DNA from: Prorocentrum cordatum | Lineage: Eukaryota; Sar; Dinophyceae; Prorocentrales; Prorocentraceae | Assembly: GCA_963575745.1 (NCBI GenBank) | Contig: CAUYUJ010002719.1 | Span: 22,530 to 86,529 of the forward strand | Length of the DNA stretch: 64,000 nucleotides | Reading direction: 5' to 3' | Shown here: positions 1 to 64,000 of the stretch, in pieces | Numbering within the stretch: position 1 is the stretch's first letter | Layout: each line of letters opens with the position of its first letter | Notes under the pieces: model-generated | Told to the model about the DNA's origin: nothing | Databases searched by the model: none | What the model saw: only the letters and a program-made list of their open reading frames with translations | Made by a program: the position numbers and the translations under genes

Positions 1-369
1 GACACCCTTGCCTTCCTTGTCAGGACCATGCGACGTGCTCACGGGGCGCTCGCGCAACGTCCAGCTGTTGCCGCAATGTGCACTTTGCAGGTCTCTGTTG
101 ACAGGGATGGCGGGGGGTGGGTCTCATTGTCCCAGGTTCGTCGCCAGACGGGTGGTTATCTATTGATCGGAGGTTGGGGGGTGAGATCGAAGTGGGGCGG
201 AGAGACCCCAGTGGAGAATCGGTTTCGGTTTCGGGTTCGTGTTGCGCGCGTTGGCGAGGCGAAGCTGCGTGGGCGGGCGAGAGGAGTGAACCCTCCTCTG
301 GCTAGGGTGCGGCGAAGACAGAAGTCTGCCCCCTCGGCCGCGTGGCGGGCGGGTGCCAGGAATGTCCCG
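1..369. other. Left edge, nothing recognised
   Basis: This GC-rich stretch has open frames on both strands, but they overlap each other and show no domain, no internal repeat of note and no family resemblance. I see no gene, RNA gene or element boundary here. Confidence 0.5.
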
Positions 370-511
370 CCGTGGTGTCGAGGATGCTGTCTCGTGGTGT
401 CCCACGGTGTCCCACGGTGTCCCACGGTGTGCCGCGGTGTCCCGCGGTGTTCCGTGATGGTGTGCCGATGGTGTCACATGGTCTCCCGTGGTGTCCCGTG
501 GTGTCCCGTGA
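370..511. repeat. Tandem 10-bp repeat GGTGTCCCRC
   Basis: A 10-bp unit, GGTGTCCCAC or GGTGTCCCGC, is repeated about a dozen times with point changes and short spacing shifts. It is open in several frames only because of its composition, so I do not call a protein here. Confidence 0.75.
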
Positions 512-640
512 AATCGATAGTGGCATCGACGACTGTGAGATCGATAGTGAGATCGGTAGTGACACCGATTATGAGATCGTTACTGAGATCGATAGTGCGA
601 TCGGTAGTGAGATCGACAGCGAGATCGACATTCTGATCGA
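512..640. repeat. Tandem 12-bp repeat GATCGATAGTGA-like
   Basis: A 12-bp unit close to GAGATCGATAGT is repeated around ten times with variants (GATCGGTAGTGA, GATCGACAGCGA). It directly follows the 10-bp array and leads into the ~33-bp satellite. Confidence 0.75.
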
Positions 641-1134
641 GCCCTCCAAAGCGGCCCAGAGCAGCTAAATCGAGCCCCCAGAGAGGCCCACAAAAGTTCA
701 ATCGAGCTTATTTGGAGCAGTCAAATCGAGCCTCTCCGGAACAGTCAAATCGAACCCAGAGCAGAAAAATCAAACCCGCAGAGCGGCCCACAGCAGTGAC
801 ATCGAGCCTCCCTGGAGCAGTTAAATCGTCCCCCGCAGCGGCGTAGAGAAGTGAAATCGAGCCTCCCTGAAGTAATTCAATCGACCCCCGGAGCGGCCCA
901 GAGCAGTTACGTAAATCGAACCCCTGGAGCGGCTCAGAGCAGTGAAATCAAGCCCCCTGGAGCATTTTAATTCGACCCCCGGAGCGGCCCACAGCAGCTA
1001 CATCGAACCCCCAGAGCGGCCCAGAGCAGTTGAATCTAGTTTTTTTGAAGCAGTGAAGTTAGCATCCCCAGAGCAGTTAAATCGAACCCCTGGAGCAGCC
1101 CAGCCGGAGCGGCCCAGAGCAGGTAAATCGGCTC
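641..1134. repeat. Degenerate ~30-35 bp satellite, block 1
   Basis: The unit resembles GCCCAGAGCAGTTAAATCGA followed by GCCCCCGGAGCG, with many substitutions and small indels. The same family returns at 16920-18177 and 27669-27950. These blocks flank LTR elements A and B, so the array was probably one continuous tract before the insertions. Confidence 0.85.
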
Positions 1135-1399
1135 TAAAGGGAGCTGGGGCGAAGGCGAGAGATAGCGAGCGTTTGTCCGCGGCCGTTTGTGCTCAAGCGG
1201 CGGGCGGCCGAGATATGATTGCGCCGCATCGCGAGGCACATTACTTGCCATCGAGATCGAAGACATATTCGCTTTAGATGACCCGTCGCTCCCGCGACGA
1301 TCTCCTACTTCTGGGACTGTCGCTATTACGGTACAACAGAGTTGGATACGGGCTTCGCCTTAGGCGAAGCTGCTGGTTGGGCTTCCCAACCCCCTTTGA
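1135..1399 (+). repeat. 5' LTR of element A (265 bp)
   Basis: It matches 16656-16919 over its full length with scattered substitutions. The ends form a short inverted repeat; in the 3' copy they read TGAAGGGGG and CCCCCTTCA, and here they have decayed to TAAAGGGAG and CCCCCTTTGA. Internal stem-loops are GCTTCGCC-TTA-GGCGAAGC (1352-1370) and CGTCGC-TCCC-GCGACG (1284-1299). Both are kept in the other LTR. Confidence 0.8.
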
Positions 1400-1402
1400 A
1401 CT

Positions 1403-1414
1403 TGGTAGCGGAGC
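1403..1414 (+). promoter_or_regulatory. Primer-binding site of element A
   Basis: TGGTAGCGGAGC lies 3 nt after the 5' LTR. The same 12 bases follow the 5' LTR of element C, and TGGTAGCAGAGC follows that of element B. Plant copia elements use TGGTATCAGAGC, complementary to the 3' end of initiator Met tRNA, so the same primer is likely here. Confidence 0.75.
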
Positions 1415-3075
1415 TGGCCTATGGTGGTCAGCTCTTGCTCTACGCCTCACCATCCACGGCAGTATGTGGTGGACTGCTGACATGGTGGAACATCAGGGCG
1501 CAGTGGGTCTGCGCGGAGGAATGTACATAACTACGCACAACCGCAAGGACATTTGCAGTGCCACCTCCGCTCTCGCGGAGGCCTCTTACATGAGTCCCAT
1601 TTCCTTGCGCCTTTACACTTTTGAAGTCCATCCACCTATTCGGCACGATTTTAAAAACACCATGCATGGCAACGTGCGATATGACATTGCGCCGCCTCTA
1701 CCCCCCCACGCAGGCTCACGACAAAAACACCACAACACCCAGCCGCAAATATCCGACCACGACCTACGGGACCACTGGATTGCATTACTCTATTTGGCTT
1801 TCTGTGGGTCGCTATCGGGCGCGCTGTGGGGCACATGCGCGGTGGAGGCGGCGCAAGAACAAACGGCCCCCACTGGGGCCCTGCCGGTATGGTGCAGTAC
1901 CTTTCCGCGACGCGAAGTCGCTTGAGAGGTGCATGTTTGGATCAACGTGACCGCGGGCAATAGGACCCCCTCCCAACAGGCTGCAGCACTACAGCGCGGT
2001 CTGGGGGGCCTCGCACGGACCATAGCCATGAGAGTTCTCCTCGCAGTCATCAGTTTTGGCGTCATCATTGGTGGCCGCCACACTGATGGCGCCACCTATT
2101 TCACGTTCCTCCTGAGTGCGAAGTCTGAGAACTTAGAAGAGGAACACCAACTTAACTCGGGAACGGCTCTCATTGACTTTCGCGCTCGTGCGGGAGAACG
2201 GATCGAGAACGGATTGCCCGCTGCGAGGCTGAGACCGCGGGCTTTAACATCCCCAACTTCCAAATCCGGGCGGTTATCCTGTTCAGAGCCCTAGGGGCGG
2301 GGGCGTCGCGCGCGCGCGCCAACTCCCACAGCCGCTCAACCACTGCATGCCGAGGAACCAACAAATTGATGCTCTACTAGAACGCGCGAGGGCAGATGCC
2401 CACGTCGCCGAGCGAACCCCTGGCAACACTGGTGGCATCTTTAGCCGCGGTCGCTGTGCCGAAACTTTCTGACTCCGAGGCTGACGCAGGGCAGCCTGCC
2501 ACAGACGTCTGGAATGATGATCCACAACCCACAGAGACAACCACTTGATTAGCCCAAAATTGCTGTCCGCCTGCGGAGTCGCAAGACTCTTGGGCTAGAT
2601 GTCGGGGGCCGTCGGCAACGGCGGCCCCCGCGCAAGCCGCTGCCGTTGCAGGCTCAGCGGGGCAACCCGCCGAGTCTGACATGGGCTCTGGAACCGACGC
2701 CGACGCGTCATCAGATGACGAAGCGGCTGCCCGAGATTATCCCGACATGCTTCCATATCTTACAGGAGAACAACAGGCACAATGGCTATTCCTAGGATTC
2801 CAGATAATTAACGCAGATGGAGAACATTGATGAAGAAGCTAGTTCGCAAGGCACGACACACTACCCGACGGGCACTTAGGGTGACGGGTCAGGGCTGAGG
2901 CAAGGGCGCGGGCACACGACGGCGATTGCATGGCAGAGGTATGCTGGTAGCCCCGGCATCTCTTACTGGACCCCAGTACGAATGAATATTCTTTTGGGCG
3001 GGTAGAGGCCGTAGACACACCCTAGGACAGGGTTGGGGGCGCCGGGGCAACGCGAAAGATGCCAACGGTAAAACC
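1415..3075 (+). pseudogene. Element A leader and degraded 5' gag region
   Basis: Several short overlapping frames are present but none shows a recognisable domain. Two copies of the GC-rich mini-hairpin (2486-2499 and 2657-2670) lie here. In other parts of element A such hairpins sit inside linker-like coding sequence, so this was probably the N-terminal gag region before decay. Confidence 0.4.
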
Positions 3076-3549
3076 ATGGAATGCGACATCTGCCATGGCG
3101 CGCAACATTTCCGTCGCGAATGCCCCCGATGCGATGGGAGAGGCAGGGGCCCTTCAATACACTTGGCCCAGACCGATTCGGACGTGCAGTGTGTCGATTG
3201 GGAGACGCAATTAGCCGACCTTGCAGACGCCCCGACTGCCGTTGCCCACTTCATGGCAGCCCGGCATCCAAGTGCTAACGTGTCCCTCGAGAGATATGCC
3301 GACGAGCTCTTCTATGAGATCTACGTTGGCCATAATGAGATCAACCTGGCAGACTGGCTGGGCCTGCCCATCGCGGGGCAACCTGCGCAGATCGAGTTCG
3401 TTGAGGATTTCCATTTACCCGCCGATGTAGACCGCGACATGGCGGGGGCACCCGCGGATTCTGAAGGTGCATTTCCAGCAGCGGAGGAGGGGGTGCCAGT
3501 GATGCTCCATCTTCAGGGCATTGGTAATTCGATAGACAGAGAATCATAA
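3076..3549 (+). pseudogene. Gag fragment with CCHC zinc knuckle
   Basis: The 157-residue open frame starts at ATG 3076. It opens with a CX2CX4HX4C knuckle (C3, C6, H11, C16), the nucleic-acid binding motif of retrotransposon nucleocapsids. An acidic, linker-like sequence with an AGQPA pentapeptide follows. It ends at a TAA at 3547-3549, and the next gag-like sequence is in another frame. It is most likely a piece of a formerly continuous gag polyprotein rather than a gene of its own. Confidence 0.6.
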
Positions 3550-3561
3550 GACGATGACCAT

Positions 3562-5931
3562 ATGCAGGGGAACCCTCGAGATGCCGGTGATCTCCCCGAC
3601 CGCATCCAATGCGAGCTTGGGCATGGCGAAGACCATCACTTCACGTTCGTGGCACACGAGCGGTCTCTGAGACGCTATGAGCGGTCTACGAGCCGCCCAG
3701 TTTGGAGACGGGCGAATCGCACAGATGACGACGAAGACGAGTGGGAAGCTGAGAGTCGTCGCATGCAGCGCCCCAGTCGCAGTTACTCACCCGGGCGCTC
3801 ACGCGCGCGCCCCAGCGCCCTCGCCCTCCTGACACGAGGACCCCAAGGACTCCACCAAGAAGGGGGCGCTCGCGGGGGAGCCCGCCTCAGATTGAGAACC
3901 GCCCAGCTGGGCCCGAAGCAAGAGGCGTGCATCGCCTTGTCAGCAATGAAGATCATGGGCTGGCCCGCCAGCGCATGCCCCCCAACGCGACGCAGCGCTG
4001 GCTCGACCAAGGCTGGAGCGATCATGACATGCGTCGCTGGTATTCACTGCGCGACGCCACGCGGGGCGACGACGGCAAAATTGCTCGCGCCGAAAGGAAC
4101 AAGGGCACCAGGGCGGCCTCCAACCTTGAGTGAGGAGACTTCAAGAGGGTCATCATTAGTGACCGAGAGACCTACCGGCGCGTTGTCTGCCCCTGCGAAC
4201 ATGTCGCTGACCGCAGACCCGCGCGTCCGATGGGGCGACCATCAAGGAGCCTTAATAATTTCGAGAGAACACCGTGGGTCTGGTCTCATGGAGATGGTCT
4301 GGGTCGCAGGGTGGATCCGACCAATCATTCCCCTGCTGAATGCTTGGCCAAAGCTGGTTACCAGCCGATTGCCGAGGACGAGGCCCAGCGGATCAATCGA
4401 TGTTGGCAGCACCTCGACAGTCATCACCGCCTCGAGATACACGATCGAGAATATCATTCAGAGGCGGGTGATACACCACATGCGTGGCAACCCGCTTCCT
4501 CTTCTCATGAAGGTGCCGGCCTTCCAGAGGGCGATGAAAGGGGTTGGTTGTGCGGGTCTTGCCGAAGCGGCGACTCAGCGTCCGAGTCGGAATGCACGTT
4601 GCGAGTCGGACAGCTCCCACAAGACGATCGCAAATAGCTGTCTCCAACTGGGTAACAGAAGACGTCGATCTTGCTCCAGGTACGACAGTCGCTTACAATC
4701 GCAGGGACATCGGCTGAATAACCACCCCTGTAGCGCGAAAGGTTGGCGCGGGCAGATGCGATCCGGGCAGCAAAACTGGGGTCAATATCAAGAACACGTC
4801 ACTCTACAAGCCCGATGCGCAAGAAGCCCCCGAGGCGGGGGAATTTGCAGCACCATCTCCAGCGGGGACACCCGCAGAGGAACCGCCAAAGGATCGGAAG
4901 CCCCCGAAGAAGAAATCAGGGAAGGAAACTGATCTATCCCCAACTCCGAGCACGCCAAGGTCACCTGCAGCCGACCAACAACGGGCTAAACATTAGAGAA
5001 GGGTTGGTTCGGCTGACGCCGACCCTGGGAGCAACAAGTCCCAAGTATCTGCGGGGGAACCAGCGCGGTGGCAGCTCTCCAGAGGGCCCGCAGTGGCCGC
5101 AGCAGCAGCAGCAGCGTTCCAAGGTGACAGCGCGCCCACGCCGAAGGACCTTTTATGCCTTCGCGGCCCGACGCCTGGACAAGTCCTCGGGGGACCAGGC
5201 TGGGCGCCGTCATTGGATGGATAATCCAAAGGAGCTTCCCCATCAAAGAATGGCGCGGACGCCAAGCTGTTGCTGACTACCTCAATGGCACCAGGAGCGG
5301 CCCCAAAATTACCGCATGCCAGTGCTGCGACATCCGCGAGAAGGTAAAGGCATCTGGGAGCGCCAGCTCAGCAGCGCCTGCAGCGCCTGAGCCGGTGAGG
5401 TTGCATAGTGAACCTGCCGTTGGTCCAGCGGGGCAACCCGCTGCTACTCCTGAATCGCCCGAAGAAAGCAGGCGACGCTGGAATATTTTAGGTATTGTTA
5501 GCCAGATGGAGATCAAACCGGCGTACAGGCCCCTTGCCACTGACGGGTCTGGAGGCTGCAGAGTGGTGCAATGTGACATCGACTGCGCCGCCGCACGCGC
5601 TGATGACGATGCCCCTGCACGTCAAGGCGTCTGCAATGTTTCGCGGAAGGAGCCTGCCTTTAAGTATGAATCCGAGAATGGATATCATGAGGCGGTTCTT
5701 CGGACTGAACATCTCCGCGTGACGCTATTGAGCGACGCCGACAAGCGTGAATGCTCGGAATGGCTCCCTACTGCCGCGCGGCACAAGCCATTCCACAACG
5801 ATGGGCTCTCCGACCGGTTCGTCACACTTGTCACTTCAGATGACGAGCGCGACGGTTGGGTAGAATTCGGAGACTTGCTGGCCGCCCGCAGACTAGGGGG
5901 CCCGGCACCGTCGCCATTTGGGCGCCGTTAA
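3562..5931 (+). pseudogene. Degraded gag-like region of element A
   Basis: Two overlapping frames, 3562-4932 and 5155-5931, read as plausible protein only in parts. The first ~90 residues of the former are Arg/Ser and Asp/Glu rich. The latter has a short CQCC segment, an AGQPA linker and a C-terminal stretch of ordinary amino-acid composition. I recognise no enzyme. The position between the zinc knuckle and the RING/protease ORF suggests structural polyprotein. Frame changes and stops show it is inactive. Confidence 0.4.
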
Positions 5932-6436
5932 GAGGTGCCTTCGAGGCCGGCATTGGGCCAATCAGGCACTGGCGGTGCTTGACCTCTACGGAATGCTCGA
6001 CTCCTCAGGTACGCAGAAGATCAGGCCCCAGGTAAAGAAATTCAGATTCACCAGAGAGACCCACCCGACGTGCTTCTTGCGTCCTAGTAATGGGCATAGC
6101 AATCCAGGCATTCAATGCCCAGGGCCCTTACACTCACGCACAACAGACCTGGCGGCGTCGGGGGCGCCTTCTTATTCCATTCGCGGTACAAATACCCCGA
6201 ACATACTCCACGTCGGTCTTTCATGCCGCAGCGGGGACACCCCCGGGGCAAAAGGCCGGCAATTTATTCACGGATGCCCATAATGACCCGGAGATGGGCG
6301 GATCAAATCCGGCCTGCGCATAGAGTCGAAGTGTTGATTATGGTGAGCCTCCAGAATTTTCTTCGCGACGACTTCCCGGTTTGGCGCTCTGCCAGGCCGC
6401 GACGGCAGGATCCCGCCAAGCCGCATTGTTCAGCTC

Positions 6437-7552
6437 GTGAGCATCAGGCCTAACGATGTCCAGTGCATGCACGATCGAGTTGGACGGGCGTGGCTGAATC
6501 CTCTGCGCACCGAAGGCAACCAGCAGGGCAGCCCGCGTGCAACTACCAATGTTCCGAGGAGTTGCTATGAGTGCCCTCTCGATGCGTCAACATTAAGAGG
6601 ATGGGTGGTAGCGCAGGCTCCCTACAACCTCAAGGTCCCTGCGTCGACGCCTACGCAAGAGGTCGAACATGCATTTCTTTGCATGATGCAAGAGGCATGC
6701 CAAGCGGGGGCACCTGCGGGAGGCTCGGATGGGCCGTGGACCCCAGCCCAGAGTGCTGATTTGTCTGGCATGACGTCCAACGGGATCACGTCCAACGACG
6801 GGCTGTATGCGAATGGCCCGTGTCGCCCCCAGGCGCAGCAGATGCCTGTGCCTGCGAGGCAACCTGCATCATTCGCACCCATGAGCGGGGCTACGACCCC
6901 ATTTGGAACTCCACAGAGCTCTGGGAGCACCAATAGTCTTCAGGCCAGGCTCCAAAGTATCAGAATGAATCCTCAGCTCTACCAGGCCTTACAAGCGACG
7001 TCGCCATTTGCTTCGCCACGGGCCACTGCAGGGCAACCTGCCATTACCGGCCACGAAGCTGCCCAGAGGGCCGAGAGCCTCATGGGGCAGCAGCAGTGGA
7101 CGCATAGGCAGATGCGCGAGGCTATGCAGAGCATGCGGCGGGATGGCACCGACCTCCCGAACGCGATTTGGACGCCTCCATGGGAATATATCCCAGATCC
7201 GAACCCATCACCGAATCACTCCAACCGATACGGGTACGTTCCAGCATTCTTCAGTCACCCGACGTACGACCCAACGGCTGTTGAAAGGCCAACGGCCCCA
7301 CCTATGGACGCCCCCATGTTCCCTGACTACCACGCTCTGCTGAGACGGGCATGCCACGCATTGGCACTCAGCCCGAGAACCCGCGCACTCAGCCCGAGAA
7401 CCCGCGCGTTCGGGCAACAGCTTATGACTTATACCAGTCCCAGCTTACGCGCGGCGCTGGGTATGAATCTGGTGTACCTGGCCAAGTACCTCACTACAGA
7501 TACTTGGCGGCCCCCATGGACCAGGAAGTTACACGCCATGGCCCTGAGCTAG
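6437..7552 (+). pseudogene. Linker-rich polyprotein fragment of element A
   Basis: The 371-residue frame is rich in Ala, Gln, Pro and Ser and carries AGAPA and AGQPA pentapeptides encoded by the mini-hairpins at 6704-6717 and 7028-7041. A nine-residue unit (ALSPRTRAL-like) is duplicated near 7365-7410. The frame ending at 8085 overlaps its end and continues the same protein style, including an alpha-helical stretch around 7560-7680 and the hairpin pair 7687-7727. The two probably formed one reading frame before an indel near 7.4 kb. No catalytic motif is seen. Confidence 0.45.
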
Positions 7553-7807
7553 TGGCACCGTCGTCCATGGAGGAGCTGCGCCGCGAGATCCTGGCCATCC
7601 ATGAGGCGCAGAAGGACAATCTCTCAATGCAGCTGGCTCGACAACGCCGCAATCAGGAACGACAGCTACGCCGCATGATGACTCGTGCGGGGGCGCCCGC
7701 TGCCCCTACACCTGCGGGGCAACCCGCTATAAGTTTAGCAGCATTGGCAGCCGTGGGATCACTTTCCGCGGCGCAGCAGATAGCACCCTCGGTCCCACCG
7801 GCTCAGT

Positions 7808-9301
7808 ATGAGATTGGAGAGTCCACACTTGAGCGACACACGCGCATCAGGCCATCGGCAACGGCGCCAATCAACAGCGATGGTTACCATATGTGCTATT
7901 TGCCTGGGCAACTTCGTACACCACGACAAGGTGTGGAGGCCTCAGTGTGGCCGCATATTTCATGCGCAGTGCTGGGATCGAGTGGCCCACGCACATGTGG
8001 ACCGGCAGCTAGCAGGCACGCTGGAAGGTGCCGCAAGCGAGGCACCATGTGCCATCTGCCAGGGTGTCGGCCTCATCACAGCTGAGTTTCCGCATGCCCT
8101 TGCTGGAGACCATAATGCAACGAATCGGCATGAAGAAATATTCCGCGGGGCAAATGAGCTCAGAGACTTTCGTGAAGTGCTGAATCGCATCACGGCGATG
8201 GTGACGCGCGCCACAGTTGCCGCCGGGGCACCATCCACATATGCGGGGCAACCTGCGTTATCCTCCAGTGTGGGGCAGGCTCCAACAGCCGCAGCGCGTG
8301 CCACAGATGCGCCTATGCCTCTGGTAGCCGAATCAGCAGATAATGCAGGGGCACCTGCTGCAGCAGCACCAGCAGGGCTACCTGCCCATGATCAGTGGCT
8401 GAGGCGCACGGAGAGGGCCACTAAAAGGAGCTCGCAATGGCTCCTATCACCATGCGGCAGCATGCTCTATGGCCGAACCCGAGAGCCCAGTGAGCGCAGA
8501 ACCGAAAGCCCAGTGAGCGCGCGCAGCGGCACCAGTGCTATATCTGAGTGTGATGTGCTGCGTGCGGTGCTCATGGTCAACGCGGATGGGCAGACTGCGG
8601 TGCGTGCCGACAACGACACTTTTGAGAACACGCCGCTCTCTCCGCAGTATCCCCATATGCACGACGAGTACTCATCGGCTTGGATCTTCCAGAAGCAGCC
8701 CATCGCAGAAGAGGAGGCCAGGGGGTACATGAACGTCTTCGCGTCCTTGACAAGGGACCAGTGGGTGCTGGAACAGAGGCGCCGTAAGGGCATGCACGGC
8801 GCAACGCTGTGCGACGCCCCAGGGATATTCGGAGAACACCATGAGTTGGCCCTGGCATCGAACAGTGGGACCATGTTAGATGGCATGCTGACTATCCTAT
8901 TGGACATCGGCAGCAGTAGCAATATCATTGGTGTAAAGACTGCACAGACATTCGATCCGGTGTCACGCCCCCACGGACACGACGTCAAGAAGCTGAACCG
9001 GACGAAGAGGTTGCGCGTGTCCGGTGCGGGGCATGGAGCCGCCACCTGCGACGAGTCGCTGCATTGCAAGATTGCATGCAAGGAGAGAGGCGACTCTGCG
9101 GGGAAACCCTCTCTTGCCAGGCTGGGCGCACATTCGGCCAACGTGGCAGAAGGTTCCGACGAGAACCTTCCTGCGATCCTGGGTCTACGGAGCATGTCTA
9201 ACATGCGTGCTATCCTGATCCTGGAGCAGGGGCACGAGAAGACGATCATCCCAGGCTCAGAGATGCATAGGTTCATCCTTGCGCCAGGGCGCTCGACCTG
9301 A
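7808..9301 (+). CDS. RING-H2-like finger fused to retropepsin (element A)
   Basis: This is the longest readable protein of element A (497 residues from ATG 7808). Residues 29-84 form a RING-type zinc finger: CAIC, a 14-residue loop, CGRIFHAQC, and a distal CAIC pair. The usual first His of CGHxFH is Arg. A linker with several AGAPA, AGQPA and AGLPA units follows. An aspartic protease motif, LLDIGSSSNIIG, has its catalytic Asp at residue 366 (codon 8903). RING domains act mostly in ubiquitin ligases, and the protease would cut the polyprotein. The pairing is unusual, since copia proteases normally follow a zinc knuckle. The frame stops at 9299-9301, and related sequence resumes downstream in another frame. 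Confidence 0.6.
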   Translation: MRLESPHLSDTRASGHRQRRQSTAMVTICAICLGNFVHHDKVWRPQCGRIFHAQCWDRVAHAHVDRQLAGTLEGAASEAPCAICQGVGLITAEFPHALAGDHNATNRHEEIFRGANELRDFREVLNRITAMVTRATVAAGAPSTYAGQPALSSSVGQAPTAAARATDAPMPLVAESADNAGAPAAAAPAGLPAHDQWLRRTERATKRSSQWLLSPCGSMLYGRTREPSERRTESPVSARSGTSAISECDVLRAVLMVNADGQTAVRADNDTFENTPLSPQYPHMHDEYSSAWIFQKQPIAEEEARGYMNVFASLTRDQWVLEQRRRKGMHGATLCDAPGIFGEHHELALASNSGTMLDGMLTILLDIGSSSNIIGVKTAQTFDPVSRPHGHDVKKLNRTKRLRVSGAGHGAATCDESLHCKIACKERGDSAGKPSLARLGAHSANVAEGSDENLPAILGLRSMSNMRAILILEQGHEKTIIPGSEMHRFILAPGRST

Positions 9302-9513
9302 CGAAGACGCCTTCAGGGCACCTGGCGACCAAGGTCGACGACTTTGGGGCCGCGGCAGAGGATAATGGTTCAACGGCATTCACTGCAACAGCCAATCCTC
9401 ACTGCGAAGATACGCCCCTGCTCGTCAAGGAGGCAGCCGACGTAGAGCCAACCGCGGGGCAACCTGCCTCGAGCAGCGCGGGGGCACCCGCTATCAGCGA
9501 CGCCCACACGCAC

Positions 9514-9978
9514 ATGATGTCCCAGGACACCAAGGGCATTCGCTTCTCCATCAGCGAGGAGACGCTCTCCTACGCGATCCAGTCTTTGGTGAGCAACACC
9601 CTCGCGACCTGGCATCGCAGGAACACGACGTATGGGAATGCCCCTACGCCCGCCGATCAGGACTTCGCCTTGCGCAATTTCCAGGCGACGGTCTATCAGG
9701 CCATCTACGAGGAGGGCAGCAAGTGGATGCCGCCCGACGACGCTGCAGGGACACCTGCTGGAGTGAATGCAGGGACACCTGCTGGAGTGAGTGACGCTGC
9801 CGAGGAGTTCGATATCTTCACTTCAAGCATTGGCTCAGCGGCGCATGGCACAGGCGTCTGGACGCCCCTATCGTTGGAAAATGAGCGACGGGGGCAGGCG
9901 CGCGCCACGGCCACTCGCGCTTGCCCAGACAGGCCGAACACTGAGGTCCTGTCGGCTGGCGCGGGGACACATGCATAG
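9514..9978 (+). pseudogene. Element A polyprotein fragment after protease
   Basis: A 154-residue frame with a helical, ordinary-looking first half is followed by two tandem AGTPAGV units encoded by identical hairpins (9745-9758, 9769-9782). The segment just before it (9302-9513) encodes an AGQPA and an AGAPA unit, so this probably continued the protease polyprotein after a frame break. I cannot assign a function. Confidence 0.4.
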
Positions 9979-12055
9979 TTTTCCCAGGCGCCGGCTGTGC
10001 GCGCCAAGGGCCGTGGCAGTGGCGGACCCGGCTGCGAGGCCGCCAGAGAGAGCGGTGGACCCGGCTGCGTGGCCGCCGCAGCAAATGACCACTCATCACA
10101 TTATTATCATTATCGCGCTCTTGTTATCAAAGCTATGCAAACAGCTTTCGCTGAACTTCGAGCGCGAGGATACATGTGCGATCGTATCACTCACGCAGAG
10201 GTTATGACTTACGGGCACACAGTAAATGACCGTGGGTGGCAACGCCCGCTGACTGGCATGTTCGATTGCCTGGAAAGCGGGCGTATCAACGTATCTCAGT
10301 TCATATGACTAAAGCACGGGCTCTACGTATGTCAATAGTACTTGTGGGGCCTCCAGGTGGTTCCTGGAAGCGAGGTCCCATGCGAGATATTATGGAGGAT
10401 TTAGGCTTGCAGGCCATGCGTATGCGATGCTGCCACTTCGGTCTAAAGTTTGACCTTTCAAGTAGTTGACCCAGCGGTTCTTACCTGCAGGCGGCGACCA
10501 CCTACGCGCGCGTCCCGACCAACTCGTGGAGTGCACATGCCAAACTGCAGGGGGGGCCGCATCGCGTGCTGAGCGTGAAATAGACCGGCATGGCCAGGGC
10601 GCCCAAGAGGCGGAATGGCGCAACCAAGCACTTGCCATCATGACTGCACTGCTAACTGACCAGATAGACTCGCACAAAACAAAGAGAAATCATACAAGCT
10701 CTGTGCACCTCAGCGTCCACGCATGGGGGGACAAAGGAGGTCGAACTTACGGCCAGTCTCCTAAGAATGGCCCTGAATTTGACCATACCGCGAGACGGGT
10801 GACGATGAATATTGGCGACAATACTGGTATACAAGACAGCAAGATTCAAGACCAACCTATCGAGCACAAATGTCAACGCACCTTTACCGAATGGTGCGAC
10901 GAATATTCGTATACGATTGTATTGGGAGCCTCCGGCGCCAGTCCTCGTCGGACACGAGGGCCAGCGACCGCGCCCGCGGTGGGTTGCGATCGTCGATGAC
11001 GACCGCCTCCCCCCCCTCGATTAAGCGTGGCCGCGTGCCCCCCCGCATTCCCGAATTTCCGGCGCTTTTTTCTCCCGACACAGAACAACAGACAGCCTTA
11101 CCAACGGATGCCCAGATCAAGCAAAAAGAAAACATAACATTCACAAAGAAGCCCGTAATGAGCCACGCAAGATACCCAAAGTAGTCGAAGACGGCAACGA
11201 CGACTGCGGTGAAGACCTGAAGGGTCTCGGATGCGGTGCTTATTACACAGACGCCCCCCTTGATTCCGACGCCGACAGCGATGACGAGGAGGGGGCCTTC
11301 GTTGCGTTACCAGCGGGGTTACCTGCGGATGCACAGGGCGATGTGTTTTTCCATAATCCCAACCTTGCGTCACGGACGACACAACGAGGTAGACTTGCTG
11401 GAACTATGCGGGGGCAAGTGGGGGGGGGGGGGGGGGGACATCGCAGCTAGGTTTCAGCTGGGAGTTATCCTCGGGAGAGAAACCTCGACACATGTTCATC
11501 TGTTGAGCTTGGAAACAAGGATGTCCAGGACGCAGCGATGCATTACTTAAGTGTGCGTTTCGTCAACGCTGCTAGATTACAACCCAATTGCAGAACGACT
11601 GGACTCCCATCTTACTTCAAGTCTAAAATCAACTATGACACGTGGCATGAGCCCAAGAAAGAAGACCTTCCACATATCAAGTTTTGTGGATGGTTTTCCG
11701 CGCGTCAAAACGACCTCCGACGTTCTACTTACGAGAACAGACGGTGGGCATTTGGGTGGGCGAAATACCGCCATGGACACCATTTGCCAAATGCGAGGGC
11801 TCTTGCAAAGTCAATATGGACCTATGTACAATGGGTCCCCGTGACGCCCATGGGGTATTAATGCGTAAACCCATTGAGGTAATGGCCAACCACCGCTTCC
11901 TACTTACGCCCTTTGAAAGGAACGGTGCACGGGCCATCATCAACATGCCTCGGCTTGTAACAAAGATTTTTCCAGGGCTGCACAGCGCGCTCCGAAGATG
12001 CAGCCCCTTTTCGTCGACGCAGCTCAAATTGCGCATGATATGTTTCTAGTGAATC
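9979..12055 (+). other. Element A interior without recognisable domain
   Basis: Many short frames on both strands are present, none with a family motif. A run of 18 G (11420-11437) and one mini-hairpin (11313-11326) are the only clear landmarks. This part may be strongly decayed polyprotein or inserted DNA. Its length helps explain why element A is longer than elements B and C. Confidence 0.4.
11420..11437. repeat. Poly-G run (18 G)
   Basis: An uninterrupted run of 18 G lies inside element A. Such runs are prone to length errors in sequencing and could itself be a source of apparent frame breaks. Confidence 0.9.
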
Positions 12056-13537
12056 GTGATCCCTTCCATGATCATCCTCAATCATCCTCTGTTCTCGTCA
12101 CCAACACACGAGGGTTTGACTGGGGTGGCCCAGCTATCCCTCGGCATCCCGGCGGTTCGATCAAGAGACCGCCCTCGGGATGATGGAGATGTCCTGCACG
12201 CGCGGATCACGCTAACATACATGTCCATTTCACATGACAGGGGCCCCAAACCTTGTTGGTGGTACGACGAGGAGGATCACCACTGGGAGTGTCCAAGCTG
12301 CAAGAAGAACTACGGCCAGGTTAAAATTGGTCAAGCACGTATGCTTGGCAAATGCAAGTTTGCCGAACCGTGGAAGCTGCCCGACGACCTCGGACAGGGG
12401 CCTCCTGCTCCTGCCGAACTGGCAGCGCCGCCACTTGCGGCGGCAGCCGCGCCCGAGACACCAGCCGCACCACCACTTGCGCGGCTACGGGCGCCGAGAC
12501 CTGGCTCCAGAGCTGGACCAACAGCCGGCGCAAGCAGCCACGATATTACAGTAGGCAGACATGCTGCTGAGCCTGCTGCGGGGCAACCTGCCTCAAGCGG
12601 AGCCGGTAGCTCGGATGTTCACAGACGACTACCGCAGATCACAGCCAGACGTGGTCGACAGCAGGGACCAGATCCACTTCCACCACCACCTGCGGGTAAC
12701 CCTGCTGCACGTCCACGACCCCCAGACTGGTCAAGGTTCGATGCGCAAATCAGTCTACATAACCTACGAAGCCTTGACCCAAGCGTGGTAACACGCGAGT
12801 TGCGGGAACTACACTTGCAGTGGTTCCACGCCAAAGAGCCTAAGACACGACTCATCTTAACCAAGGTTGGTCTGGACAACGTCTGGCTTAATTTGATCAA
12901 GGGTGTCTGTGACGCGTGTCGGGAGCGCAGGGCATATAACAAGCCAGGGCATGCTGTTATGCCATCAAGTGCGCTACCTGGCAAGTTCAATGAGGAAGTT
13001 GAACGCGACTTAATGTTCTACAAACAGGAACACCGGATATTTCAGATCATTGATCGTTGCGTTCGATGCGCCACTGGAGTTGGGACGCCAGATAAAACAA
13101 TCACCAGAATCTTAGATGCGCATCATCAGTGCTGGATGGAAATCGGACCTGCCAAGGTACTCTACACCGACGGGGAGGGCGCCCTTGACAACGACGCCGC
13201 TAAGACAGTCCTTAAGGCAAAGGACACTGAGCTGAGGATTCGCGCGCGCGGAAAACACGCTACGACACTTGAAGCCAGAAGTGGCACATTACGCCACTTA
13301 CTTCACGTCATGGAAACTAAACCCAAAAGGTTAGACATACTTCTTTTTTCCACACGACTCCTGCATGAAGCCTTGTTTGCCGCCAGTGCGTTCACTTTTT
13401 ACAGCGAGGTGTCTCCATGCAACGCCCTGTTTGGACGGCAACCAGCAATGCTGTCCGACCTGCCTGTTCTGGATCATGAACAGCAGACAGAGACATCCGA
13501 CCACTCGAGAACGGGCGATCCGCCGGGCATGCATTGA
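12056..13537 (+). pseudogene. Integrase region of element A
   Basis: The frame opens without an ATG, so it is a polyprotein fragment. It begins with a zinc-ribbon-like CPSC segment near 12.28 kb and a Pro/Ala linker. A pre-integrase H-x3-H / C-x2-C zinc finger follows (His near 12.82 kb, CDAC near 12.91 kb). The DDE core has Asp codons at 13007 (VERDLMFY) and 13169 (YTDGEG) and Glu at 13271 (LEARSG), giving a D-33-E spacing close to the usual 35. It would insert cDNA into the genome. The catalytic residues survive although neighbouring regions are broken. The integrase C-terminal part continues at 13.54-13.93 kb in mixed frames. Confidence 0.7.
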
Positions 13538-14874
13538 GGCTATCACGCAAGCTACTGCAGTAGCCAAAACCAATCGTGCACTGCGTACTAAGACAACGAT
13601 CACTGGTCAGCACTACTATGATGAAGGAGATTTGTCGACTATCATCGTTCCGCGACTACGAAGGACCGCTGGGGAGGCTGGAATTGCCCTTTCCCGGTCG
13701 TGCGGAGCGACCCCGACAGGGGCCAAGTTATTATCCGAGTGGGGAACCGCGATGCACAGTTCAATACGGCGACGCACGACATTCACTATGCATCGGAGCG
13801 TCGATCGCCCGAAAGATTGGCTCGGACAACGCTGCGCTACGGACGGTGTCGACGTTCGTCGCCAGTCTAACTGCGAGGCGACCTGCTGTGACATCTGGCT
13901 ACGTCCCGCCCAAGAGGGAACGCTTCAGATGACGAGCGCGAGCCGACTATCTCCTAATGCACACCTGGCCCTCCAATTCTTTATCCGGAACTTCTTTCGC
14001 ATCGAGAACGTAGTTTCTGTCGTGTTAGCTAAGAGCATCCACAAGCTACCTCCGGTGGCTTATGGTGACAGCTGTACGTTGGCGCGCTATGATAACGACG
14101 TGAAACCAGGCTTCCACTACTATGAAGCCGAAGGCACTGCCCTGAATGTAAATGATATAGCCGGATCAGCACATTCGACTATCATACAATGCCTAAAGTG
14201 CATTAAACCTCAAGCGGGCCCCGACCAAAACATGGCGAAGTTTGTAGAACTGGCAGACGCGCCGACACAAGACAACAGCGCCAGACTCCAGATCTCGAAC
14301 CGCCACAGGAGGACGGACGGCTGCCTACGATTTAGGAGGACTCGAATGCGGACTTTGAGGCACATATCATGGAAGTGCGGTACACAGAATAATAACAGGA
14401 AGAAAAAGGAAATATAGGAGGCAACTCCATCCGATGACATTTACACAGTACCCACGCATATGATCGCTCACAACAGCGCGCTAGCCACGGTGGCTGAAGA
14501 ACAGCGGGGGGCGCCTGCATGCGCGGGGTTACCCGCGCGACGCGGGGACATATCACGTCCCATTATGTTCCATGGACGAAGACCATGCTTACGGATTGGA
14601 CGCGGACGAAAATGGTCAATCCAGAGAGAGAGAGAGAGCTCTGCTTTACTGCAGACATGTCAACAGGCACTCCTTATCCGAACAACAACATAGGGTATTC
14701 GACTTCGACCGTGCGACCACCATGCGAGTATCTGTGACCGCCGCCGCAAAGCGCTCTGCGGCCGTCCATGGAGACGACCTCCTCACAAAGGCAGATATTC
14801 AGGCGACTCCAGTCAAGGTGTGAAAAGCCTTATATACAGAACGCAAGACATGGTTTGACAACCAGTGCTTCAAT
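13538..14874 (+). pseudogene. Integrase tail and degraded pre-RT region of element A
   Basis: Pieces resembling the copia integrase C-terminal domain (a TKTTITGQHYYDEGDL segment near 13.6 kb, continued in other frames to 13.93 kb) are followed by frame-broken sequence. A mini-hairpin with a 7-bp stem lies at 14521-14538, and a short (GA)n run at 14624-14637. No intact domain remains. Confidence 0.5.
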
Positions 14875-15537
14875 ATGCAAGTTGTATCGAAGGCGACAAA
14901 TATAATGACTTTGAGATACGCATATAAGTGGAAGTTCGTAAAGAACGAAATTGACGAGATGGAGCGGACCACTAGACTGCGCCCGGTACTTCGGGGTTCC
15001 ATCGACCTCGAGGCCTTCGACGTGGAAACCTTCTCAGGGACGGCGCGGCGGTCAAGTCAGATACTGCTCGCAGGCGCGGCAGCGTGCAAGAAGCAATGGA
15101 TCACTGCCTTCCTTGCTATCAACAGGGCTTTCCTGAACGGACTCACCTATCAGGAACTTGCTGAGGCAGCCGGTGGAAAAGACCGCGTGGCGCGCTTTGC
15201 ACCGCCGCCTGGATCAGCATCGGCGCTTCGATCCCTCCCGGGATTCGAGCACTACGATGAGTCGAAGCACTGCTTGCAGCGCCTCATGCCAGGTACTGGC
15301 ACCAAGGATGCACCCAGATCCCTCTCACTGAAGCTCAGAAAGTCCACGAGAGGGTTCGGTCTCAGACCTGCGTCTTACGACGAGGAGTTCGAGACCAGCA
15401 GCGACCTTCTCACAGCCAAGCATGTTGATGATATTGATATGGCCGGAACTGAGGACACCGTCGACAGGCGCGTCAAGTGCGTCGATGATACGTTTGGTAA
15501 ATGTAAACTCAACATACAGATACCAAGTGTGCTGTGA
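14875..15537 (+). pseudogene. Reverse transcriptase fragment of element A
   Basis: The 220-residue frame holds part of a copia RT. It has a motif A-like segment, AINRAFLNG, in which the usual catalytic Asp is not visible. The motif C equivalent is KHVDDIDMAG, with Asp codons at 15427 and 15430. Known copia RTs have YVDD here, so HVDD places this element in a different lineage from element C (EVDD). The sequence between motifs A and C is shorter than expected, and the frame stops at 15535-15537, so the enzyme is dead. Confidence 0.65.
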
Positions 15538-15649
15538 GGTATACCTAGGATGGGGACGGCAACGTTACACCTGATCCAGATGAAGACAACAAATCCGTCC
15601 GATACAACATCCTGAACTCACAGGCGCAGACGCTGACGCCAAAGCATCA

Positions 15650-16420
15650 ATGATGGTCACTGGCATGTTTGTCAGCCTCAGAGGCGCGTTGGCTCACGAA
15701 ATAAAAACACAGGTGTGGTTGATGGTATATGTTGTTTTTCTACCACGTGTCCAAGAGCCGACCAACATACAAGTGCGACGACTGAGCGCGACTACCAGGA
15801 AGTTGCAGGCCTGCCCTCAGAAGATCATCCATCGATCGATGATCCCAACGGGCGATTTTGACTTGCACAGCGGCTCCGGCGATCGACGCCTGAGTGGAGA
15901 TGTTGATGACGAGGTCAAAGGCTATGGTATCCGCGGGGCAAACCTGCTACGGCGTGGAAGCACGCCAACTGGCACGCCTGTCGTCGATCTGATCGATGCG
16001 CGCTGCAAGTCTCACCGCTTGCAGGTCCGCTCAAGCTACTCAGCAGAAACACGGGCAGCAGCCCGCAGCTTGAAGGACTGCTATACCACGATCGTCACTC
16101 TGCACGAACTTCACGCAGGGCCACTGACACCCACTCAGTTTGAAGGATATGCTAGAGATGGGCTGCCTGAGCGTTAAGGTTACTTGACCATAGATGCTGA
16201 ATATGTCTTCAAGTCCTTGTCTAGAAAAAGACCGGAGGAGGCCGACCGAGTGTATTCTTCTGTGACACATCAGTGAGATACGACTGATGATGGGACGAGG
16301 TATCGTGCATAGTACACAGTGGTATGGCACTCGCGACATGAACGCGGACGCTCACACCAAAGAGGGCATTGACAGACATGCTCCTACAGGTCATGGGAGG
16401 AACGCAATCCTTCAAGCATG
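15650..16420 (+). pseudogene. RNase H fragment of element A
   Basis: A conserved Glu appears in SSYSAETRAA (near 16.05 kb). The next acidic motif, TIDAEYVFKS, follows at about 16.19 kb in another frame. The terminal DAHTKEGIDRHMLL motif is read near 16.34 kb. The order and spacing match copia RNase H, which degrades the RNA of the cDNA hybrid. At least two frame breaks separate the motifs. Confidence 0.55.
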
Positions 16421-16626
16421 ATTTAAAACGTCACTATCCGTTTCGGGCTGGCCAGACAACGTCGCGCGCGGCCGGGGCACTCGCTTGCAGATCGATCTGC
16501 TCGCAAGGCAACTTGCGTGCAAGGGCGCTCGCGCGCGGGTTCATCTTCCTTTTGTGCCTGGCTTTTTGTTGTTGTGTTTTTTACGTGTAGTGTTTACTGC
16601 ATAGCGGGCGGCGGACTCACGCTTCG

Positions 16627-16648
16627 CCCCCCCCCCCCCCCCCCCCCC
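16627..16648. repeat. Poly-C run (22 C) before the 3' LTR of element A
   Basis: Twenty-two C sit 7 nt upstream of the 3' LTR, where a polypurine tract would be expected on this strand. It may be an expanded or degenerate tract on the opposite strand, or simply a later homopolymer expansion. Confidence 0.85.
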
Positions 16649-16655
16649 TCGACAC

Positions 16656-16919
16656 TGAAGGGGGCCGGGGCAAAGGCGAGAGATGGCGAGCGTTTGTCCG
16701 CGGCCGTTTGTGCTCGAGCGGCCGGCCGCCGAGATGTGATTGCGCCTCCTCGCGAGGCAAATTTCTTACAATCGAGACCGAAACCATCTTCCCTTGAGAT
16801 GGCCCGTCGCTCCCGCGACGACCTCCTACTCCTGGGACTACCGTTGCCGCGGTGCACCAGAGTTGGACATGGGCTTCGCCTTAGGCGAAGCTGACGGTTG
16901 GGCCCCCCGACCCCCTTCA
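16656..16919 (+). repeat. 3' LTR of element A (264 bp)
   Basis: It starts TGAAGGGGG and ends CCCCCTTCA, a 9-bp perfect terminal inverted repeat with TG...CA ends. It is the better-preserved copy of the LTR pair. The GCTTCGCC-TTA-GGCGAAGC hairpin is at 16873-16891. No target duplication is evident. Confidence 0.8.
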
Positions 16920-18177
16920 AACTAATCGAGCTTCCCCGGAGCAGCAACGTCGAGCCTTTCCGGATCAGTTAAATCTAACCCCCAGCCTAGAGCAGGCAAA
17001 TCGAACCTGTGGGGCGGTCCAGAGCGGCTGAGTCGAGTCGAGCCTCCCCTGAGCAGTTAAATCGAACTCCCGGAGCGGCCCAGAGCACTTGCATCGAGCT
17101 TCTTTGGAGCAGCGAAATCGAGCCTCTCGGGGGCAGTTAACTCGAACCCCCGGAACGACCCAGAGCAGTTCAATCGACCCCCCGGGGCGATCCAGAGAAG
17201 GTAAATCGAACTTCCAATCGCGCCTCCCCGAAGCAGTTACGTCGAACTCCCGGACGGCGCAGATCGAACCCCTGGAGCGGCCCAGGCCCCAGGGCAGCTG
17301 AGTCGAGCTTACTTGGAAAAATGGATCCGAGCCTCCCCGGAGCGGCCCAGAGCAGTGAGATCGAGCCCTCGGAGCGGCCCAGAGAGGTTAAATCGCCCCC
17401 CTGGAGCAGCCCAGAGCAGCGAAATCGAATCTCACCAGAGCAGCAAGATCGAATTCCCGAAGCGGCCCTGAGCAACTCGATCGAGACCCCGGAGCGGCCC
17501 AGAACAGTTAAATCGAGCCCCCGGGGCGGCCAAGAAGCCGAACATCCGGAGCGGCCGAGAGCAGTTAAACGAGTTCCCTGGAGCAGTTAAGTCGAGCCTC
17601 ACCGGAGCAGCTAGTTCGAGCCGCCCCGGAGCAGTTAAAGCGAGCGTCCTTGGAGCAGTTCAATCAAGCCTCTCTAGGGCAGTTCAATCGAGCCTCCCCG
17701 GAGGGGCCAGTTGAATCGAGCCCAGTTGTAGCAGTTCATTCGAGCATCCTTGGAGCAGTTGAATGAAGCTCCCAGAGCAGTTCAATCTAGCTTGAAGCAG
17801 CTAGATCGAATCCCGGAGCAGTTAAATCGAGCCCCCCGAGCGGCCGAGAGCAGTTAAATCAAGTTCCCGTGGAGCAGTTAAGCTGAGCTTCCCCAGAGCA
17901 GTTAAATCGAGCTTCACCAGAGTCGTTAAGTGGAACCCCGTGAAGCAGTCAAGGGGAACCCCATGAGCGGCCCAGAGCAGTAAAACCCATCCTCCCCAGA
18001 GGCTGGAGCGGCCCATAGCACTTCGATTGAGCTTCCTCTGAGCGGCGAAATCAAGCTTCCCCGCGGCAGTTAAACCGAATTCCCGCAGCGGTGAAATCGA
18101 GCGTCCCAAGGCAGTTAAATCGAGCCTCACCGGAGCCGCTAGATCGAAGCACCCTTGGAGCAGTTTAATCGAGCCTC
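16920..18177. repeat. Degenerate ~30-35 bp satellite, block 2
   Basis: This is the longest block of the AGAGCAGTTAAATCGAGCC-type satellite, about 1.26 kb between elements A and B. Units vary in length and sequence, and some are truncated. No gene is seen; open frames crossing it follow from composition. Confidence 0.85.
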
Positions 18178-18379
18178 TGTTGTCGCACGTTTGTGCTACT
18201 CCCCATCTGATGAGTCCCCATGGTTGTTGCGCGTTGTGCATTTGCCGCCACTGCGGTGGCTCAAGCACGCGCGCGTATAATTGCCGTAAAAGTTGCTGCG
18301 CCCCTCCCCTCCGCACCCCTCACGCCCCTGCCCCCATCGCAACGGCAGATATTTCTGCAGTGCTGACGCGCTGCGAGCA
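18178..18379 (+). repeat. 5' LTR of element B (202 bp)
   Basis: It begins TGTTGTCGC and ends GCTGCGAGCA. It aligns with 27470-27668 through shared blocks such as GTTGCGCGTTG versus GCTGCATGTGG and GCCGTAAAA. It contains TGGCTCAAG (18257-18265), a 9-base match to the 3' end of the dinoflagellate spliced leader that is not kept in the other LTR. Confidence 0.8.
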
Positions 18380-18380
18380 A

Positions 18381-18392
18381 TGGTAGCAGAGC
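18381..18392 (+). promoter_or_regulatory. Primer-binding site of element B
   Basis: TGGTAGCAGAGC lies one base after the 5' LTR. It differs by a single base from the sites of elements A and C, which indicates a common tRNA primer. Confidence 0.75.
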
Positions 18393-18420
18393 GCCCACGG
18401 TCGAGAACGACCCGGGACAG

Positions 18421-20530
18421 ATGGGAGACGCAGCGGGGAGAAGCGCAGAGGAGGAGGAGGCGACAGCCCCGGCCACGGCCAGCGCTCCCCCGCACGGGGG
18501 AGACGCTGGCCCAGCGCCCCTGCCAGAGCAAGAAGAGTCATGCGAGGCCGTCCAGTCGGGGGACTGGGGTCGTTGGAGTCGAGAGTCTTGGACGACGCGG
18601 TGGAGAGGCTGGAGCTGGCGTCGAGATCCGTGGACCGATACAGATTCTTGGTCTCGAGCATGGGCGACGGCCGGCGCAGCCGCCTGCACCGGGGCGGTCC
18701 TGCGGCAGGGCGGCGAGGCGACGAGGGCGAGGGCCAGCAAGGCCCCAGCCGCCCCGCCTCCGCCGAGGCGGCGCGCGGCCCAGGCCGCAGCGCCGGGGGC
18801 GAGGCCGTTTTGGCTCCGCCCCGGGCGGCGCCCGCGGCAGGCCCCGCTCAGGCCTGCCGGCCGCCGCCTCCGCGGGGGTCTCAGTCGCCCGGCGCCCGCC
18901 CGAGTCCGCGGCGAACGCCTGGTCGCCCGCCGCCCCGCGCCAGCGAGGAGATGGCCGAGGGCCGCAGCAAGGGCAGGGATTCGATCGCCTTGATGCATGG
19001 ATTCTAAGCATCGAGACGTGGTCGACTTGGACATTGCTTCCCGAGGCCCAGGCTGGACGCGCGGTGGATGAGCCCCCAGTGGAGTTGCAGGAGAAGTTGA
19101 TGTGTATCCAAGAAGAACTGGACGCCCCTGGCGGCTGGAGGTTTTGATCAGACACATCGAGCAGTCTCGCGGAGTTCGAGACGACGACAAGCCCGAGCAG
19201 GCCTTTGACAACGTGCTGTGCAATTCGGAGATTTGGAACGGCGAGACCCCGCCCCCCCCCTTCATACTTCGTCGAGAGATGGAAGTGCGCGAAGCCAAGA
19301 AGCACGGCCTGGACCCACTTGAGATAGTGCAGGTGGACCAACTCAAGTCAGGGCCCCGCCTCAATGAGCAGAACGTGACCAACCTGCCGTGGATCTTTCA
19401 GGTCAGCGACGACCTCGAGTCAGCGAAGAGAGCCATGATGAAGATGAACGCGAGGCGGAAGATCAACAGCTCGACCAGACGCCCAGGAAATAGTTTCGCG
19501 GGCATCGAATGGGACAACGAGCATGGGACTCGAGAGGGCGACGATCCCGCGGATCTAGGCCTCCCCGAGTTTCGGGGGGACACCGTCCTGGACGACGCCG
19601 ACGTCGACGCAGCGCGCGCCCCCGTGGAAGGGGCAGGAGCTCGACGAGGAGCAGCTGGCGAACGCGGCGGCGGCAGTCATGGACGAGGAGCGAGAGATGG
19701 AAGGCAGGCCCGGGAAGTGGGCCGAAGCCAAGGATCTAAAAGAGGTGACGGCGAGAGACAGCGAGCTCTCCGACAGCAAACGCGCCGGGAAGAAGACGCC
19801 CCTTCGAGTTGCATTCGGCAAGCAGAAGCCGAACGTCGACAAGCTCAATGCCCGCGCCAACAGTGCGAACTTTGGGCACCGAGGGCACCGGCGACGTGAA
19901 CGCACCAATCCTTTTCGCCCGAAGCCGAAGGGGGGCGCTCGAGACAATGCGAAGACGCGTTGTATGCGTCCATGACGGAGGGGAATTTGGCGGCGACATG
20001 GCTGACTCTCGGAGGTGAAATTCCTCAAAAAATCTGCCAGAACGTCTCGGGATCGCGAAGCAGCTGGCTGGTCGACGAGAAGGAGCTCCAGGGGCCGTCT
20101 GGCATGATCGACGCCGCTGCCGGACATGCGCTGGCGGGTTACAAGAGTCTCGAGCAGCTGGTGAATCCCCGCGGTCGAAAATGGCGGAAAGTGCCACGCC
20201 GTTGGAGCGCGCGGGCCCGGCAGGCTCGCGGCGCAGGAGGCGGCGTAGACATCGCCGGGGGGGCCCTCGTCCCGTTCGCCGCGATTCCCGGGGCGAGTTC
20301 GCTGATATCGTTCAAAGTCGTCTCCGGAGAGATCCCGCCAAAGCAGCCCGTCAAGTGGCTCCAGAGGGTGAACGCCTTGATTGACCTGGCGCAGGGCCTG
20401 ATCGCGCTGGCCAGAACGACCCTGCCCATGCGCCGTGAGAGCTCGGGGCACCGCGGCATGAGCCTGCTCGGCGCCCTGCCCCCGCAGCGCCTCGAGGCGG
20501 CCCCTGCGGCCGCCGAGGACTGGCCCGGGT
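18421..20530 (+). pseudogene. Gag remains of element B
   Basis: The frame from ATG 18421 begins with an acidic N-terminus and a Trp-rich segment with DPWTDTDSW near 18.62 kb. This matches the DPWEDTDPWKRDKDG region in element C gag. A second readable block (19102-19899, another frame) has a helical gag-like sequence with charged repeats, and a third lies at 19960-20200. No zinc knuckle was found. Many overlapping frames of 150-370 residues on the minus strand here are high-GC shadows. Confidence 0.55.
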
Positions 20531-21272
20531 CATAGGCCAAGGATTTTTGCGCCCGCGCCGCTCCCCACCCATCCTCGGCCTCCCTCCCGGCGCCCAAAGT
20601 CGTAGGATTCGTTGGCTGCGCAGGAGCGGTAGAAGTCTCGGCCGATCGAGGCAACGTCACGGGCCCTGGGTTCTCGGGGATAAGCGGGGGCAAGGTCCCT
20701 GGCGGAGACGCCCGGAACTCGGAGCGAGGCTCGAGCCCTCGGGGAGACCCTTCAGGGCATGGGCAGCATGTGGTGGAGGACGCCGACGAAGTGACCCAGA
20801 AGCTAGGCAAGAAGAGTCGCGCCCGGTAGCCGCGGCCAGCCCAGTCTGCTCAGGAGGGCCCTTCAGGACAGAGGAGGCTGGTGGCGGAGGAAGCAGGAGA
20901 GGCGGCCCAGGATGCAAGCCAGGAGAGTTGCTCTACGGCCGAAAAAGATTGGGACAGCGCGAAGGAGGCCCACTCGCCCGCAGCTTTCGAGCTCGAGATC
21001 AACGACGGCACTCCCGGCACAGTGGCTACTCAGGCCTGCGGGCCGCTACGCGTTTCAGATCAGTTCCTGTCCGATATTTTCGTCGGGCTCAGCGGCTGCC
21101 TCGAACGAGCGGGCGAGGGGCCCTCCGCGCACGTCGCCGATCAAGCAGAAGCCCAGGACCCATCGGCTCAGAGGTTTCCAGCGACTCTGGCGAGGGAGGC
21201 TCGAGCGCTGCAGGCGCGCCAGCGAGTTAGCGAGAAGATGGCCCACGTGAGCTCACCAGATCGGGGGGGCGA

Positions 21273-21944
21273 TTGGCGCGAGGGCGGACAACTGCGACGC
21301 GGACCCATGAGATAGATCAGAAGGAGTACGACGCCGGCAAGATCAAGCTGCCTGGCACGCTTCCTGCGCGGCATCGCGTCGTGAGCCGGCTGCTCTACAA
21401 CGCTGCGATCAAGATGGCCACGGTGACAGTCGAGCAGCTCTGCGGCGAGCCGGCGCTTCAGGAGGCTCCGGAGTGCGATCGTATTTCTTGGGCGAGGCGC
21501 AAGGGGGCCAACCAGTTCGCGAAGCACGAGCGCTGCAGGAAGTGCCAGACGAGGCGGTGGATCGATAGGGCGGTCTCGCCAGGAGCAAACCGAGCTGGCG
21601 GATCGGGCCCAGCAGCGCCGCCTCGACCTAGGCAATCGGGGCGACGCAAGGACGCAGGCTACGCCGCTGACGGTCAAGTCCCAGCTGGCTTACCGCGAGA
21701 AGATGAGCGAGACGCCCCAGAAGGCGGGGGGCGAGAAGGTCGAGGAAGCTTCGGGGGCGGTGGGGAACTCCGAGATCGCCCGGGCCCTGCAGGAGCAGCG
21801 CAAGATGCTCGAGCAGATGGCGGAGGCCGCGAAGATGCTCGCGCAACGCGGCTGAGGCCCTCGGACGCGCCCGGCTCTGCAGGCGCTCGAGAGGAAGGGG
21901 CGAGACACCAGGGGAATCCAAGCCTGCGGGGGGGGGGGGCCTGA
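21273..21944 (+). pseudogene. Zinc-ribbon region of element B
   Basis: The frame carries a Cys cluster (CDRISWARRKGANQF, then HERCRKCQTRRW) near 21.47-21.57 kb. It matches the pattern C...GNQ...RCxxCxxRxxW in the alternate-frame protein of element C. The agreement between a decayed and an intact element shows that this ribbon is a genuine conserved component of the family. Its function is unknown; nucleic-acid or protein binding is likely. Confidence 0.55.
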
Positions 21945-22627
21945 TGGGGAACGAGGAGGGAGGAGAGGGGAACCACGATCTCGTTCGGCGATCGGCTCGC
22001 GCTGCCAGCCGAGCAGCGAGCGCGAGTTTCAGTTTCAAGCCCCGAGCCTCTTGGTGGGAGGTCGAGCGGGAGTGCTCGGTCGATTTGGATCGGCTCTCGA
22101 TGGATCGATGCTGGGCCCACTCCGAGTTGAGCCGCGTCGAGAAGAATCAGATTCCGGCGAATGCGGCGATTCACCTCGTCCGAGGGTCCAGGGGGCAGGC
22201 TCTTCGGGATAGCGTTGGCAAGCGTGCTCGATTGCGGTTTCTAGTTTCAGGTGTTCCCATTTTAGACTCCGCCGGCCCTGTTACGGCGGACCCCCCCCCG
22301 GAATGGCCAGCGACTGCCTGGCCGTCGAGGCCTGAGGCGGCCCGGGGGACTCGGACCCGTTCGCTGCATTCTCTCGATAGGATCTCATTCCGCCCCAGTT
22401 GACCCGAACGCTGGGCAAGATCTTAGCAAGGGGTGCTCGCTCCCGAAGTCGATCCGAAAAGCCGCGGGGAAGCCGTCAGCCGGCGGAGGAGCAGGGCCGC
22501 ATGGCCCGAAGGAAGCGGACCCAGCTGTGGCTGAAGCGAAAGAGACGCACGTTGGCCCCCGAGCCCCCCCCCCCCCCCCCGCGCGCGCAAAGAACTCCGC
22601 GAACGAGGCTATCCCACTTCCCCGAGC

Positions 22628-23143
22628 ATGGATCTCAGCATTGATAGGGATCTATCTTCCGAAAGCGGACTGATGGCCGCCATCAAGACCATTCAGAGGG
22701 ATCGATTTGAGGTGGTCGTCGTGAGCCCCGAGTGCAAGACTTCCCCTGCCCCGCGTCGGTCGGCCCGGTCGCGGGCGCCCCCGGGGCGCCGCGAGGAAGT
22801 CGAGCGGAATCGTATGGTTTTCTTGCGCTCTCGCGCCAGGGTCGCCACGGTCCAGGCTGCGAGCGGACGAGCTTCCATCCTAGAACATCCTCTGGGAGGG
22901 AGCTCTTGGGAGCTGGAGGCCGCGCGGCTTCTCGGCGAGCTTCCAGGGGCAATCGCGGGGGGCGCGACCAGCGTCATCGCGGATTTTCGGCGGGCGGCGA
23001 GCGACTCAACAAGAAACCCGCCCGATTTATCAGCCATCGGCCGCCCTCGGTGGCCCACTTTCTCCAGAAGTGCCCCGGGGGCCACGGCCGTCGCCAGCTG
23101 GCCGGGGGGGCAGCTGCCCGAATGGCCCAGGTCTACCCTTTGA
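22628..23143 (+). pseudogene. Degenerate CPPC/FEHP-type domain of element B
   Basis: Segments VVVVSPECKTS and SILEHPLGGSSWE correspond to WLCPPCRTFS and FAFEHPLFASSWA of element C. The paired Cys and the Pro-Pro are lost (SPEC for CPPC), so any catalytic role is gone. Order and spacing are conserved. Confidence 0.5.
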
Positions 23144-24742
23144 CAGCGTGGTCACCCTCGGTGGACTCGCAGCGGCTGTCGAGTCCGAACCCCCGGGCCC
23201 GGCGACCGAAGCCGAGCTGGGCGAGGAAGAGGAGGCAGAGGAAGAAGAGGAGGGGGAGGAGGAGGAGGAGGAGGAGGAGGAGGAGGAGGAGGAGGAGGAG
23301 GAGGGCGGCCGCCCGGCAGGAGACGCGGAGACAGCAGGACGCTCAGGCAGTCGCGAAATCAAGAACCCAATCCAGAAGGTACACGTCAACATGGGGCATC
23401 CGCCTCGGGACGCATTTCTTCGGTAACTCACCGTGGTCAGGGCTCGACCCGACATTCTGGGCCATGCGCGTCAAGCGGGGCGCCCCCGCGGCCTAGGAAA
23501 GCAGCCGCCCCCCCGCGCCTGCCACGTCAACCGCCCGGTACTTGCCGACCTCTTCTACCTGAGCGCGTTTGGTTCCCAGGCCCCAGTGCGCAATGCGCTA
23601 GATCACGGCGCGAGCTTTCAGCGGTGCTGCGCTTGGCCCTCTCGCAGCGGCATTTCGTCAGTCAGCGTTTGGGCGGCGCTCGAAAAGACTTGGATCCGGA
23701 TTTCCGGGCCTCCCGAGGCCATGGTGACCGACGGGGGTCCGGAATTTCAGGGCGCCTTCGAGCGTGGATTTGCGTCGTCGATCCTCCGCCCGACCACCCC
23801 TGAAGTAGGCGATCTGATCCTGCGCGAGACGGTCTCGGCCAAGAACCAACGCTTCATCTTTCGGGAATCTCGCCGCGCCAGCTCGTTCGGCGAGAACCCC
23901 AGGCTTCCCTGGGCTCTGCTCAGCGACGAGGGCATGGGCGCTATCGGGGCGGAGGGCGCGCGGGCTGACGTCGACGGTCGCGGCGCGGCGGCCGGCAATT
24001 TCGCTCGCAAGCGTCGCGGCAGAGAGGAGGCCCTCAAGGCTTTAATGGCCGGCGAGGCCCAGTCTATAGACTCCAGGAGGTTGCCCGGGGCCATCACCGC
24101 GTCGATCGGGCGTTTCTTCCGGGTCAGTTAGTTTTCGCCCGGCGCGAGGCCGTAGGACTGAAGACCCATTCGATCCAGAGCGATCGGTGGGTGGGCCCGG
24201 GGACGGTGGTTTGGCGCAGTGGGACCGCCGCCTGGGTGGCCATGCGCACCGAGCTGTGGAGGCGCAGCGTTGAACAGGTGCGCAAGGCGACCAGGGCCGA
24301 GACACCTGGAGCTGAGCTCATTGACAGTTCCGAGTTTCGCGAGCCGCAGGAGCAGGCACGCGGCCCCGGCCGCGAGGTCGGTACTTCGGACGTTGAGAGC
24401 GAGGGGGGCCCCCCGGAGGAGGCGCGGGACACTCCGCCAGAGCGTTTCGCTGGGGGGGGTCTGCCAGAACCGATACCGGGGCGAGCGCCAGAGGACTCTC
24501 GTGCGCCTGGCCCCGTGGAGAGTGAGTTGGCCGACCCATCTCGGCAGGTCTCGGCCACCGCGCCGGCTCGGCCATGCTCCGATCTCTCGCGCGCCTCGGG
24601 CTCCGACGTCAGCGGGCGCGACGGCGAACCCCACGGGCCCTGCCCAGCGGCCCCCTCGGCGGCGGCGGATTATCGAAGGCGTTCCCGCTCGCTCGCCCGC
24701 CCCCTTGCCCCTGCCCCCGACCCATGGGGGGCCCCGCCCTAG
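23070..24742 (+). pseudogene. Pre-integrase and integrase remains of element B
   Basis: A glutamate-rich tract encoded by a GGA/GAG microsatellite (about 23.22-23.31 kb) precedes KVHVNMGHPPRDAFLR, the His part of the pre-integrase zinc finger. Integrase segments follow in other frames: VLADLFYLS (first Asp region), VTDGGPEF (second Asp), and FGENPRLP near 23.89 kb. The tail GPGTVVWRSGTAAWVAMRTE at 24.19 kb matches the integrase C-terminus of element C. The third catalytic residue is not identifiable. Confidence 0.6.
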
Positions 24743-26166
24743 GGCCCCCCGATGCCCCCCGCGGTTTCGGACGCGGCTCCCTTGCCCGGGCAGGAGGACT
24801 CGGGCCGCCTCAGGACGCCTCGAAAGCCCACCCCCACCGACGAGGAGCCCCCCTCGTTTCGGCGACGAGGTCCGAGCCCCACCCGAGAGCAGCCGCCGCA
24901 TGGGGGCACGAGCCGCCCCGTGGAGAGGGCCCCCCGTCTCCGCGCCAAGAGTTTCTCGACCTCGAGGGCTCTGCGAGGCGGGGGTGCGGCCGATCTCCCG
25001 CGGAGGAGCTGGCGGATGCGTCGGCGCCCGAGCGCGTCGGGCGGCGGGGGCGGGGTTCTGGCGGAGGGAGGGAACAGGCAACCGTGTCTCCAAGTCAGGT
25101 GTTTCAGACGGAGGAGCCAGTCAGTGGTCTAGATTGCCACCTCAGCTTCGGTCCGCGAATTCAGGAAGAAGAAGGCTTTACCAGCGATGAGGACCAAGAC
25201 CGAGCCACGTGGGACGAGCTGTTCGGCAGTGTCGAATTCTGGAGCGACGGGGCTTGGATCGCCTGGTCGGCCAGCGGAGGCTCCGGGGGCGGCGGAAGCA
25301 AGCGCGGACAGGAGACAGTCTGGGGCAAACTGGCTGTTCCAGTCCGAGCGCGATCAGTTTCGAGGCTCCGATTCGGAGGAAGTGGCAGGCCATTCTGGAC
25401 TCGAGGGCGGTCAAGGTGCTTCCCCCGGGGTTGGCGAACCCCGCCCGCCGACGCTCGCCGTCGCGCATTCAGTTTTCCAGAATGGTCCGCCGCTGGAAAC
25501 CTCAGGAGGGAGTTGGCGCTCAGCCAATCCCGAGGTCTCGATGGTGCGCCAGGGGGCGCGGCGACCCTGACGCCGAGAGTCTGGCCGCGCGCGCCCCCAC
25601 CCCCCCAAGAAGAGTCGATCAGAGTCACTCTGCAGGTTATCACCGGCAAACGGTCAAAGCTATTCTTCGCAGATGCGAAGAGCGCCTTCTGCTGGGCGGG
25701 CCCGCTCAGGAAGCCCGCGGGCAGGGTGCACTGCAAGCCCCGCGACGGGCTGAACCTGCCGCGAGGAAGTTGCATCGAAGTAGTCGCCCCTGTCCACGGA
25801 CTCAACGACGCGCCCATTCGATGGCGCGAGACGCTCGCGGCTCACATGCATTCCCTCGGTTTTCGTCGCCGTCTGCCGGGGCCTTGCATCCAGCGAAAGT
25901 ATGGACCCGACGGGGCCCTGCGAGCTCTGGTCGCCATTGAGGTGGATGACCTGATTATAGGGTGTGAGCCGGCTTGCGAGTCGGAGATGAAGGAAATTCT
26001 TTCGTGCCAGGTTCAGTTTTGGCAAGTGGCAAGAAAGGTGGGCCGATTGCGCCGGCAGACGCATTCGGCAGCTCCCGGACGGCAGGATGACAATGGACCA
26101 GGAGAAATACATCCTCGAGCAGGTGCAACCAATCAAGGTGCCCTGGGACCGTGCGACCTGTCTTGA
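24574..26166 (+). pseudogene. Reverse transcriptase remains of element B
   Basis: Only the part after about 25.6 kb of this 530-residue frame is RT. It shows a motif A-like ADAKSAF, then HGLNDAPIRWRE, and motif C IEVDDLIIG with Asp codons at 25945 and 25948. The finger region (MVRRWKPQEG) lies at about 25.48 kb in another frame. The upstream part of the frame is a Pro/Arg-rich shadow. Confidence 0.65.
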
Positions 26167-27150
26167 TGAGTTTCTGACCCCGCAGGAACTGCGAGACTAT
26201 CAAGGGATCGTCGCCGTGTTTCAGTGGACTGCGCGGCAGCCGCCCAGGGAGGTTTCAGGCTCAGCCTCTCTTCTGTTTCGGAGTGCCCCCGCGTTCGTGT
26301 CGAGAGTTTGCCGCTGGCCAACAATGGCCGCTCGTTGCTTGAGAAGCTCCGCCAAGGTGCGCCCTACTATTTGGCATCTCGATTTGTCCGCGGTCACCAA
26401 AGCGACCTGCTCCGACGCTGGAGACCCTGGGCCCGCCAAGAAAAACGGGGCCCAGGGTGGCTGGATCGCCATGATGGGGGAACCCCAGGTGCGTGATAAC
26501 CGTCGGGGTCGCATGTCAATTCTGGCGCGTCGCATCCAGCGTCTCACGCGGGTCGCGCCCTCGACTCTGGCAGGTGAAACCGTTGGCATGTCGCGTGCTC
26601 TCGCTGAAGCGCTTTCGGGACATCGTGTTCAATGGTGAACGCGGCCCCGACTGCCGGCGAGAAGACGCGCCGTTTGCTGTGTCCCTCCCGGAGCGCTGCG
26701 AGATTTACAATCACACGGCCGCGCAGGGGGCGTCGGCGGTGGACGCCAAGTCTCTCTTCGACACCCTGTCTAAGAACATTGGGGGGGGTGAAGGCGGACC
26801 GTCGGAATGCCATGGAAATGTCCATGGCGCGGGACACCATGTCCCAGGAAGGCGGCGTCATTCGGTTGATACCTTATTGCCAAATGCCAGCGGACTGCCT
26901 CACCCATCTGGGCCCCCAGAAAACTAACAAAGCCTTGACGGACTTGCTTGCGCGAGGCTCGGTCATTCTGAACGGCACGTTCGACGAGCGGTCTCTCAAG
27001 CTGGCGATGACCTCCCACAGTCGACTGGCGTCCCGGAAAGCCCCAGAGGAGGAGGAGAAGAGCGCGAGGAGGATTGAGGAAGGAGGCGGCGAGGAGAAGT
27101 TTCCCAGGGACGCAATGACCAATGGCGCAGGGAGGGCCCCGGTTCGGTCA
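26087..27150 (+). pseudogene. Connection and RNase H remains of element B
   Basis: DQEKYILEQVQPI near 26.1 kb matches DQEKYILEEVRPV in element C. RNase H motifs persist in separate frames: a degraded LAGET equivalent near 26.57 kb, VDAKSLFDTL near 26.74 kb, and PADCLTHLGPQKTNKALTDL near 26.9 kb. The last Asp is in a changed context. An acidic tail follows. Multiple frame breaks make it inactive. Confidence 0.6.
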
Positions 27151-27469
27151 GATTCCGGAGACGAGTCGCTGCATCTCGACCAGTTCAGAAGCCCCCCTCG
27201 GCCCACCGTTGGGAGAGAGCGGGCAGGCGTTTCAGGACCAGGCCCTCGCGAGAAAGCCAGATCGCCCTACTCACGAGGTCGTCGCGGCCAAGAGGGAGGG
27301 CCGCCGGCCCGCGGGACCGTGCAGCCGCCCCGGGTGACTCAGGGTCTTCAGATCGCCCGATCGAGATCGAGATCGGCCGAGTACTCAGACATCTTGTTTC
27401 GAATTCCTCCGCAAGGCTTGGACGGTTGTCCCTGTGCAAGAGGAGCTCATAGGGCGCTAGATTTTGGGG

Positions 27470-27668
27470 TGTTGTCGCCCGATTCCTTTACTCCCACCGT
27501 ATGAGTCTCCATGGCTGCTGCATGTGGTGTATTTACCGCCGCCGCTGTGGTACATGCGCGCGCGTGCATCTGCCGTAAAACGTGCTGCGCCCCTGCCCTC
27601 CGCATCTCGCGCACCCCAGCTCCCATCGTAACGACCGATTTTTCTCTGATTTTGACGTGCTGCGAACA
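27470..27668 (+). repeat. 3' LTR of element B (199 bp)
   Basis: It begins TGTTGTCGCCC just after GATTTTGGGG, a weak polypurine-like tract, and ends TGCTGCGAACA. It is clearly diverged from the 5' LTR. The flanking TCCCCGGCGCAGTTAACTCG continues the satellite. Confidence 0.8.
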
Positions 27669-27950
27669 TCCCCGGCGCAGTTAACTCGAGCCCACAGAGC
27701 AGTTCAATCGAGTTTCTTTAAGCAGTTTGATCGAGCCCCTCGTGGAGCAGTTAATTCGAGCCCCCAGAGCAGCCCAGAGCAATTCATCAAGCCTCCGTAA
27801 GAGCAGTTAAATCGAGCCTCCTTTGAACAGTGAAGTCGAAGCCCCGGGGCAGCCCAAACCACTTAAATCAGGATTTCTTGGAGCAGTTACATCGGATCCC
27901 CCACGGACCAATTACATCGAATCCTTGCGGGCAGTTAAATCGAACCTCTG
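27669..27950. repeat. Degenerate ~30-35 bp satellite, block 3
   Basis: Units of the same GCAGTTAAATCGAGCC family as blocks 1 and 2 continue after element B and fade out at about 27.95 kb. Confidence 0.8.
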
Positions 27951-28139
27951 TCATCACGCGTTTCCACTACCATCGTCATCGCGCATCGTCGCCAAGTCGT
28001 GAGCGCATTGCCGGCATCGTCACAATCAATCATCGCAGGTGTCATCAGTCGGTTCTTCCCCCCAAGCCTCTTTATCACCCGAAGGGTTTCCAACCGGGAA
28101 GAAGGGGGGTGAAAGAGGAACCTCGCTAAGCCTTAAGCC
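27951..28139. other. Spacer between satellite block 3 and element C
   Basis: Short unique sequence with scattered CATCGTC-like triplet runs. I see no gene or element end except the start of element C. Confidence 0.5.
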
Positions 28140-28143
28140 ACCT
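28140..28143. repeat. Candidate target-site duplication ACCT (with 38248-38251)
   Basis: ACCT precedes the 5' LTR and follows the 3' LTR. Copia integrases usually duplicate 5 bp; only four match here (CACCT versus ACCTC), so chance or one mutation is possible. Confidence 0.5.
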
Positions 28144-28327
28144 TGTGACAGGCTTCCTGATTTCGGTATTATAGGTTTAGCTTGATGATCTTTTCTGTTG
28201 ATCATGTTGTAAGAACGAGTTTGGGAACTCGTTCGTTTCAGATGCAGCGGTCAGCCAGAGAGGACAGTACTGTCGTTTGCCGATTTGGCTCAAGGCAAAA
28301 GCATCCGCTCATCTCGCTGCTGCCACA
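28144..28327 (+). repeat. 5' LTR of element C (184 bp)
   Basis: It is identical base for base to 38064-38247. It holds two stem-loops: ATGATC/GATCAT with a 9-nt loop (28185-28205) and GAACGAGTT-TGGG-AACTCGTTC (28213-28234). CGATTTGGCTCAAG at 28281-28294 resembles the 3' half of the dinoflagellate spliced leader. No TATA box is evident. Confidence 0.95.
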
Positions 28328-28329
28328 GT

Positions 28330-28341
28330 TGGTAGCGGAGC
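28330..28341 (+). promoter_or_regulatory. Primer-binding site of element C
   Basis: TGGTAGCGGAGC begins 2 nt after the 5' LTR. It is identical to the site of element A and close to the plant initiator-Met-tRNA site TGGTATCAGAGC. Confidence 0.85.
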
Positions 28342-28472
28342 GGTGGTCAGCCATGGCCGGCAGGGGTGGACCCAGGCGCCGCTAGGGCGGTGGCGCCGGG
28401 ACCGCTCGAGAGGCCAGGCGACTGCCGCTCCACCGAGGACGTGCAGTGCGTGGATCCACGGCGGGCGTGAGC

Positions 28473-31400
28473 ATGCCGGCAGACGACAACGACGGTGTCT
28501 ACGCGACGATGGGCAGCACCGAGCAGCTACCGCCGACCCCGGCGGCCGCAGCTGGTCAGCCCGCGGGGTCAGGAGGACCCGCTGTCGAGCAGGGGGACCA
28601 GTTTCGCGCGCAGCTGCGCGACCTGGTCAGAGAGGTAGCGGGGGACACTATCGGCAACGCAGCAGGCTCGACAGACACGAGACCGCGTGGACAACCAGAG
28701 GAGAAGGACCCGTGGGAGGACACGGACCCCTGGAAGCGCGACAAGGACGGCTCAGATCAATGGAAGGATCAGAGCTGGCAGCAGCGAGAATGGCGATCGC
28801 GTGACCAGGGATGGCCCGGCCAGGAGTGGCAAGGCCAGGAGTGGTCGTCCAGCCAGTGGTCCAAGGGCGACTTCTCCGATCCTCCCTCTTGGCCCGGTTG
28901 GGCCCACTACAGACTATGGAAGAAGTCCATCCTGCGCTGGAACCAGGGCACGGATGTCCAGGTATGGCGGCGCTACGAGAAGCTGATGAAGGGGTTCGAC
29001 TGGGCCATGCAGGCGAAGTTCGAGGACCTCAGCGACGACGTGATTACTGGCGGGCAGTGGCTGAATGCAGTTCTGCGCCGCATGGACGCCATGGCGGGTG
29101 AACGTGAGGGAGACGACCTCAGGCGAGCAGGAAGGCGGGCACTCTTCGAGTGCACGCGAGAGTCCAAGGAGACGCTGACGCAGTTTGTCATCAGACGTGA
29201 CCAGCAGCTCGCCGAGGCAGAGACCCATGACATCTGGATGTCTACTAAGCTGAAAGGCTTTCTGCTGGAAGAAGGTGCTGGCTTGTCAGCACAAGGCCAG
29301 CAGAATCTGAGGACGCTCACTCGCGGCAGTCTCGACTACGACCAAGTGTCGTGGGCCTTGAGACAGCTAGATTACGGAAGCGGCGAGAGGCTGCTTCCAG
29401 GTAGGACGAGCTCGCATCCAGTCCTCGCCGCAGAAGTCGGCCGAGACAGCGCGGGCGGACAGACTCTCTCCCCTCCTCCCTCGTCCTACCCCCAGCAGTC
29501 GTTTCCGACGGCCAACCCCGGAGTGGACGAGGCAGGAGACGACTCCTACTACGATGAAGATGTCGAGGAGGGAGACGACGACTCCGACGATCTGTCGGAG
29601 GGCGACGTCCAAGCCATTTTGGCGGAGATCGACGACCTAGACATCTCCGAGGGCGAGGCCGAGGAGGTATACATGCAGATGGAGAGACAGGTCAAGCGCA
29701 CCTGGAAGCAGAACAAGGACCTGAAGCGGGCGGCCAAGCAGGACCGCGAGTACTACGGCGCTCGTCCCCGCAGCGGTGCCGGCAAGGGCCGCAGTCGCGG
29801 CAAGGGTCGAGATGCTCGGCCGGGTCGCGGCGGAGGACGACGTGAGCCAGAAGATCGAGGAGCAAGGTCCGGTGATGCACACCGCAAGAAGCTCATGAAG
29901 ATAACGAAGTGCCACAACTGCAAGGAGAAAGGTCACTGGCATCGTGAGTGTCCTCACCCTCCGCGAGACCGGAAGGAGGCCTCAGCAAGCCGGGGCCTAG
30001 CGGGCTACACGTTCGACGGCTGCACCGACTACCCGGTGATCTCGCGCGACGAGCTGCAGGTTCTGCAGCGGGTGCAGGCCGAGGTCAGGACTACGGACGT
30101 TTTCCTGAACGCCGCAGTGACGCAGGGGCTGGTCGACCCAGGAGCAGGTAGTGACATTGTCGGCCTACCCTCCCTCAACCGCGAGGCCGAGGCACTGGCC
30201 AAGCAGGGGCTATGCTACGTGGAAGTACCGAGGAAGTTCAAGGCGCCCAAGAAGGCACGCGGCATCGGTGGCGAGGCGCGAGTGATTGGCACTGTGCTGT
30301 ACCCACTATGTCTCGGCGGGGTCCTCGGGATCGTCGAGACGACCGTCCTGAACGAGGACGTGCCGCACATTTTGAGCGTCAACCTGCTAGACTTCCTGGG
30401 GTGTACCCTCGACCTGCCCAGGAACATACTGTCGTCTAGCAAGTTGAGGCGCGACATTTCTTTACAGAAGCTCAGTTCAGGACACCGCATGGCAGATATC
30501 GTCTGTGCGGTGTCAGGCTCTCTCCTGGCGCCGACGAGTGCGCTAGAGAAGTATCCTTTCCTGACAGCTACTTCCTTTCAGCTGTCAGCGGGCGAGCGAG
30601 CGCCCATCATGGACGAGACTGGCGACCTCAGCAGGTACATCATCACATCGGTCTTCATCATCGTTTCAGGTCCCAGGCGACCCGACGGAGCGGTCCCAGA
30701 GCAATTCGGAGTACAAGGGCACGGAGTTCTAGACATTGTGCCGCGGGCTCAGACGGTCCGCTCATCATCAGTAGTTGCCTCAGGATCCCGAGTGAATGCT
30801 AAGGCGGTGCAGACGGACCCGACGACAGTGGAGACCGTTCGAGCCAGGAGTAGGAGCCGGGCCTCAGGGCCTTGGGAGACTCTGGGAAAGAAGGTGTCAC
30901 GAAACCTGTGTCGGGCGTTCGAGCATGGAGCTAAGGACCTCGTGGTTAACGCTACGAGGGTGTGGTGCCTGATGGCCAGAACGCTCATGGTTCTATCCGT
31001 AGCCATCGGCTCGAGCTGCAGCTATCAGCGACGCTTTCAACAGCGCTACTCTCAGCATTCGCAATTTGTCTTTCATATCCATGCAGGGAGTCATGTCAGG
31101 GCTTCGTTCGGCAGTCATCGTCGGGTTGATGGCAACAGTCCAGGCGGGCCCGAAGAGGGCCACCACCGGCAAGGCAGCCCAAGCGACCGAGGAGTTCCTG
31201 GCACGCCGGAATGCAGAGTCCGACGCATCCTCAGAGTCGTTCGACCAGGCCACTGCAAGCCTCGACGAGGCCGACGATGCCATGCCCCAGGCGATGCCCG
31301 GGACGTCGAGTGGCCAGCAGCTGGAGCCGCCTCCTCCCGCGGACTCAGCAGGTTCGAGTGCGGCGGCTGCACAGGTGCTTCTGGCGGGGCCGTTCCAGGG

Positions 31401-34400
31401 GATGCACAACCCGGGCGGGAATGTCATTCAGTACGATCACGCGGCCTTCGGCGTAGGACAAGCCGAGGCCCGAAGGACTGCCCGGGCAGCGGCCGGGCCC
31501 AGCCCCAACCTGGGAGCACGGCCAGGGCCAGCGCGCTGGCAGGCAGCAGCGGCAGCAATGGGGTCTCACCCCGTACCACTCCCTCCTCAGGTACCTCCTG
31601 GGGCGGCCGCTGCAGCAGCAGCCATGGTACAGGCGGGAGCAACTCCTCCGCCGCCCGACGGACCTCCTCCCGAGGTGATCGCAGCTGGGATCGAGGTGCC
31701 TCCCCGGGCTGTGGGATGCGGAGATGCTCCGTTGACAGGGCCAGCAGCCGGGAAGCCACCACCGAAACCAGCGCCGAAGCCAGGGACATCCACTGCACCA
31801 CCGGCGGACCGATGCCCCCATCCACCCAGAGCCATCAAGCACTACGGGAATCAATGGGGAAGTGGCTCTCGCTGTACGGTGTGCGGAGAAAGGATTGTGT
31901 GGATCCCAGCCGGCCAGCAAGGAGGACCAGGAGGAGATCAGCCACCACCTCCGTCAGCAGCGGAGGCAGCCAGGCAGGCTGCAGCCAACTCCCAGAGGAT
32001 GCTCCAGTACCTCCAGGAGGACCCAGGCTTTCGATCGGGGGGCGCGGCTCTGACCACGGTCAATCAGCTCGCGGGACTCCTCCAGAGCCTCCAATGGCAG
32101 CTGCAGGAGGTGCCGGAGGGCATTCGAGCTTTCGGACAGATCCAGTCGGTTCTGGATCAGATGACGGCTGTGGCGACTCAGGCGCTCAGCGTGCCCAGCG
32201 AGACCCAGGAGGGCTTGCAGCAGATCTTCCAGGGCATCCAGCACATCAGGAACATGCTGGGGACGTTCGAGAGCTTCGCGGAAAGTCTGGACACTCTGCA
32301 GGAGTCTATCAATGGCCTTGTCGGCGCGGTGAACAACGTGGAGACGGCACTTCAGCAGATCGGGTACATGGTGGTGAACATCGGGACAGCCGTCACCTCC
32401 ATCGCCCAGGTGATGAATACGGGGCAGGCGAACCCAGCCTGGCAGATGGGAGACCCGTGGTACGAGTCGCCGGCAGGAGCGGCCGGGACGGGCAGCAGTG
32501 GCAGCGAGCAGCCGGCGCAGTCGGCACCACCGACGGGTCAGCCGCCGGCAGCACAGCAGAGCATGCCGTCGCAGCCTGCTCAGCCACCTCAATCGCATCA
32601 GCCGCTGGGCGAGCGGGACGGTCTCACTACGACGGGGACAACGACGACTTCAGCAACAACGGCGGGCAGTCTCTACTCCATACCAGAGGAGGAGAGTCCC
32701 GCAGCAGGCTGGGAGGTCCTGAGCGACATGAGCGACATCAGCAGCTCGGGCCCAGGGACCTAGGACGAGCCAGCAGTGAAGCAGAGCGGCCGAGGGGCCG
32801 TTCGCTAGGCCTTGGCGCCGCCTTCTCTCGAGGCGGCTGCGCTGCTTCTGTTGCGTCAGGTGCGAAGAGGTGTCGTTCCTCGTGTCCGTGCCCGCTGACT
32901 TCCTCCACCTCTCCTCTTCCTAATCCCTCTCTCTGCTTTCCCATATTTCTGACTGAAGATGAGGCTCCGACACCGAGAGAGCCGGCGAGTCAAGGTGCTC
33001 CCGCGGGGTTTGGCGCCGGGAAGCTCCCAGGCCGGGTCTTGGCCGATTTTGAGGGAGCCGAATGGTTGTTGGGAGATACCGTCAATGACGATCACGAGGT
33101 ATCGTGCCCTCCCCGTGTCAGGGCTTCCCTGGAGACCATGGTGTCGACTCCAGACGATTCCGGGACAGCGGTGTTATCCAACCACGCCCTGCCACGTAAG
33201 AAGGGGACAGCCTTTATGGAGGTGTTTTCTCCACCCAGGATTGCTCCCAGGGTCGAACGTCGGGGGGGGGCGTTGGGTCCCAGGGCCAGTTGGGATATCG
33301 CCCAAGGCTGGGACTCCCGCGTCTCCAGGGACCGCAAGGAGCTTTGGGAGGCCCTGGACCGTGACGACCCCGAGCTGACGTGGCTCTGTCCACCATGTCG
33401 GACCTTTTCGATCATCAGCAGGATCAGTCAGGCGGTTCGCGATCCGATCAAGTGGAAGCGAGCGATCATCGAGGGCATAAATGATCTTATCTTGTGTATG
33501 GAGATAGCTAGCGATCGAGTGACGAGAAATCGGTACTTTGCTTTCGAGCACCCCCTGTTCGCGAGTTCTTGGGCAACTAAGGTAGTGCAGCTCGTGTCTA
33601 GCCTACCCGGGGTCCGCGGGACACGGGTTGATATGTGCACCTTCGGTCTGAGCGTGACCAGAGACGGGCTAAACAAAAAGCCGACCGGGATTCTAACGAA
33701 CCACCCCAGGTTCCAAGAGATCCTAGAGGGGCACCTCTGTCCGGGGGATATCAGACACGTGCTGCTTGAGGGTAAGAGTAGGACCTCCTCTGCTCAAGAG
33801 TATCCTCCGGCCTTTGCGGAGGCAGTGGCTCGCGCGGTGACAGAAGAGTGGAGCGGACCTCGTCGACCACGGCCGGTGACTTGGGCCCAGTACGAGGAGG
33901 GAGACTTTCCCGAAGGAGATGAAGGTTTGGGTCACGAGGAAGAGGATCCGGAGGGAAGTGAGGACGAAGATGTGCCCGAGACCAGACTTCCCAGCAGCGC
34001 CAAGGTGAGCGAACCTCTTCCGGACCCATCGGAGACCGAAAAGAGGCTGGTGTTTCGGCTGCATGTTAACATGGGGCATCCGTGCAATAGAAAATTCGTG
34101 CGAGTCCTGAGGGCCGGGGGAGTCAAGGTCCATATTCTGAGGTGGGTCCGCGATTCCTTTAAGTGCTCGGAGTGTGCCGAGCGTGCTCGGTCCAGCAGCC
34201 ATCGCAGAGTTGCCATGCCGCGGACTTTCCGTTTTAACCACATCGTGGGTGTCGATTTGTTTTATGTTCCATATCAGGACAAGGTCCTGCCCTATCTCAA
34301 TATTGTCGATCACGGATCCAACCTGCAGATATGTGTGCGGGTCGAGGAACCCAAGGCCTCTCTTGTGTGGCGCGCCTTTGTCTCTGCTTGGATAAGGCCA

Positions 34401-37400
34401 TTCGGCGCTCCTCACTTTCTTCTCTCAGACGGGGGCCCAGAGTTCGAAGAGAGATTTGCTCGCGGCCTGGAGCAATGGGGAGTACTGCATCACGTCTGTG
34501 ACGCTAACTCCCCCTGGCAGAACGGCCGAGTCGAGCGTCACGGGGGTTGGATCAAAGAACGAATCAAAAGCGAGGTGGAGGCTGGTTCTGCTTTGCCCGG
34601 GGATGTGCAGGAGTTGGACGAGCTCATCCATGAGCTCTGTGCCCACAAAAACAGGTTTTGGCACCGGGGAGGCTTTTCGCCCATGCAGCTGGTTTTCGGA
34701 GAGAACCCCCGCCTGCCACACGAAATTTTGTCGGACGACCACATGGGCCTTCCCGGATGGCAAGACTGCTTGCGGCCACCGTCCGAACAGGATTCGGCCG
34801 GTGCGGAGTTCGCCCGATCTCAGAGAGTCCGAGATGTCGCTCGCCGTCTGGCCATGGAGACCACCGCTCGAGACAAGATACACAAGGCCAGCAAGGCCAA
34901 GGGACCGTCCCAGACCACCTTCAGTCCTGGCCAGTGGGTGTTTGTGTGGCGCAGGCTCACTCGGGCCGGGTCGCGGGCGGACACGCTGGGTCGCAGGCGA
35001 GACGCTTGGACGGGACCCGGGGTCGTGGTGTTGGCCGAGAGGGGAACGGTCTGGGTGGCGGTAAGAGCCCGACTATGGAAGTGCTCCCCCGAACAGGTGC
35101 GGCACGCCAGTCCCGAGGAAGAGTTCGGGATTCAAGTGGCCCAAGATCCACAGTGGTCCGAGCTCATGGCCCAGGCACAGTCCAGACGGGCGTCGGCTGT
35201 GGACGTACAGCGAGAAGGCCCCCCTCCCGATGAGGCTTGGGATCAACCTCTGTCGCCGGGGTCTGATTCTGCTCCTCAGTTGGCGGGGCCCGGGGTCGGG
35301 CCAGAGGTGGCCGAGCCTGTGGGCCCAGTGGGCCCCCCCTCCGCGGGTCGTGGTTTCGATCCCATCGGTGCGGGGCCTCCTCTTCTCAGGACACGGGGCC
35401 CTCGATCCAGACCATCATCGGCGGGAGGGTCAGCGGTGGCCAACGCGGGTTCCGAGAGGACACGACTTCCCTCGATCTCGGAAAGCGTCGAGGAGCCAGG
35501 CGAGTCATCAGGTATCGGCACGCCTCCAGGCGAAGGAGATCTCCAAGCGATCCCGGGGCCCGACGAAAGGATCCCCGGGGAAGCCGTCGATCCTCCGTCG
35601 GTCGAACCTCCTCCTACCGTGTCGCTGCCTCCTCCGTCGCCCCCTCCGATTGTGCCGGTCGGACCTACTAGGGCCAAGCTCGAGCAGCCGAGCGACGTTC
35701 CTCACTGTTTTCGGAGACCCCTGGGGAACGAAGGGCCAGGCGTTAGGTCCGCCAGCTGCCCGCCAGAGGTTAGCGAGGCCAAGCGGCCGCGAGTGGAGCC
35801 TCCTCCGGGCCTGGAGCCGCCAACGGCGGCAGAGGCCGACTCGGTTCCGTCGTCGTCTGCTGCGGCTGCCGGTGCCGCCGCCGCCGCCGGGGACAGTAGA
35901 GAGAGGAGCCAGTCGAAGCCCAGGGGAGAGCTCGTCGGACGACGGGTGGCTGAGATCGAGGCCCGGACCGAAGCTGAGGGCGGGACTTCGTATTTTGTGG
36001 AGACCAGCGAGGATGGGTGTTTCCTGGGGCTTGTTGAAAGGGTCGAGAGCTCCGGGGACAACGGGATCTTGGCGGCCAGCCGTGGAGGAGAGATTTCCCT
36101 CAAGCAGCTCAGTCCCGCGGAGAGAGTGAAGTTCGAGATGTCAGACGATAAGGAGTGGCAGAACATGATGGGTTCAGGAGCGGTGGAAGTAATACCTCCC
36201 AAGGAGGCGGAGGCTGTCAGGCGCACCTGTCCGGATCGGATAATTACCAGTCGAATGGTGCGTCGGTGGAAGCCGGTGGAAGGTGCCTTCACCGAGCCCA
36301 CTGCCAAGTCAAGATGGTGCGTCCATGGCCACAAGGACCCTGACACCGGGTCACTGTTCGTGTACTCGCCTACCCCTCAGACCACGTCAATTCTCATGTT
36401 CGTCCAAGTCATGATGAACTTGGGTCATTTAGGTGATATCGCCGACGTCAAAAACGCCTTCTGTCAATCGAACCCGATGCAGAGGACCCAGGGAGAGATT
36501 TACGTGGAACCCTGCGAAGGGATCCAGGTGGAGAAGGGGTCCCTGATCCGTTTACTCGTCAACGTGTATGGGCTCGACGATGCCCCCCTTGCTTGGAGGA
36601 AAACCGTGGTCGGGTTTCTGCAGAAACAGGGTTTCGTGAGAAGCCTACTCGAACCGTGCTGGTGGATCAGATACGGCCCCGACGGGGCCATTCTGAACAT
36701 GATCCTTCTAGAGGTGGATGACTTCTTCATATCCAGCAGCTCTCGGGAGACTCGCACATGGGTTCGTCAGGTGCTCGAGTCCCGGTTCAAATTCGGGAAG
36801 TACCGCGACTGCCGCGAGGGGCCAGTCGAGTATGCCGGGAGGCGTGTGTCGTTCGCTCCCCACCGGACCCTCATCGATCAAGAGAAGTACATACTAGAGG
36901 AGGTCAGGCCAGTGAGCATGGAGCGCGGGAGGCTCGGGCTAAAGAAAAACCCTCTCACTCCCGCTGAGTTCAAGTCCCTCCGTTCTCTGATATATAAGCT
37001 TAACTGGGTCGGGCGAGAGACGCGACCCGAGGCGGCCGGAGCGGCCAGTATCTTAGCTAGCAGGCTTAAGAACGCTACGACGGGTGACGTTACCATTGCC
37101 AATCGAATGGTGCGGTACTTGAGATCAACGGCCTCCAGAGGCCTCAGCATTTGGAAGCTCGACCCTGACCGTATGGCGTTTGCGTCTTTCTCGGATGCCG
37201 GGGGTGTTGGAGCCAACGAAGGACTCGTGGACGAGAGGGGTCTCCCTGAGGACCCCACCCAGGGCGCGTGGATGATCCTTGCCACGGACAGGAGCGTGCT
37301 GGATAACTGCGCCGTGAAGGCTTCCGTGCTGGGGTGGCGTAGTTCCAAGTTGCGTAGGAAGGTCTCTTCGACCTTGGCCGGGGAAACCCAGGCCCTCTCT

Positions 37401-37973
37401 GCCGCCGTGGCAGAAGTAGAATTTCAGCAGGTTTTGTACCGGGACGTGGTTTTCAGGGACGTTGATGTGAATGACACTTCCAGGGGTTCGGGACCTTTCA
37501 CGACAGTTCTCAGGAGGGACTGTCGATTAGGCGGCCGAGTGGATCAAGTTCATGTGGTAGACGCAAAAAGCATCTACGACACGATGCTCAAGGAGGGCAA
37601 CGCCAGCGCCCGAGACAGGCGCACAGCCCTGGATCTGGCGGGGGTGTGTGAGACCCTCGAGAGAGCCCGGGGCCACGTACGATGGGTGCCGCACGGCAGG
37701 ATGCCGGTGGACACGCTCACGAAGGATGACGTGAGCAAGAGTAACGCCGCCCTGGCCAATCTGCTGGCCAACGGTCGGCTGGTGCTAATAGACGAGAGCG
37801 CTGAGATGGCCCGTCGCAAGGAACAGCCAGGTGCGAAGGACCGATCCCACGCTGCTTCGAGAAGGACCCTCGACGGCGACTCCCGTCTGGTATCGTGGGC
37901 GGAGTTTGTCTCAGCCCTGTCGGCTTCGGGGTTGGCCTCCGGGACGACCTCTCTTCCTCCCTCTCCTTCTTAG
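28473..37973 (+). CDS. Copia Gag-Pol polyprotein frame of element C (3166 aa)
   Basis: The first in-frame ATG is 28473. Domains in order: Trp-rich gag (about residues 70-330); acidic region; CCHC knuckle CHNCKEKGHWHREC from residue 480; protease VDPGAGSDIVG with Asp 555 (Pro replaces the usual Thr/Ser); MEVFSPPRI 1582, CPPC 1639-1642 and FEHP from 1691, a domain of methyltransferase-like pattern; pre-integrase zinc finger H1864, H1869, C1898, C1901; integrase D1928, D1986, E2021 (D-34-E); RT motif A D2658 and EVDD D2749/D2750; RNase H D2908, E2971, D3030, D3080. All enzymes look active. Between about 31.0 and 32.95 kb this frame reads as Ser/Gly/Arg-rich non-protein while another frame is good protein, so the mature product probably switches frame or is spliced there. 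Confidence 0.9.
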   Translation: MPADDNDGVYATMGSTEQLPPTPAAAAGQPAGSGGPAVEQGDQFRAQLRDLVREVAGDTIGNAAGSTDTRPRGQPEEKDPWEDTDPWKRDKDGSDQWKDQSWQQREWRSRDQGWPGQEWQGQEWSSSQWSKGDFSDPPSWPGWAHYRLWKKSILRWNQGTDVQVWRRYEKLMKGFDWAMQAKFEDLSDDVITGGQWLNAVLRRMDAMAGEREGDDLRRAGRRALFECTRESKETLTQFVIRRDQQLAEAETHDIWMSTKLKGFLLEEGAGLSAQGQQNLRTLTRGSLDYDQVSWALRQLDYGSGERLLPGRTSSHPVLAAEVGRDSAGGQTLSPPPSSYPQQSFPTANPGVDEAGDDSYYDEDVEEGDDDSDDLSEGDVQAILAEIDDLDISEGEAEEVYMQMERQVKRTWKQNKDLKRAAKQDREYYGARPRSGAGKGRSRGKGRDARPGRGGGRREPEDRGARSGDAHRKKLMKITKCHNCKEKGHWHRECPHPPRDRKEASASRGLAGYTFDGCTDYPVISRDELQVLQRVQAEVRTTDVFLNAAVTQGLVDPGAGSDIVGLPSLNREAEALAKQGLCYVEVPRKFKAPKKARGIGGEARVIGTVLYPLCLGGVLGIVETTVLNEDVPHILSVNLLDFLGCTLDLPRNILSSSKLRRDISLQKLSSGHRMADIVCAVSGSLLAPTSALEKYPFLTATSFQLSAGERAPIMDETGDLSRYIITSVFIIVSGPRRPDGAVPEQFGVQGHGVLDIVPRAQTVRSSSVVASGSRVNAKAVQTDPTTVETVRARSRSRASGPWETLGKKVSRNLCRAFEHGAKDLVVNATRVWCLMARTLMVLSVAIGSSCSYQRRFQQRYSQHSQFVFHIHAGSHVRASFGSHRRVDGNSPGGPEEGHHRQGSPSDRGVPGTPECRVRRILRVVRPGHCKPRRGRRCHAPGDARDVEWPAAGAASSRGLSRFECGGCTGASGGAVPGDAQPGRECHSVRSRGLRRRTSRGPKDCPGSGRAQPQPGSTARASALAGSSGSNGVSPRTTPSSGTSWGGRCSSSHGTGGSNSSAARRTSSRGDRSWDRGASPGCGMRRCSVDRASSREATTETSAEARDIHCTTGGPMPPSTQSHQALRESMGKWLSLYGVRRKDCVDPSRPARRTRRRSATTSVSSGGSQAGCSQLPEDAPVPPGGPRLSIGGRGSDHGQSARGTPPEPPMAAAGGAGGHSSFRTDPVGSGSDDGCGDSGAQRAQRDPGGLAADLPGHPAHQEHAGDVRELRGKSGHSAGVYQWPCRRGEQRGDGTSADRVHGGEHRDSRHLHRPGDEYGAGEPSLADGRPVVRVAGRSGRDGQQWQRAAGAVGTTDGSAAGSTAEHAVAACSATSIASAAGRAGRSHYDGDNDDFSNNGGQSLLHTRGGESRSRLGGPERHERHQQLGPRDLGRASSEAERPRGRSLGLGAAFSRGGCAASVASGAKRCRSSCPCPLTSSTSPLPNPSLCFPIFLTEDEAPTPREPASQGAPAGFGAGKLPGRVLADFEGAEWLLGDTVNDDHEVSCPPRVRASLETMVSTPDDSGTAVLSNHALPRKKGTAFMEVFSPPRIAPRVERRGGALGPRASWDIAQGWDSRVSRDRKELWEALDRDDPELTWLCPPCRTFSIISRISQAVRDPIKWKRAIIEGINDLILCMEIASDRVTRNRYFAFEHPLFASSWATKVVQLVSSLPGVRGTRVDMCTFGLSVTRDGLNKKPTGILTNHPRFQEILEGHLCPGDIRHVLLEGKSRTSSAQEYPPAFAEAVARAVTEEWSGPRRPRPVTWAQYEEGDFPEGDEGLGHEEEDPEGSEDEDVPETRLPSSAKVSEPLPDPSETEKRLVFRLHVNMGHPCNRKFVRVLRAGGVKVHILRWVRDSFKCSECAERARSSSHRRVAMPRTFRFNHIVGVDLFYVPYQDKVLPYLNIVDHGSNLQICVRVEEPKASLVWRAFVSAWIRPFGAPHFLLSDGGPEFEERFARGLEQWGVLHHVCDANSPWQNGRVERHGGWIKERIKSEVEAGSALPGDVQELDELIHELCAHKNRFWHRGGFSPMQLVFGENPRLPHEILSDDHMGLPGWQDCLRPPSEQDSAGAEFARSQRVRDVARRLAMETTARDKIHKASKAKGPSQTTFSPGQWVFVWRRLTRAGSRADTLGRRRDAWTGPGVVVLAERGTVWVAVRARLWKCSPEQVRHASPEEEFGIQVAQDPQWSELMAQAQSRRASAVDVQREGPPPDEAWDQPLSPGSDSAPQLAGPGVGPEVAEPVGPVGPPSAGRGFDPIGAGPPLLRTRGPRSRPSSAGGSAVANAGSERTRLPSISESVEEPGESSGIGTPPGEGDLQAIPGPDERIPGEAVDPPSVEPPPTVSLPPPSPPPIVPVGPTRAKLEQPSDVPHCFRRPLGNEGPGVRSASCPPEVSEAKRPRVEPPPGLEPPTAAEADSVPSSSAAAAGAAAAAGDSRERSQSKPRGELVGRRVAEIEARTEAEGGTSYFVETSEDGCFLGLVERVESSGDNGILAASRGGEISLKQLSPAERVKFEMSDDKEWQNMMGSGAVEVIPPKEAEAVRRTCPDRIITSRMVRRWKPVEGAFTEPTAKSRWCVHGHKDPDTGSLFVYSPTPQTTSILMFVQVMMNLGHLGDIADVKNAFCQSNPMQRTQGEIYVEPCEGIQVEKGSLIRLLVNVYGLDDAPLAWRKTVVGFLQKQGFVRSLLEPCWWIRYGPDGAILNMILLEVDDFFISSSSRETRTWVRQVLESRFKFGKYRDCREGPVEYAGRRVSFAPHRTLIDQEKYILEEVRPVSMERGRLGLKKNPLTPAEFKSLRSLIYKLNWVGRETRPEAAGAASILASRLKNATTGDVTIANRMVRYLRSTASRGLSIWKLDPDRMAFASFSDAGGVGANEGLVDERGLPEDPTQGAWMILATDRSVLDNCAVKASVLGWRSSKLRRKVSSTLAGETQALSAAVAEVEFQQVLYRDVVFRDVDVNDTSRGSGPFTTVLRRDCRLGGRVDQVHVVDAKSIYDTMLKEGNASARDRRTALDLAGVCETLERARGHVRWVPHGRMPVDTLTKDDVSKSNAALANLLANGRLVLIDESAEMARRKEQPGAKDRSHAASRRTLDGDSRLVSWAEFVSALSASGLASGTTSLPPSPS
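30996..31015 (+). promoter_or_regulatory. Spliced-leader-like segment inside element C
   Basis: TCCGTAGCCAT followed by CGGCTCGAG matches the dinoflagellate spliced leader at CCGTAGCCAT and GGCTC.AG, with a 2-nt gap and two mismatches. The alternate frame opens inside it, its last upstream stop being TAG 31000-31002. It could be a fossil of a trans-spliced mRNA captured by the element, or coincidence. Confidence 0.4.
31081..32763 (+). CDS. Alternate-frame zinc-ribbon and coiled-coil protein inside element C
   Basis: This frame is open from 31003 and has its first good ATG at 31081; it lies +1 relative to the Gag-Pol frame and ends at TAG 32761-32763 (560 residues). It contains a hydrophobic N-terminal segment, Pro/Ala linkers, a zinc-ribbon-like motif (C245, C265, C268 with HYGNQW between) and a long helical region with heptad spacing (about residues 340-450). 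Ser/Thr and acidic segments follow at the end. Element B has the same ribbon motif, so this frame is the real coding one here. How it is expressed is open: frameshift, splicing, trans-splicing or internal initiation. No enzyme is recognised. Confidence 0.7.
   Translation: MQGVMSGLRSAVIVGLMATVQAGPKRATTGKAAQATEEFLARRNAESDASSESFDQATASLDEADDAMPQAMPGTSSGQQLEPPPPADSAGSSAAAAQVLLAGPFQGMHNPGGNVIQYDHAAFGVGQAEARRTARAAAGPSPNLGARPGPARWQAAAAAMGSHPVPLPPQVPPGAAAAAAAMVQAGATPPPPDGPPPEVIAAGIEVPPRAVGCGDAPLTGPAAGKPPPKPAPKPGTSTAPPADRCPHPPRAIKHYGNQWGSGSRCTVCGERIVWIPAGQQGGPGGDQPPPPSAAEAARQAAANSQRMLQYLQEDPGFRSGGAALTTVNQLAGLLQSLQWQLQEVPEGIRAFGQIQSVLDQMTAVATQALSVPSETQEGLQQIFQGIQHIRNMLGTFESFAESLDTLQESINGLVGAVNNVETALQQIGYMVVNIGTAVTSIAQVMNTGQANPAWQMGDPWYESPAGAAGTGSSGSEQPAQSAPPTGQPPAAQQSMPSQPAQPPQSHQPLGERDGLTTTGTTTTSATTAGSLYSIPEEESPAAGWEVLSDMSDISSSGPGT
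32896..32958 (+). promoter_or_regulatory. Polypyrimidine tract and AG, possible splice acceptor
   Basis: A C/T-rich tract (about 32896-32950) ends in CTGACTGAAG at 32949-32958. It lies just where good protein resumes in the Gag-Pol frame after the alternate frame has stopped. This is what a cis- or trans-splice acceptor looks like. No matching donor could be fixed. Confidence 0.4.
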
Positions 37974-38034
37974 CCCATCCTGTTCTTCCAGGGTGTCTGA
38001 CTTGCTGTGTACAGTTACTGCTTTATATACGGGG

Positions 38035-38103
38035 AAGCTAAACCTAGGAGAAAGCTTGACCCATGTGACAGGCTTCCTGATTTCGGTATTATAGGTTTAG
38101 CTT
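38035..38103 (+). repeat. 12-bp inverted repeat across the 3' LTR boundary of element C
   Basis: AAGCTAAACCTA (38035-38046) and TAGGTTTAGCTT (38092-38103) are perfect complements with a 45-nt loop that includes the start of the 3' LTR. No long purine tract lies directly before the LTR; the nearest is GGAGAAAG (38048-38055), inside the loop. The structure may help define plus-strand priming. Confidence 0.6.
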
Positions 38104-38247
38104 GATGATCTTTTCTGTTGATCATGTTGTAAGAACGAGTTTGGGAACTCGTTCGTTTCAGATGCAGCGGTCAGCCAGAGAGGACAGTACTGTCGTTTGC
38201 CGATTTGGCTCAAGGCAAAAGCATCCGCTCATCTCGCTGCTGCCACA
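38064..38247 (+). repeat. 3' LTR of element C (184 bp)
   Basis: It is identical to 28144-28327. Hairpin GAACGAGTT/AACTCGTTC is at 38133-38154 and the SL-like segment at 38201-38214. Flanking ACCT follows. Confidence 0.95.
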
Positions 38248-38251
38248 ACCT

Positions 38252-38519
38252 CCACCCAGAGGGCCGGTGGGATTTGCGGCTCGTGTTTACGATTCGTGGT
38301 ATGTAGTTCGTGTTTTGTGTATGTTCATTCGTGGTTCGTGCTTTCGGATGTTCGTTGTTTTTGGTGGCTCGTTGCACGTAGCGCGTGGTCTGTTGCTCGT
38401 AATTAGCTCGTTTGTGTTTCTCGTGGTTCGCAGCTCGTGGGTTTTGACCCGTGGCCCCTCGTCTGCCGAACTCAAGCTCGTTCCTCTCGAAGACGAATTA
38501 GCTGCACAAGCATAAACTG
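38252..38519. repeat. GTTCGTG-rich low-complexity tract
   Basis: Variants of TTCGTGG and GCTCGTGG recur irregularly through this stretch (for example 38282-38345 and 38390-38450). Frames crossing it have no domain. Confidence 0.55.
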
Positions 38520-38647
38520 TCGGAGGTCCGCGCGGATTTCTTGGACTGCCGCTGGACCCCCTGTTCCGTTCCCTGGCGCGCGGAGAGCGCCAGGGTTGCC
38601 GCCACGGAGGTCAAACACAGATCCGAGAGACCCGCGCGGACCTCCGA
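38520..38647. mobile_element. 128-bp fold-back element with 16-bp inverted ends
   Basis: TCGGAGGTCCGCGCGG (38520-38535) and CCGCGCGGACCTCCGA (38632-38647) are perfect 16-bp inverted repeats. Nested inside is a second perfect hairpin, CCCTGGCGC (38571-38579) and GCGCCAGGG (38587-38595), with a 7-nt loop. No clear target duplication flanks it. It could be a MITE-like insertion or a structured RNA. Confidence 0.55.
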
Positions 38648-41300
38648 GTGTTAATGTGTGTGTGTGTGTTAATGCTTATGCGATTTTGTCGTAGTGTATC
38701 CTCGTGAGCTTTTGTAACCCAGGCTCGCTCCTCGAACCATCCTCCAAGGGTCGCCCCTCGGGACCTGCTTTCATGGGACTCTTGTGTCGCTGTCTCTGGA
38801 AAGACGCAGCTCCAGTTTCCCCGCCGGGGTCCGACTCGACGAGGGGGGGCGCCGCAGCTGGTTCAGACAAACACACATCGCTGCACCCCTGCCCGCTGCA
38901 GGCGGGCGCGTTGGTGCAGGCGGCCGCAAGCGCAGGGAGCGATCTGGAGGTGGCAGCACAGGCAGTGATCGTGACGATCGTCAGCAGGACCTCGTTATGA
39001 TCGTGGCAGTCACAGTCAGGATGTTGAGGCAAGGACCATGTGGGGCTCACGGGGGTCATGGTTTTCTGGCCGCCCCTCAGCTCTAGATCTGCGAACTTGT
39101 GCATGGCCGAGACTCGCCGTAGCCAGAAAAGCACGTTCGTTCCTTCTTCGGCGTTCCTCATGGTAGCACGGTGACTGTATGTCCTACACCTCTTGAGAGA
39201 GTGCAGGACGCACCGTGGCAATCAACGATGTCCGTTGTTCGGTCGGCTCGGCCGCGTCGCAGTTGGTTACTTTCGGTCGGTTCGGTTCGGCCGTGTGTTG
39301 CGCCCTTGCTGCGTCGCTGCGCCCTTCTGGCCTGTCGCTTTCGGTCGGCTTCGGTTTCGGTTCGGTAGGTTTTCGGTTGCCCTGGCAGTGGTGAGACAAA
39401 GGGGCGGAAGAGGTCAAGGAATACGACCGCATCCTTTGCCACTGGGCGCCTGAACGCAAGTCACGGCGCCCGCTCGCAGGTGTGGCGCGGTCTCAACAGG
39501 AGCGTGCAGCCAGGTTCAGTATGCCTTCACGAGAGCCTCTTGGACCGTTCGCGGGGCGTCGAGAGCAGAGGAATAGGTTGGTAGATTGTGGGGGAGGGGT
39601 TTGAGATCTAGGCCATTTAACGAATATCGGTGTATGCGTGGATGTATGGTTGCGTAGGTGCATGCGTGGATCCCGGTTTGCGTTACTCGCGCACGTTAGC
39701 CAGTTATCCCGAATGCAGTTCATGTGTCAGCACCTACTTCAGGTCCCGGCACAGCTCCTACCACAGCGCCTTGCCCCTTCTACAGTTCTTATCACCTGTC
39801 ATTCTGCGGCTGATATGGCAGTTCCTTCTCCAGCTTCTACTACGGCGCACACAACAGGTCATGCTACAGCTCACACCAAAATGCGTACTTGAATTTCAGG
39901 CCCAGCTCTGGGCACAATTCGCATCATTGCTTAGTTCACTGGTCGTTCACTGGTCTTTCCACCTTTCATGACACGTGCGGAAGTCCCTACAAGGGCTCCC
40001 GCTTCAGCTCACGGTTCACATCGAATTACAATTTTCATTACAGCTCCCGGTACATATCATTTAGGTTTCGCACGGTACGTCAAAGTATGGCACATGGGCA
40101 GATCGTGTTCCAGTCCCGAGCACAATTGGCATTACAGGTGTTAATACGGATCCCGATATACATATTGTTACAAGCCCTACTACATATGCGACTACAGGTG
40201 GTAGTGTTCTTGCTGTCTACAAGTTCTACTAGAATTCCTGATGTGTCTATGATATATAGTTGAGATTGGCATTTCTTTATTAGCTTTCGCACAGCTCGTA
40301 CTACTGCAGCCGCCCGTACTTATCTGATTATGCTAGCCAGCATGGGGACCGCAAGCAGCGCGTGACTAGAATTCAGCTATGTGCAATGAATGTGGAGCAG
40401 TCGATGTAATGCAATATGCAATATATGTGGTGCGAACGTGGTGCAGCTCATGTAGAGCAGTAGATGTGGTGCTGTAGATGGGGTGCAAGTCACCCTGCCG
40501 CAGTTGAAATTGTCAACTCCACTGCTCGCGCAATCACCCCAGACACCCACCCGCAACTTGGTTTTCAAAACCAATGCGTCGGCGATTGCGATGACTGTGG
40601 TGCAGTATATGCAGTGCAATCTATGTGATATAAGCTATGTGGTGCAATATACGTGGTGCAACCTGTGCGGTGCATGCCATTAACTTAAAAACACTTAGAG
40701 TTGTCAGCCCCACTGCCCGCGCAATCGTCCCACCCTCCCGCCCGCAACATGGTTTGCAAAACCCTTGCGGCGGCGATTGCGATGATTGCCTGGCGCTGGC
40801 TGACGCGTCGCTGCGTCCGCGCTAGCACACGCAGGTTCGCGCACAGAGCGGCCAACTAGTCAGGCGCGACCGACGCGGCTGCGGTGGCGCTGTCCGTTGG
40901 GGGATTCCCCAGCGCGTCTCGCAGGCCGCGCTGACGCTTGCGCATTTCAGTGCGAGTCGGTGACTCGGGCAGGCGCAGCATCATGGCGACGTCGACGACG
41001 CAGACACGATGATGATTGTAGTGATGTTAGTGACGTCGACGGCCACGACGATGGCAAGGCCAATGACGGCGCCGATGCTGATCACGCCGATGACGATGAT
41101 GGTGCTTGTCTTGTCGGTGTGTGTTTGGAAGGAGTTCGACATGCGCGCGCGGCCGACGCGCGCGAGTGGCCCGCACGGCTTCATTTGACAGGGGTTGGCC
41201 CCCCCACCCACCCCCCACCCTCCCCCCCGAGACCCCCCGAATTGCAGACCTCTAAGGATCCACTGGCCCAAAACTCAGGCACAGTAGCAGTATGGGCCGA
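38648..41300. other. Non-coding stretch, no gene recognised
   Basis: Contents are a short (TG)n run at about 38656-38668, TCGGT/TTCGG-rich sequence at about 39235-39370, and irregular CACAGCTCC-like repetition at about 39740-40060. A stretch with GTGGTGCA-type units lies near 40390-40680. A ~90-bp segment near 40.51-40.60 kb recurs at about 40.70-40.79 kb (shared CGCGCAATC and GGCGATTGCGATGA). Open frames of 60-180 residues are present on both strands but carry no domain and no consistent composition. Confidence 0.5.
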
Positions 41301-41449
41301 AGGTCATAGATAAGTAAGAAATTGGTCTGGCGACGGATCCATCCCCATGCAGCCATATGCAGCGCAGGGCATGCGTTGTTCTTCATAAATTGCGCACCGC
41401 GGGGCAATGCTGAAAGATAGCTGCTGCGGAGCACGTGTGCACGGGTGCG

Positions 41450-41940
41450 CTGAATTCCTTGTGAGGCACGGTTCGCGTGATGGGTGTGCCGAATAATTCG
41501 GATATTGCCGCGCGAACGCGCCCATTGAGGCCGCAGGTGGAACTCCTCCAGACACGACCCGTGCGAGGCATGTTCCGACATGGTCGGGGGGACGCCATGC
41601 GAAGGCCCATTGGTGCCATAGGTAGAGCTCCTTCTGGGGCATGGCTCGCGTGACGGGTGTGCCGACATGGGCGGGGGAGTGTTGCACGAACTTTGTCTTT
41701 GGGCTTTTTGATGGCGCTTCTTGTGGGCACGATCCGCGTGATGGGGTGTGCCGTAATGGCCAGGGGTGATCGCAGTGTGAACCTTGCCTCTGGGGCCGTA
41801 GGTGGAGATCCCTATGGACCACGATCCGTGTGAAAGGTGTGCCGAGCTAGACGGGAGGGCGGGATGCGAACTTGGTCTCTGGGGCCGTCCGTGGAGCTCA
41901 TTGCGGGCCACGGTCCGTGTGAGCAGTGTGCCAAGGTGAG
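41450..41940. repeat. Tandem array of ~85-95 bp units
   Basis: Six copies of a block like CACGATCCGTGTGA followed by GGTGTGCCG recur at about 41468, 41561, 41645, 41729, 41823 and 41908. A GGGGCCGTAGGTGGAGCTC-type block follows in most units. Copies differ by many substitutions, so the array is old. Minus-strand open frames across it translate the repeat and are not taken as genes. Confidence 0.7.
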
Positions 41941-42359
41941 CGAAACGACGCTATGAAGCTTCATTCTGGAGACCATTTCTTTATTGCTTGGGGCATGACG
42001 GGCGTCATGGTCCCCGCCCCCACCCATGACGGAAGGCTCCCCCCCCAGTGCGCTCCTGGCACTGCCGCCGTGCGCATTGGGATCCGCGTAGGTGTCCGCG
42101 TAGGAATCCGTTTAGGAGTCTGGTCCGCAGTCGTCGTCGTTGTCGTCGTTCGTGGCTCGTGGCTCGTCGCTCGTCGCTCATCGTCGTCGTGCGCGCGGAC
42201 GCGGGTGGAGCCTGTTTTTTCTCTTATTCCGGGCCGATGACGGCAATCATTTGGGGGGGTGGAGGGGGTCGATGACGTCACGCTTCGCGCCGGCGGCGCC
42301 TGGGAATGTCTAGGATCAAGCAGTGGCGAAGCGTCCAGGCTCGCCTATAGCCCTACCAA

Positions 42360-43480
42360 AGAAAACATGTTATTTGAACATTTCTGGATGGGACTGTCTT
42401 GATTTAACACACCAGGTTCATGTTCTAAGAACATTGTTCCCTACCTAGGCTCTGCCTAGAAGGGTTCTTACTCTCTTAGCTTGAAGGGGCCGGGCAGTGC
42501 AACACGCCCCGGGCGGTTCCCCCAGTCCCTTGGGAGCGGTTCCCCCAGTCTCCTGGGAGCTTTAGCTTTAGCTTTAGCTTTAGCTTTAGCTTTAGCTTTA
42601 GCTTTAGCTTTAGCTTAGCGTTAGCTTAGCGTTTCGCTTAGATGTTCGCTTAGCGTTTAGCTTCGCTTTTCGCTTAGCGTTTAGCTTAGCTTTAGTTTAG
42701 CTTTAGCTTAGCTTTAGCTTAGCTTTAGCTTAGCTGTGGCTTAGCTGTAGCTTAGCTTTAGCTTAGCTGTAGCTTAGCTTTAGCTTAGCTGTTGATCAGC
42801 TTTAGTTTAGCTTTACCTTAGCTTTAGCTTAGCTTTAGCTTAGCTTTAGCTTAGCTTTAGCTTAGCTTTAGCTTAGCTGTGGCTTAGATTTAGCTTAGCT
42901 TTAGCTTAGCTTTAGCTTAGCTTTAGCTTAGCTTTAGCTTAGCGTTACTGTTACTACTAATGCTGCTTTCCTAGGGGTTCCAACTCCTAGGTTGGGTCGC
43001 ACTGGGATATTGTTTTCCCTACCTAGGCTCTGCCTAGAAGGGTTCTTACTCTCTATCTTAAAGGGGCCGGGCAGTGTTGCCCGCCCCAGGCGGTTCCCCC
43101 AGTCCCCGCCCCGCGGTTCCTCCAGTCCCCTGGGAGTTGTAGCTTTAAGTTTAGCTTTAGCTGTAGCTTTAGTTTAGCTTTAGCTTAGCTTTAGCTTAGC
43201 GTTAGCTTAGCTTTAGCTTAGCTTTAGCTTTAGCTTAGCTTTAGCTTTAGCTTAGCTTTAGCTTAGCGTTTCGCTTAGCTTTCGCTTAGCTTTAGCTTAG
43301 CTTTAGCTTAGCTTTACCTTAGCTTTAGCTTGGCTTTAGCTTAGCTTTAGCATAGCTTTAACTTAGCTTTAGTTTAGCTTTAGCTTAGCTTTAGCTTAGC
43401 TTTGCTGATACTATTGCTGCTTTCCTAGGGGCTCCAACTCCTAGGTTGGGTTGCACTGGGATGATGTTATTAGAACATAT
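42360..43480. repeat. Duplicated module with TTTAGC/TTAGC arrays
   Basis: Two head-to-tail modules (about 42438-43000 and 43010-43465) each begin CCTACCTAGGCTCTGCCTAG, pass through GGGGCCGGGCAGTG and a CGGTTCCCCCAGTC block, and end near CCAACTCCTAGGTTGGGT. Between lies a tandem array: pure TTTAGC (about 42559-42616) and then mainly TTTAGCTTAGC units (42640-42945; 43140-43405). Both modules lie near GAACAT / TTCTAAGAACAT segments. No gene is present. Confidence 0.8.
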
Positions 43481-43589
43481 TTGGGTTCTAAGAACATTCC
43501 GTGGTAGGACTATAGGAATGCCGGGACGGTCGGTCCCTGCTCAATAGGAATGACGGAGGACGGGTGGCACCAGCATGTAGCTGGCGATC

Positions 43590-43870
43590 TGCACCACAAC
43601 GCCTGTGTACACCTCAGTGCTTGCGTGCACCAGCGCCTGAATACATTACACCGCCTATGTACACCACAGCAGCCGCGTGCAACACAGCGTCAGTTTGTGC
43701 CACCGCGCGCGCGGGCACAACAGCTCTTGTGTACACAGCGCCTGCGTACACCACATCAGCCGTGTGCAACACAGCTGTGTACACCACAATGCCTGCGTGC
43801 ATTGCAAAGCCTGTGTGCACCACGGCGCTGGCGTGCACCACAGCAACCGTGCGCAACACAGCACCACTGT
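43590..43870. repeat. Array of ~30-bp GTACACCACAGC-type units, forward
   Basis: Units resembling GTGTACACCACAGCGCCTGC and GTGCACCACAGC repeat about ten times. The same family appears inverted at 44340-44640. Open frames on both strands reflect repeat composition. Confidence 0.7.
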
Positions 43871-44132
43871 CGTATGTAGAATGTTTGAAGGAATCGTTCT
43901 GACAAAATGGAGCGTTTGAGGATTCCACCGAAAACGCCAGAAAATAATCCTTATGGACAAGGGAGCTCCAGGGGAATCTACGAGTCCTTCCGAGTTCGCC
44001 CGCATCACCGTAACTCCTCCCATCCGCGTCCAGGAGGCTCCAGCTAAATTGGCCTTCCGAGAACCAAGTGGGCCGATTCTATAGACCATTTTGCGGTGCC
44101 CAATGAGTTTCGCACGTGCGTTGTAGAGCCAA

Positions 44133-44225
44133 CCCGCACGATAGGCGTAAGGAGGAGGAGGAGCAGGAGGAGGAGGAGGAGGAGGAGGAGGAGGAAGAGA
44201 AAAAGGAGGAGGAGTAGGAGGAGGT
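44133..44225. repeat. GGA/GAG microsatellite
   Basis: Imperfect GGA-repeat tract about 90 bp long between the two inverted ~30-bp arrays. Confidence 0.85.
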
Positions 44226-44339
44226 GGAAAGAGGAAAAGGGAAGATGGAAAAACGTCGCTTTCGAATATCAGCACTTTTTTGGCGTGGCGCTCCCGCAGC
44301 ACATCCTCACGTACAGGCTCCTTCTACTTGTCCTACGCA

Positions 44340-44640
44340 CGCAGGCGCTGTGGTGTACAATGGCGGTGCGTTGCACGCGGATGCTGTGGTGTAGACAGGC
44401 GCCGTGGCGGGCACAGGCGCCCCGGTGCACGCAAGCATTGTAGTGTACACAGGCGCTGTGTTGCCAATGTTTGCCTCTGGTGTGTACATGTACACCGGCG
44501 CTGTAGTGTACGCAAGTACTGCAGTGTACACTGGCGCTGCGTTGCACACGGTTGTTGCGATGTACGCAGGCGCTGTGGTGTACACGCGCGTTGTGGTGCA
44601 CGCGAGCGCTGTGGTGTACACAGGCGCATGGGGGCAGATC
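44340..44640. repeat. Array of ~30-bp units, reverse orientation
   Basis: GCTGTGGTGTACACAGGCGC-type units are the reverse complement of the array at 43590-43870. A (GTC)n run follows at about 44659-44683. Confidence 0.7.
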
Positions 44641-44799
44641 GCCACCTACATGCTGCTCGCGTCGTCGTCGTCGTCGTCGTCGCTTGTCGCTCGTCGCGTC
44701 GTGCGCGCGGGCGCGGCTGTGGTGCCGGAGCCACACGGCGGGGGGCGGGGGGCGTTACGTCATGACCCCCCCCCGCCCCCCCCGCGTGAGGGGTACAAT

Positions 44800-44995
44800 C
44801 ATGCATGCAACGATGTAAATATATGTATACATGTGTATTTGTGCATATACATGAACATATATATCTATACACATTAAAACACACAAATATATTTATATAC
44901 GCATATGTATATATACACATACAACTACAAATATGTTTATGTATGTATGTATGTGTTTATTTGTGTGTATACATTTATTTCAGAAAATATCTGAG
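44800..44995. other. AT-rich alternating purine/pyrimidine tract
   Basis: About 190 bp of ATATATGTATACATGTG-like sequence, in strong contrast to the GC-rich surroundings. It has many ATG and TATA strings but no gene. It may melt easily or form Z-like or cruciform DNA. Confidence 0.7.
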
Positions 44996-45281
44996 TAGGC
45001 CCGGGGGCGGAGGTGGGGTGGCGCCACCGGTTGACATGGCCGCCCCGGGCGTCCTGTGGTAAAACGTACATTTTCAACATACTCGCTTGCTGCGTCCTCA
45101 CAGTGCCCTAGACGCCCCCGAGGAGCCCCAAGACAGCCCACGAGAGACCCAAGAAGGCCCAAGACGGCCCAAAAGGGTCGTCCTGTGGGGCTCACGGAAC
45201 CCCCCAAGACGGCTCAGACGCCCCAGAGCCGGCCCAGGAGGCCCCCAAGATGGCTTCATGGAGGCCCAAGAAGGCTTCGTT

Positions 45282-45323
45282 GGAAATCATGTTCTTGGAA
45301 GCCTTTCCGTGAACATGATTTCC
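45282..45323. other. Perfect 13-bp hairpin in repeat copy 1
   Basis: GGAAATCATGTTC (45282-45294) pairs with GAACATGATTTCC (45311-45323). The loop itself contains GGAA-GCCT-TTCC. Copy 2 keeps the same shape at about 45623-45664 with one mismatch (CGAAATCATGTTC / GAACATGAGTTCG). Copy 3 near 46918 has decayed. Confidence 0.7.
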
Positions 45324-45769
45324 GGGTTTCCAGAACGCCCAAGAGGGCCCCAGAACGGCGCCAAAAGGACTCTAAAAGGACACGCAAAAAGGCCCAGAAG
45401 GCCCATTCTTTTCGTAAAACGTACGCTTTCAGCATATGCGCTTGCTTCGTTTCCAAAGCGCCCCAGACGCCCCCGAGGAGCCCCAAGACGGCCCAAGAGG
45501 GACCCAAGACGGCCAATGAGAGCTCCAAGGCAGCCCAAAATTGCCCCAAAAGGCGCCCAAAAGAATCACAACGGGAGCCAGAAGAGCTTCCTAGAGATTC
45601 TCGGGCGGCCTCTTCCGCAGCGTCCGAAATCATGTTCCCGGAAGCCTCTCCAGGAACATGAGTTCGGACGCCAAAAAGAGCCCACAATGAGGCCCTAAAA
45701 GGACACCCAAAAATGCCCGGACGGGCACCGTTCGTTTATTCGCGCGACACGTTGTTGAATGTTTCGCAC

Positions 45770-46350
45770 GCGGTGGAGGAGGAGGAGGACGAGGACGGGG
45801 ACGAGGAGGAGGAGGATGAAAGGGGGACGGATGAGGTGGAGGAAGAGGAGGAGGAGGAGGAGGAGGAGGAGGAGGAGGAGGAGGAGGAGGAGGAGGAGGA
45901 GGAGGAGGAGGAGGAGGAGGAGGAGGAGGAGGAGGAGAGAGGACAGGGAGGAGGAGGGGAGAGGAGCGTGGTGCGGGGGGGGGAAGGAGGAGGACGGGGG
46001 GAGGAGGAGGAGGATGTAAAGGAGGAGAGACAGGAGGAAGAGGAAAAGGGAGGCCCTTTTTTTTCGAGTGTTCCGTTCATCCGGTGCGGCCCGGTGCTCG
46101 CGCGGAGTTGCTGCGCCGTTTCGCGAGCCATGCAGGCTGGACAGGATAAGAAGGAGGAGGAACAGGAAGAGGATGATGATGATGATGATGAGGAGGAGGA
46201 GGAGGAGGAGAAGAGGGGAGGAAGAGGAGCGAACGAGGAGGGGAAGATAAAATGGAGGAGGGGGAGAAGGAGGAGGAGGAGGAGGAGGCGGAGGAGGGGA
46301 GGAAGAGGAGGAGGAGGACATGGAAAGAGGAGGGAGGAGGGAGGAGGAGG
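45770..46350. repeat. GGA/GAG microsatellites with short unique spacer
   Basis: GGA-type tracts at about 45774-46050 and 46155-46350 are separated by unique sequence (46060-46140). Long Glu-rich (+) and Ser/Leu-rich (-) frames here are simple-repeat translations. Confidence 0.9.
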
Positions 46351-47084
46351 ACGACGAGGAGGCGTGGTTTTTGGCCTCCTCGGGCCTCTTGGGGGGGAGG
46401 CTCGCCCCAGAGCTGTTCGAACCACGACCTTCGCAAATTGACGACAGACTGGGGTGCTCTCAGACTCCGACCATCCCGTCCGTTGTGAGGTGCCCAAGAC
46501 GACCCATGAGAGCCCCTAAACAGCCCGAGAGAGCCACGCCAGGCGTCCTGTGGGGCCCGCGACCCCCCCCACCCAGACGGCCCAAGAAACCCCAGAGACG
46601 GCCCAAGAGACCCCCAAGACAGCCTCGGCGAGGCCCGCGATGGCCCCCAAAAAGCCCAAGAGCGCCCCAAGAGAGAGGGCCCCAAGAGAGGCAGACATCG
46701 GCCCACTCCTTCCGTAGAACGAACATTTTCAGCAGATTCGCTTGCTTCGTATTCGCTGACACCCCCGAGGAGCCCTAAGACGGCCCATGAGGGACCCGAG
46801 ATGGCCCATGAGAGCTACGAACCAGCCCAAGAGAGCCCCAAATGGCACCCAACAAAGCCACAACGGGGGCCAGAAGAGCTGCCTAGAGATTCTCGGGGGG
46901 CCTCTTCCGCAGCGTCCGAAATCAGAATCCGGGAAGCCTTTTTGGGAACGTGATTTCCAGTTTCCCAGGCCGCCCGAGAAAGGCCCTAAGACGGCGCCGA
47001 AAAGTTTTAAACACGATGCCCAAAAAGGCCCGGAGGGACACAGTTCGTTGATTTGCGCGACATGTTGTTGGACTTCTTGCTCGC

Positions 47085-47989
<905 letters not shown>

Positions 47990-50389
47990 TTAGCGCGGGG
48001 CACCAGGTGGAGCGCCGCGGAACGATGACAGCATAGCTTGGATGGTGAGTGACGGCACGGCACCATCGGGCGAGGCCGTGAGCAGCTCGGCAAAGGCTCG
48101 CCCAGCGCTGTGGAGGCGCTGGAGTAGAGGGCCTTGACGAGCTTGGGCGGCGGCGAGGTCCGCGGCGAGAGCTAAGCACCTCTGCTGGAGAGCAGCCATA
48201 GCCTGTGACAGCTCGGTTTCGCGGTCGGTGAGGGGTGGCTGCTCAGTGCCAGCAGCCGAGGGCCTCGAGACAGAGGCGAGGTCCTCGGTACGCCTGTCCA
48301 AATGGTGGACTGGCGTAGTGCGGCACCCTGTACGCTGTCGTCCGTTACCCTTGAAGGGTGACTGGAGGGGCCCACGCGACCCCAGGGCTGGAGCCGCTAG
48401 GGCCACGCCCCGAGAGGTCGGGAGAGCCGCTTCCTCTCGCTCAGCAACGATGGAAGCGTGGATGGGGCACGAGGGCCTGTCTGGTTTAGTACCCTGCGGG
48501 GGGGCTGAAGCCGCCCCCGCGGGCTGCCGGCGGTGGGGGGGCGGAGTGGTTTGCGCGGTGGGACCAGTCATGATGCCGTGCAAGGGCTCTGAGGTCGGTC
48601 GCGTAGAAGGTTGGCGTCTCGGTAGGGCGGCATGGTCGGCAGCGTGTGGTATCGGCGGTGCGTCCTCCATGCCACTCAGTCCGCGGGGGTCACCCAGGTC
48701 ATGGTCGGCGTCTTGGCGGTGGCCGATATCATCGTATGTGGGCGATGTCGCTCTCGGGGACGGAGTCGCAATAGGGATCGAGAGGTTGCCCGACGGGGCG
48801 GGGTTTTCGCTGGCTGGTCCGTCGTCCAAAGCGTCCGATCCCCCACCGAAGCTGAACAGGTCATCCTCCTGTTCGTCAGCGTCTTGAAAATGAGCGGCGT
48901 TGTCATGTGGGTGCGCTGCCGCTCTCAATGGCGGAGTCGGGGGCGCCGTGCGGGTGCCCGACGGGGCAGGGTTGGCGCTGGCTGGCCCGTCGCCCAGGAA
49001 GTCCAGGCCCCCGCCAAAGCCGAACGGGTCGTCCTCCTGTTCGTCGAATATCGCCCGTTGGGCCTCGGCCCAGAGCTCGTCCGGGTTCTGTGGGATGTCT
49101 GGTCCAGCCGCGGGTGGTGCCTGGTCAGACAGCAGGGGATTTGGTTCCATTTTGTTTAGTTCCGCAGCTGTGAACCCAGCCCTGCGGTGTGGGAGGGGGA
49201 GTGTACGGTGTCTACGCTCGTAGATGGCGACAGCGACTCCATGAAGCACGGTCGCTTGGCGATGTCGTGATTTGGCAGCTTCGACAATGTCGTCTGGAAG
49301 GTTATGAGTACGTGCCGCCGTTGTGGCGAGGGCGTCAGCCTGACGATTGAACTCCTCCGCGATGGGCCCGATGAGCCCGAGGTCGATGCCCATGTCGCCC
49401 TGGTGGCTAGCGACTTTCTCGACGCGGAACATGTTGGGCTTGGCCATGACGCATCGGTGGATCTTTTCCCAGAGCTCCACGTGCGTGCCCTGCGGTGGTG
49501 AGTGTCCGTCGATGATCCTTTGGAACCCATCAACCACCGCCTGGTTGTCCACGAAAACGTGTACGGGCCGTTCAGCACATGCCGTGAGGTGGACAATGGC
49601 GAGGGTCTCCGCAAGCTGTGCGTTCTGCGTAATGCCGTGAACGCGTGCACTGTAGTTCATGCGGTGGTCGATGCCGTAGTAGACGCCGTAGCCCGCTCGT
49701 GCTAGCAATGGGATGGCTTGGTTGGTGCATGCACCGTCCGTGGCAGCGTAGACCCATGTCCAACCAGTGTCGTGGTCAAGGTAGGTGGTGTAGGAGTCCT
49801 GGGCTGAAGCCGCAGGATCTCCCTCAGGTGGGGGCCGCGGTATGGGCTGAGGTAGCGGGTCCCTCGCGAGGTCGGCCTGCAGGTCGAGGAGGGCTGGGTC
49901 TTCATCGAAGAGCCCGCAGTGTCTTGTGTGCGGCGGAAGACGGGCCCACTGCTCGTCACTGATGAGGGTGGTGAGAGGGACTCTTTCTCGGGCCCAGCAC
50001 TTGCAGTCGCGAACAGTGTGCTCCTGAGTTTCCTCTTCCTCGTCGCAGTATCGGCAGATGGGGCTGGGGTCAGCGGACGTGTTTGATCGGGATCGTCGCT
50101 GTTGGGTGTGGTCCCCGCCCGACAGGTAGTTTAGGAGGAGCGCCAGCTGCCATGCGTTGCATTTGGCTGCTCCTTTCGTTCGGGCGAGCCACGTGCTGGC
50201 GAAGAGGTCGAGGCCCTGTCTGACAGAGGCCAGGTGTCCAAGGTCATGACGCCGTGGCTTGATTTTCTCAGAAAGGCTCTGCGTTGTGAGGCTCGCAGCA
50301 TGTGAAGGAAGGCGTTTTGGGGTAAGTTCAGCCAACTGATCTGACAGCCCCAGTCGTCGTACATGATGCCAAATGTGGGCCAGGTCCAA
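47990..50389 (-). CDS. LINE segment: CCHC finger, RNase H and acidic C-terminal region
   Basis: This 799-residue frame continues the RT protein after a -1 change near 50.4 kb; it has no ATG at its left limit and is not a separate gene start. A finger CRYC...HTVRDC (first Cys codon at 50056) is of the kind found downstream of LINE RTs. RNase H follows, with all four acidic residues: D at 49738 (TDGA), E at 49609 (AETLA), D at 49549 (VDNQAV) and D at 49336 (ADALA). The C-terminal half is Pro-rich with a ~57-residue duplicated block (DEQEDD...FGGG, near 49.04 and 48.87 kb) and a final helix. RNase H would remove RNA during second-strand synthesis. Confidence 0.85.
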   Translation of the reverse strand: MDLAHIWHHVRRLGLSDQLAELTPKRLPSHAASLTTQSLSEKIKPRRHDLGHLASVRQGLDLFASTWLARTKGAAKCNAWQLALLLNYLSGGDHTQQRRSRSNTSADPSPICRYCDEEEETQEHTVRDCKCWARERVPLTTLISDEQWARLPPHTRHCGLFDEDPALLDLQADLARDPLPQPIPRPPPEGDPAASAQDSYTTYLDHDTGWTWVYAATDGACTNQAIPLLARAGYGVYYGIDHRMNYSARVHGITQNAQLAETLAIVHLTACAERPVHVFVDNQAVVDGFQRIIDGHSPPQGTHVELWEKIHRCVMAKPNMFRVEKVASHQGDMGIDLGLIGPIAEEFNRQADALATTAARTHNLPDDIVEAAKSRHRQATVLHGVAVAIYERRHRTLPLPHRRAGFTAAELNKMEPNPLLSDQAPPAAGPDIPQNPDELWAEAQRAIFDEQEDDPFGFGGGLDFLGDGPASANPAPSGTRTAPPTPPLRAAAHPHDNAAHFQDADEQEDDLFSFGGGSDALDDGPASENPAPSGNLSIPIATPSPRATSPTYDDIGHRQDADHDLGDPRGLSGMEDAPPIPHAADHAALPRRQPSTRPTSEPLHGIMTGPTAQTTPPPHRRQPAGAASAPPQGTKPDRPSCPIHASIVAEREEAALPTSRGVALAAPALGSRGPLQSPFKGNGRQRTGCRTTPVHHLDRRTEDLASVSRPSAAGTEQPPLTDRETELSQAMAALQQRCLALAADLAAAQARQGPLLQRLHSAGRAFAELLTASPDGAVPSLTIQAMLSSFRGAPPGAPR

Positions 50390-53022
50390 CGGAGCTGCTG
50401 AAGCGTCTGGACAAGTCGTCCGACAGGTCCTCCCCCGAAAAGGGTCTGGACATGGTGTTGGAGATCCCTGACGAGACCGCAGAGAGTAGCGTCGCGGTTA
50501 ACCTGTCGCCGCAGACACAGGAAGACTTCACGCTGCATAATGGCGTCAATCTCCAGGGCGTGTCCTGGGACGCACACGGCCATGAGAGTCCAAAACTCGA
50601 CCCACCTGTTTCCCTTGGGGCGGATAGCCGCCTTAAGGGCATGGTTGTAGGCAGTTTTGACGGGGCCTGATGGGGCTTGAATGTCGGTGCCCGTGGTACA
50701 GACGCTGGCAGCAAGGGAACGGGCGTGCCGCGCCTTAATAAGCATCGGTGATGGGAGCTTGCCAATGCGCGGCAGGCGACTAGTCGCCCTGCGAACACGG
50801 GCGTCAGCGGTGGCCGTGAGGTTAAGCGCGGCTGGAGCCGGCGCTGCCTCGGCGTTGATGTAACTCCCGACGAGCTTGAAGGAGTCGACCACGCGTAAGG
50901 GCCGTTCCGCCAGAGTGAGCTGGGTAACGGCGGTGTGAAGCTCGTCGGTGAGCGCCCACCCCGCCACTTTGCCAGGGTGAATGCGTTGACCTGAAAATCG
51001 ATCAAACTTGGCGGTTTCATCAAGAGATTTCTGCAACTCAGGCGCGGTGTGAGTAGTGGAGTTGCTGTCGTCAACAAAGGTAGTGCTGAGTGATCGCGGA
51101 ACGTATCGATGCTGTCTCTTGGTCCACACACACATGAGCAGCTTAATGTCGTCCAGGGACCAAGAGCTTCCCTGGAGGTGACCGTTTGTCCTGGCCAGTT
51201 CCTTAGAGTACGCACCGTTCATGCGGATGTAGCGTTTGTGGCGACTGTAGAAGTTTCTGCGGACAGTAACGATGTCTTGGGGACACCCCGCGTGAAGCGC
51301 AAGGTTAAGGCAGATGTCCGTGATGAGGTAGTCGAAACACTTCTGTCGGTCCAGGGCAGCTCCAGCTAAGGGAAGGAGTAAGGCCCTGGCGTGTTCGATG
51401 CGCAGGGCAAGAGAGGTGCTGACGTCCCCAATGGTAGCTTTGGGGACAGCGCCAAAACTCGTGGCGTGGGTCCATCCTTTCCGCCAGTCCGTGAGGCTGC
51501 GGTAAGCTGGCGCTTCCCACGCATACATCCAAACGGAAAGCACCGAGAGAAGTCGTTGGTCCGTTGGGAGTTCGCCTCGGCCTTTTCGGAGGCACGGGTT
51601 TGGCACGTGGAGGAGGGGTTCTGGGATGGTGCCAGTGCGTTGCATAGCGCGTAGGACGCTGGCGAAGAGGCGAAGAATGTCGTCGGGTAACTCCTTAGCC
51701 TCCTTAGTAGTCCAGCCGTCCAGTCCCCCCGCGCGGCGCGGTGAACGGGTGCGAATGAAGTGGATGAGTTGGTCGTCGGTGAGGTGGAAAGGGGTAGCTG
51801 GTGATGGCGTAGGCAGCTCTTGTCGGTACTCGTCGTAGAAGTCGGCCCACGTCGGCATGGCTTCGGCGTCATGTCCCGCACGTGCACGGTACCTGCCCAA
51901 GATGGGCTCCCAGGTGTCGACCATGAGCTTAAGCATGTCCTTGGTGTTAGCAACAATGGCGTTGGCAGGGAGGATGTCGGGGACTTGCGCAGGTGGTGGT
52001 TCACGAGTGTGGTCTTCGTCGCTGTCCGTGTCGGGCGAACTACCGTCGCTGGGGCTGAAGCCGCCAGCTTCGGTGTCAGCGTCGCTGTCGTCCGTGCTAG
52101 CTTCGTCAGGTTTAAAGGCGTTGGTGTCGCAGTGGAGTTGCGTATCGTCAGGTGTGGTAGGCGTGCGGAGATACGCCGTGGGCGAGCTGTCAGCAGCCCG
52201 TGCGTATATGGCCGCCTTTCGCCCGCTTGGCTCGCGGACGCCCTCAGCCCATATCTTGATGCGTTCAGCTTTGGCACGGTTCGCACGTCGCGCCAGCTCT
52301 AAGTCGAGGTGTTGGATCAAAACGTCAAGGTGCTCTCCGTGAGGCACTGGCTCGTCGGGGGTCCAGGCCTCGGGGAAGTCTAGGAGAACCGTGGGGCGCA
52401 GCTTGTGGCATAGGAGGCGGGCCGCGGTCCACGTGCAGTCGATGCGCTGCGCGAGGTACGGCGGGATGGCACGGCAATCTAAATGATGGTGCTGTCCGAT
52501 GAAACGAAGCTCACAGAGTTGCCGATGGAGCTTGCGCAGTCGGTTCATGTGTATCGTGGAAGCTCCGTAGGTGGGGAAGGCGCGGGGGACAACTGGTCGC
52601 TCTTCGAACGTGGGCGTGAGCCCGTGCATGGTGGGGGGCTTCTTTTTTGGGTGGTCGGGCGGTGGAGGTGGCAGGTCGCGCAGACGGGTGAGATGGTACT
52701 CATGACTGGCCTCGTTAGCCAGGGCGAACATGCGCTCCACGTCGTCGCGTGTGTCGGCCTGTTCCATGCGGTCCTGATATCGCCCAGCGATGAGGGTCCC
52801 TAGTGCCTGCAGCTCGTGACCCTCATGAGCTCCATCGTCGGGAGGGTAGGGCGTGGGGGCAAGAAGACGTCGGGCCGTATGGTCGAGGCGACTGAGGTCA
52901 AGCGTGACCTGCAGGCCAACATGAGACTTCGCTGGCAAGTCGCGAGATAGCAGAAGTCGGTGACAAGGGATCGCGCCGCTTGGTTGGCAATGATATAATC
53001 GATGCGCGAAGTGCGGGGGCAC
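50131..53022 (-). CDS. LINE reverse transcriptase segment
   Basis: This 963-residue frame starts in the endonuclease and holds its final His (KSHVGL, His codon at 52923) before the RT. RT motifs are LDRQKCFD (catalytic Asp codon at 51351), GHLQGSSWS (motif B) and TFVDDSN (Asp codons at 51072 and 51069). This is a non-LTR RT that primes on nicked target DNA. The upstream linker is Pro-rich, then acidic with the hairpin-encoded GGFSP. The last ~90 residues look like a shadow because the protein continues in the next frame. Confidence 0.85.
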   Translation of the reverse strand: MPPHFAHRLYHCQPSGAIPCHRLLLSRDLPAKSHVGLQVTLDLSRLDHTARRLLAPTPYPPDDGAHEGHELQALGTLIAGRYQDRMEQADTRDDVERMFALANEASHEYHLTRLRDLPPPPPDHPKKKPPTMHGLTPTFEERPVVPRAFPTYGASTIHMNRLRKLHRQLCELRFIGQHHHLDCRAIPPYLAQRIDCTWTAARLLCHKLRPTVLLDFPEAWTPDEPVPHGEHLDVLIQHLDLELARRANRAKAERIKIWAEGVREPSGRKAAIYARAADSSPTAYLRTPTTPDDTQLHCDTNAFKPDEASTDDSDADTEAGGFSPSDGSSPDTDSDEDHTREPPPAQVPDILPANAIVANTKDMLKLMVDTWEPILGRYRARAGHDAEAMPTWADFYDEYRQELPTPSPATPFHLTDDQLIHFIRTRSPRRAGGLDGWTTKEAKELPDDILRLFASVLRAMQRTGTIPEPLLHVPNPCLRKGRGELPTDQRLLSVLSVWMYAWEAPAYRSLTDWRKGWTHATSFGAVPKATIGDVSTSLALRIEHARALLLPLAGAALDRQKCFDYLITDICLNLALHAGCPQDIVTVRRNFYSRHKRYIRMNGAYSKELARTNGHLQGSSWSLDDIKLLMCVWTKRQHRYVPRSLSTTFVDDSNSTTHTAPELQKSLDETAKFDRFSGQRIHPGKVAGWALTDELHTAVTQLTLAERPLRVVDSFKLVGSYINAEAAPAPAALNLTATADARVRRATSRLPRIGKLPSPMLIKARHARSLAASVCTTGTDIQAPSGPVKTAYNHALKAAIRPKGNRWVEFWTLMAVCVPGHALEIDAIMQREVFLCLRRQVNRDATLCGLVRDLQHHVQTLFGGGPVGRLVQTLQQLRWTWPTFGIMYDDWGCQISWLNLPQNAFLHMLRASQRRAFLRKSSHGVMTLDTWPLSDRASTSSPARGSPERKEQPNATHGSWRSS

Positions 53023-55976
53023 TTGGTGACGCGGTCCCAGTCAGGGATATTGCCGTATGTGTGCATGGTGTGGTCTGGTGTGCCCTCAGCGACGTTGAAC
53101 CATCCGTGCTGCAACATGTGCAGAAGGTGTGGGTTGTCGTCGATGTTCGTATTGGCGTCCATGCAGATGAAGTAGGGGGCTGAGCCGACCCTAGCGGCGG
53201 CGCAGTCAGCGAGCCGAAAAAGAGCTGTGCTGTCTCCTCCAGCAATCCCGTAGAGGCTCGCTATGTAGATCCCCGCGGGCCCGTGGTTGTTTCGTCGCCG
53301 CCTGCGGCGGTGTTGAGTGCAGAGCGGGAGAAAGACCTCGTGCCATCTTTTCTTGGCCTTGAGGGCGACGATACAGGGCGCATTGTCGTCGACAGTGGAG
53401 TCGACAATGGCATCCTTAGAGAGGATGGCGACCCCTCCCGAGGCGCCAGTGTTGCCCACTACGGTGTGGTCAGTGCCGCCGTGGGCAGCTTTGCGCTGGG
53501 CTCGCGCCAGATCAAGGTCAGGTCCAAGACTGGCGTGGTATCCTCCGTGGAGTGGATTGGCGGCGCTGGTAGCTATGGCTTGTCTAGTCGGCTTGGCATG
53601 TCGGGTCTCCTGCAGTGCTATGACTGCGGCGTTGTGGTCGACACCAAGGGCGGTGATGGTTGGCCAATTCGCTGAGAGACTGGTGATGTTAAGGCTGACG
53701 AGGTGCATGGAGCGACCTGGCCCGTCTCCATCGGTGGAACTGGGGTTTGCACGCCCCGCACGGTGAAGGTCAGCCTGACCCTCGCCCAGGTAGAAGGCTT
53801 GGCCACAGTAGGAGCTCATGGCGTTCCTATGGATTAGCTTGACCGGGGCTGAAGCCGCCGTCAGGCCAGAAGTATAGGCGGGACACGGTCGGCACTGCGC
53901 CAGGGGGGGTTCATAAACGTCAGTAAAAATGTCACGAAAAATCCTCCTCACTCCAGTACCGTAGGGGACGAGGGGAGGAGAGGTGAGACGGCAGCAGAGG
54001 GAGAGGGAGGCGACTCCTCGATCCGTCCTGCCGAACACAAAAGCAAAAGCGAACCAGCGGCGGCGGCTAGGCGCGGCAGCGGCACAACGCACGCGCATAT
54101 ACTGCGCACGCGACACCGCTGGTCCGTCCTGCGGTGGCGCGCCCGCCCCGTCAGTATCTTGATGAGCAGCATCTGGTGGAACAGCTCCAGCAGCACGGTC
54201 GGAGGCCTGGCGCTGGGCCTCGTCCATGCCCGCTGCCGTGAGGCCCACGTTGCGGACAGGGCTGATTCCCCGCGGGGCCGCCGCTGCCGCGGCAGCAGCT
54301 GAGGTGGCGGGGGCTCCGCCCCGACTCTGAGGTGAGAGCGGTGAGCCACCGCCGAAACCCGCCACAAGGTTCTTGACACGGTACTTGTTCTTGAACGGGT
54401 CGAAGGTTGGCGCCTCGTCGATGGGGACGATCACGCGGGTGGGCAGCGGCGGCTCGTGGTCCGTGGACGGCGTCGGCTCGAGGTCGACCTGGCCAGGTTC
54501 GATGACGCTGGCTCCGAAGCGTGGCACCACTTCGGGGGCTCGGCCATCAGCCTGAGTCTCGCGAGGCGGCGAGCTCGTGGAGCTCCCTGGGGCCTTGCGT
54601 GAACTGTGGCGGCTGCAGGTCCTGCTGCGCGGGACGCGCCCGCCCGTGTGGCGGTCGCGTGGCGAGGTCGCCTGGGCATTAGCGCGCTCGGAATCCGCCC
54701 TGCTCGGGGATCGGATCGGCGCCGCGCAGGGTGATGGGCTGGGCTGGCGAGAGGCGCTTGTGCCGCCCTCCGCCGTGGCTGTGGCCTGGTCAGGGTCGAC
54801 AGCGTCGGGGCGGGGGCTGACGTGGTGGGCGCTTCCCTCGCTGTGCCGCGGGGAGGCGCTGTGATGCGCCTGGATGTGCGTGAGGACGAGCGGGGTAAGC
54901 GGCTGCCTCTCCCGCTCAGGTGGGGCAGGTTTTGCCTGGGCAGGGCGCAGTGCTGCAGCCACGTTTGGCGGGGGCGTGTGCTGGCGCGGTTGCCAAGCGC
55001 GCACGTTCGCATCACGCCATCCTTCGGGGCGCCCAGTCCTGCCACGGTTTGTTGCAGCCCCCTGGGCTGAAGCCGCAGGGGTTATCACTGCGGGCTGGTT
55101 GCTGGAGGTGCCATCATGTCGGCCTGAGTAAAGGCCCCAGGCGCGCGTGGACCCTGGCACTGGCGAGGTGGCCCTTGGGAGGGCCTGCACGGGTGCACGC
55201 GGGTAGCCGATGACCGCTGGGTGTACCCTGGCGTGGGGGGCGTGGCCGTAGCTGGAGGCGGCTGCTCCAGCAGCCGCGGGCCTGGCACCTATGGGGCCAC
55301 GGTAGTAGGCGGCAACCCCGTCGTAGGCCGTGTTACCGCCTGTCGGGACTCGCGCGGGGGAGCGGTAGCGTGGCGTGCCCTGCTGTCCTGCGTCACGTTG
55401 GTCCCGCTGCTGAATGCGCTGCTGGTGCTGTTGGTGTCGCTGCCAGTCGGCTCTCGAGAGGGGACGGGTGTCGGGGAGGATGGTGGGCACGTCGGGCCGC
55501 TGCCAGCCCCGATAGACGTGCTCGAAGGCGTGGTCAGGGTAGGTCCCCCCTACGGGTGAGTATCGCCGCACATGCTCCATGTAGTCGATGTTCTGCGGCT
55601 CGGAGATCGCCGTGATGTTGACGGCTCGCTGGTGCGCTGGTCCATAGAGGCAGAAACTACCACGGTTGCTGCGGTCGTGGTTTAGCTCGGCTTCGGTCGT
55701 GGCACGGCTCACCATGGCGTCGCAGAGTCGCATGTCGTAGTCGAGGGCTTGAGGCCCAGGACCACCCTCGGCGTCCCAGTACAGTACCACATCTCGCCAG
55801 CGGGTGCGGGTGTGTGGATGCGCTCGGCGATCGACTCGCAGACGGTCCTGACCGTGACACGATCCCTGTACATGTTGGTAATGGCTAGGGAGTAGGGTCG
55901 GCGGACCGTCTTGTTGAAGGTGAATTCCTCCTTGAGGGCCTGGTGGGGACTGAAGAGCACGTAGCCTTCCCTCCAA
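52800..55976 (-). CDS. LINE segment: disordered region and APE-type endonuclease
   Basis: This 1058-residue open frame has no ATG at its limit and continues the preceding Cys-rich frame. The first ~700 residues are Pro, Arg, Ser and Ala rich and likely disordered. The C-terminal ~250 residues are an apurinic-endonuclease-like domain. Catalytic candidates are Asn (codon 53690, SLNITS), Glu (53609, LQETR), Asp and Asn of MDANT (Asp 53159) and Asp of SRIDYII (53000). The last His lies in the next frame (KSHVGL), so the true reading changes frame near 52.95 kb. It would nick target DNA for primed reverse transcription. Confidence 0.8.
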   Translation of the reverse strand: MEGRLRALQSPPGPQGGIHLQQDGPPTLLPSHYQHVQGSCHGQDRLRVDRRAHPHTRTRWRDVVLYWDAEGGPGPQALDYDMRLCDAMVSRATTEAELNHDRSNRGSFCLYGPAHQRAVNITAISEPQNIDYMEHVRRYSPVGGTYPDHAFEHVYRGWQRPDVPTILPDTRPLSRADWQRHQQHQQRIQQRDQRDAGQQGTPRYRSPARVPTGGNTAYDGVAAYYRGPIGARPAAAGAAASSYGHAPHARVHPAVIGYPRAPVQALPRATSPVPGSTRAWGLYSGRHDGTSSNQPAVITPAASAQGAATNRGRTGRPEGWRDANVRAWQPRQHTPPPNVAAALRPAQAKPAPPERERQPLTPLVLTHIQAHHSASPRHSEGSAHHVSPRPDAVDPDQATATAEGGTSASRQPSPSPCAAPIRSPSRADSERANAQATSPRDRHTGGRVPRSRTCSRHSSRKAPGSSTSSPPRETQADGRAPEVVPRFGASVIEPGQVDLEPTPSTDHEPPLPTRVIVPIDEAPTFDPFKNKYRVKNLVAGFGGGSPLSPQSRGGAPATSAAAAAAAAPRGISPVRNVGLTAAGMDEAQRQASDRAAGAVPPDAAHQDTDGAGAPPQDGPAVSRAQYMRVRCAAAAPSRRRWFAFAFVFGRTDRGVASLSLCCRLTSPPLVPYGTGVRRIFRDIFTDVYEPPLAQCRPCPAYTSGLTAASAPVKLIHRNAMSSYCGQAFYLGEGQADLHRAGRANPSSTDGDGPGRSMHLVSLNITSLSANWPTITALGVDHNAAVIALQETRHAKPTRQAIATSAANPLHGGYHASLGPDLDLARAQRKAAHGGTDHTVVGNTGASGGVAILSKDAIVDSTVDDNAPCIVALKAKKRWHEVFLPLCTQHRRRRRRNNHGPAGIYIASLYGIAGGDSTALFRLADCAAARVGSAPYFICMDANTNIDDNPHLLHMLQHGWFNVAEGTPDHTMHTYGNIPDWDRVTKCPRTSRIDYIIANQAARSLVTDFCYLATCQRSLMLACRSRLTSVASTIRPDVFLPPRPTLPTMELMRVTSCRH

Positions 55977-56965
55977 AGCGGTTGGTCGGGGAAAGGTTCT
56001 TCGGGCATCCCCGTTCCTGTGAATCCAGGTGGCCGCCTTGTGCCGTCAGGCAGTCCCTGCCTGGGGACGCGCCGCGGCTGCGGTGGGAAGTACCATTGAC
56101 CCTGGTAACCTGCTTGCCCTGGTTGTGGAGGTTCCCCCCCGGGGCCTGAAGGCGCTCGGGGGGGTTCCTTAAGGTCGTGGAGGGCTGGCGCGTTGCCGAA
56201 TTGGCGGGCAAGGATGTGCGGCGGCATCCCTGTGGCACGGACGTCGAGCAGGCTGTGTGGACTGGGGGGATGGGGGCACCTGCTGGACAGGCAGCATGTG
56301 TCGGAGTCCCTGTTGTTGGTGCTGTATGCACACGTCCAACTGTTGCACGAGCAGTCCGTGGACCAGTCCATGAGTGTACGCAGTCCGCTGCGGCCGCAGT
56401 CTGGGCACGTTGGTTGGCCCGAGGTGCCGAGCTGCGTGTTGCGGCGAGCCGCACAGTACTGGCAGCATTGGAATCGACACTGTAGGCAAGACCAGCGTCC
56501 TGGTAAAGGCGGGAGCGCATGCTCATTTGTGCCTGGGTCGTCTGGGTGGGGTCGCGGGCGATCCCACATGGGCCAGACGCCAGCAAACCAGGATTGGCCT
56601 GTAGTGCGGACAACCTCGGCGGGGAGGCGAGCGTCCTCGGCACGGCACCGCTGGGGCCCCATGCCCGCTGGTACCATGACGGTGCGCCAGGTGTCGTCCG
56701 CTTTGACGTGGACTTGGGTCGGTGCCCAGAGCTTAGTAGTGGTGTCGCCGTGGTCGTGGTGAAGGATGACCCAGCCGTCCCGCCCCGCCACCGCAGGGTC
56801 AATAACGCGGTGGCCCATGACTGTCGTCCCCCACGGTAAGTAGGCACCGTCGTGGTGATCACCAGGGTCAAGCCAGACCTCGATGCCAGGGGCATTGGCA
56901 CGGGTCCGCACATCACGGACGTGGTAGGCGAGGACGTGGTAGGCAGTCGGCTCCTCTTCCGTCAC
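55709..56965 (-). CDS. LINE segment: Cys-rich protein
   Basis: This 418-residue open frame (first codon GTG, so probably a continuation) has a central Cys cluster (CLQCRFQCCQYC, CPDCGRSG, CSCNSWTC and CC...CP) at roughly residues 160-235. This suggests two or three zinc-binding knots. Pro/Gly-rich linkers with a hairpin-encoded APSGPGG follow. Its C-terminal part is overlapped by the next frame. No family is recognised. Confidence 0.6.
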   Translation of the reverse strand: MTEEEPTAYHVLAYHVRDVRTRANAPGIEVWLDPGDHHDGAYLPWGTTVMGHRVIDPAVAGRDGWVILHHDHGDTTTKLWAPTQVHVKADDTWRTVMVPAGMGPQRCRAEDARLPAEVVRTTGQSWFAGVWPMWDRPRPHPDDPGTNEHALPPLPGRWSCLQCRFQCCQYCAARRNTQLGTSGQPTCPDCGRSGLRTLMDWSTDCSCNSWTCAYSTNNRDSDTCCLSSRCPHPPSPHSLLDVRATGMPPHILARQFGNAPALHDLKEPPRAPSGPGGEPPQPGQAGYQGQWYFPPQPRRVPRQGLPDGTRRPPGFTGTGMPEEPFPDQPLWREGYVLFSPHQALKEEFTFNKTVRRPYSLAITNMYRDRVTVRTVCESIAERIHTPAPAGEMWYCTGTPRVVLGLKPSTTTCDSATPW

Positions 56966-59900
56966 AATGTGCTCCCACGTCTCGATGCCACTGTTGTCTG
57001 AGGTGGAGTTCCCGCACTCTGTCGTGACGAGCGAGAGGCAGATCGTCGTGGGCGGGCACGGCCTCGGGCGAGGGCGGCGGCCGCGCTGATGAGGGAAGGC
57101 GTACGGCGTTCGTCGGCTCCTGATGACGTCGATGAGCGGTCTGGACTGTGCGCCAGGGCTGTGCCTGACTTGTACGTGCGTGGTGGGCCCGACGCGGCCC
57201 CAGGGCTGGAGCCGCTGGGGCGCGACCCGCGTGCGTCAGGGTGCCCCCGCACGGGGACAGCTTGCAAGCCAGTGTACACCAGGTCGATGAGTGGTTTCGG
57301 GTCCAGCTGGAGCATGTGAAGCGAGACGCGTGGGCGGGGCTGGTTAGGGTCATCCCTGGTGGCTGCTTCCGTGTCGTAGTGCTGTTTGGCCCATACTCGC
57401 GCTGCCTCTGGCGAGTATAGTGCCTGCGGCGGTGGCCACGCTGCCGCGATGGCTGGTCTGCGCCTGGTGCTAGCTTCCTGGTCGTGAGCTTCAGCCGCCT
57501 CACGGGATCTGGATGATCGTAGCCAGCGATGTGAAGGGCGTGCGCGCAGTCGCCCATGCCATAGGCGTGTGGTAGGGCACGGCACCTGGAAGCAGCTTCT
57601 GTGGGGGCGCACCAGTCCATGCGGATGAGGAGGCTCAGGACCCGAGGGTAAATGAGGCGCGCTCCGTGGGCCTCCCCTTTCACGTAGTTGTGCCTGTTTT
57701 CCCCGCGCGGTGGTTGGGTGGCCTCGCACATCCAGAGTGCGATGGGTCCCCACGCGAGGGTGTCGTCTTCAAGACTGTAGGGCGGGTGGGGCGGCATTGC
57801 GTACCACGCGGCCAGCGAAGGGTGCACGCTCGCGTACGTGCGGCCAACGTTGGTGCCAGTTCGGCCCTTCGCTTCACGGCGGGGACCTGGCAAGAGGTGC
57901 CCTCCACTGGCAGCAAGACGGGCCGCAAGGTCGCCGCGGGTCCCATGCCAGAAGACAGTGGGCGCGTCGGTGGTGGGTTGGCGGAGGTCCCACGTGAGGT
58001 ATGGGAAGATTGTCTCGCCTGAGTTCCCGCCCGAGTCTTCCAGCACCCAAGTGAGGCGGTTCGGTGGCCTCTGCATGATGTCCGTCCACGGCCCCAGCGC
58101 TTGGAGTGTTGGATCATGAGTAAATCGAGGATGGTCGTGGAGTCGCAGAGCGTCTTTGATGTCCTCTGTAGACACGCCACTGTTTCCTAGCGCAAAGCCG
58201 TTTTGATACAGGGCGTTAAGTATGCTCTTCGGCGGCACGGGGACCGCTGGGTCGCGCTGGATGGTGTTGCGTAAGTTGCGTGTCGGTGGCTTGAGGGCTG
58301 TGTAAGGCATACCAGGGCCTGAAGGCGCCTGGGGCCTGTCGGGTGATGCATAGCGTGCTCGCCGTCGTGGTGGTTGGGTGTCCGCGTCGGGGGAGGAACC
58401 ACGAGCGTCAGCATGTCGGAAGATGGACCACGGGCTATCGTGGGTGCGCTCACGCGTTTCCCTTGCCTCGGTGTCGCTGCCGTGTGCTGTGGCATCCTCG
58501 TTAGTCGGTAGGTTACCGAATGCCGCGCCGCTCTTGGAGCCGTCTCGTGGAGACGGGCTGGTCGATCTTGGTGTGACAGACGAGGCTCGCGATACGGCGG
58601 CAGTGACTTCGACGATGGCGGCGGTGGTGGCGGTAGTGACATCGGCGACTGCGGCGGCAACTGCTGCGGCGTAGTGTTCCTGCAGCAGCGGATGTCGGAG
58701 TGCGTGCACATGCTGGTCGTCGTGTTCGTCGGCGAGCGTGCACGGCATTTTGTATGTGGCCTCATCACGCGGCCTCCTGCTCGGTTGGCAACAGCGGAGG
58801 CACCACTGGGCTGTGGATGAGTCCAGGGCCCGCGCACAGATGCGGGCTCCTACGTGTCCGACAGCTCCCTGGGCAAGAAGTTTGGCACCGACGAGTAGAA
58901 GACCACACACGACTCCACCCGTGGCAATAGCCCCTAGCTTGCCGCTGGCCCATTTCAGGACACCCCCGAGGCCGACCCCGACTGCGGTGGCTCCGCCCGA
59001 GACGCTATCTCTGAGTTTGACGCTGGTCCATTTGAGAGTGGCCCACAATGCGGACGTGACGTTGTATGTCGTTTTGCGTCGGGATGTGGTGGGCACAGAT
59101 GGGCCTGGTGCCGTCGCTTTGCGTCGTCGTCGTTGTCGGTAGCTGGGGTCTCGGCTCGGTGTCGGCAAGTACCCATCGATCTGGTCCTTGTACGGCATTG
59201 CTATCGCGATGGCGTACGTGGCCACAAAGAGGCAGATGAGGCAGCCACAATGTCGTGATGCCGCTGCGCTGTGCTGGGGCTCGTGGGAACCGCTGGCATC
59301 TGGGTACTCATCATCGATGGGGTCGTTGTCGATGTCCGCCTGCCAGTGGCCAATGACACTGGGGTTGGAGTCAGTCGCGTTGTCACGGTGTACAGAGGTG
59401 AAGGGCGTGGTGCTGCCACCTGCGGTCTGGGGATGTCCAGGTCTAGCCAGTGCTGCAGCGGGGCTGAAGCCGCCACTGCACGGGCTGGCATGAGCTGGCG
59501 ATGCAGTGGAATTGCTTGTCGCGTCGGCGGCAGTGACGCCTTCAGCGTCGTTGAGCTGTGCGCCGGGGTCGGCCTGAGCTGAGTTGTGGGGCGGACTGCT
59601 GTGCAACGAGGTGTGCCCAAAGTAGGGTTCACTGTCGCGGTCACGCTGGGCCGAGTCGCCTGGTGGTGTCGTGCCGTCTCGATCCTGGGTATCGATGCCG
59701 TCCTGGCTATCGTCCGACGCGTGGAACGAGTCCATGGATATGTTGCCGATATCGTTGGCCGCGATGTGCTGTAGCAGCCATGATACGGGATCATCTGCGG
59801 CCTGATCGGTGCCGTCCATCGGCGCCGCGGCGAGCTCCGCCTCGACAAGCGGCAGCATGTCTGGCGGTTGGTGCAGGATCACGTCGGCGAGGTACGCCAT

Positions 59901-60884
59901 GGCGTCTTGGTCGGGTGGAGGGAGGCCTCTTGGCAGCAAAGCATGGGCCCGTGAGAGGTATGGCGGCAAAGGTGCCGTGAAAGCCTCAGGACCGACGAGC
60001 GTGGCACGAGCGCCCTGGTATTCCAGAAGGAGGCCAAAGTAGCGGGTGGCGTACTCGCGGCTGCTCTGGATACGAGTGAGGTTGCGGTTGGTGCGCTGTC
60101 TGTCGGGGCCCGCTCTGTGCCAGATGTCCTCGCACATGTCGACCGCGGTGCGCTGACGCAGGGCGTCGGTTGTGTCCTCAGAATCCTCCTGAAAGAGGTG
60201 ATCATACTGTGGCAGATGAAGCGTCGCCAGGATGTACGGGACGCAGTCCTCGAGCCATGCCCAGAACACGTCCTGGTGGTCCTCACCTGGTGCCCACGCC
60301 GCAGCACACGGTATGAGCCGGGCGCGGATCATCATCAGGTGCCAGAAAGCAGGGTCCTCCTCGGGTTCGCCCCTAGCGCACAGGGGGGTGGTGAGACCCG
60401 TGGGGCAATAGCGGGGCACAACAGCGGGGCTGAAGCCGCCACTGTGTGCCTGGCCTAAATCAACGTCCCCGTCAAGGATCTGCAGCACCGCAGTCGAGGC
60501 CACGCTGGGAGTGGATTTCGATGCATGTGTCGTAGTTGACAAGGGCGTGTATGCGCTCACGATGGCGCCCAGCGGTCCGTTGCCGCACGGACCCGCGGCT
60601 ACGGTGCTGTTCACGATCGGGTCCAAAATGGTGCAGTGATCGTACTTGTAGATGCTGTCATCGTAGAGGTAGAAAAGGGTCCCACGTTCAGCGTGTCGCA
60701 GGAAAACCTCACCTCCATGCTGGGGCGCACCGCCTGAAGACGGGTGTGCTCCAGCGAGCGAGGGGAGGGCCAGGCTGCAGGCAAGGCGCCACATGATGGC
60801 GAGGCCTGGCGGGCGGCGCGAGCGATGAGCCAAAAGCTGCATGTCAGCACGCATCCTCAGATACCCCTGCATGCTCATGTACAT
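56913..60884 (-). CDS. Large LINE ORF with PARP/ART-like segment and membrane-like helices
   Basis: The first ATG in the open frame is at 60884 (1323 residues). The N-terminal third has a hydrophobic start and a His/Asp/Trp-containing helical region. The middle holds two hydrophobic stretches (near ICLFVATYAIAIA and GGVVCGLLLVGAKLL) that could span membranes. Around residues 974-1030, VFWHGTRGDLAARL...GG and then RTYASVHPSLAAWYA resemble the H and Y motifs of the PARP/ADP-ribosyltransferase fold (His codon 57947, Tyr codon 57836, 37 residues apart). The third catalytic residue is not certain. The last ~170 residues look like a shadow of the next frame. GGFSPA twice and APSGP once come from the hairpin family. 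Confidence 0.65.
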   Translation of the reverse strand: MYMSMQGYLRMRADMQLLAHRSRRPPGLAIMWRLACSLALPSLAGAHPSSGGAPQHGGEVFLRHAERGTLFYLYDDSIYKYDHCTILDPIVNSTVAAGPCGNGPLGAIVSAYTPLSTTTHASKSTPSVASTAVLQILDGDVDLGQAHSGGFSPAVVPRYCPTGLTTPLCARGEPEEDPAFWHLMMIRARLIPCAAAWAPGEDHQDVFWAWLEDCVPYILATLHLPQYDHLFQEDSEDTTDALRQRTAVDMCEDIWHRAGPDRQRTNRNLTRIQSSREYATRYFGLLLEYQGARATLVGPEAFTAPLPPYLSRAHALLPRGLPPPDQDAMAYLADVILHQPPDMLPLVEAELAAAPMDGTDQAADDPVSWLLQHIAANDIGNISMDSFHASDDSQDGIDTQDRDGTTPPGDSAQRDRDSEPYFGHTSLHSSPPHNSAQADPGAQLNDAEGVTAADATSNSTASPAHASPCSGGFSPAAALARPGHPQTAGGSTTPFTSVHRDNATDSNPSVIGHWQADIDNDPIDDEYPDASGSHEPQHSAAASRHCGCLICLFVATYAIAIAMPYKDQIDGYLPTPSRDPSYRQRRRRKATAPGPSVPTTSRRKTTYNVTSALWATLKWTSVKLRDSVSGGATAVGVGLGGVLKWASGKLGAIATGGVVCGLLLVGAKLLAQGAVGHVGARICARALDSSTAQWCLRCCQPSRRPRDEATYKMPCTLADEHDDQHVHALRHPLLQEHYAAAVAAAVADVTTATTAAIVEVTAAVSRASSVTPRSTSPSPRDGSKSGAAFGNLPTNEDATAHGSDTEARETRERTHDSPWSIFRHADARGSSPDADTQPPRRRARYASPDRPQAPSGPGMPYTALKPPTRNLRNTIQRDPAVPVPPKSILNALYQNGFALGNSGVSTEDIKDALRLHDHPRFTHDPTLQALGPWTDIMQRPPNRLTWVLEDSGGNSGETIFPYLTWDLRQPTTDAPTVFWHGTRGDLAARLAASGGHLLPGPRREAKGRTGTNVGRTYASVHPSLAAWYAMPPHPPYSLEDDTLAWGPIALWMCEATQPPRGENRHNYVKGEAHGARLIYPRVLSLLIRMDWCAPTEAASRCRALPHAYGMGDCAHALHIAGYDHPDPVRRLKLTTRKLAPGADQPSRQRGHRRRHYTRQRQREYGPNSTTTRKQPPGMTLTSPAHASRFTCSSWTRNHSSTWCTLACKLSPCGGTLTHAGRAPAAPALGPRRAHHARTSQAQPWRTVQTAHRRHQEPTNAVRLPSSARPPPSPEAVPAHDDLPLARHDRVRELHLRQQWHRDVGAHCDGRGADCLPRPRLPRP
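56962..57753 (-). CDS. LINE linker frame between the ART-like and Cys-rich segments
   Basis: This 263-residue frame takes over from the large ORF near 57.5 kb. A short helical block (EAARVWAKQHYDTEAATRDD) and a VSLHMLQLDPKPLIDLVYTG segment look like real protein. The remainder is Ser/Arg rich. It ends at 56962 while the Cys-rich frame begins at 56965, so the two abut almost exactly. Confidence 0.5.
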   Translation of the reverse strand: MGTHRTLDVRGHPTTARGKQAQLRERGGPRSAPHLPSGPEPPHPHGLVRPHRSCFQVPCPTTRLWHGRLRARPSHRWLRSSRSREAAEAHDQEASTRRRPAIAAAWPPPQALYSPEAARVWAKQHYDTEAATRDDPNQPRPRVSLHMLQLDPKPLIDLVYTGLQAVPVRGHPDARGSRPSGSSPGAASGPPRTYKSGTALAHSPDRSSTSSGADERRTPSLISAAAALARGRARPRRSASRSSRQSAGTPPQTTVASRRGSTL

Positions 60885-61055
60885 TGCAACAAACACACCC
60901 ACAGCAAGATGACAGGTGTCCCTACACCAGATAGCTTGCTCGTGCTGCTGCCAAAACTGACATGATATGACAAGAAAGAGATACGACGCGAAGAGAGAAG
61001 AGATGCCTCTGAAGGCGCTTCCTCGGAGGGCTGAGGCAGGCTCTCTGAGGCACCT
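60885..61055 (-). other. Interval between coiled-coil frame and large LINE ORF
   Basis: About 170 nt separate the stop of the coiled-coil frame from the first ATG of the large ORF. It is the only clear non-coding gap inside the LINE and marks the best candidate for an ORF1/ORF2 boundary. Confidence 0.5.
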
Positions 61056-61643
61056 TCAATAGGGTTCCTGAGTGACCCGACCCTTGTCTTTGCCTTTGTC
61101 AGCCCCTGGGGGCCCCGTCCCTGGGGTGACCTGGCCTGGCTGGTCAATCCACCCGCAGACAGCCACGGGATCGGCAACTGATGCAGCTTCCTCCTTTTTT
61201 GTTTCGAGAGTGGCCACCTGTGGCAGGTGGATGGTGCCCCCCGTGAGGTGCCCGAGGAGGGCCTGGATGTCGCCACGCAGTGCAGCAGCTTCGGTAGTTG
61301 CCGTCTGTTGCTGAGTGACGACAGTGGCAAGCCCTCGTTCCAAACCTGAAACGTGCTCCGTGAGTGTGGCCTGGGATGAGAGAACGCCCGCAAGCTGAAC
61401 CTGCATGTTATCCACCGTGTTGGCAAGCAGCTCGTGCTGTTGTTCCATGTGTTGGATGCGGGTCGTGGCGGCATCTGACAGTTTAGGGGCCGTTGCGAAG
61501 CGTTCGCCGAGGGTGTTCAGTTCGCGAGATGCCACGCTGAATTCATCCCCTGATGAGAGGATCTCGACGTCGTCAGCGTCGCCTGGTACCTCGGCGGCTG
61601 TGGCAGCGTCCCCTTCCGTGTGGCCCCCGCCTTCAGCCGCCAC
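61056..61643 (-). CDS. LINE coiled-coil segment
   Basis: This 195-residue frame has an acidic N-terminus and then a long helical region (about residues 45-150) with heptad-like Leu, Val and Gln spacing, followed by a short Gly/Pro-rich tail. Its left limit is GTG, and it continues the ORF1-like protein after a -1 change near 61.64 kb. Coiled coils are common in LINE ORF1 proteins, where they trimerise the RNA-binding protein. The frame stops at 61056, and the large ORF follows in the same phase after about 170 nt. Confidence 0.65.
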   Translation of the reverse strand: MAAEGGGHTEGDAATAAEVPGDADDVEILSSGDEFSVASRELNTLGERFATAPKLSDAATTRIQHMEQQHELLANTVDNMQVQLAGVLSSQATLTEHVSGLERGLATVVTQQQTATTEAAALRGDIQALLGHLTGGTIHLPQVATLETKKEEAASVADPVAVCGWIDQPGQVTPGTGPPGADKGKDKGRVTQEPY

Positions 61644-63625
61644 CGTGCCAAGTTGCGGGTCATGACACCTGGTCCTTGGACGGCCGTCTGCTCGGCAGCT
61701 CCATCCGTGCCGTGCGGGGGTGCAGAGGAGCTGCGGCCTGGGGCGCCGTGTGATCTTGCGTGCGGCGTGGCGTCGCGTTTCCCACTGGAGGATCGGTGGC
61801 GCTTGGCTAGAGGCTCCTCCTTGGGGATCGGGAGCGGTGCGACGCCCTTGCCTTTGGGCGTGGCAGTCATGAGGTCGTGGAGGTAAGGGCTCTGGGCCGC
61901 TTTGGTTAGGAGTGTGCCCGTGGCGGGGCTGAAGCCGCCACCACGGGCTGGCGGCGTCACAGGCTCTGTGATAGTGGTAGGGGTGACAATGGTAACGTTG
62001 TCCCTCTTCGGCACCACCTCAGCCAACGGGGCCTCGGTGATGCTCCACGGGATGGGGCACCCTGCGACCTGTACCGTATATGTGGGTGGGGGACGATGGG
62101 CGCGCACTAAGGCAAACTGAGCCGAAGTGGCTGGGTCCCAGGCGGTGTGGTAGACCTCACAGTCCCATTTGACGGACGGGCCCGTGAGAGTCTTAGCAAG
62201 CTGGGTCAGCGTGGCGTGGCGTGCCGCAATGCCAGTGATGCGGTATCGCGTCTTGGCGAGGGTGGCTTCACAGCCACGGATGCTGACGGCAGCAGCCTTG
62301 GCGGCGTCTGACCCTCGTGCAACACGGATCCCCAATAAGCCTGACTTGCCGTGCCTGACGACTCCTAGGGCCTTGAAGTCCACCGACTTCTGGAACGCAT
62401 CTGCCATCGTGATGGGCTGGTCCTCAGGGAACCACACGGTCTGGTACTTGTCTGCAGTGGGCTCGTCTGCACCTACGTTGCTGAGGTCGTAGGTGGCGCC
62501 GAGTTGCCCTGAACCCGCCAAGACCTTGTCAACCGCTTGAAGACTGACGCCGAAGGTGGCAGCCAGGGACCTCTTTCCGACGCCCGATCCATACCTGCCT
62601 AGGCTTTTGCAGGGTTCGAGGATGGTGACGGCTTTAAAGTTGCCGTGGAAGGGGGCCTTGAATGTGTCCTGGAGCTGACTATCGAGCTCCTGACGGCGAG
62701 CGTCTTTCTTGGACTCCCTGTGCTTTTGGTTTTGGCGCGCCTTGTCCTGTGGGGCGGAGTCCCTTCGGAAAGGGCCCTTGGCGCGTGGACCACCGTTCAC
62801 GGGGGCACCTCCCGAGAACTGATCCTCGAAGGCCTGATGCATGGACGGGACTGCGGCGATGGCCTCGGTTTCATGTATGGTCACCCGAATCCAGCATACG
62901 TGGTCGGCAGGGTCGATGGTGGCGACGGCTACTTTTTCCGTGCAGGCGACTTCCTTGGTGCCCAGCTGGTACACGGTCACGGGGACGTGCGTGTGGACCA
63001 CTTTGGGCGCCTTGGGTGACGCTTCAGCACGGGGACGGCGAGCTCGGTACCGACGTAGTTGTCGTTTTTTTGGGCCCATGACAGCAATCGCAAGCTGACC
63101 CGTGGTACGCTTACCCTGCACGAGGTGGTGTTGCAGCAGCCGTTCTCCGCTCTCGTAGTCGTGGAGGCTGATACTGGGCTTGTACGTCTTGCCGTCGTCA
63201 AGTGATGTGGGTTCGGCGAGGACTGGGACCTTCCAGAAGGCCGGGTCCAAGGCAATGAATTGGGCGTCCGCAGCCTGAAGACGTGCGGACGCAGCTGGTG
63301 GGTGTGATGTGTCACCACCAATGCGCTTAGGCTTGCTGCGCTGGTGGTGATCCAGCGTGTAGCTGATCTGGTTGGCGGCACACATGCGGATCAAGGCACT
63401 GCCGAGCTTCTTTGTGTTGGTCTTGTGCATGTCGTACGTGGCCTGCAGCTCGTCCGCGTTCAGCTCGGCGAGCCCGTTGTATGCGGCCGTGGGGCGGTCA
63501 GACCCCGCTTGCTTGAAAGCTGCGATGCAGTCCTGCTTGCGTTGGAGGAGAGACCCTTCAGCAGCAGGACGTGAGCTCGGCGGCTGCTTGGAAGAGCGAC
63601 GGCGCTCCGGCTTACCGGGGGCCAT
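61517..63625 (-). CDS. LINE ORF1-like protein
   Basis: Begins at ATG 63625 (702 residues). It has a basic N-terminus, a mixed helical region, a charged Lys/Arg/Gln segment (near 62.75 kb) and two alpha/beta-like blocks (GLLGIRVARGSDAAKAAAVS and WDCEVYHTAWDPATSAQF) that could be RNA-binding folds. A disordered Pro/Ser tail with hairpin-encoded GGGFSPA follows. From about 61.64 kb the frame becomes a shadow and the protein continues in the coiled-coil frame. The role is inferred from position: an RNA-binding structural protein of the LINE RNP. Confidence 0.65.
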   Translation of the reverse strand: MAPGKPERRRSSKQPPSSRPAAEGSLLQRKQDCIAAFKQAGSDRPTAAYNGLAELNADELQATYDMHKTNTKKLGSALIRMCAANQISYTLDHHQRSKPKRIGGDTSHPPAASARLQAADAQFIALDPAFWKVPVLAEPTSLDDGKTYKPSISLHDYESGERLLQHHLVQGKRTTGQLAIAVMGPKKRQLRRYRARRPRAEASPKAPKVVHTHVPVTVYQLGTKEVACTEKVAVATIDPADHVCWIRVTIHETEAIAAVPSMHQAFEDQFSGGAPVNGGPRAKGPFRRDSAPQDKARQNQKHRESKKDARRQELDSQLQDTFKAPFHGNFKAVTILEPCKSLGRYGSGVGKRSLAATFGVSLQAVDKVLAGSGQLGATYDLSNVGADEPTADKYQTVWFPEDQPITMADAFQKSVDFKALGVVRHGKSGLLGIRVARGSDAAKAAAVSIRGCEATLAKTRYRITGIAARHATLTQLAKTLTGPSVKWDCEVYHTAWDPATSAQFALVRAHRPPPTYTVQVAGCPIPWSITEAPLAEVVPKRDNVTIVTPTTITEPVTPPARGGGFSPATGTLLTKAAQSPYLHDLMTATPKGKGVAPLPIPKEEPLAKRHRSSSGKRDATPHARSHGAPGRSSSAPPHGTDGAAEQTAVQGPGVMTRNLARWRLKAGATRKGTLPQPPRYQATLTTSRSSHQGMNSAWHLAN

Positions 63626-63780
63626 TGCGGCGGGCGCTCTGGTGGGGAGAGAGGTGACGCGAATCAGTAGGGTCCTGCTGGGACCCCTCCGGTCTCGCGA
63701 GGCCTGGGAGTCTGACTCCGAGGCGGGGCGCTTCGCGTCGCGGCTGCGGTCTGAGTGCAGGGCACTCTCGAGCCGAGACT

Positions 63781-63782
<2 letters not shown>
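63626..63782 (-). other. 5' leader of the LINE
   Basis: The 157 nt between the (TC)n flank and ATG 63625 carry no ORF of note. The boundary with the microsatellite is sharp (CTCTAG on the minus strand). Confidence 0.6.
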
Positions 63783-63820
<38 letters not shown>

Positions 63821-63897
63821 GAGAGAGAGAGAGAGAGAGAACAAAAAAGAAGAAACAAAACAAAAAATAACAGAGAGAGAGAGAGAGAGACAGAGAC

Positions 63898-63952
<55 letters not shown>

Positions 63953-64000
63953 CAGAGACAGAGACAGAGACAGAGACAGAGACAGAGACAGAGACAGAGA
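63783..64000. repeat. (GA)n and (GAGACA)n microsatellite at the right edge
   Basis: GA repeats (63783-63840), an A-rich interruption (63841-63871), more GA, then GAGACA hexamers from about 63932 to the end. It abuts the 5' end of the LINE and is cut by the window edge. Confidence 0.95.

Follow-up and report, generated by a model that had tools for sequence, protein, structure and literature searches.

The window analysed here, a 64,000-nucleotide stretch of a Prorocentrum cordatum contig with a G+C content of 60.8%, contains one copy of a giant LINE encoded on the minus strand (Table 1). The ends of this copy, at ~47.58 and ~63.82 kb, are approximate, having been placed from the head-to-tail junctions of other copies, and CT/GA tracts flank it on both sides. 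Many copies of the LINE are present in the genome assembly that we searched (4.13 Gb in 21,875 contigs). The reading frames of the window copy are interrupted, and all those of at least 250 residues lie within 47990–63625 on the minus strand. Matches to an endonuclease, a reverse transcriptase (RT) and an RNase H, all from the same strand of a repetitive element, place it among the LINEs, with the RT match being weak and the endonuclease match falling just below the Pfam cut-off. Residues 380–840 of the RT region are 48% identical to P0001, a protein from a 7159-base contig for which Pfam returned no domains. Protein scans of genome contigs and viral contigs found no relatives. By eye, a stretch of the middle ORF, HGTRGDLAARLAASGG...GRTYASVHPSLAAWYA, has some likeness to an ADP-ribosyltransferase fold, to which Pfam gives no support.

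Head-to-tail copies of the LINE with CT/GA tracts between them were seen at L129, L139 and their neighbours (C21, C102), and likewise in the window at 47207–47622 and 63781–64000, as if the LINE inserts into its own dinucleotide tracts. Outside the LINE, the window also holds a 3175-residue ORF on the plus strand (28446–37973) and a long tandem array with the unit AGCTTTAGCTT (42558–43403).

Design and spacing of the hairpins

Fifteen hairpins of one design lie within the LINE, all of them on its coding strand. An earlier note on this DNA had listed 13 sites on the plus strand between 48386 and 61927, and all 13 are present there with the features it described: an inner stem of GGC/GCC in 11 and GCC/GGC in two, a TGAA loop in 10 and TGGA in three, and a single unpaired G in every one. 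Since the coding strand of the LINE is the minus strand, the bulge reads as a C on the 5' side in its RNA, and the loop as U[U/C]CA. On the LINE mRNA the design is thus an outer stem, a single 5'-side bulged C, a 3-bp inner stem and a UUCA or UCCA loop. A scan with a looser descriptor found two more sites in the LINE, hairpins 1 and 3, which raises the total to 15 and extends the array to 63.29 kb. The note's statement that the outer stems always pair holds for most of the sites, the exceptions being the one-base offset in hairpin 10 and the A.C mismatches in hairpins 3 and 8. In all 15 predicted minimum-energy folds, a 3-bp inner stem stands above an unpaired 5' base. Some neighbouring hairpins look alike (59472, 60438 and 61937), as do 57214 and 48396, and the matches to 57214 include cross-hits of 48396.

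Table 1. Coordinates of the LINE, its reading frames and hairpins, and of a second element elsewhere in the genome. Numbers in brackets are the site names used in the text; inner stems and loops are given as RNA.
Feature	Position	Strand	Remarks
Giant LINE copy	47583..63819	minus	carries the hairpins; ~16.2 kb
ORF1	61517..63625	minus	702 aa; eight relatives, 45-96% identity
Middle ORF	56913..60902	minus	1329 aa; no Pfam match; no homologue found
ORF with endonuclease-like domain	52800..55976	minus	Pfam E 4.7e-05; 23.7 bits, cut-off 24.5
RT ORF	50131..53022	minus	weak Pfam RT match, E 0.078
RNase H ORF	47990..50389	minus	Pfam E 1.8e-07
Hairpin 1 (63283)	63265..63291	minus	inner stem GUC/GGC; absent from the earlier note
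Hairpin 2 (61937)	61919..61945	minus	
Hairpin 3 (60742)	60724..60750	minus	inner stem GUC/GGC; A.C mismatch; absent from the earlier note
Hairpin 4 (60438)	60420..60446	minus	
Hairpin 5 (59472)	59454..59480	minus	
Hairpin 6 (58327)	58309..58335	minus	inner stem swapped, GCC/GGC
Hairpin 7 (57214)	57196..57222	minus	UCCA loop
Hairpin 8 (56154)	56136..56162	minus	inner stem swapped, GCC/GGC; one A.C mismatch
Hairpin 9 (55075)	55057..55083	minus	
Hairpin 10 (53857)	53839..53864	minus	outer stem offset by one base; weakest, 22.8 bits
Hairpin 11 (52063)	52045..52071	minus	
Hairpin 12 (50840)	50822..50848	minus	UCCA loop
Hairpin 13 (49812)	49794..49820	minus	
Hairpin 14 (48513)	48495..48521	minus	
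Hairpin 15 (48396)	48378..48404	minus	UCCA loop; 117 nt from hairpin 14
Second element (L125/L126)	C2:406.5-413.6 kb		~7 kb; one copy seen

A strict descriptor (a C, 3 bp, T[CT]CA and at least four contiguous outer pairs) gave 13 matches on the sense strand of the LINE, namely the two sites added here and 11 of the 13 noted earlier, from which 53857 and 56154 drop out under its four-pair rule. It gave no match on the antisense strand of the LINE, and none on either strand of window positions 1–47600. In 300 dinucleotide shuffles of the LINE the mean was 0.02 strict matches, with a maximum of one. Chance was therefore rejected as the origin of the hairpins.

The hairpins are regularly spaced, with a mean distance of 1063 nt and a coefficient of variation (CV) of 0.375; when the sites were placed uniformly 20,000 times with the ends kept fixed, a fraction of only 0.0002 reached this value. 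Without 48396 the CV falls to 0.27, and without both 48396 and 60742 to 0.18. Such even spacing fits a long RNA being coated or compacted. Regular spacing within reading frames would also suit signals for RNA processing or translation control, such as cleavage, pausing or polyprotein-spacing signals once per ~350 codons. We consider such a role very unlikely: pausing requires stability rather than a fixed loop and bulge, and hairpins of the same design occur in a second element with other frames (see below).

All sites in the window have one orientation relative to the LINE. There are nine pairs that need the sense strand, where they are G.U, and four that need the antisense strand; this is weak evidence, since several of these pairs share descent. 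The single orientation, together with constraint inside the reading frame, points in the same direction as the G.U count, towards sense-strand RNA. A structure or binding site at the DNA level, either a cruciform or a dyad, would account for the palindromic sites, and covariation alone cannot separate RNA from single-stranded DNA, but the constant orientation and the excess of sense-only G.U pairs, weak as the latter is, make this reading very unlikely.

Constraint and covariation

For comparison with the window copy we used a subfamily copy on contig C18886 (L154, L155), which is 88–92% identical to it by block and has an open frame of 4350 residues, preceded in the same frame by an open frame of 604 residues. 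Within the hairpins (21 nt each), 3 of 315 sites differ between the two copies, compared with 1362 of 15518 (8.8%) in the rest of the element, and none of 5000 random placements gave a count as low. The difference is clearest at third codon positions, of which 0 of 91 have changed inside the 13 frame-covered hairpins and 741 of 4261 (17.4%) outside them. Two of the three changes within hairpins replace one loop pyrimidine by the other, and the third falls in the outer stem of 53857. This silent-site test stays valid even if the hairpin sites are not independent paralogues. Nine hairpins lie in one codon phase, five in another, and hairpin 1, which encodes RLQ in ORF1, in the third. As all three codon phases are used, it is the RNA that is kept, rather than a peptide, and peptide conservation was rejected as the cause.

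Other copies of the LINE, compared over 22 stretches, give a similar picture. A stem was counted as intact if it had its three inner pairs and no fewer than four of the five outer ones, and by this measure 155 of 159 site-by-copy comparisons keep it; these used alignments of at least 400 columns and tested stems and not loops. Of the four that fail, one has a deletion, one an indel and two a single mismatch in the inner stem. In the 158 comparisons without deletion, the bulge is always a C, and the loop departs from UYYA in only three.

The hairpins also covary among themselves. Our alignment (A3) comprised 14 of the 15 LINE sites, 53857 being left out because of its indel, and four of the six sites of the second element, whose A-bulge pair was found later. 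Over these 18 hairpins, 89.4% of cells are paired, compared with 60.4% after shuffling and 37–52% when the partner is slid, and the covariation score is 0.681 vs. 0.156 for the control. Pairs changed on both sides number 9, with 7.0 expected; this was the one measure of five that did not clearly exceed the shuffled controls, being reached by 34 of 500 shuffles. Since the sites are paralogues, not all of these events are independent. A covariance model built from the 14 LINE and four second-element sites scores the 15 LINE hairpins at 22.8–40.1 bits and the next place at 14.5; 14 of the 15 matches are by construction, while that of 53857 is independent of the model. The earlier note had taken the freely differing but pairing stems as the mark of selection on a folded nucleic acid, and the covariation among sites, the silent-site constraint and the intact stems in other copies all bear this out.

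Distribution in the genome and a second element

The genome contains 8358 occurrences of the pattern GGGGCTGAAGCCGCC and 37 of the reversed pattern. For CGGCTTCAGCC with its flanks, 100 of 10942 matches were listed, of which 80 were assigned by their left flank either to this LINE or to the second element. Every one of the 80 pairs at four or five of the first five outer positions, a figure that the flank-based sorting partly builds in. The informative figure is that among the matches listed just 1 of the 20 non-LINE places pairs (at five of five), the other 19 lacking pairing flanks. A further 100 listed matches of the swapped core were judged by eye without counting.

These figures bear on the suggestion, also made in the earlier note, that the sites are very small mobile hairpins that happened to enter the LINE. 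Neighbouring sites do look alike, and hairpins also lie within two short tandem duplications of the second element. Free mobile hairpins would be expected as complete hairpins at many unrelated places, which is not what the non-LINE matches listed contain, and most of the other core copies among them have no pairing flanks. Together with the silent-site constraint against the C18886 copy, this makes the mobile-hairpin origin highly improbable.

One lone hairpin, at C48:617851 (L156), has seven outer pairs including two G.U, and is the sole strict match in 10 kb. The covariance model scores it at 29.4 bits (E 2.3e-4), and the stretch is unrelated to the LINE by blastn; we read this site as probably due to chance. 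Among viral contigs, 115 stretches contain the 15-mer, and a descriptor scan gave two matches at one locus only and no arrays.

A search based on P0001, in which 35 of 10760 candidates were scored, identified another LINE family, 42% identical to P0001. Over 16 kb at C3524 this family has no hairpins by descriptor or by model (E up to 1). Related LINEs lacking the hairpins or any substitute for them, which the earlier note would have counted against its proposal, are represented by this one distant family, and not by copies of the hairpin-bearing family. The absence also bears on whether the reader could be an RNA-binding protein of the host, brought in so that an exceptionally long RNA is exported, stabilised or translated. 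Silent-site constraint and covariation would look the same for a host protein as for one of the element. However, the C3524 family resides in the same genome and has none of the sites, and non-LINE core places, among the matches listed, mostly lack the fold; we regard a host reader as unlikely, though deserving of consideration.

The second element, on C2, opens with a CT tract and ~20 bases that are identical, by direct inspection, to the start of the LINE. Its 3' end is that of the LINE: 221 nt match the C18886 copy at 85% and, with the CT tract included, 537 nt match the window LINE at 88%. The body between is unlike the LINE, being of low complexity with 12-nt periodic repeats, and its ORFs contain no Pfam domains. 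Six hairpins of the LINE design are present, unevenly spaced, and two of them have a bulged A (20.0 and 18.6 bits). Both elements contain close doublets, with a distance of 117 nt in the LINE and of 114 and 129 nt in the second element. From its sequence, this single copy looks like a non-autonomous partner of the LINE, and we treat it as a candidate. If it is such a partner, ends and hairpins in common with the LINE would be expected from recognition in trans. The hairpins are nearly restricted to one LINE family and this one relative.

Possible readers and known systems

One candidate for a protein that reads the hairpins is ORF1. No known RNA-binding domain was recognised in it, and comparison with solved structures gave weak coiled-coil-like matches only (best E 0.055). 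At the position of hairpin 1, five of the eight ORF1 relatives have RLQA, RLQT or RLQP, and of the three among those five that reach hairpin 2, two have GFSP and one GSSP. The three most distant relatives (45–48%) have neither peptide signature. We predict from these proteins that the residue changes correspond to codons that either preserve inner-stem pairing (GUC/GAC, GGC/GCC) or create a UCCA loop. One relative, P0004, is 96% identical to the ORF1 of the LINE and is filed as a protein of a Myxococcales bacterium MAG, which suggests that the bacterial bin is contaminated.

We propose, with a probability of roughly one half, that the 15 hairpins are cis-acting RNA elements, likely docking sites for one element protein that coats or marks the LINE RNA. 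Selection would keep their fold, loop and bulge in the coding RNA, where the reader would be a single element-encoded RNA-binding protein, whether one like ORF1 or a domain within the giant ORF2. This protein would recognise the U-Y-C-A loop together with the single 5' bulged base, much as the MS2 coat protein recognises xxYA and an A. With a site every ~1.1 kb, it could coat and compact the ~16 kb RNA, and mark it as the element's own, before reverse transcription. Enzyme-less elements could ride along by bearing the same hairpins. It is by analogy that we infer such a reader, its binding and its role in packaging or marking; the precedents of MS2 and of the stringent LINEs make an element protein the likely reader.

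A more specific possibility, which we hold only tentatively, is a virus-like dispersed packaging code, in which an element protein, brought in by the uniform and regularly spaced hairpins, would assemble a defined particle, and non-autonomous elements would exploit the code by evolving hairpin sets of their own. Alternatively, the ORF2 protein could bind the hairpins to mark its template, with many sites giving cis preference and neither coating nor packaging being involved. A LINE protein that reads a hairpin has been described in zebrafish, where the region between endonuclease and RT is reported to bind a stem-loop in the RNA tail (PMC4176376), and the second element shares both the 3' end and the hairpins. 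But the known cases have one hairpin at the 3' end of the RNA, while here the sites are spread over coding RNA, and we consider template marking alone improbable. The docking of an element protein that coats or marks the RNA remains our preferred reading.

An even array of one covarying hairpin within reading frames makes RNA recognition by a LINE testable, and a short synthetic hairpin RNA could fish out the reader protein. Should that reader be encoded by the element, it would link the assembly of retrotransposon RNPs to assembly by viral packaging signals, and would suggest how a 16 kb RNA is held together. The hairpin can also serve as a marker for tracing this LINE family in other genomes. 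To our knowledge, the cis signals of LINEs are single hairpins near the ends of the RNA, and the way in which LINE proteins pick out and coat the RNA of their element is poorly understood. Among the titles and abstract openings listed in our searches of open-licence literature, we found neither a hairpin array in a LINE nor dispersed packaging signals in a non-LTR element.

The earlier note had drawn analogies with the iron-responsive element and with the MS2 coat-protein hairpin. The iron-responsive element, found in UTRs, has a bulged 5'-side C and a six-base CAGUGN loop ~5 bp from the bulge. The first of these analogies is the weaker one: the bulged 5' C is common to both, but the loop and its distance from the bulge differ. 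At gathering scores, no Rfam family, the iron-responsive element included, matches in the window. The MS2 hairpin has 2 bp between bulge and loop, where the LINE hairpins have 3 bp. In stringent LINEs such as zebrafish ZfL2, the protein reads both stem and loop of a hairpin in the LINE RNA and is reported to recognise the loop specifically (PMC4176376). The hairpin in the RNA of a LINE is the likeness here; the single 3'-tail hairpin of ZfL2 is the difference, there being 15 sites across the coding RNA of the P. cordatum LINE. The MS2 analogy fits better once the hairpins are read on the coding strand, as a UYCA loop with a 5' bulge. In PMC6281560, the MS2 motif is given as an xxYA loop with an A in a 5' bulge, and other MS2 stem-loops with the same motif, dispersed over the RNA, can serve as packaging signals. 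The bulge is an A in MS2 and a C in the LINE hairpins, although two second-element hairpins also have an A, and the carrier here is a LINE with a postulated coat protein. In common with MS2, all 15 sites of this one LINE have a four-nucleotide loop whose last two bases are a pyrimidine and an A, together with a single base left unpaired in the 5' arm, and the sites are likewise dispersed in many copies over coding RNA.
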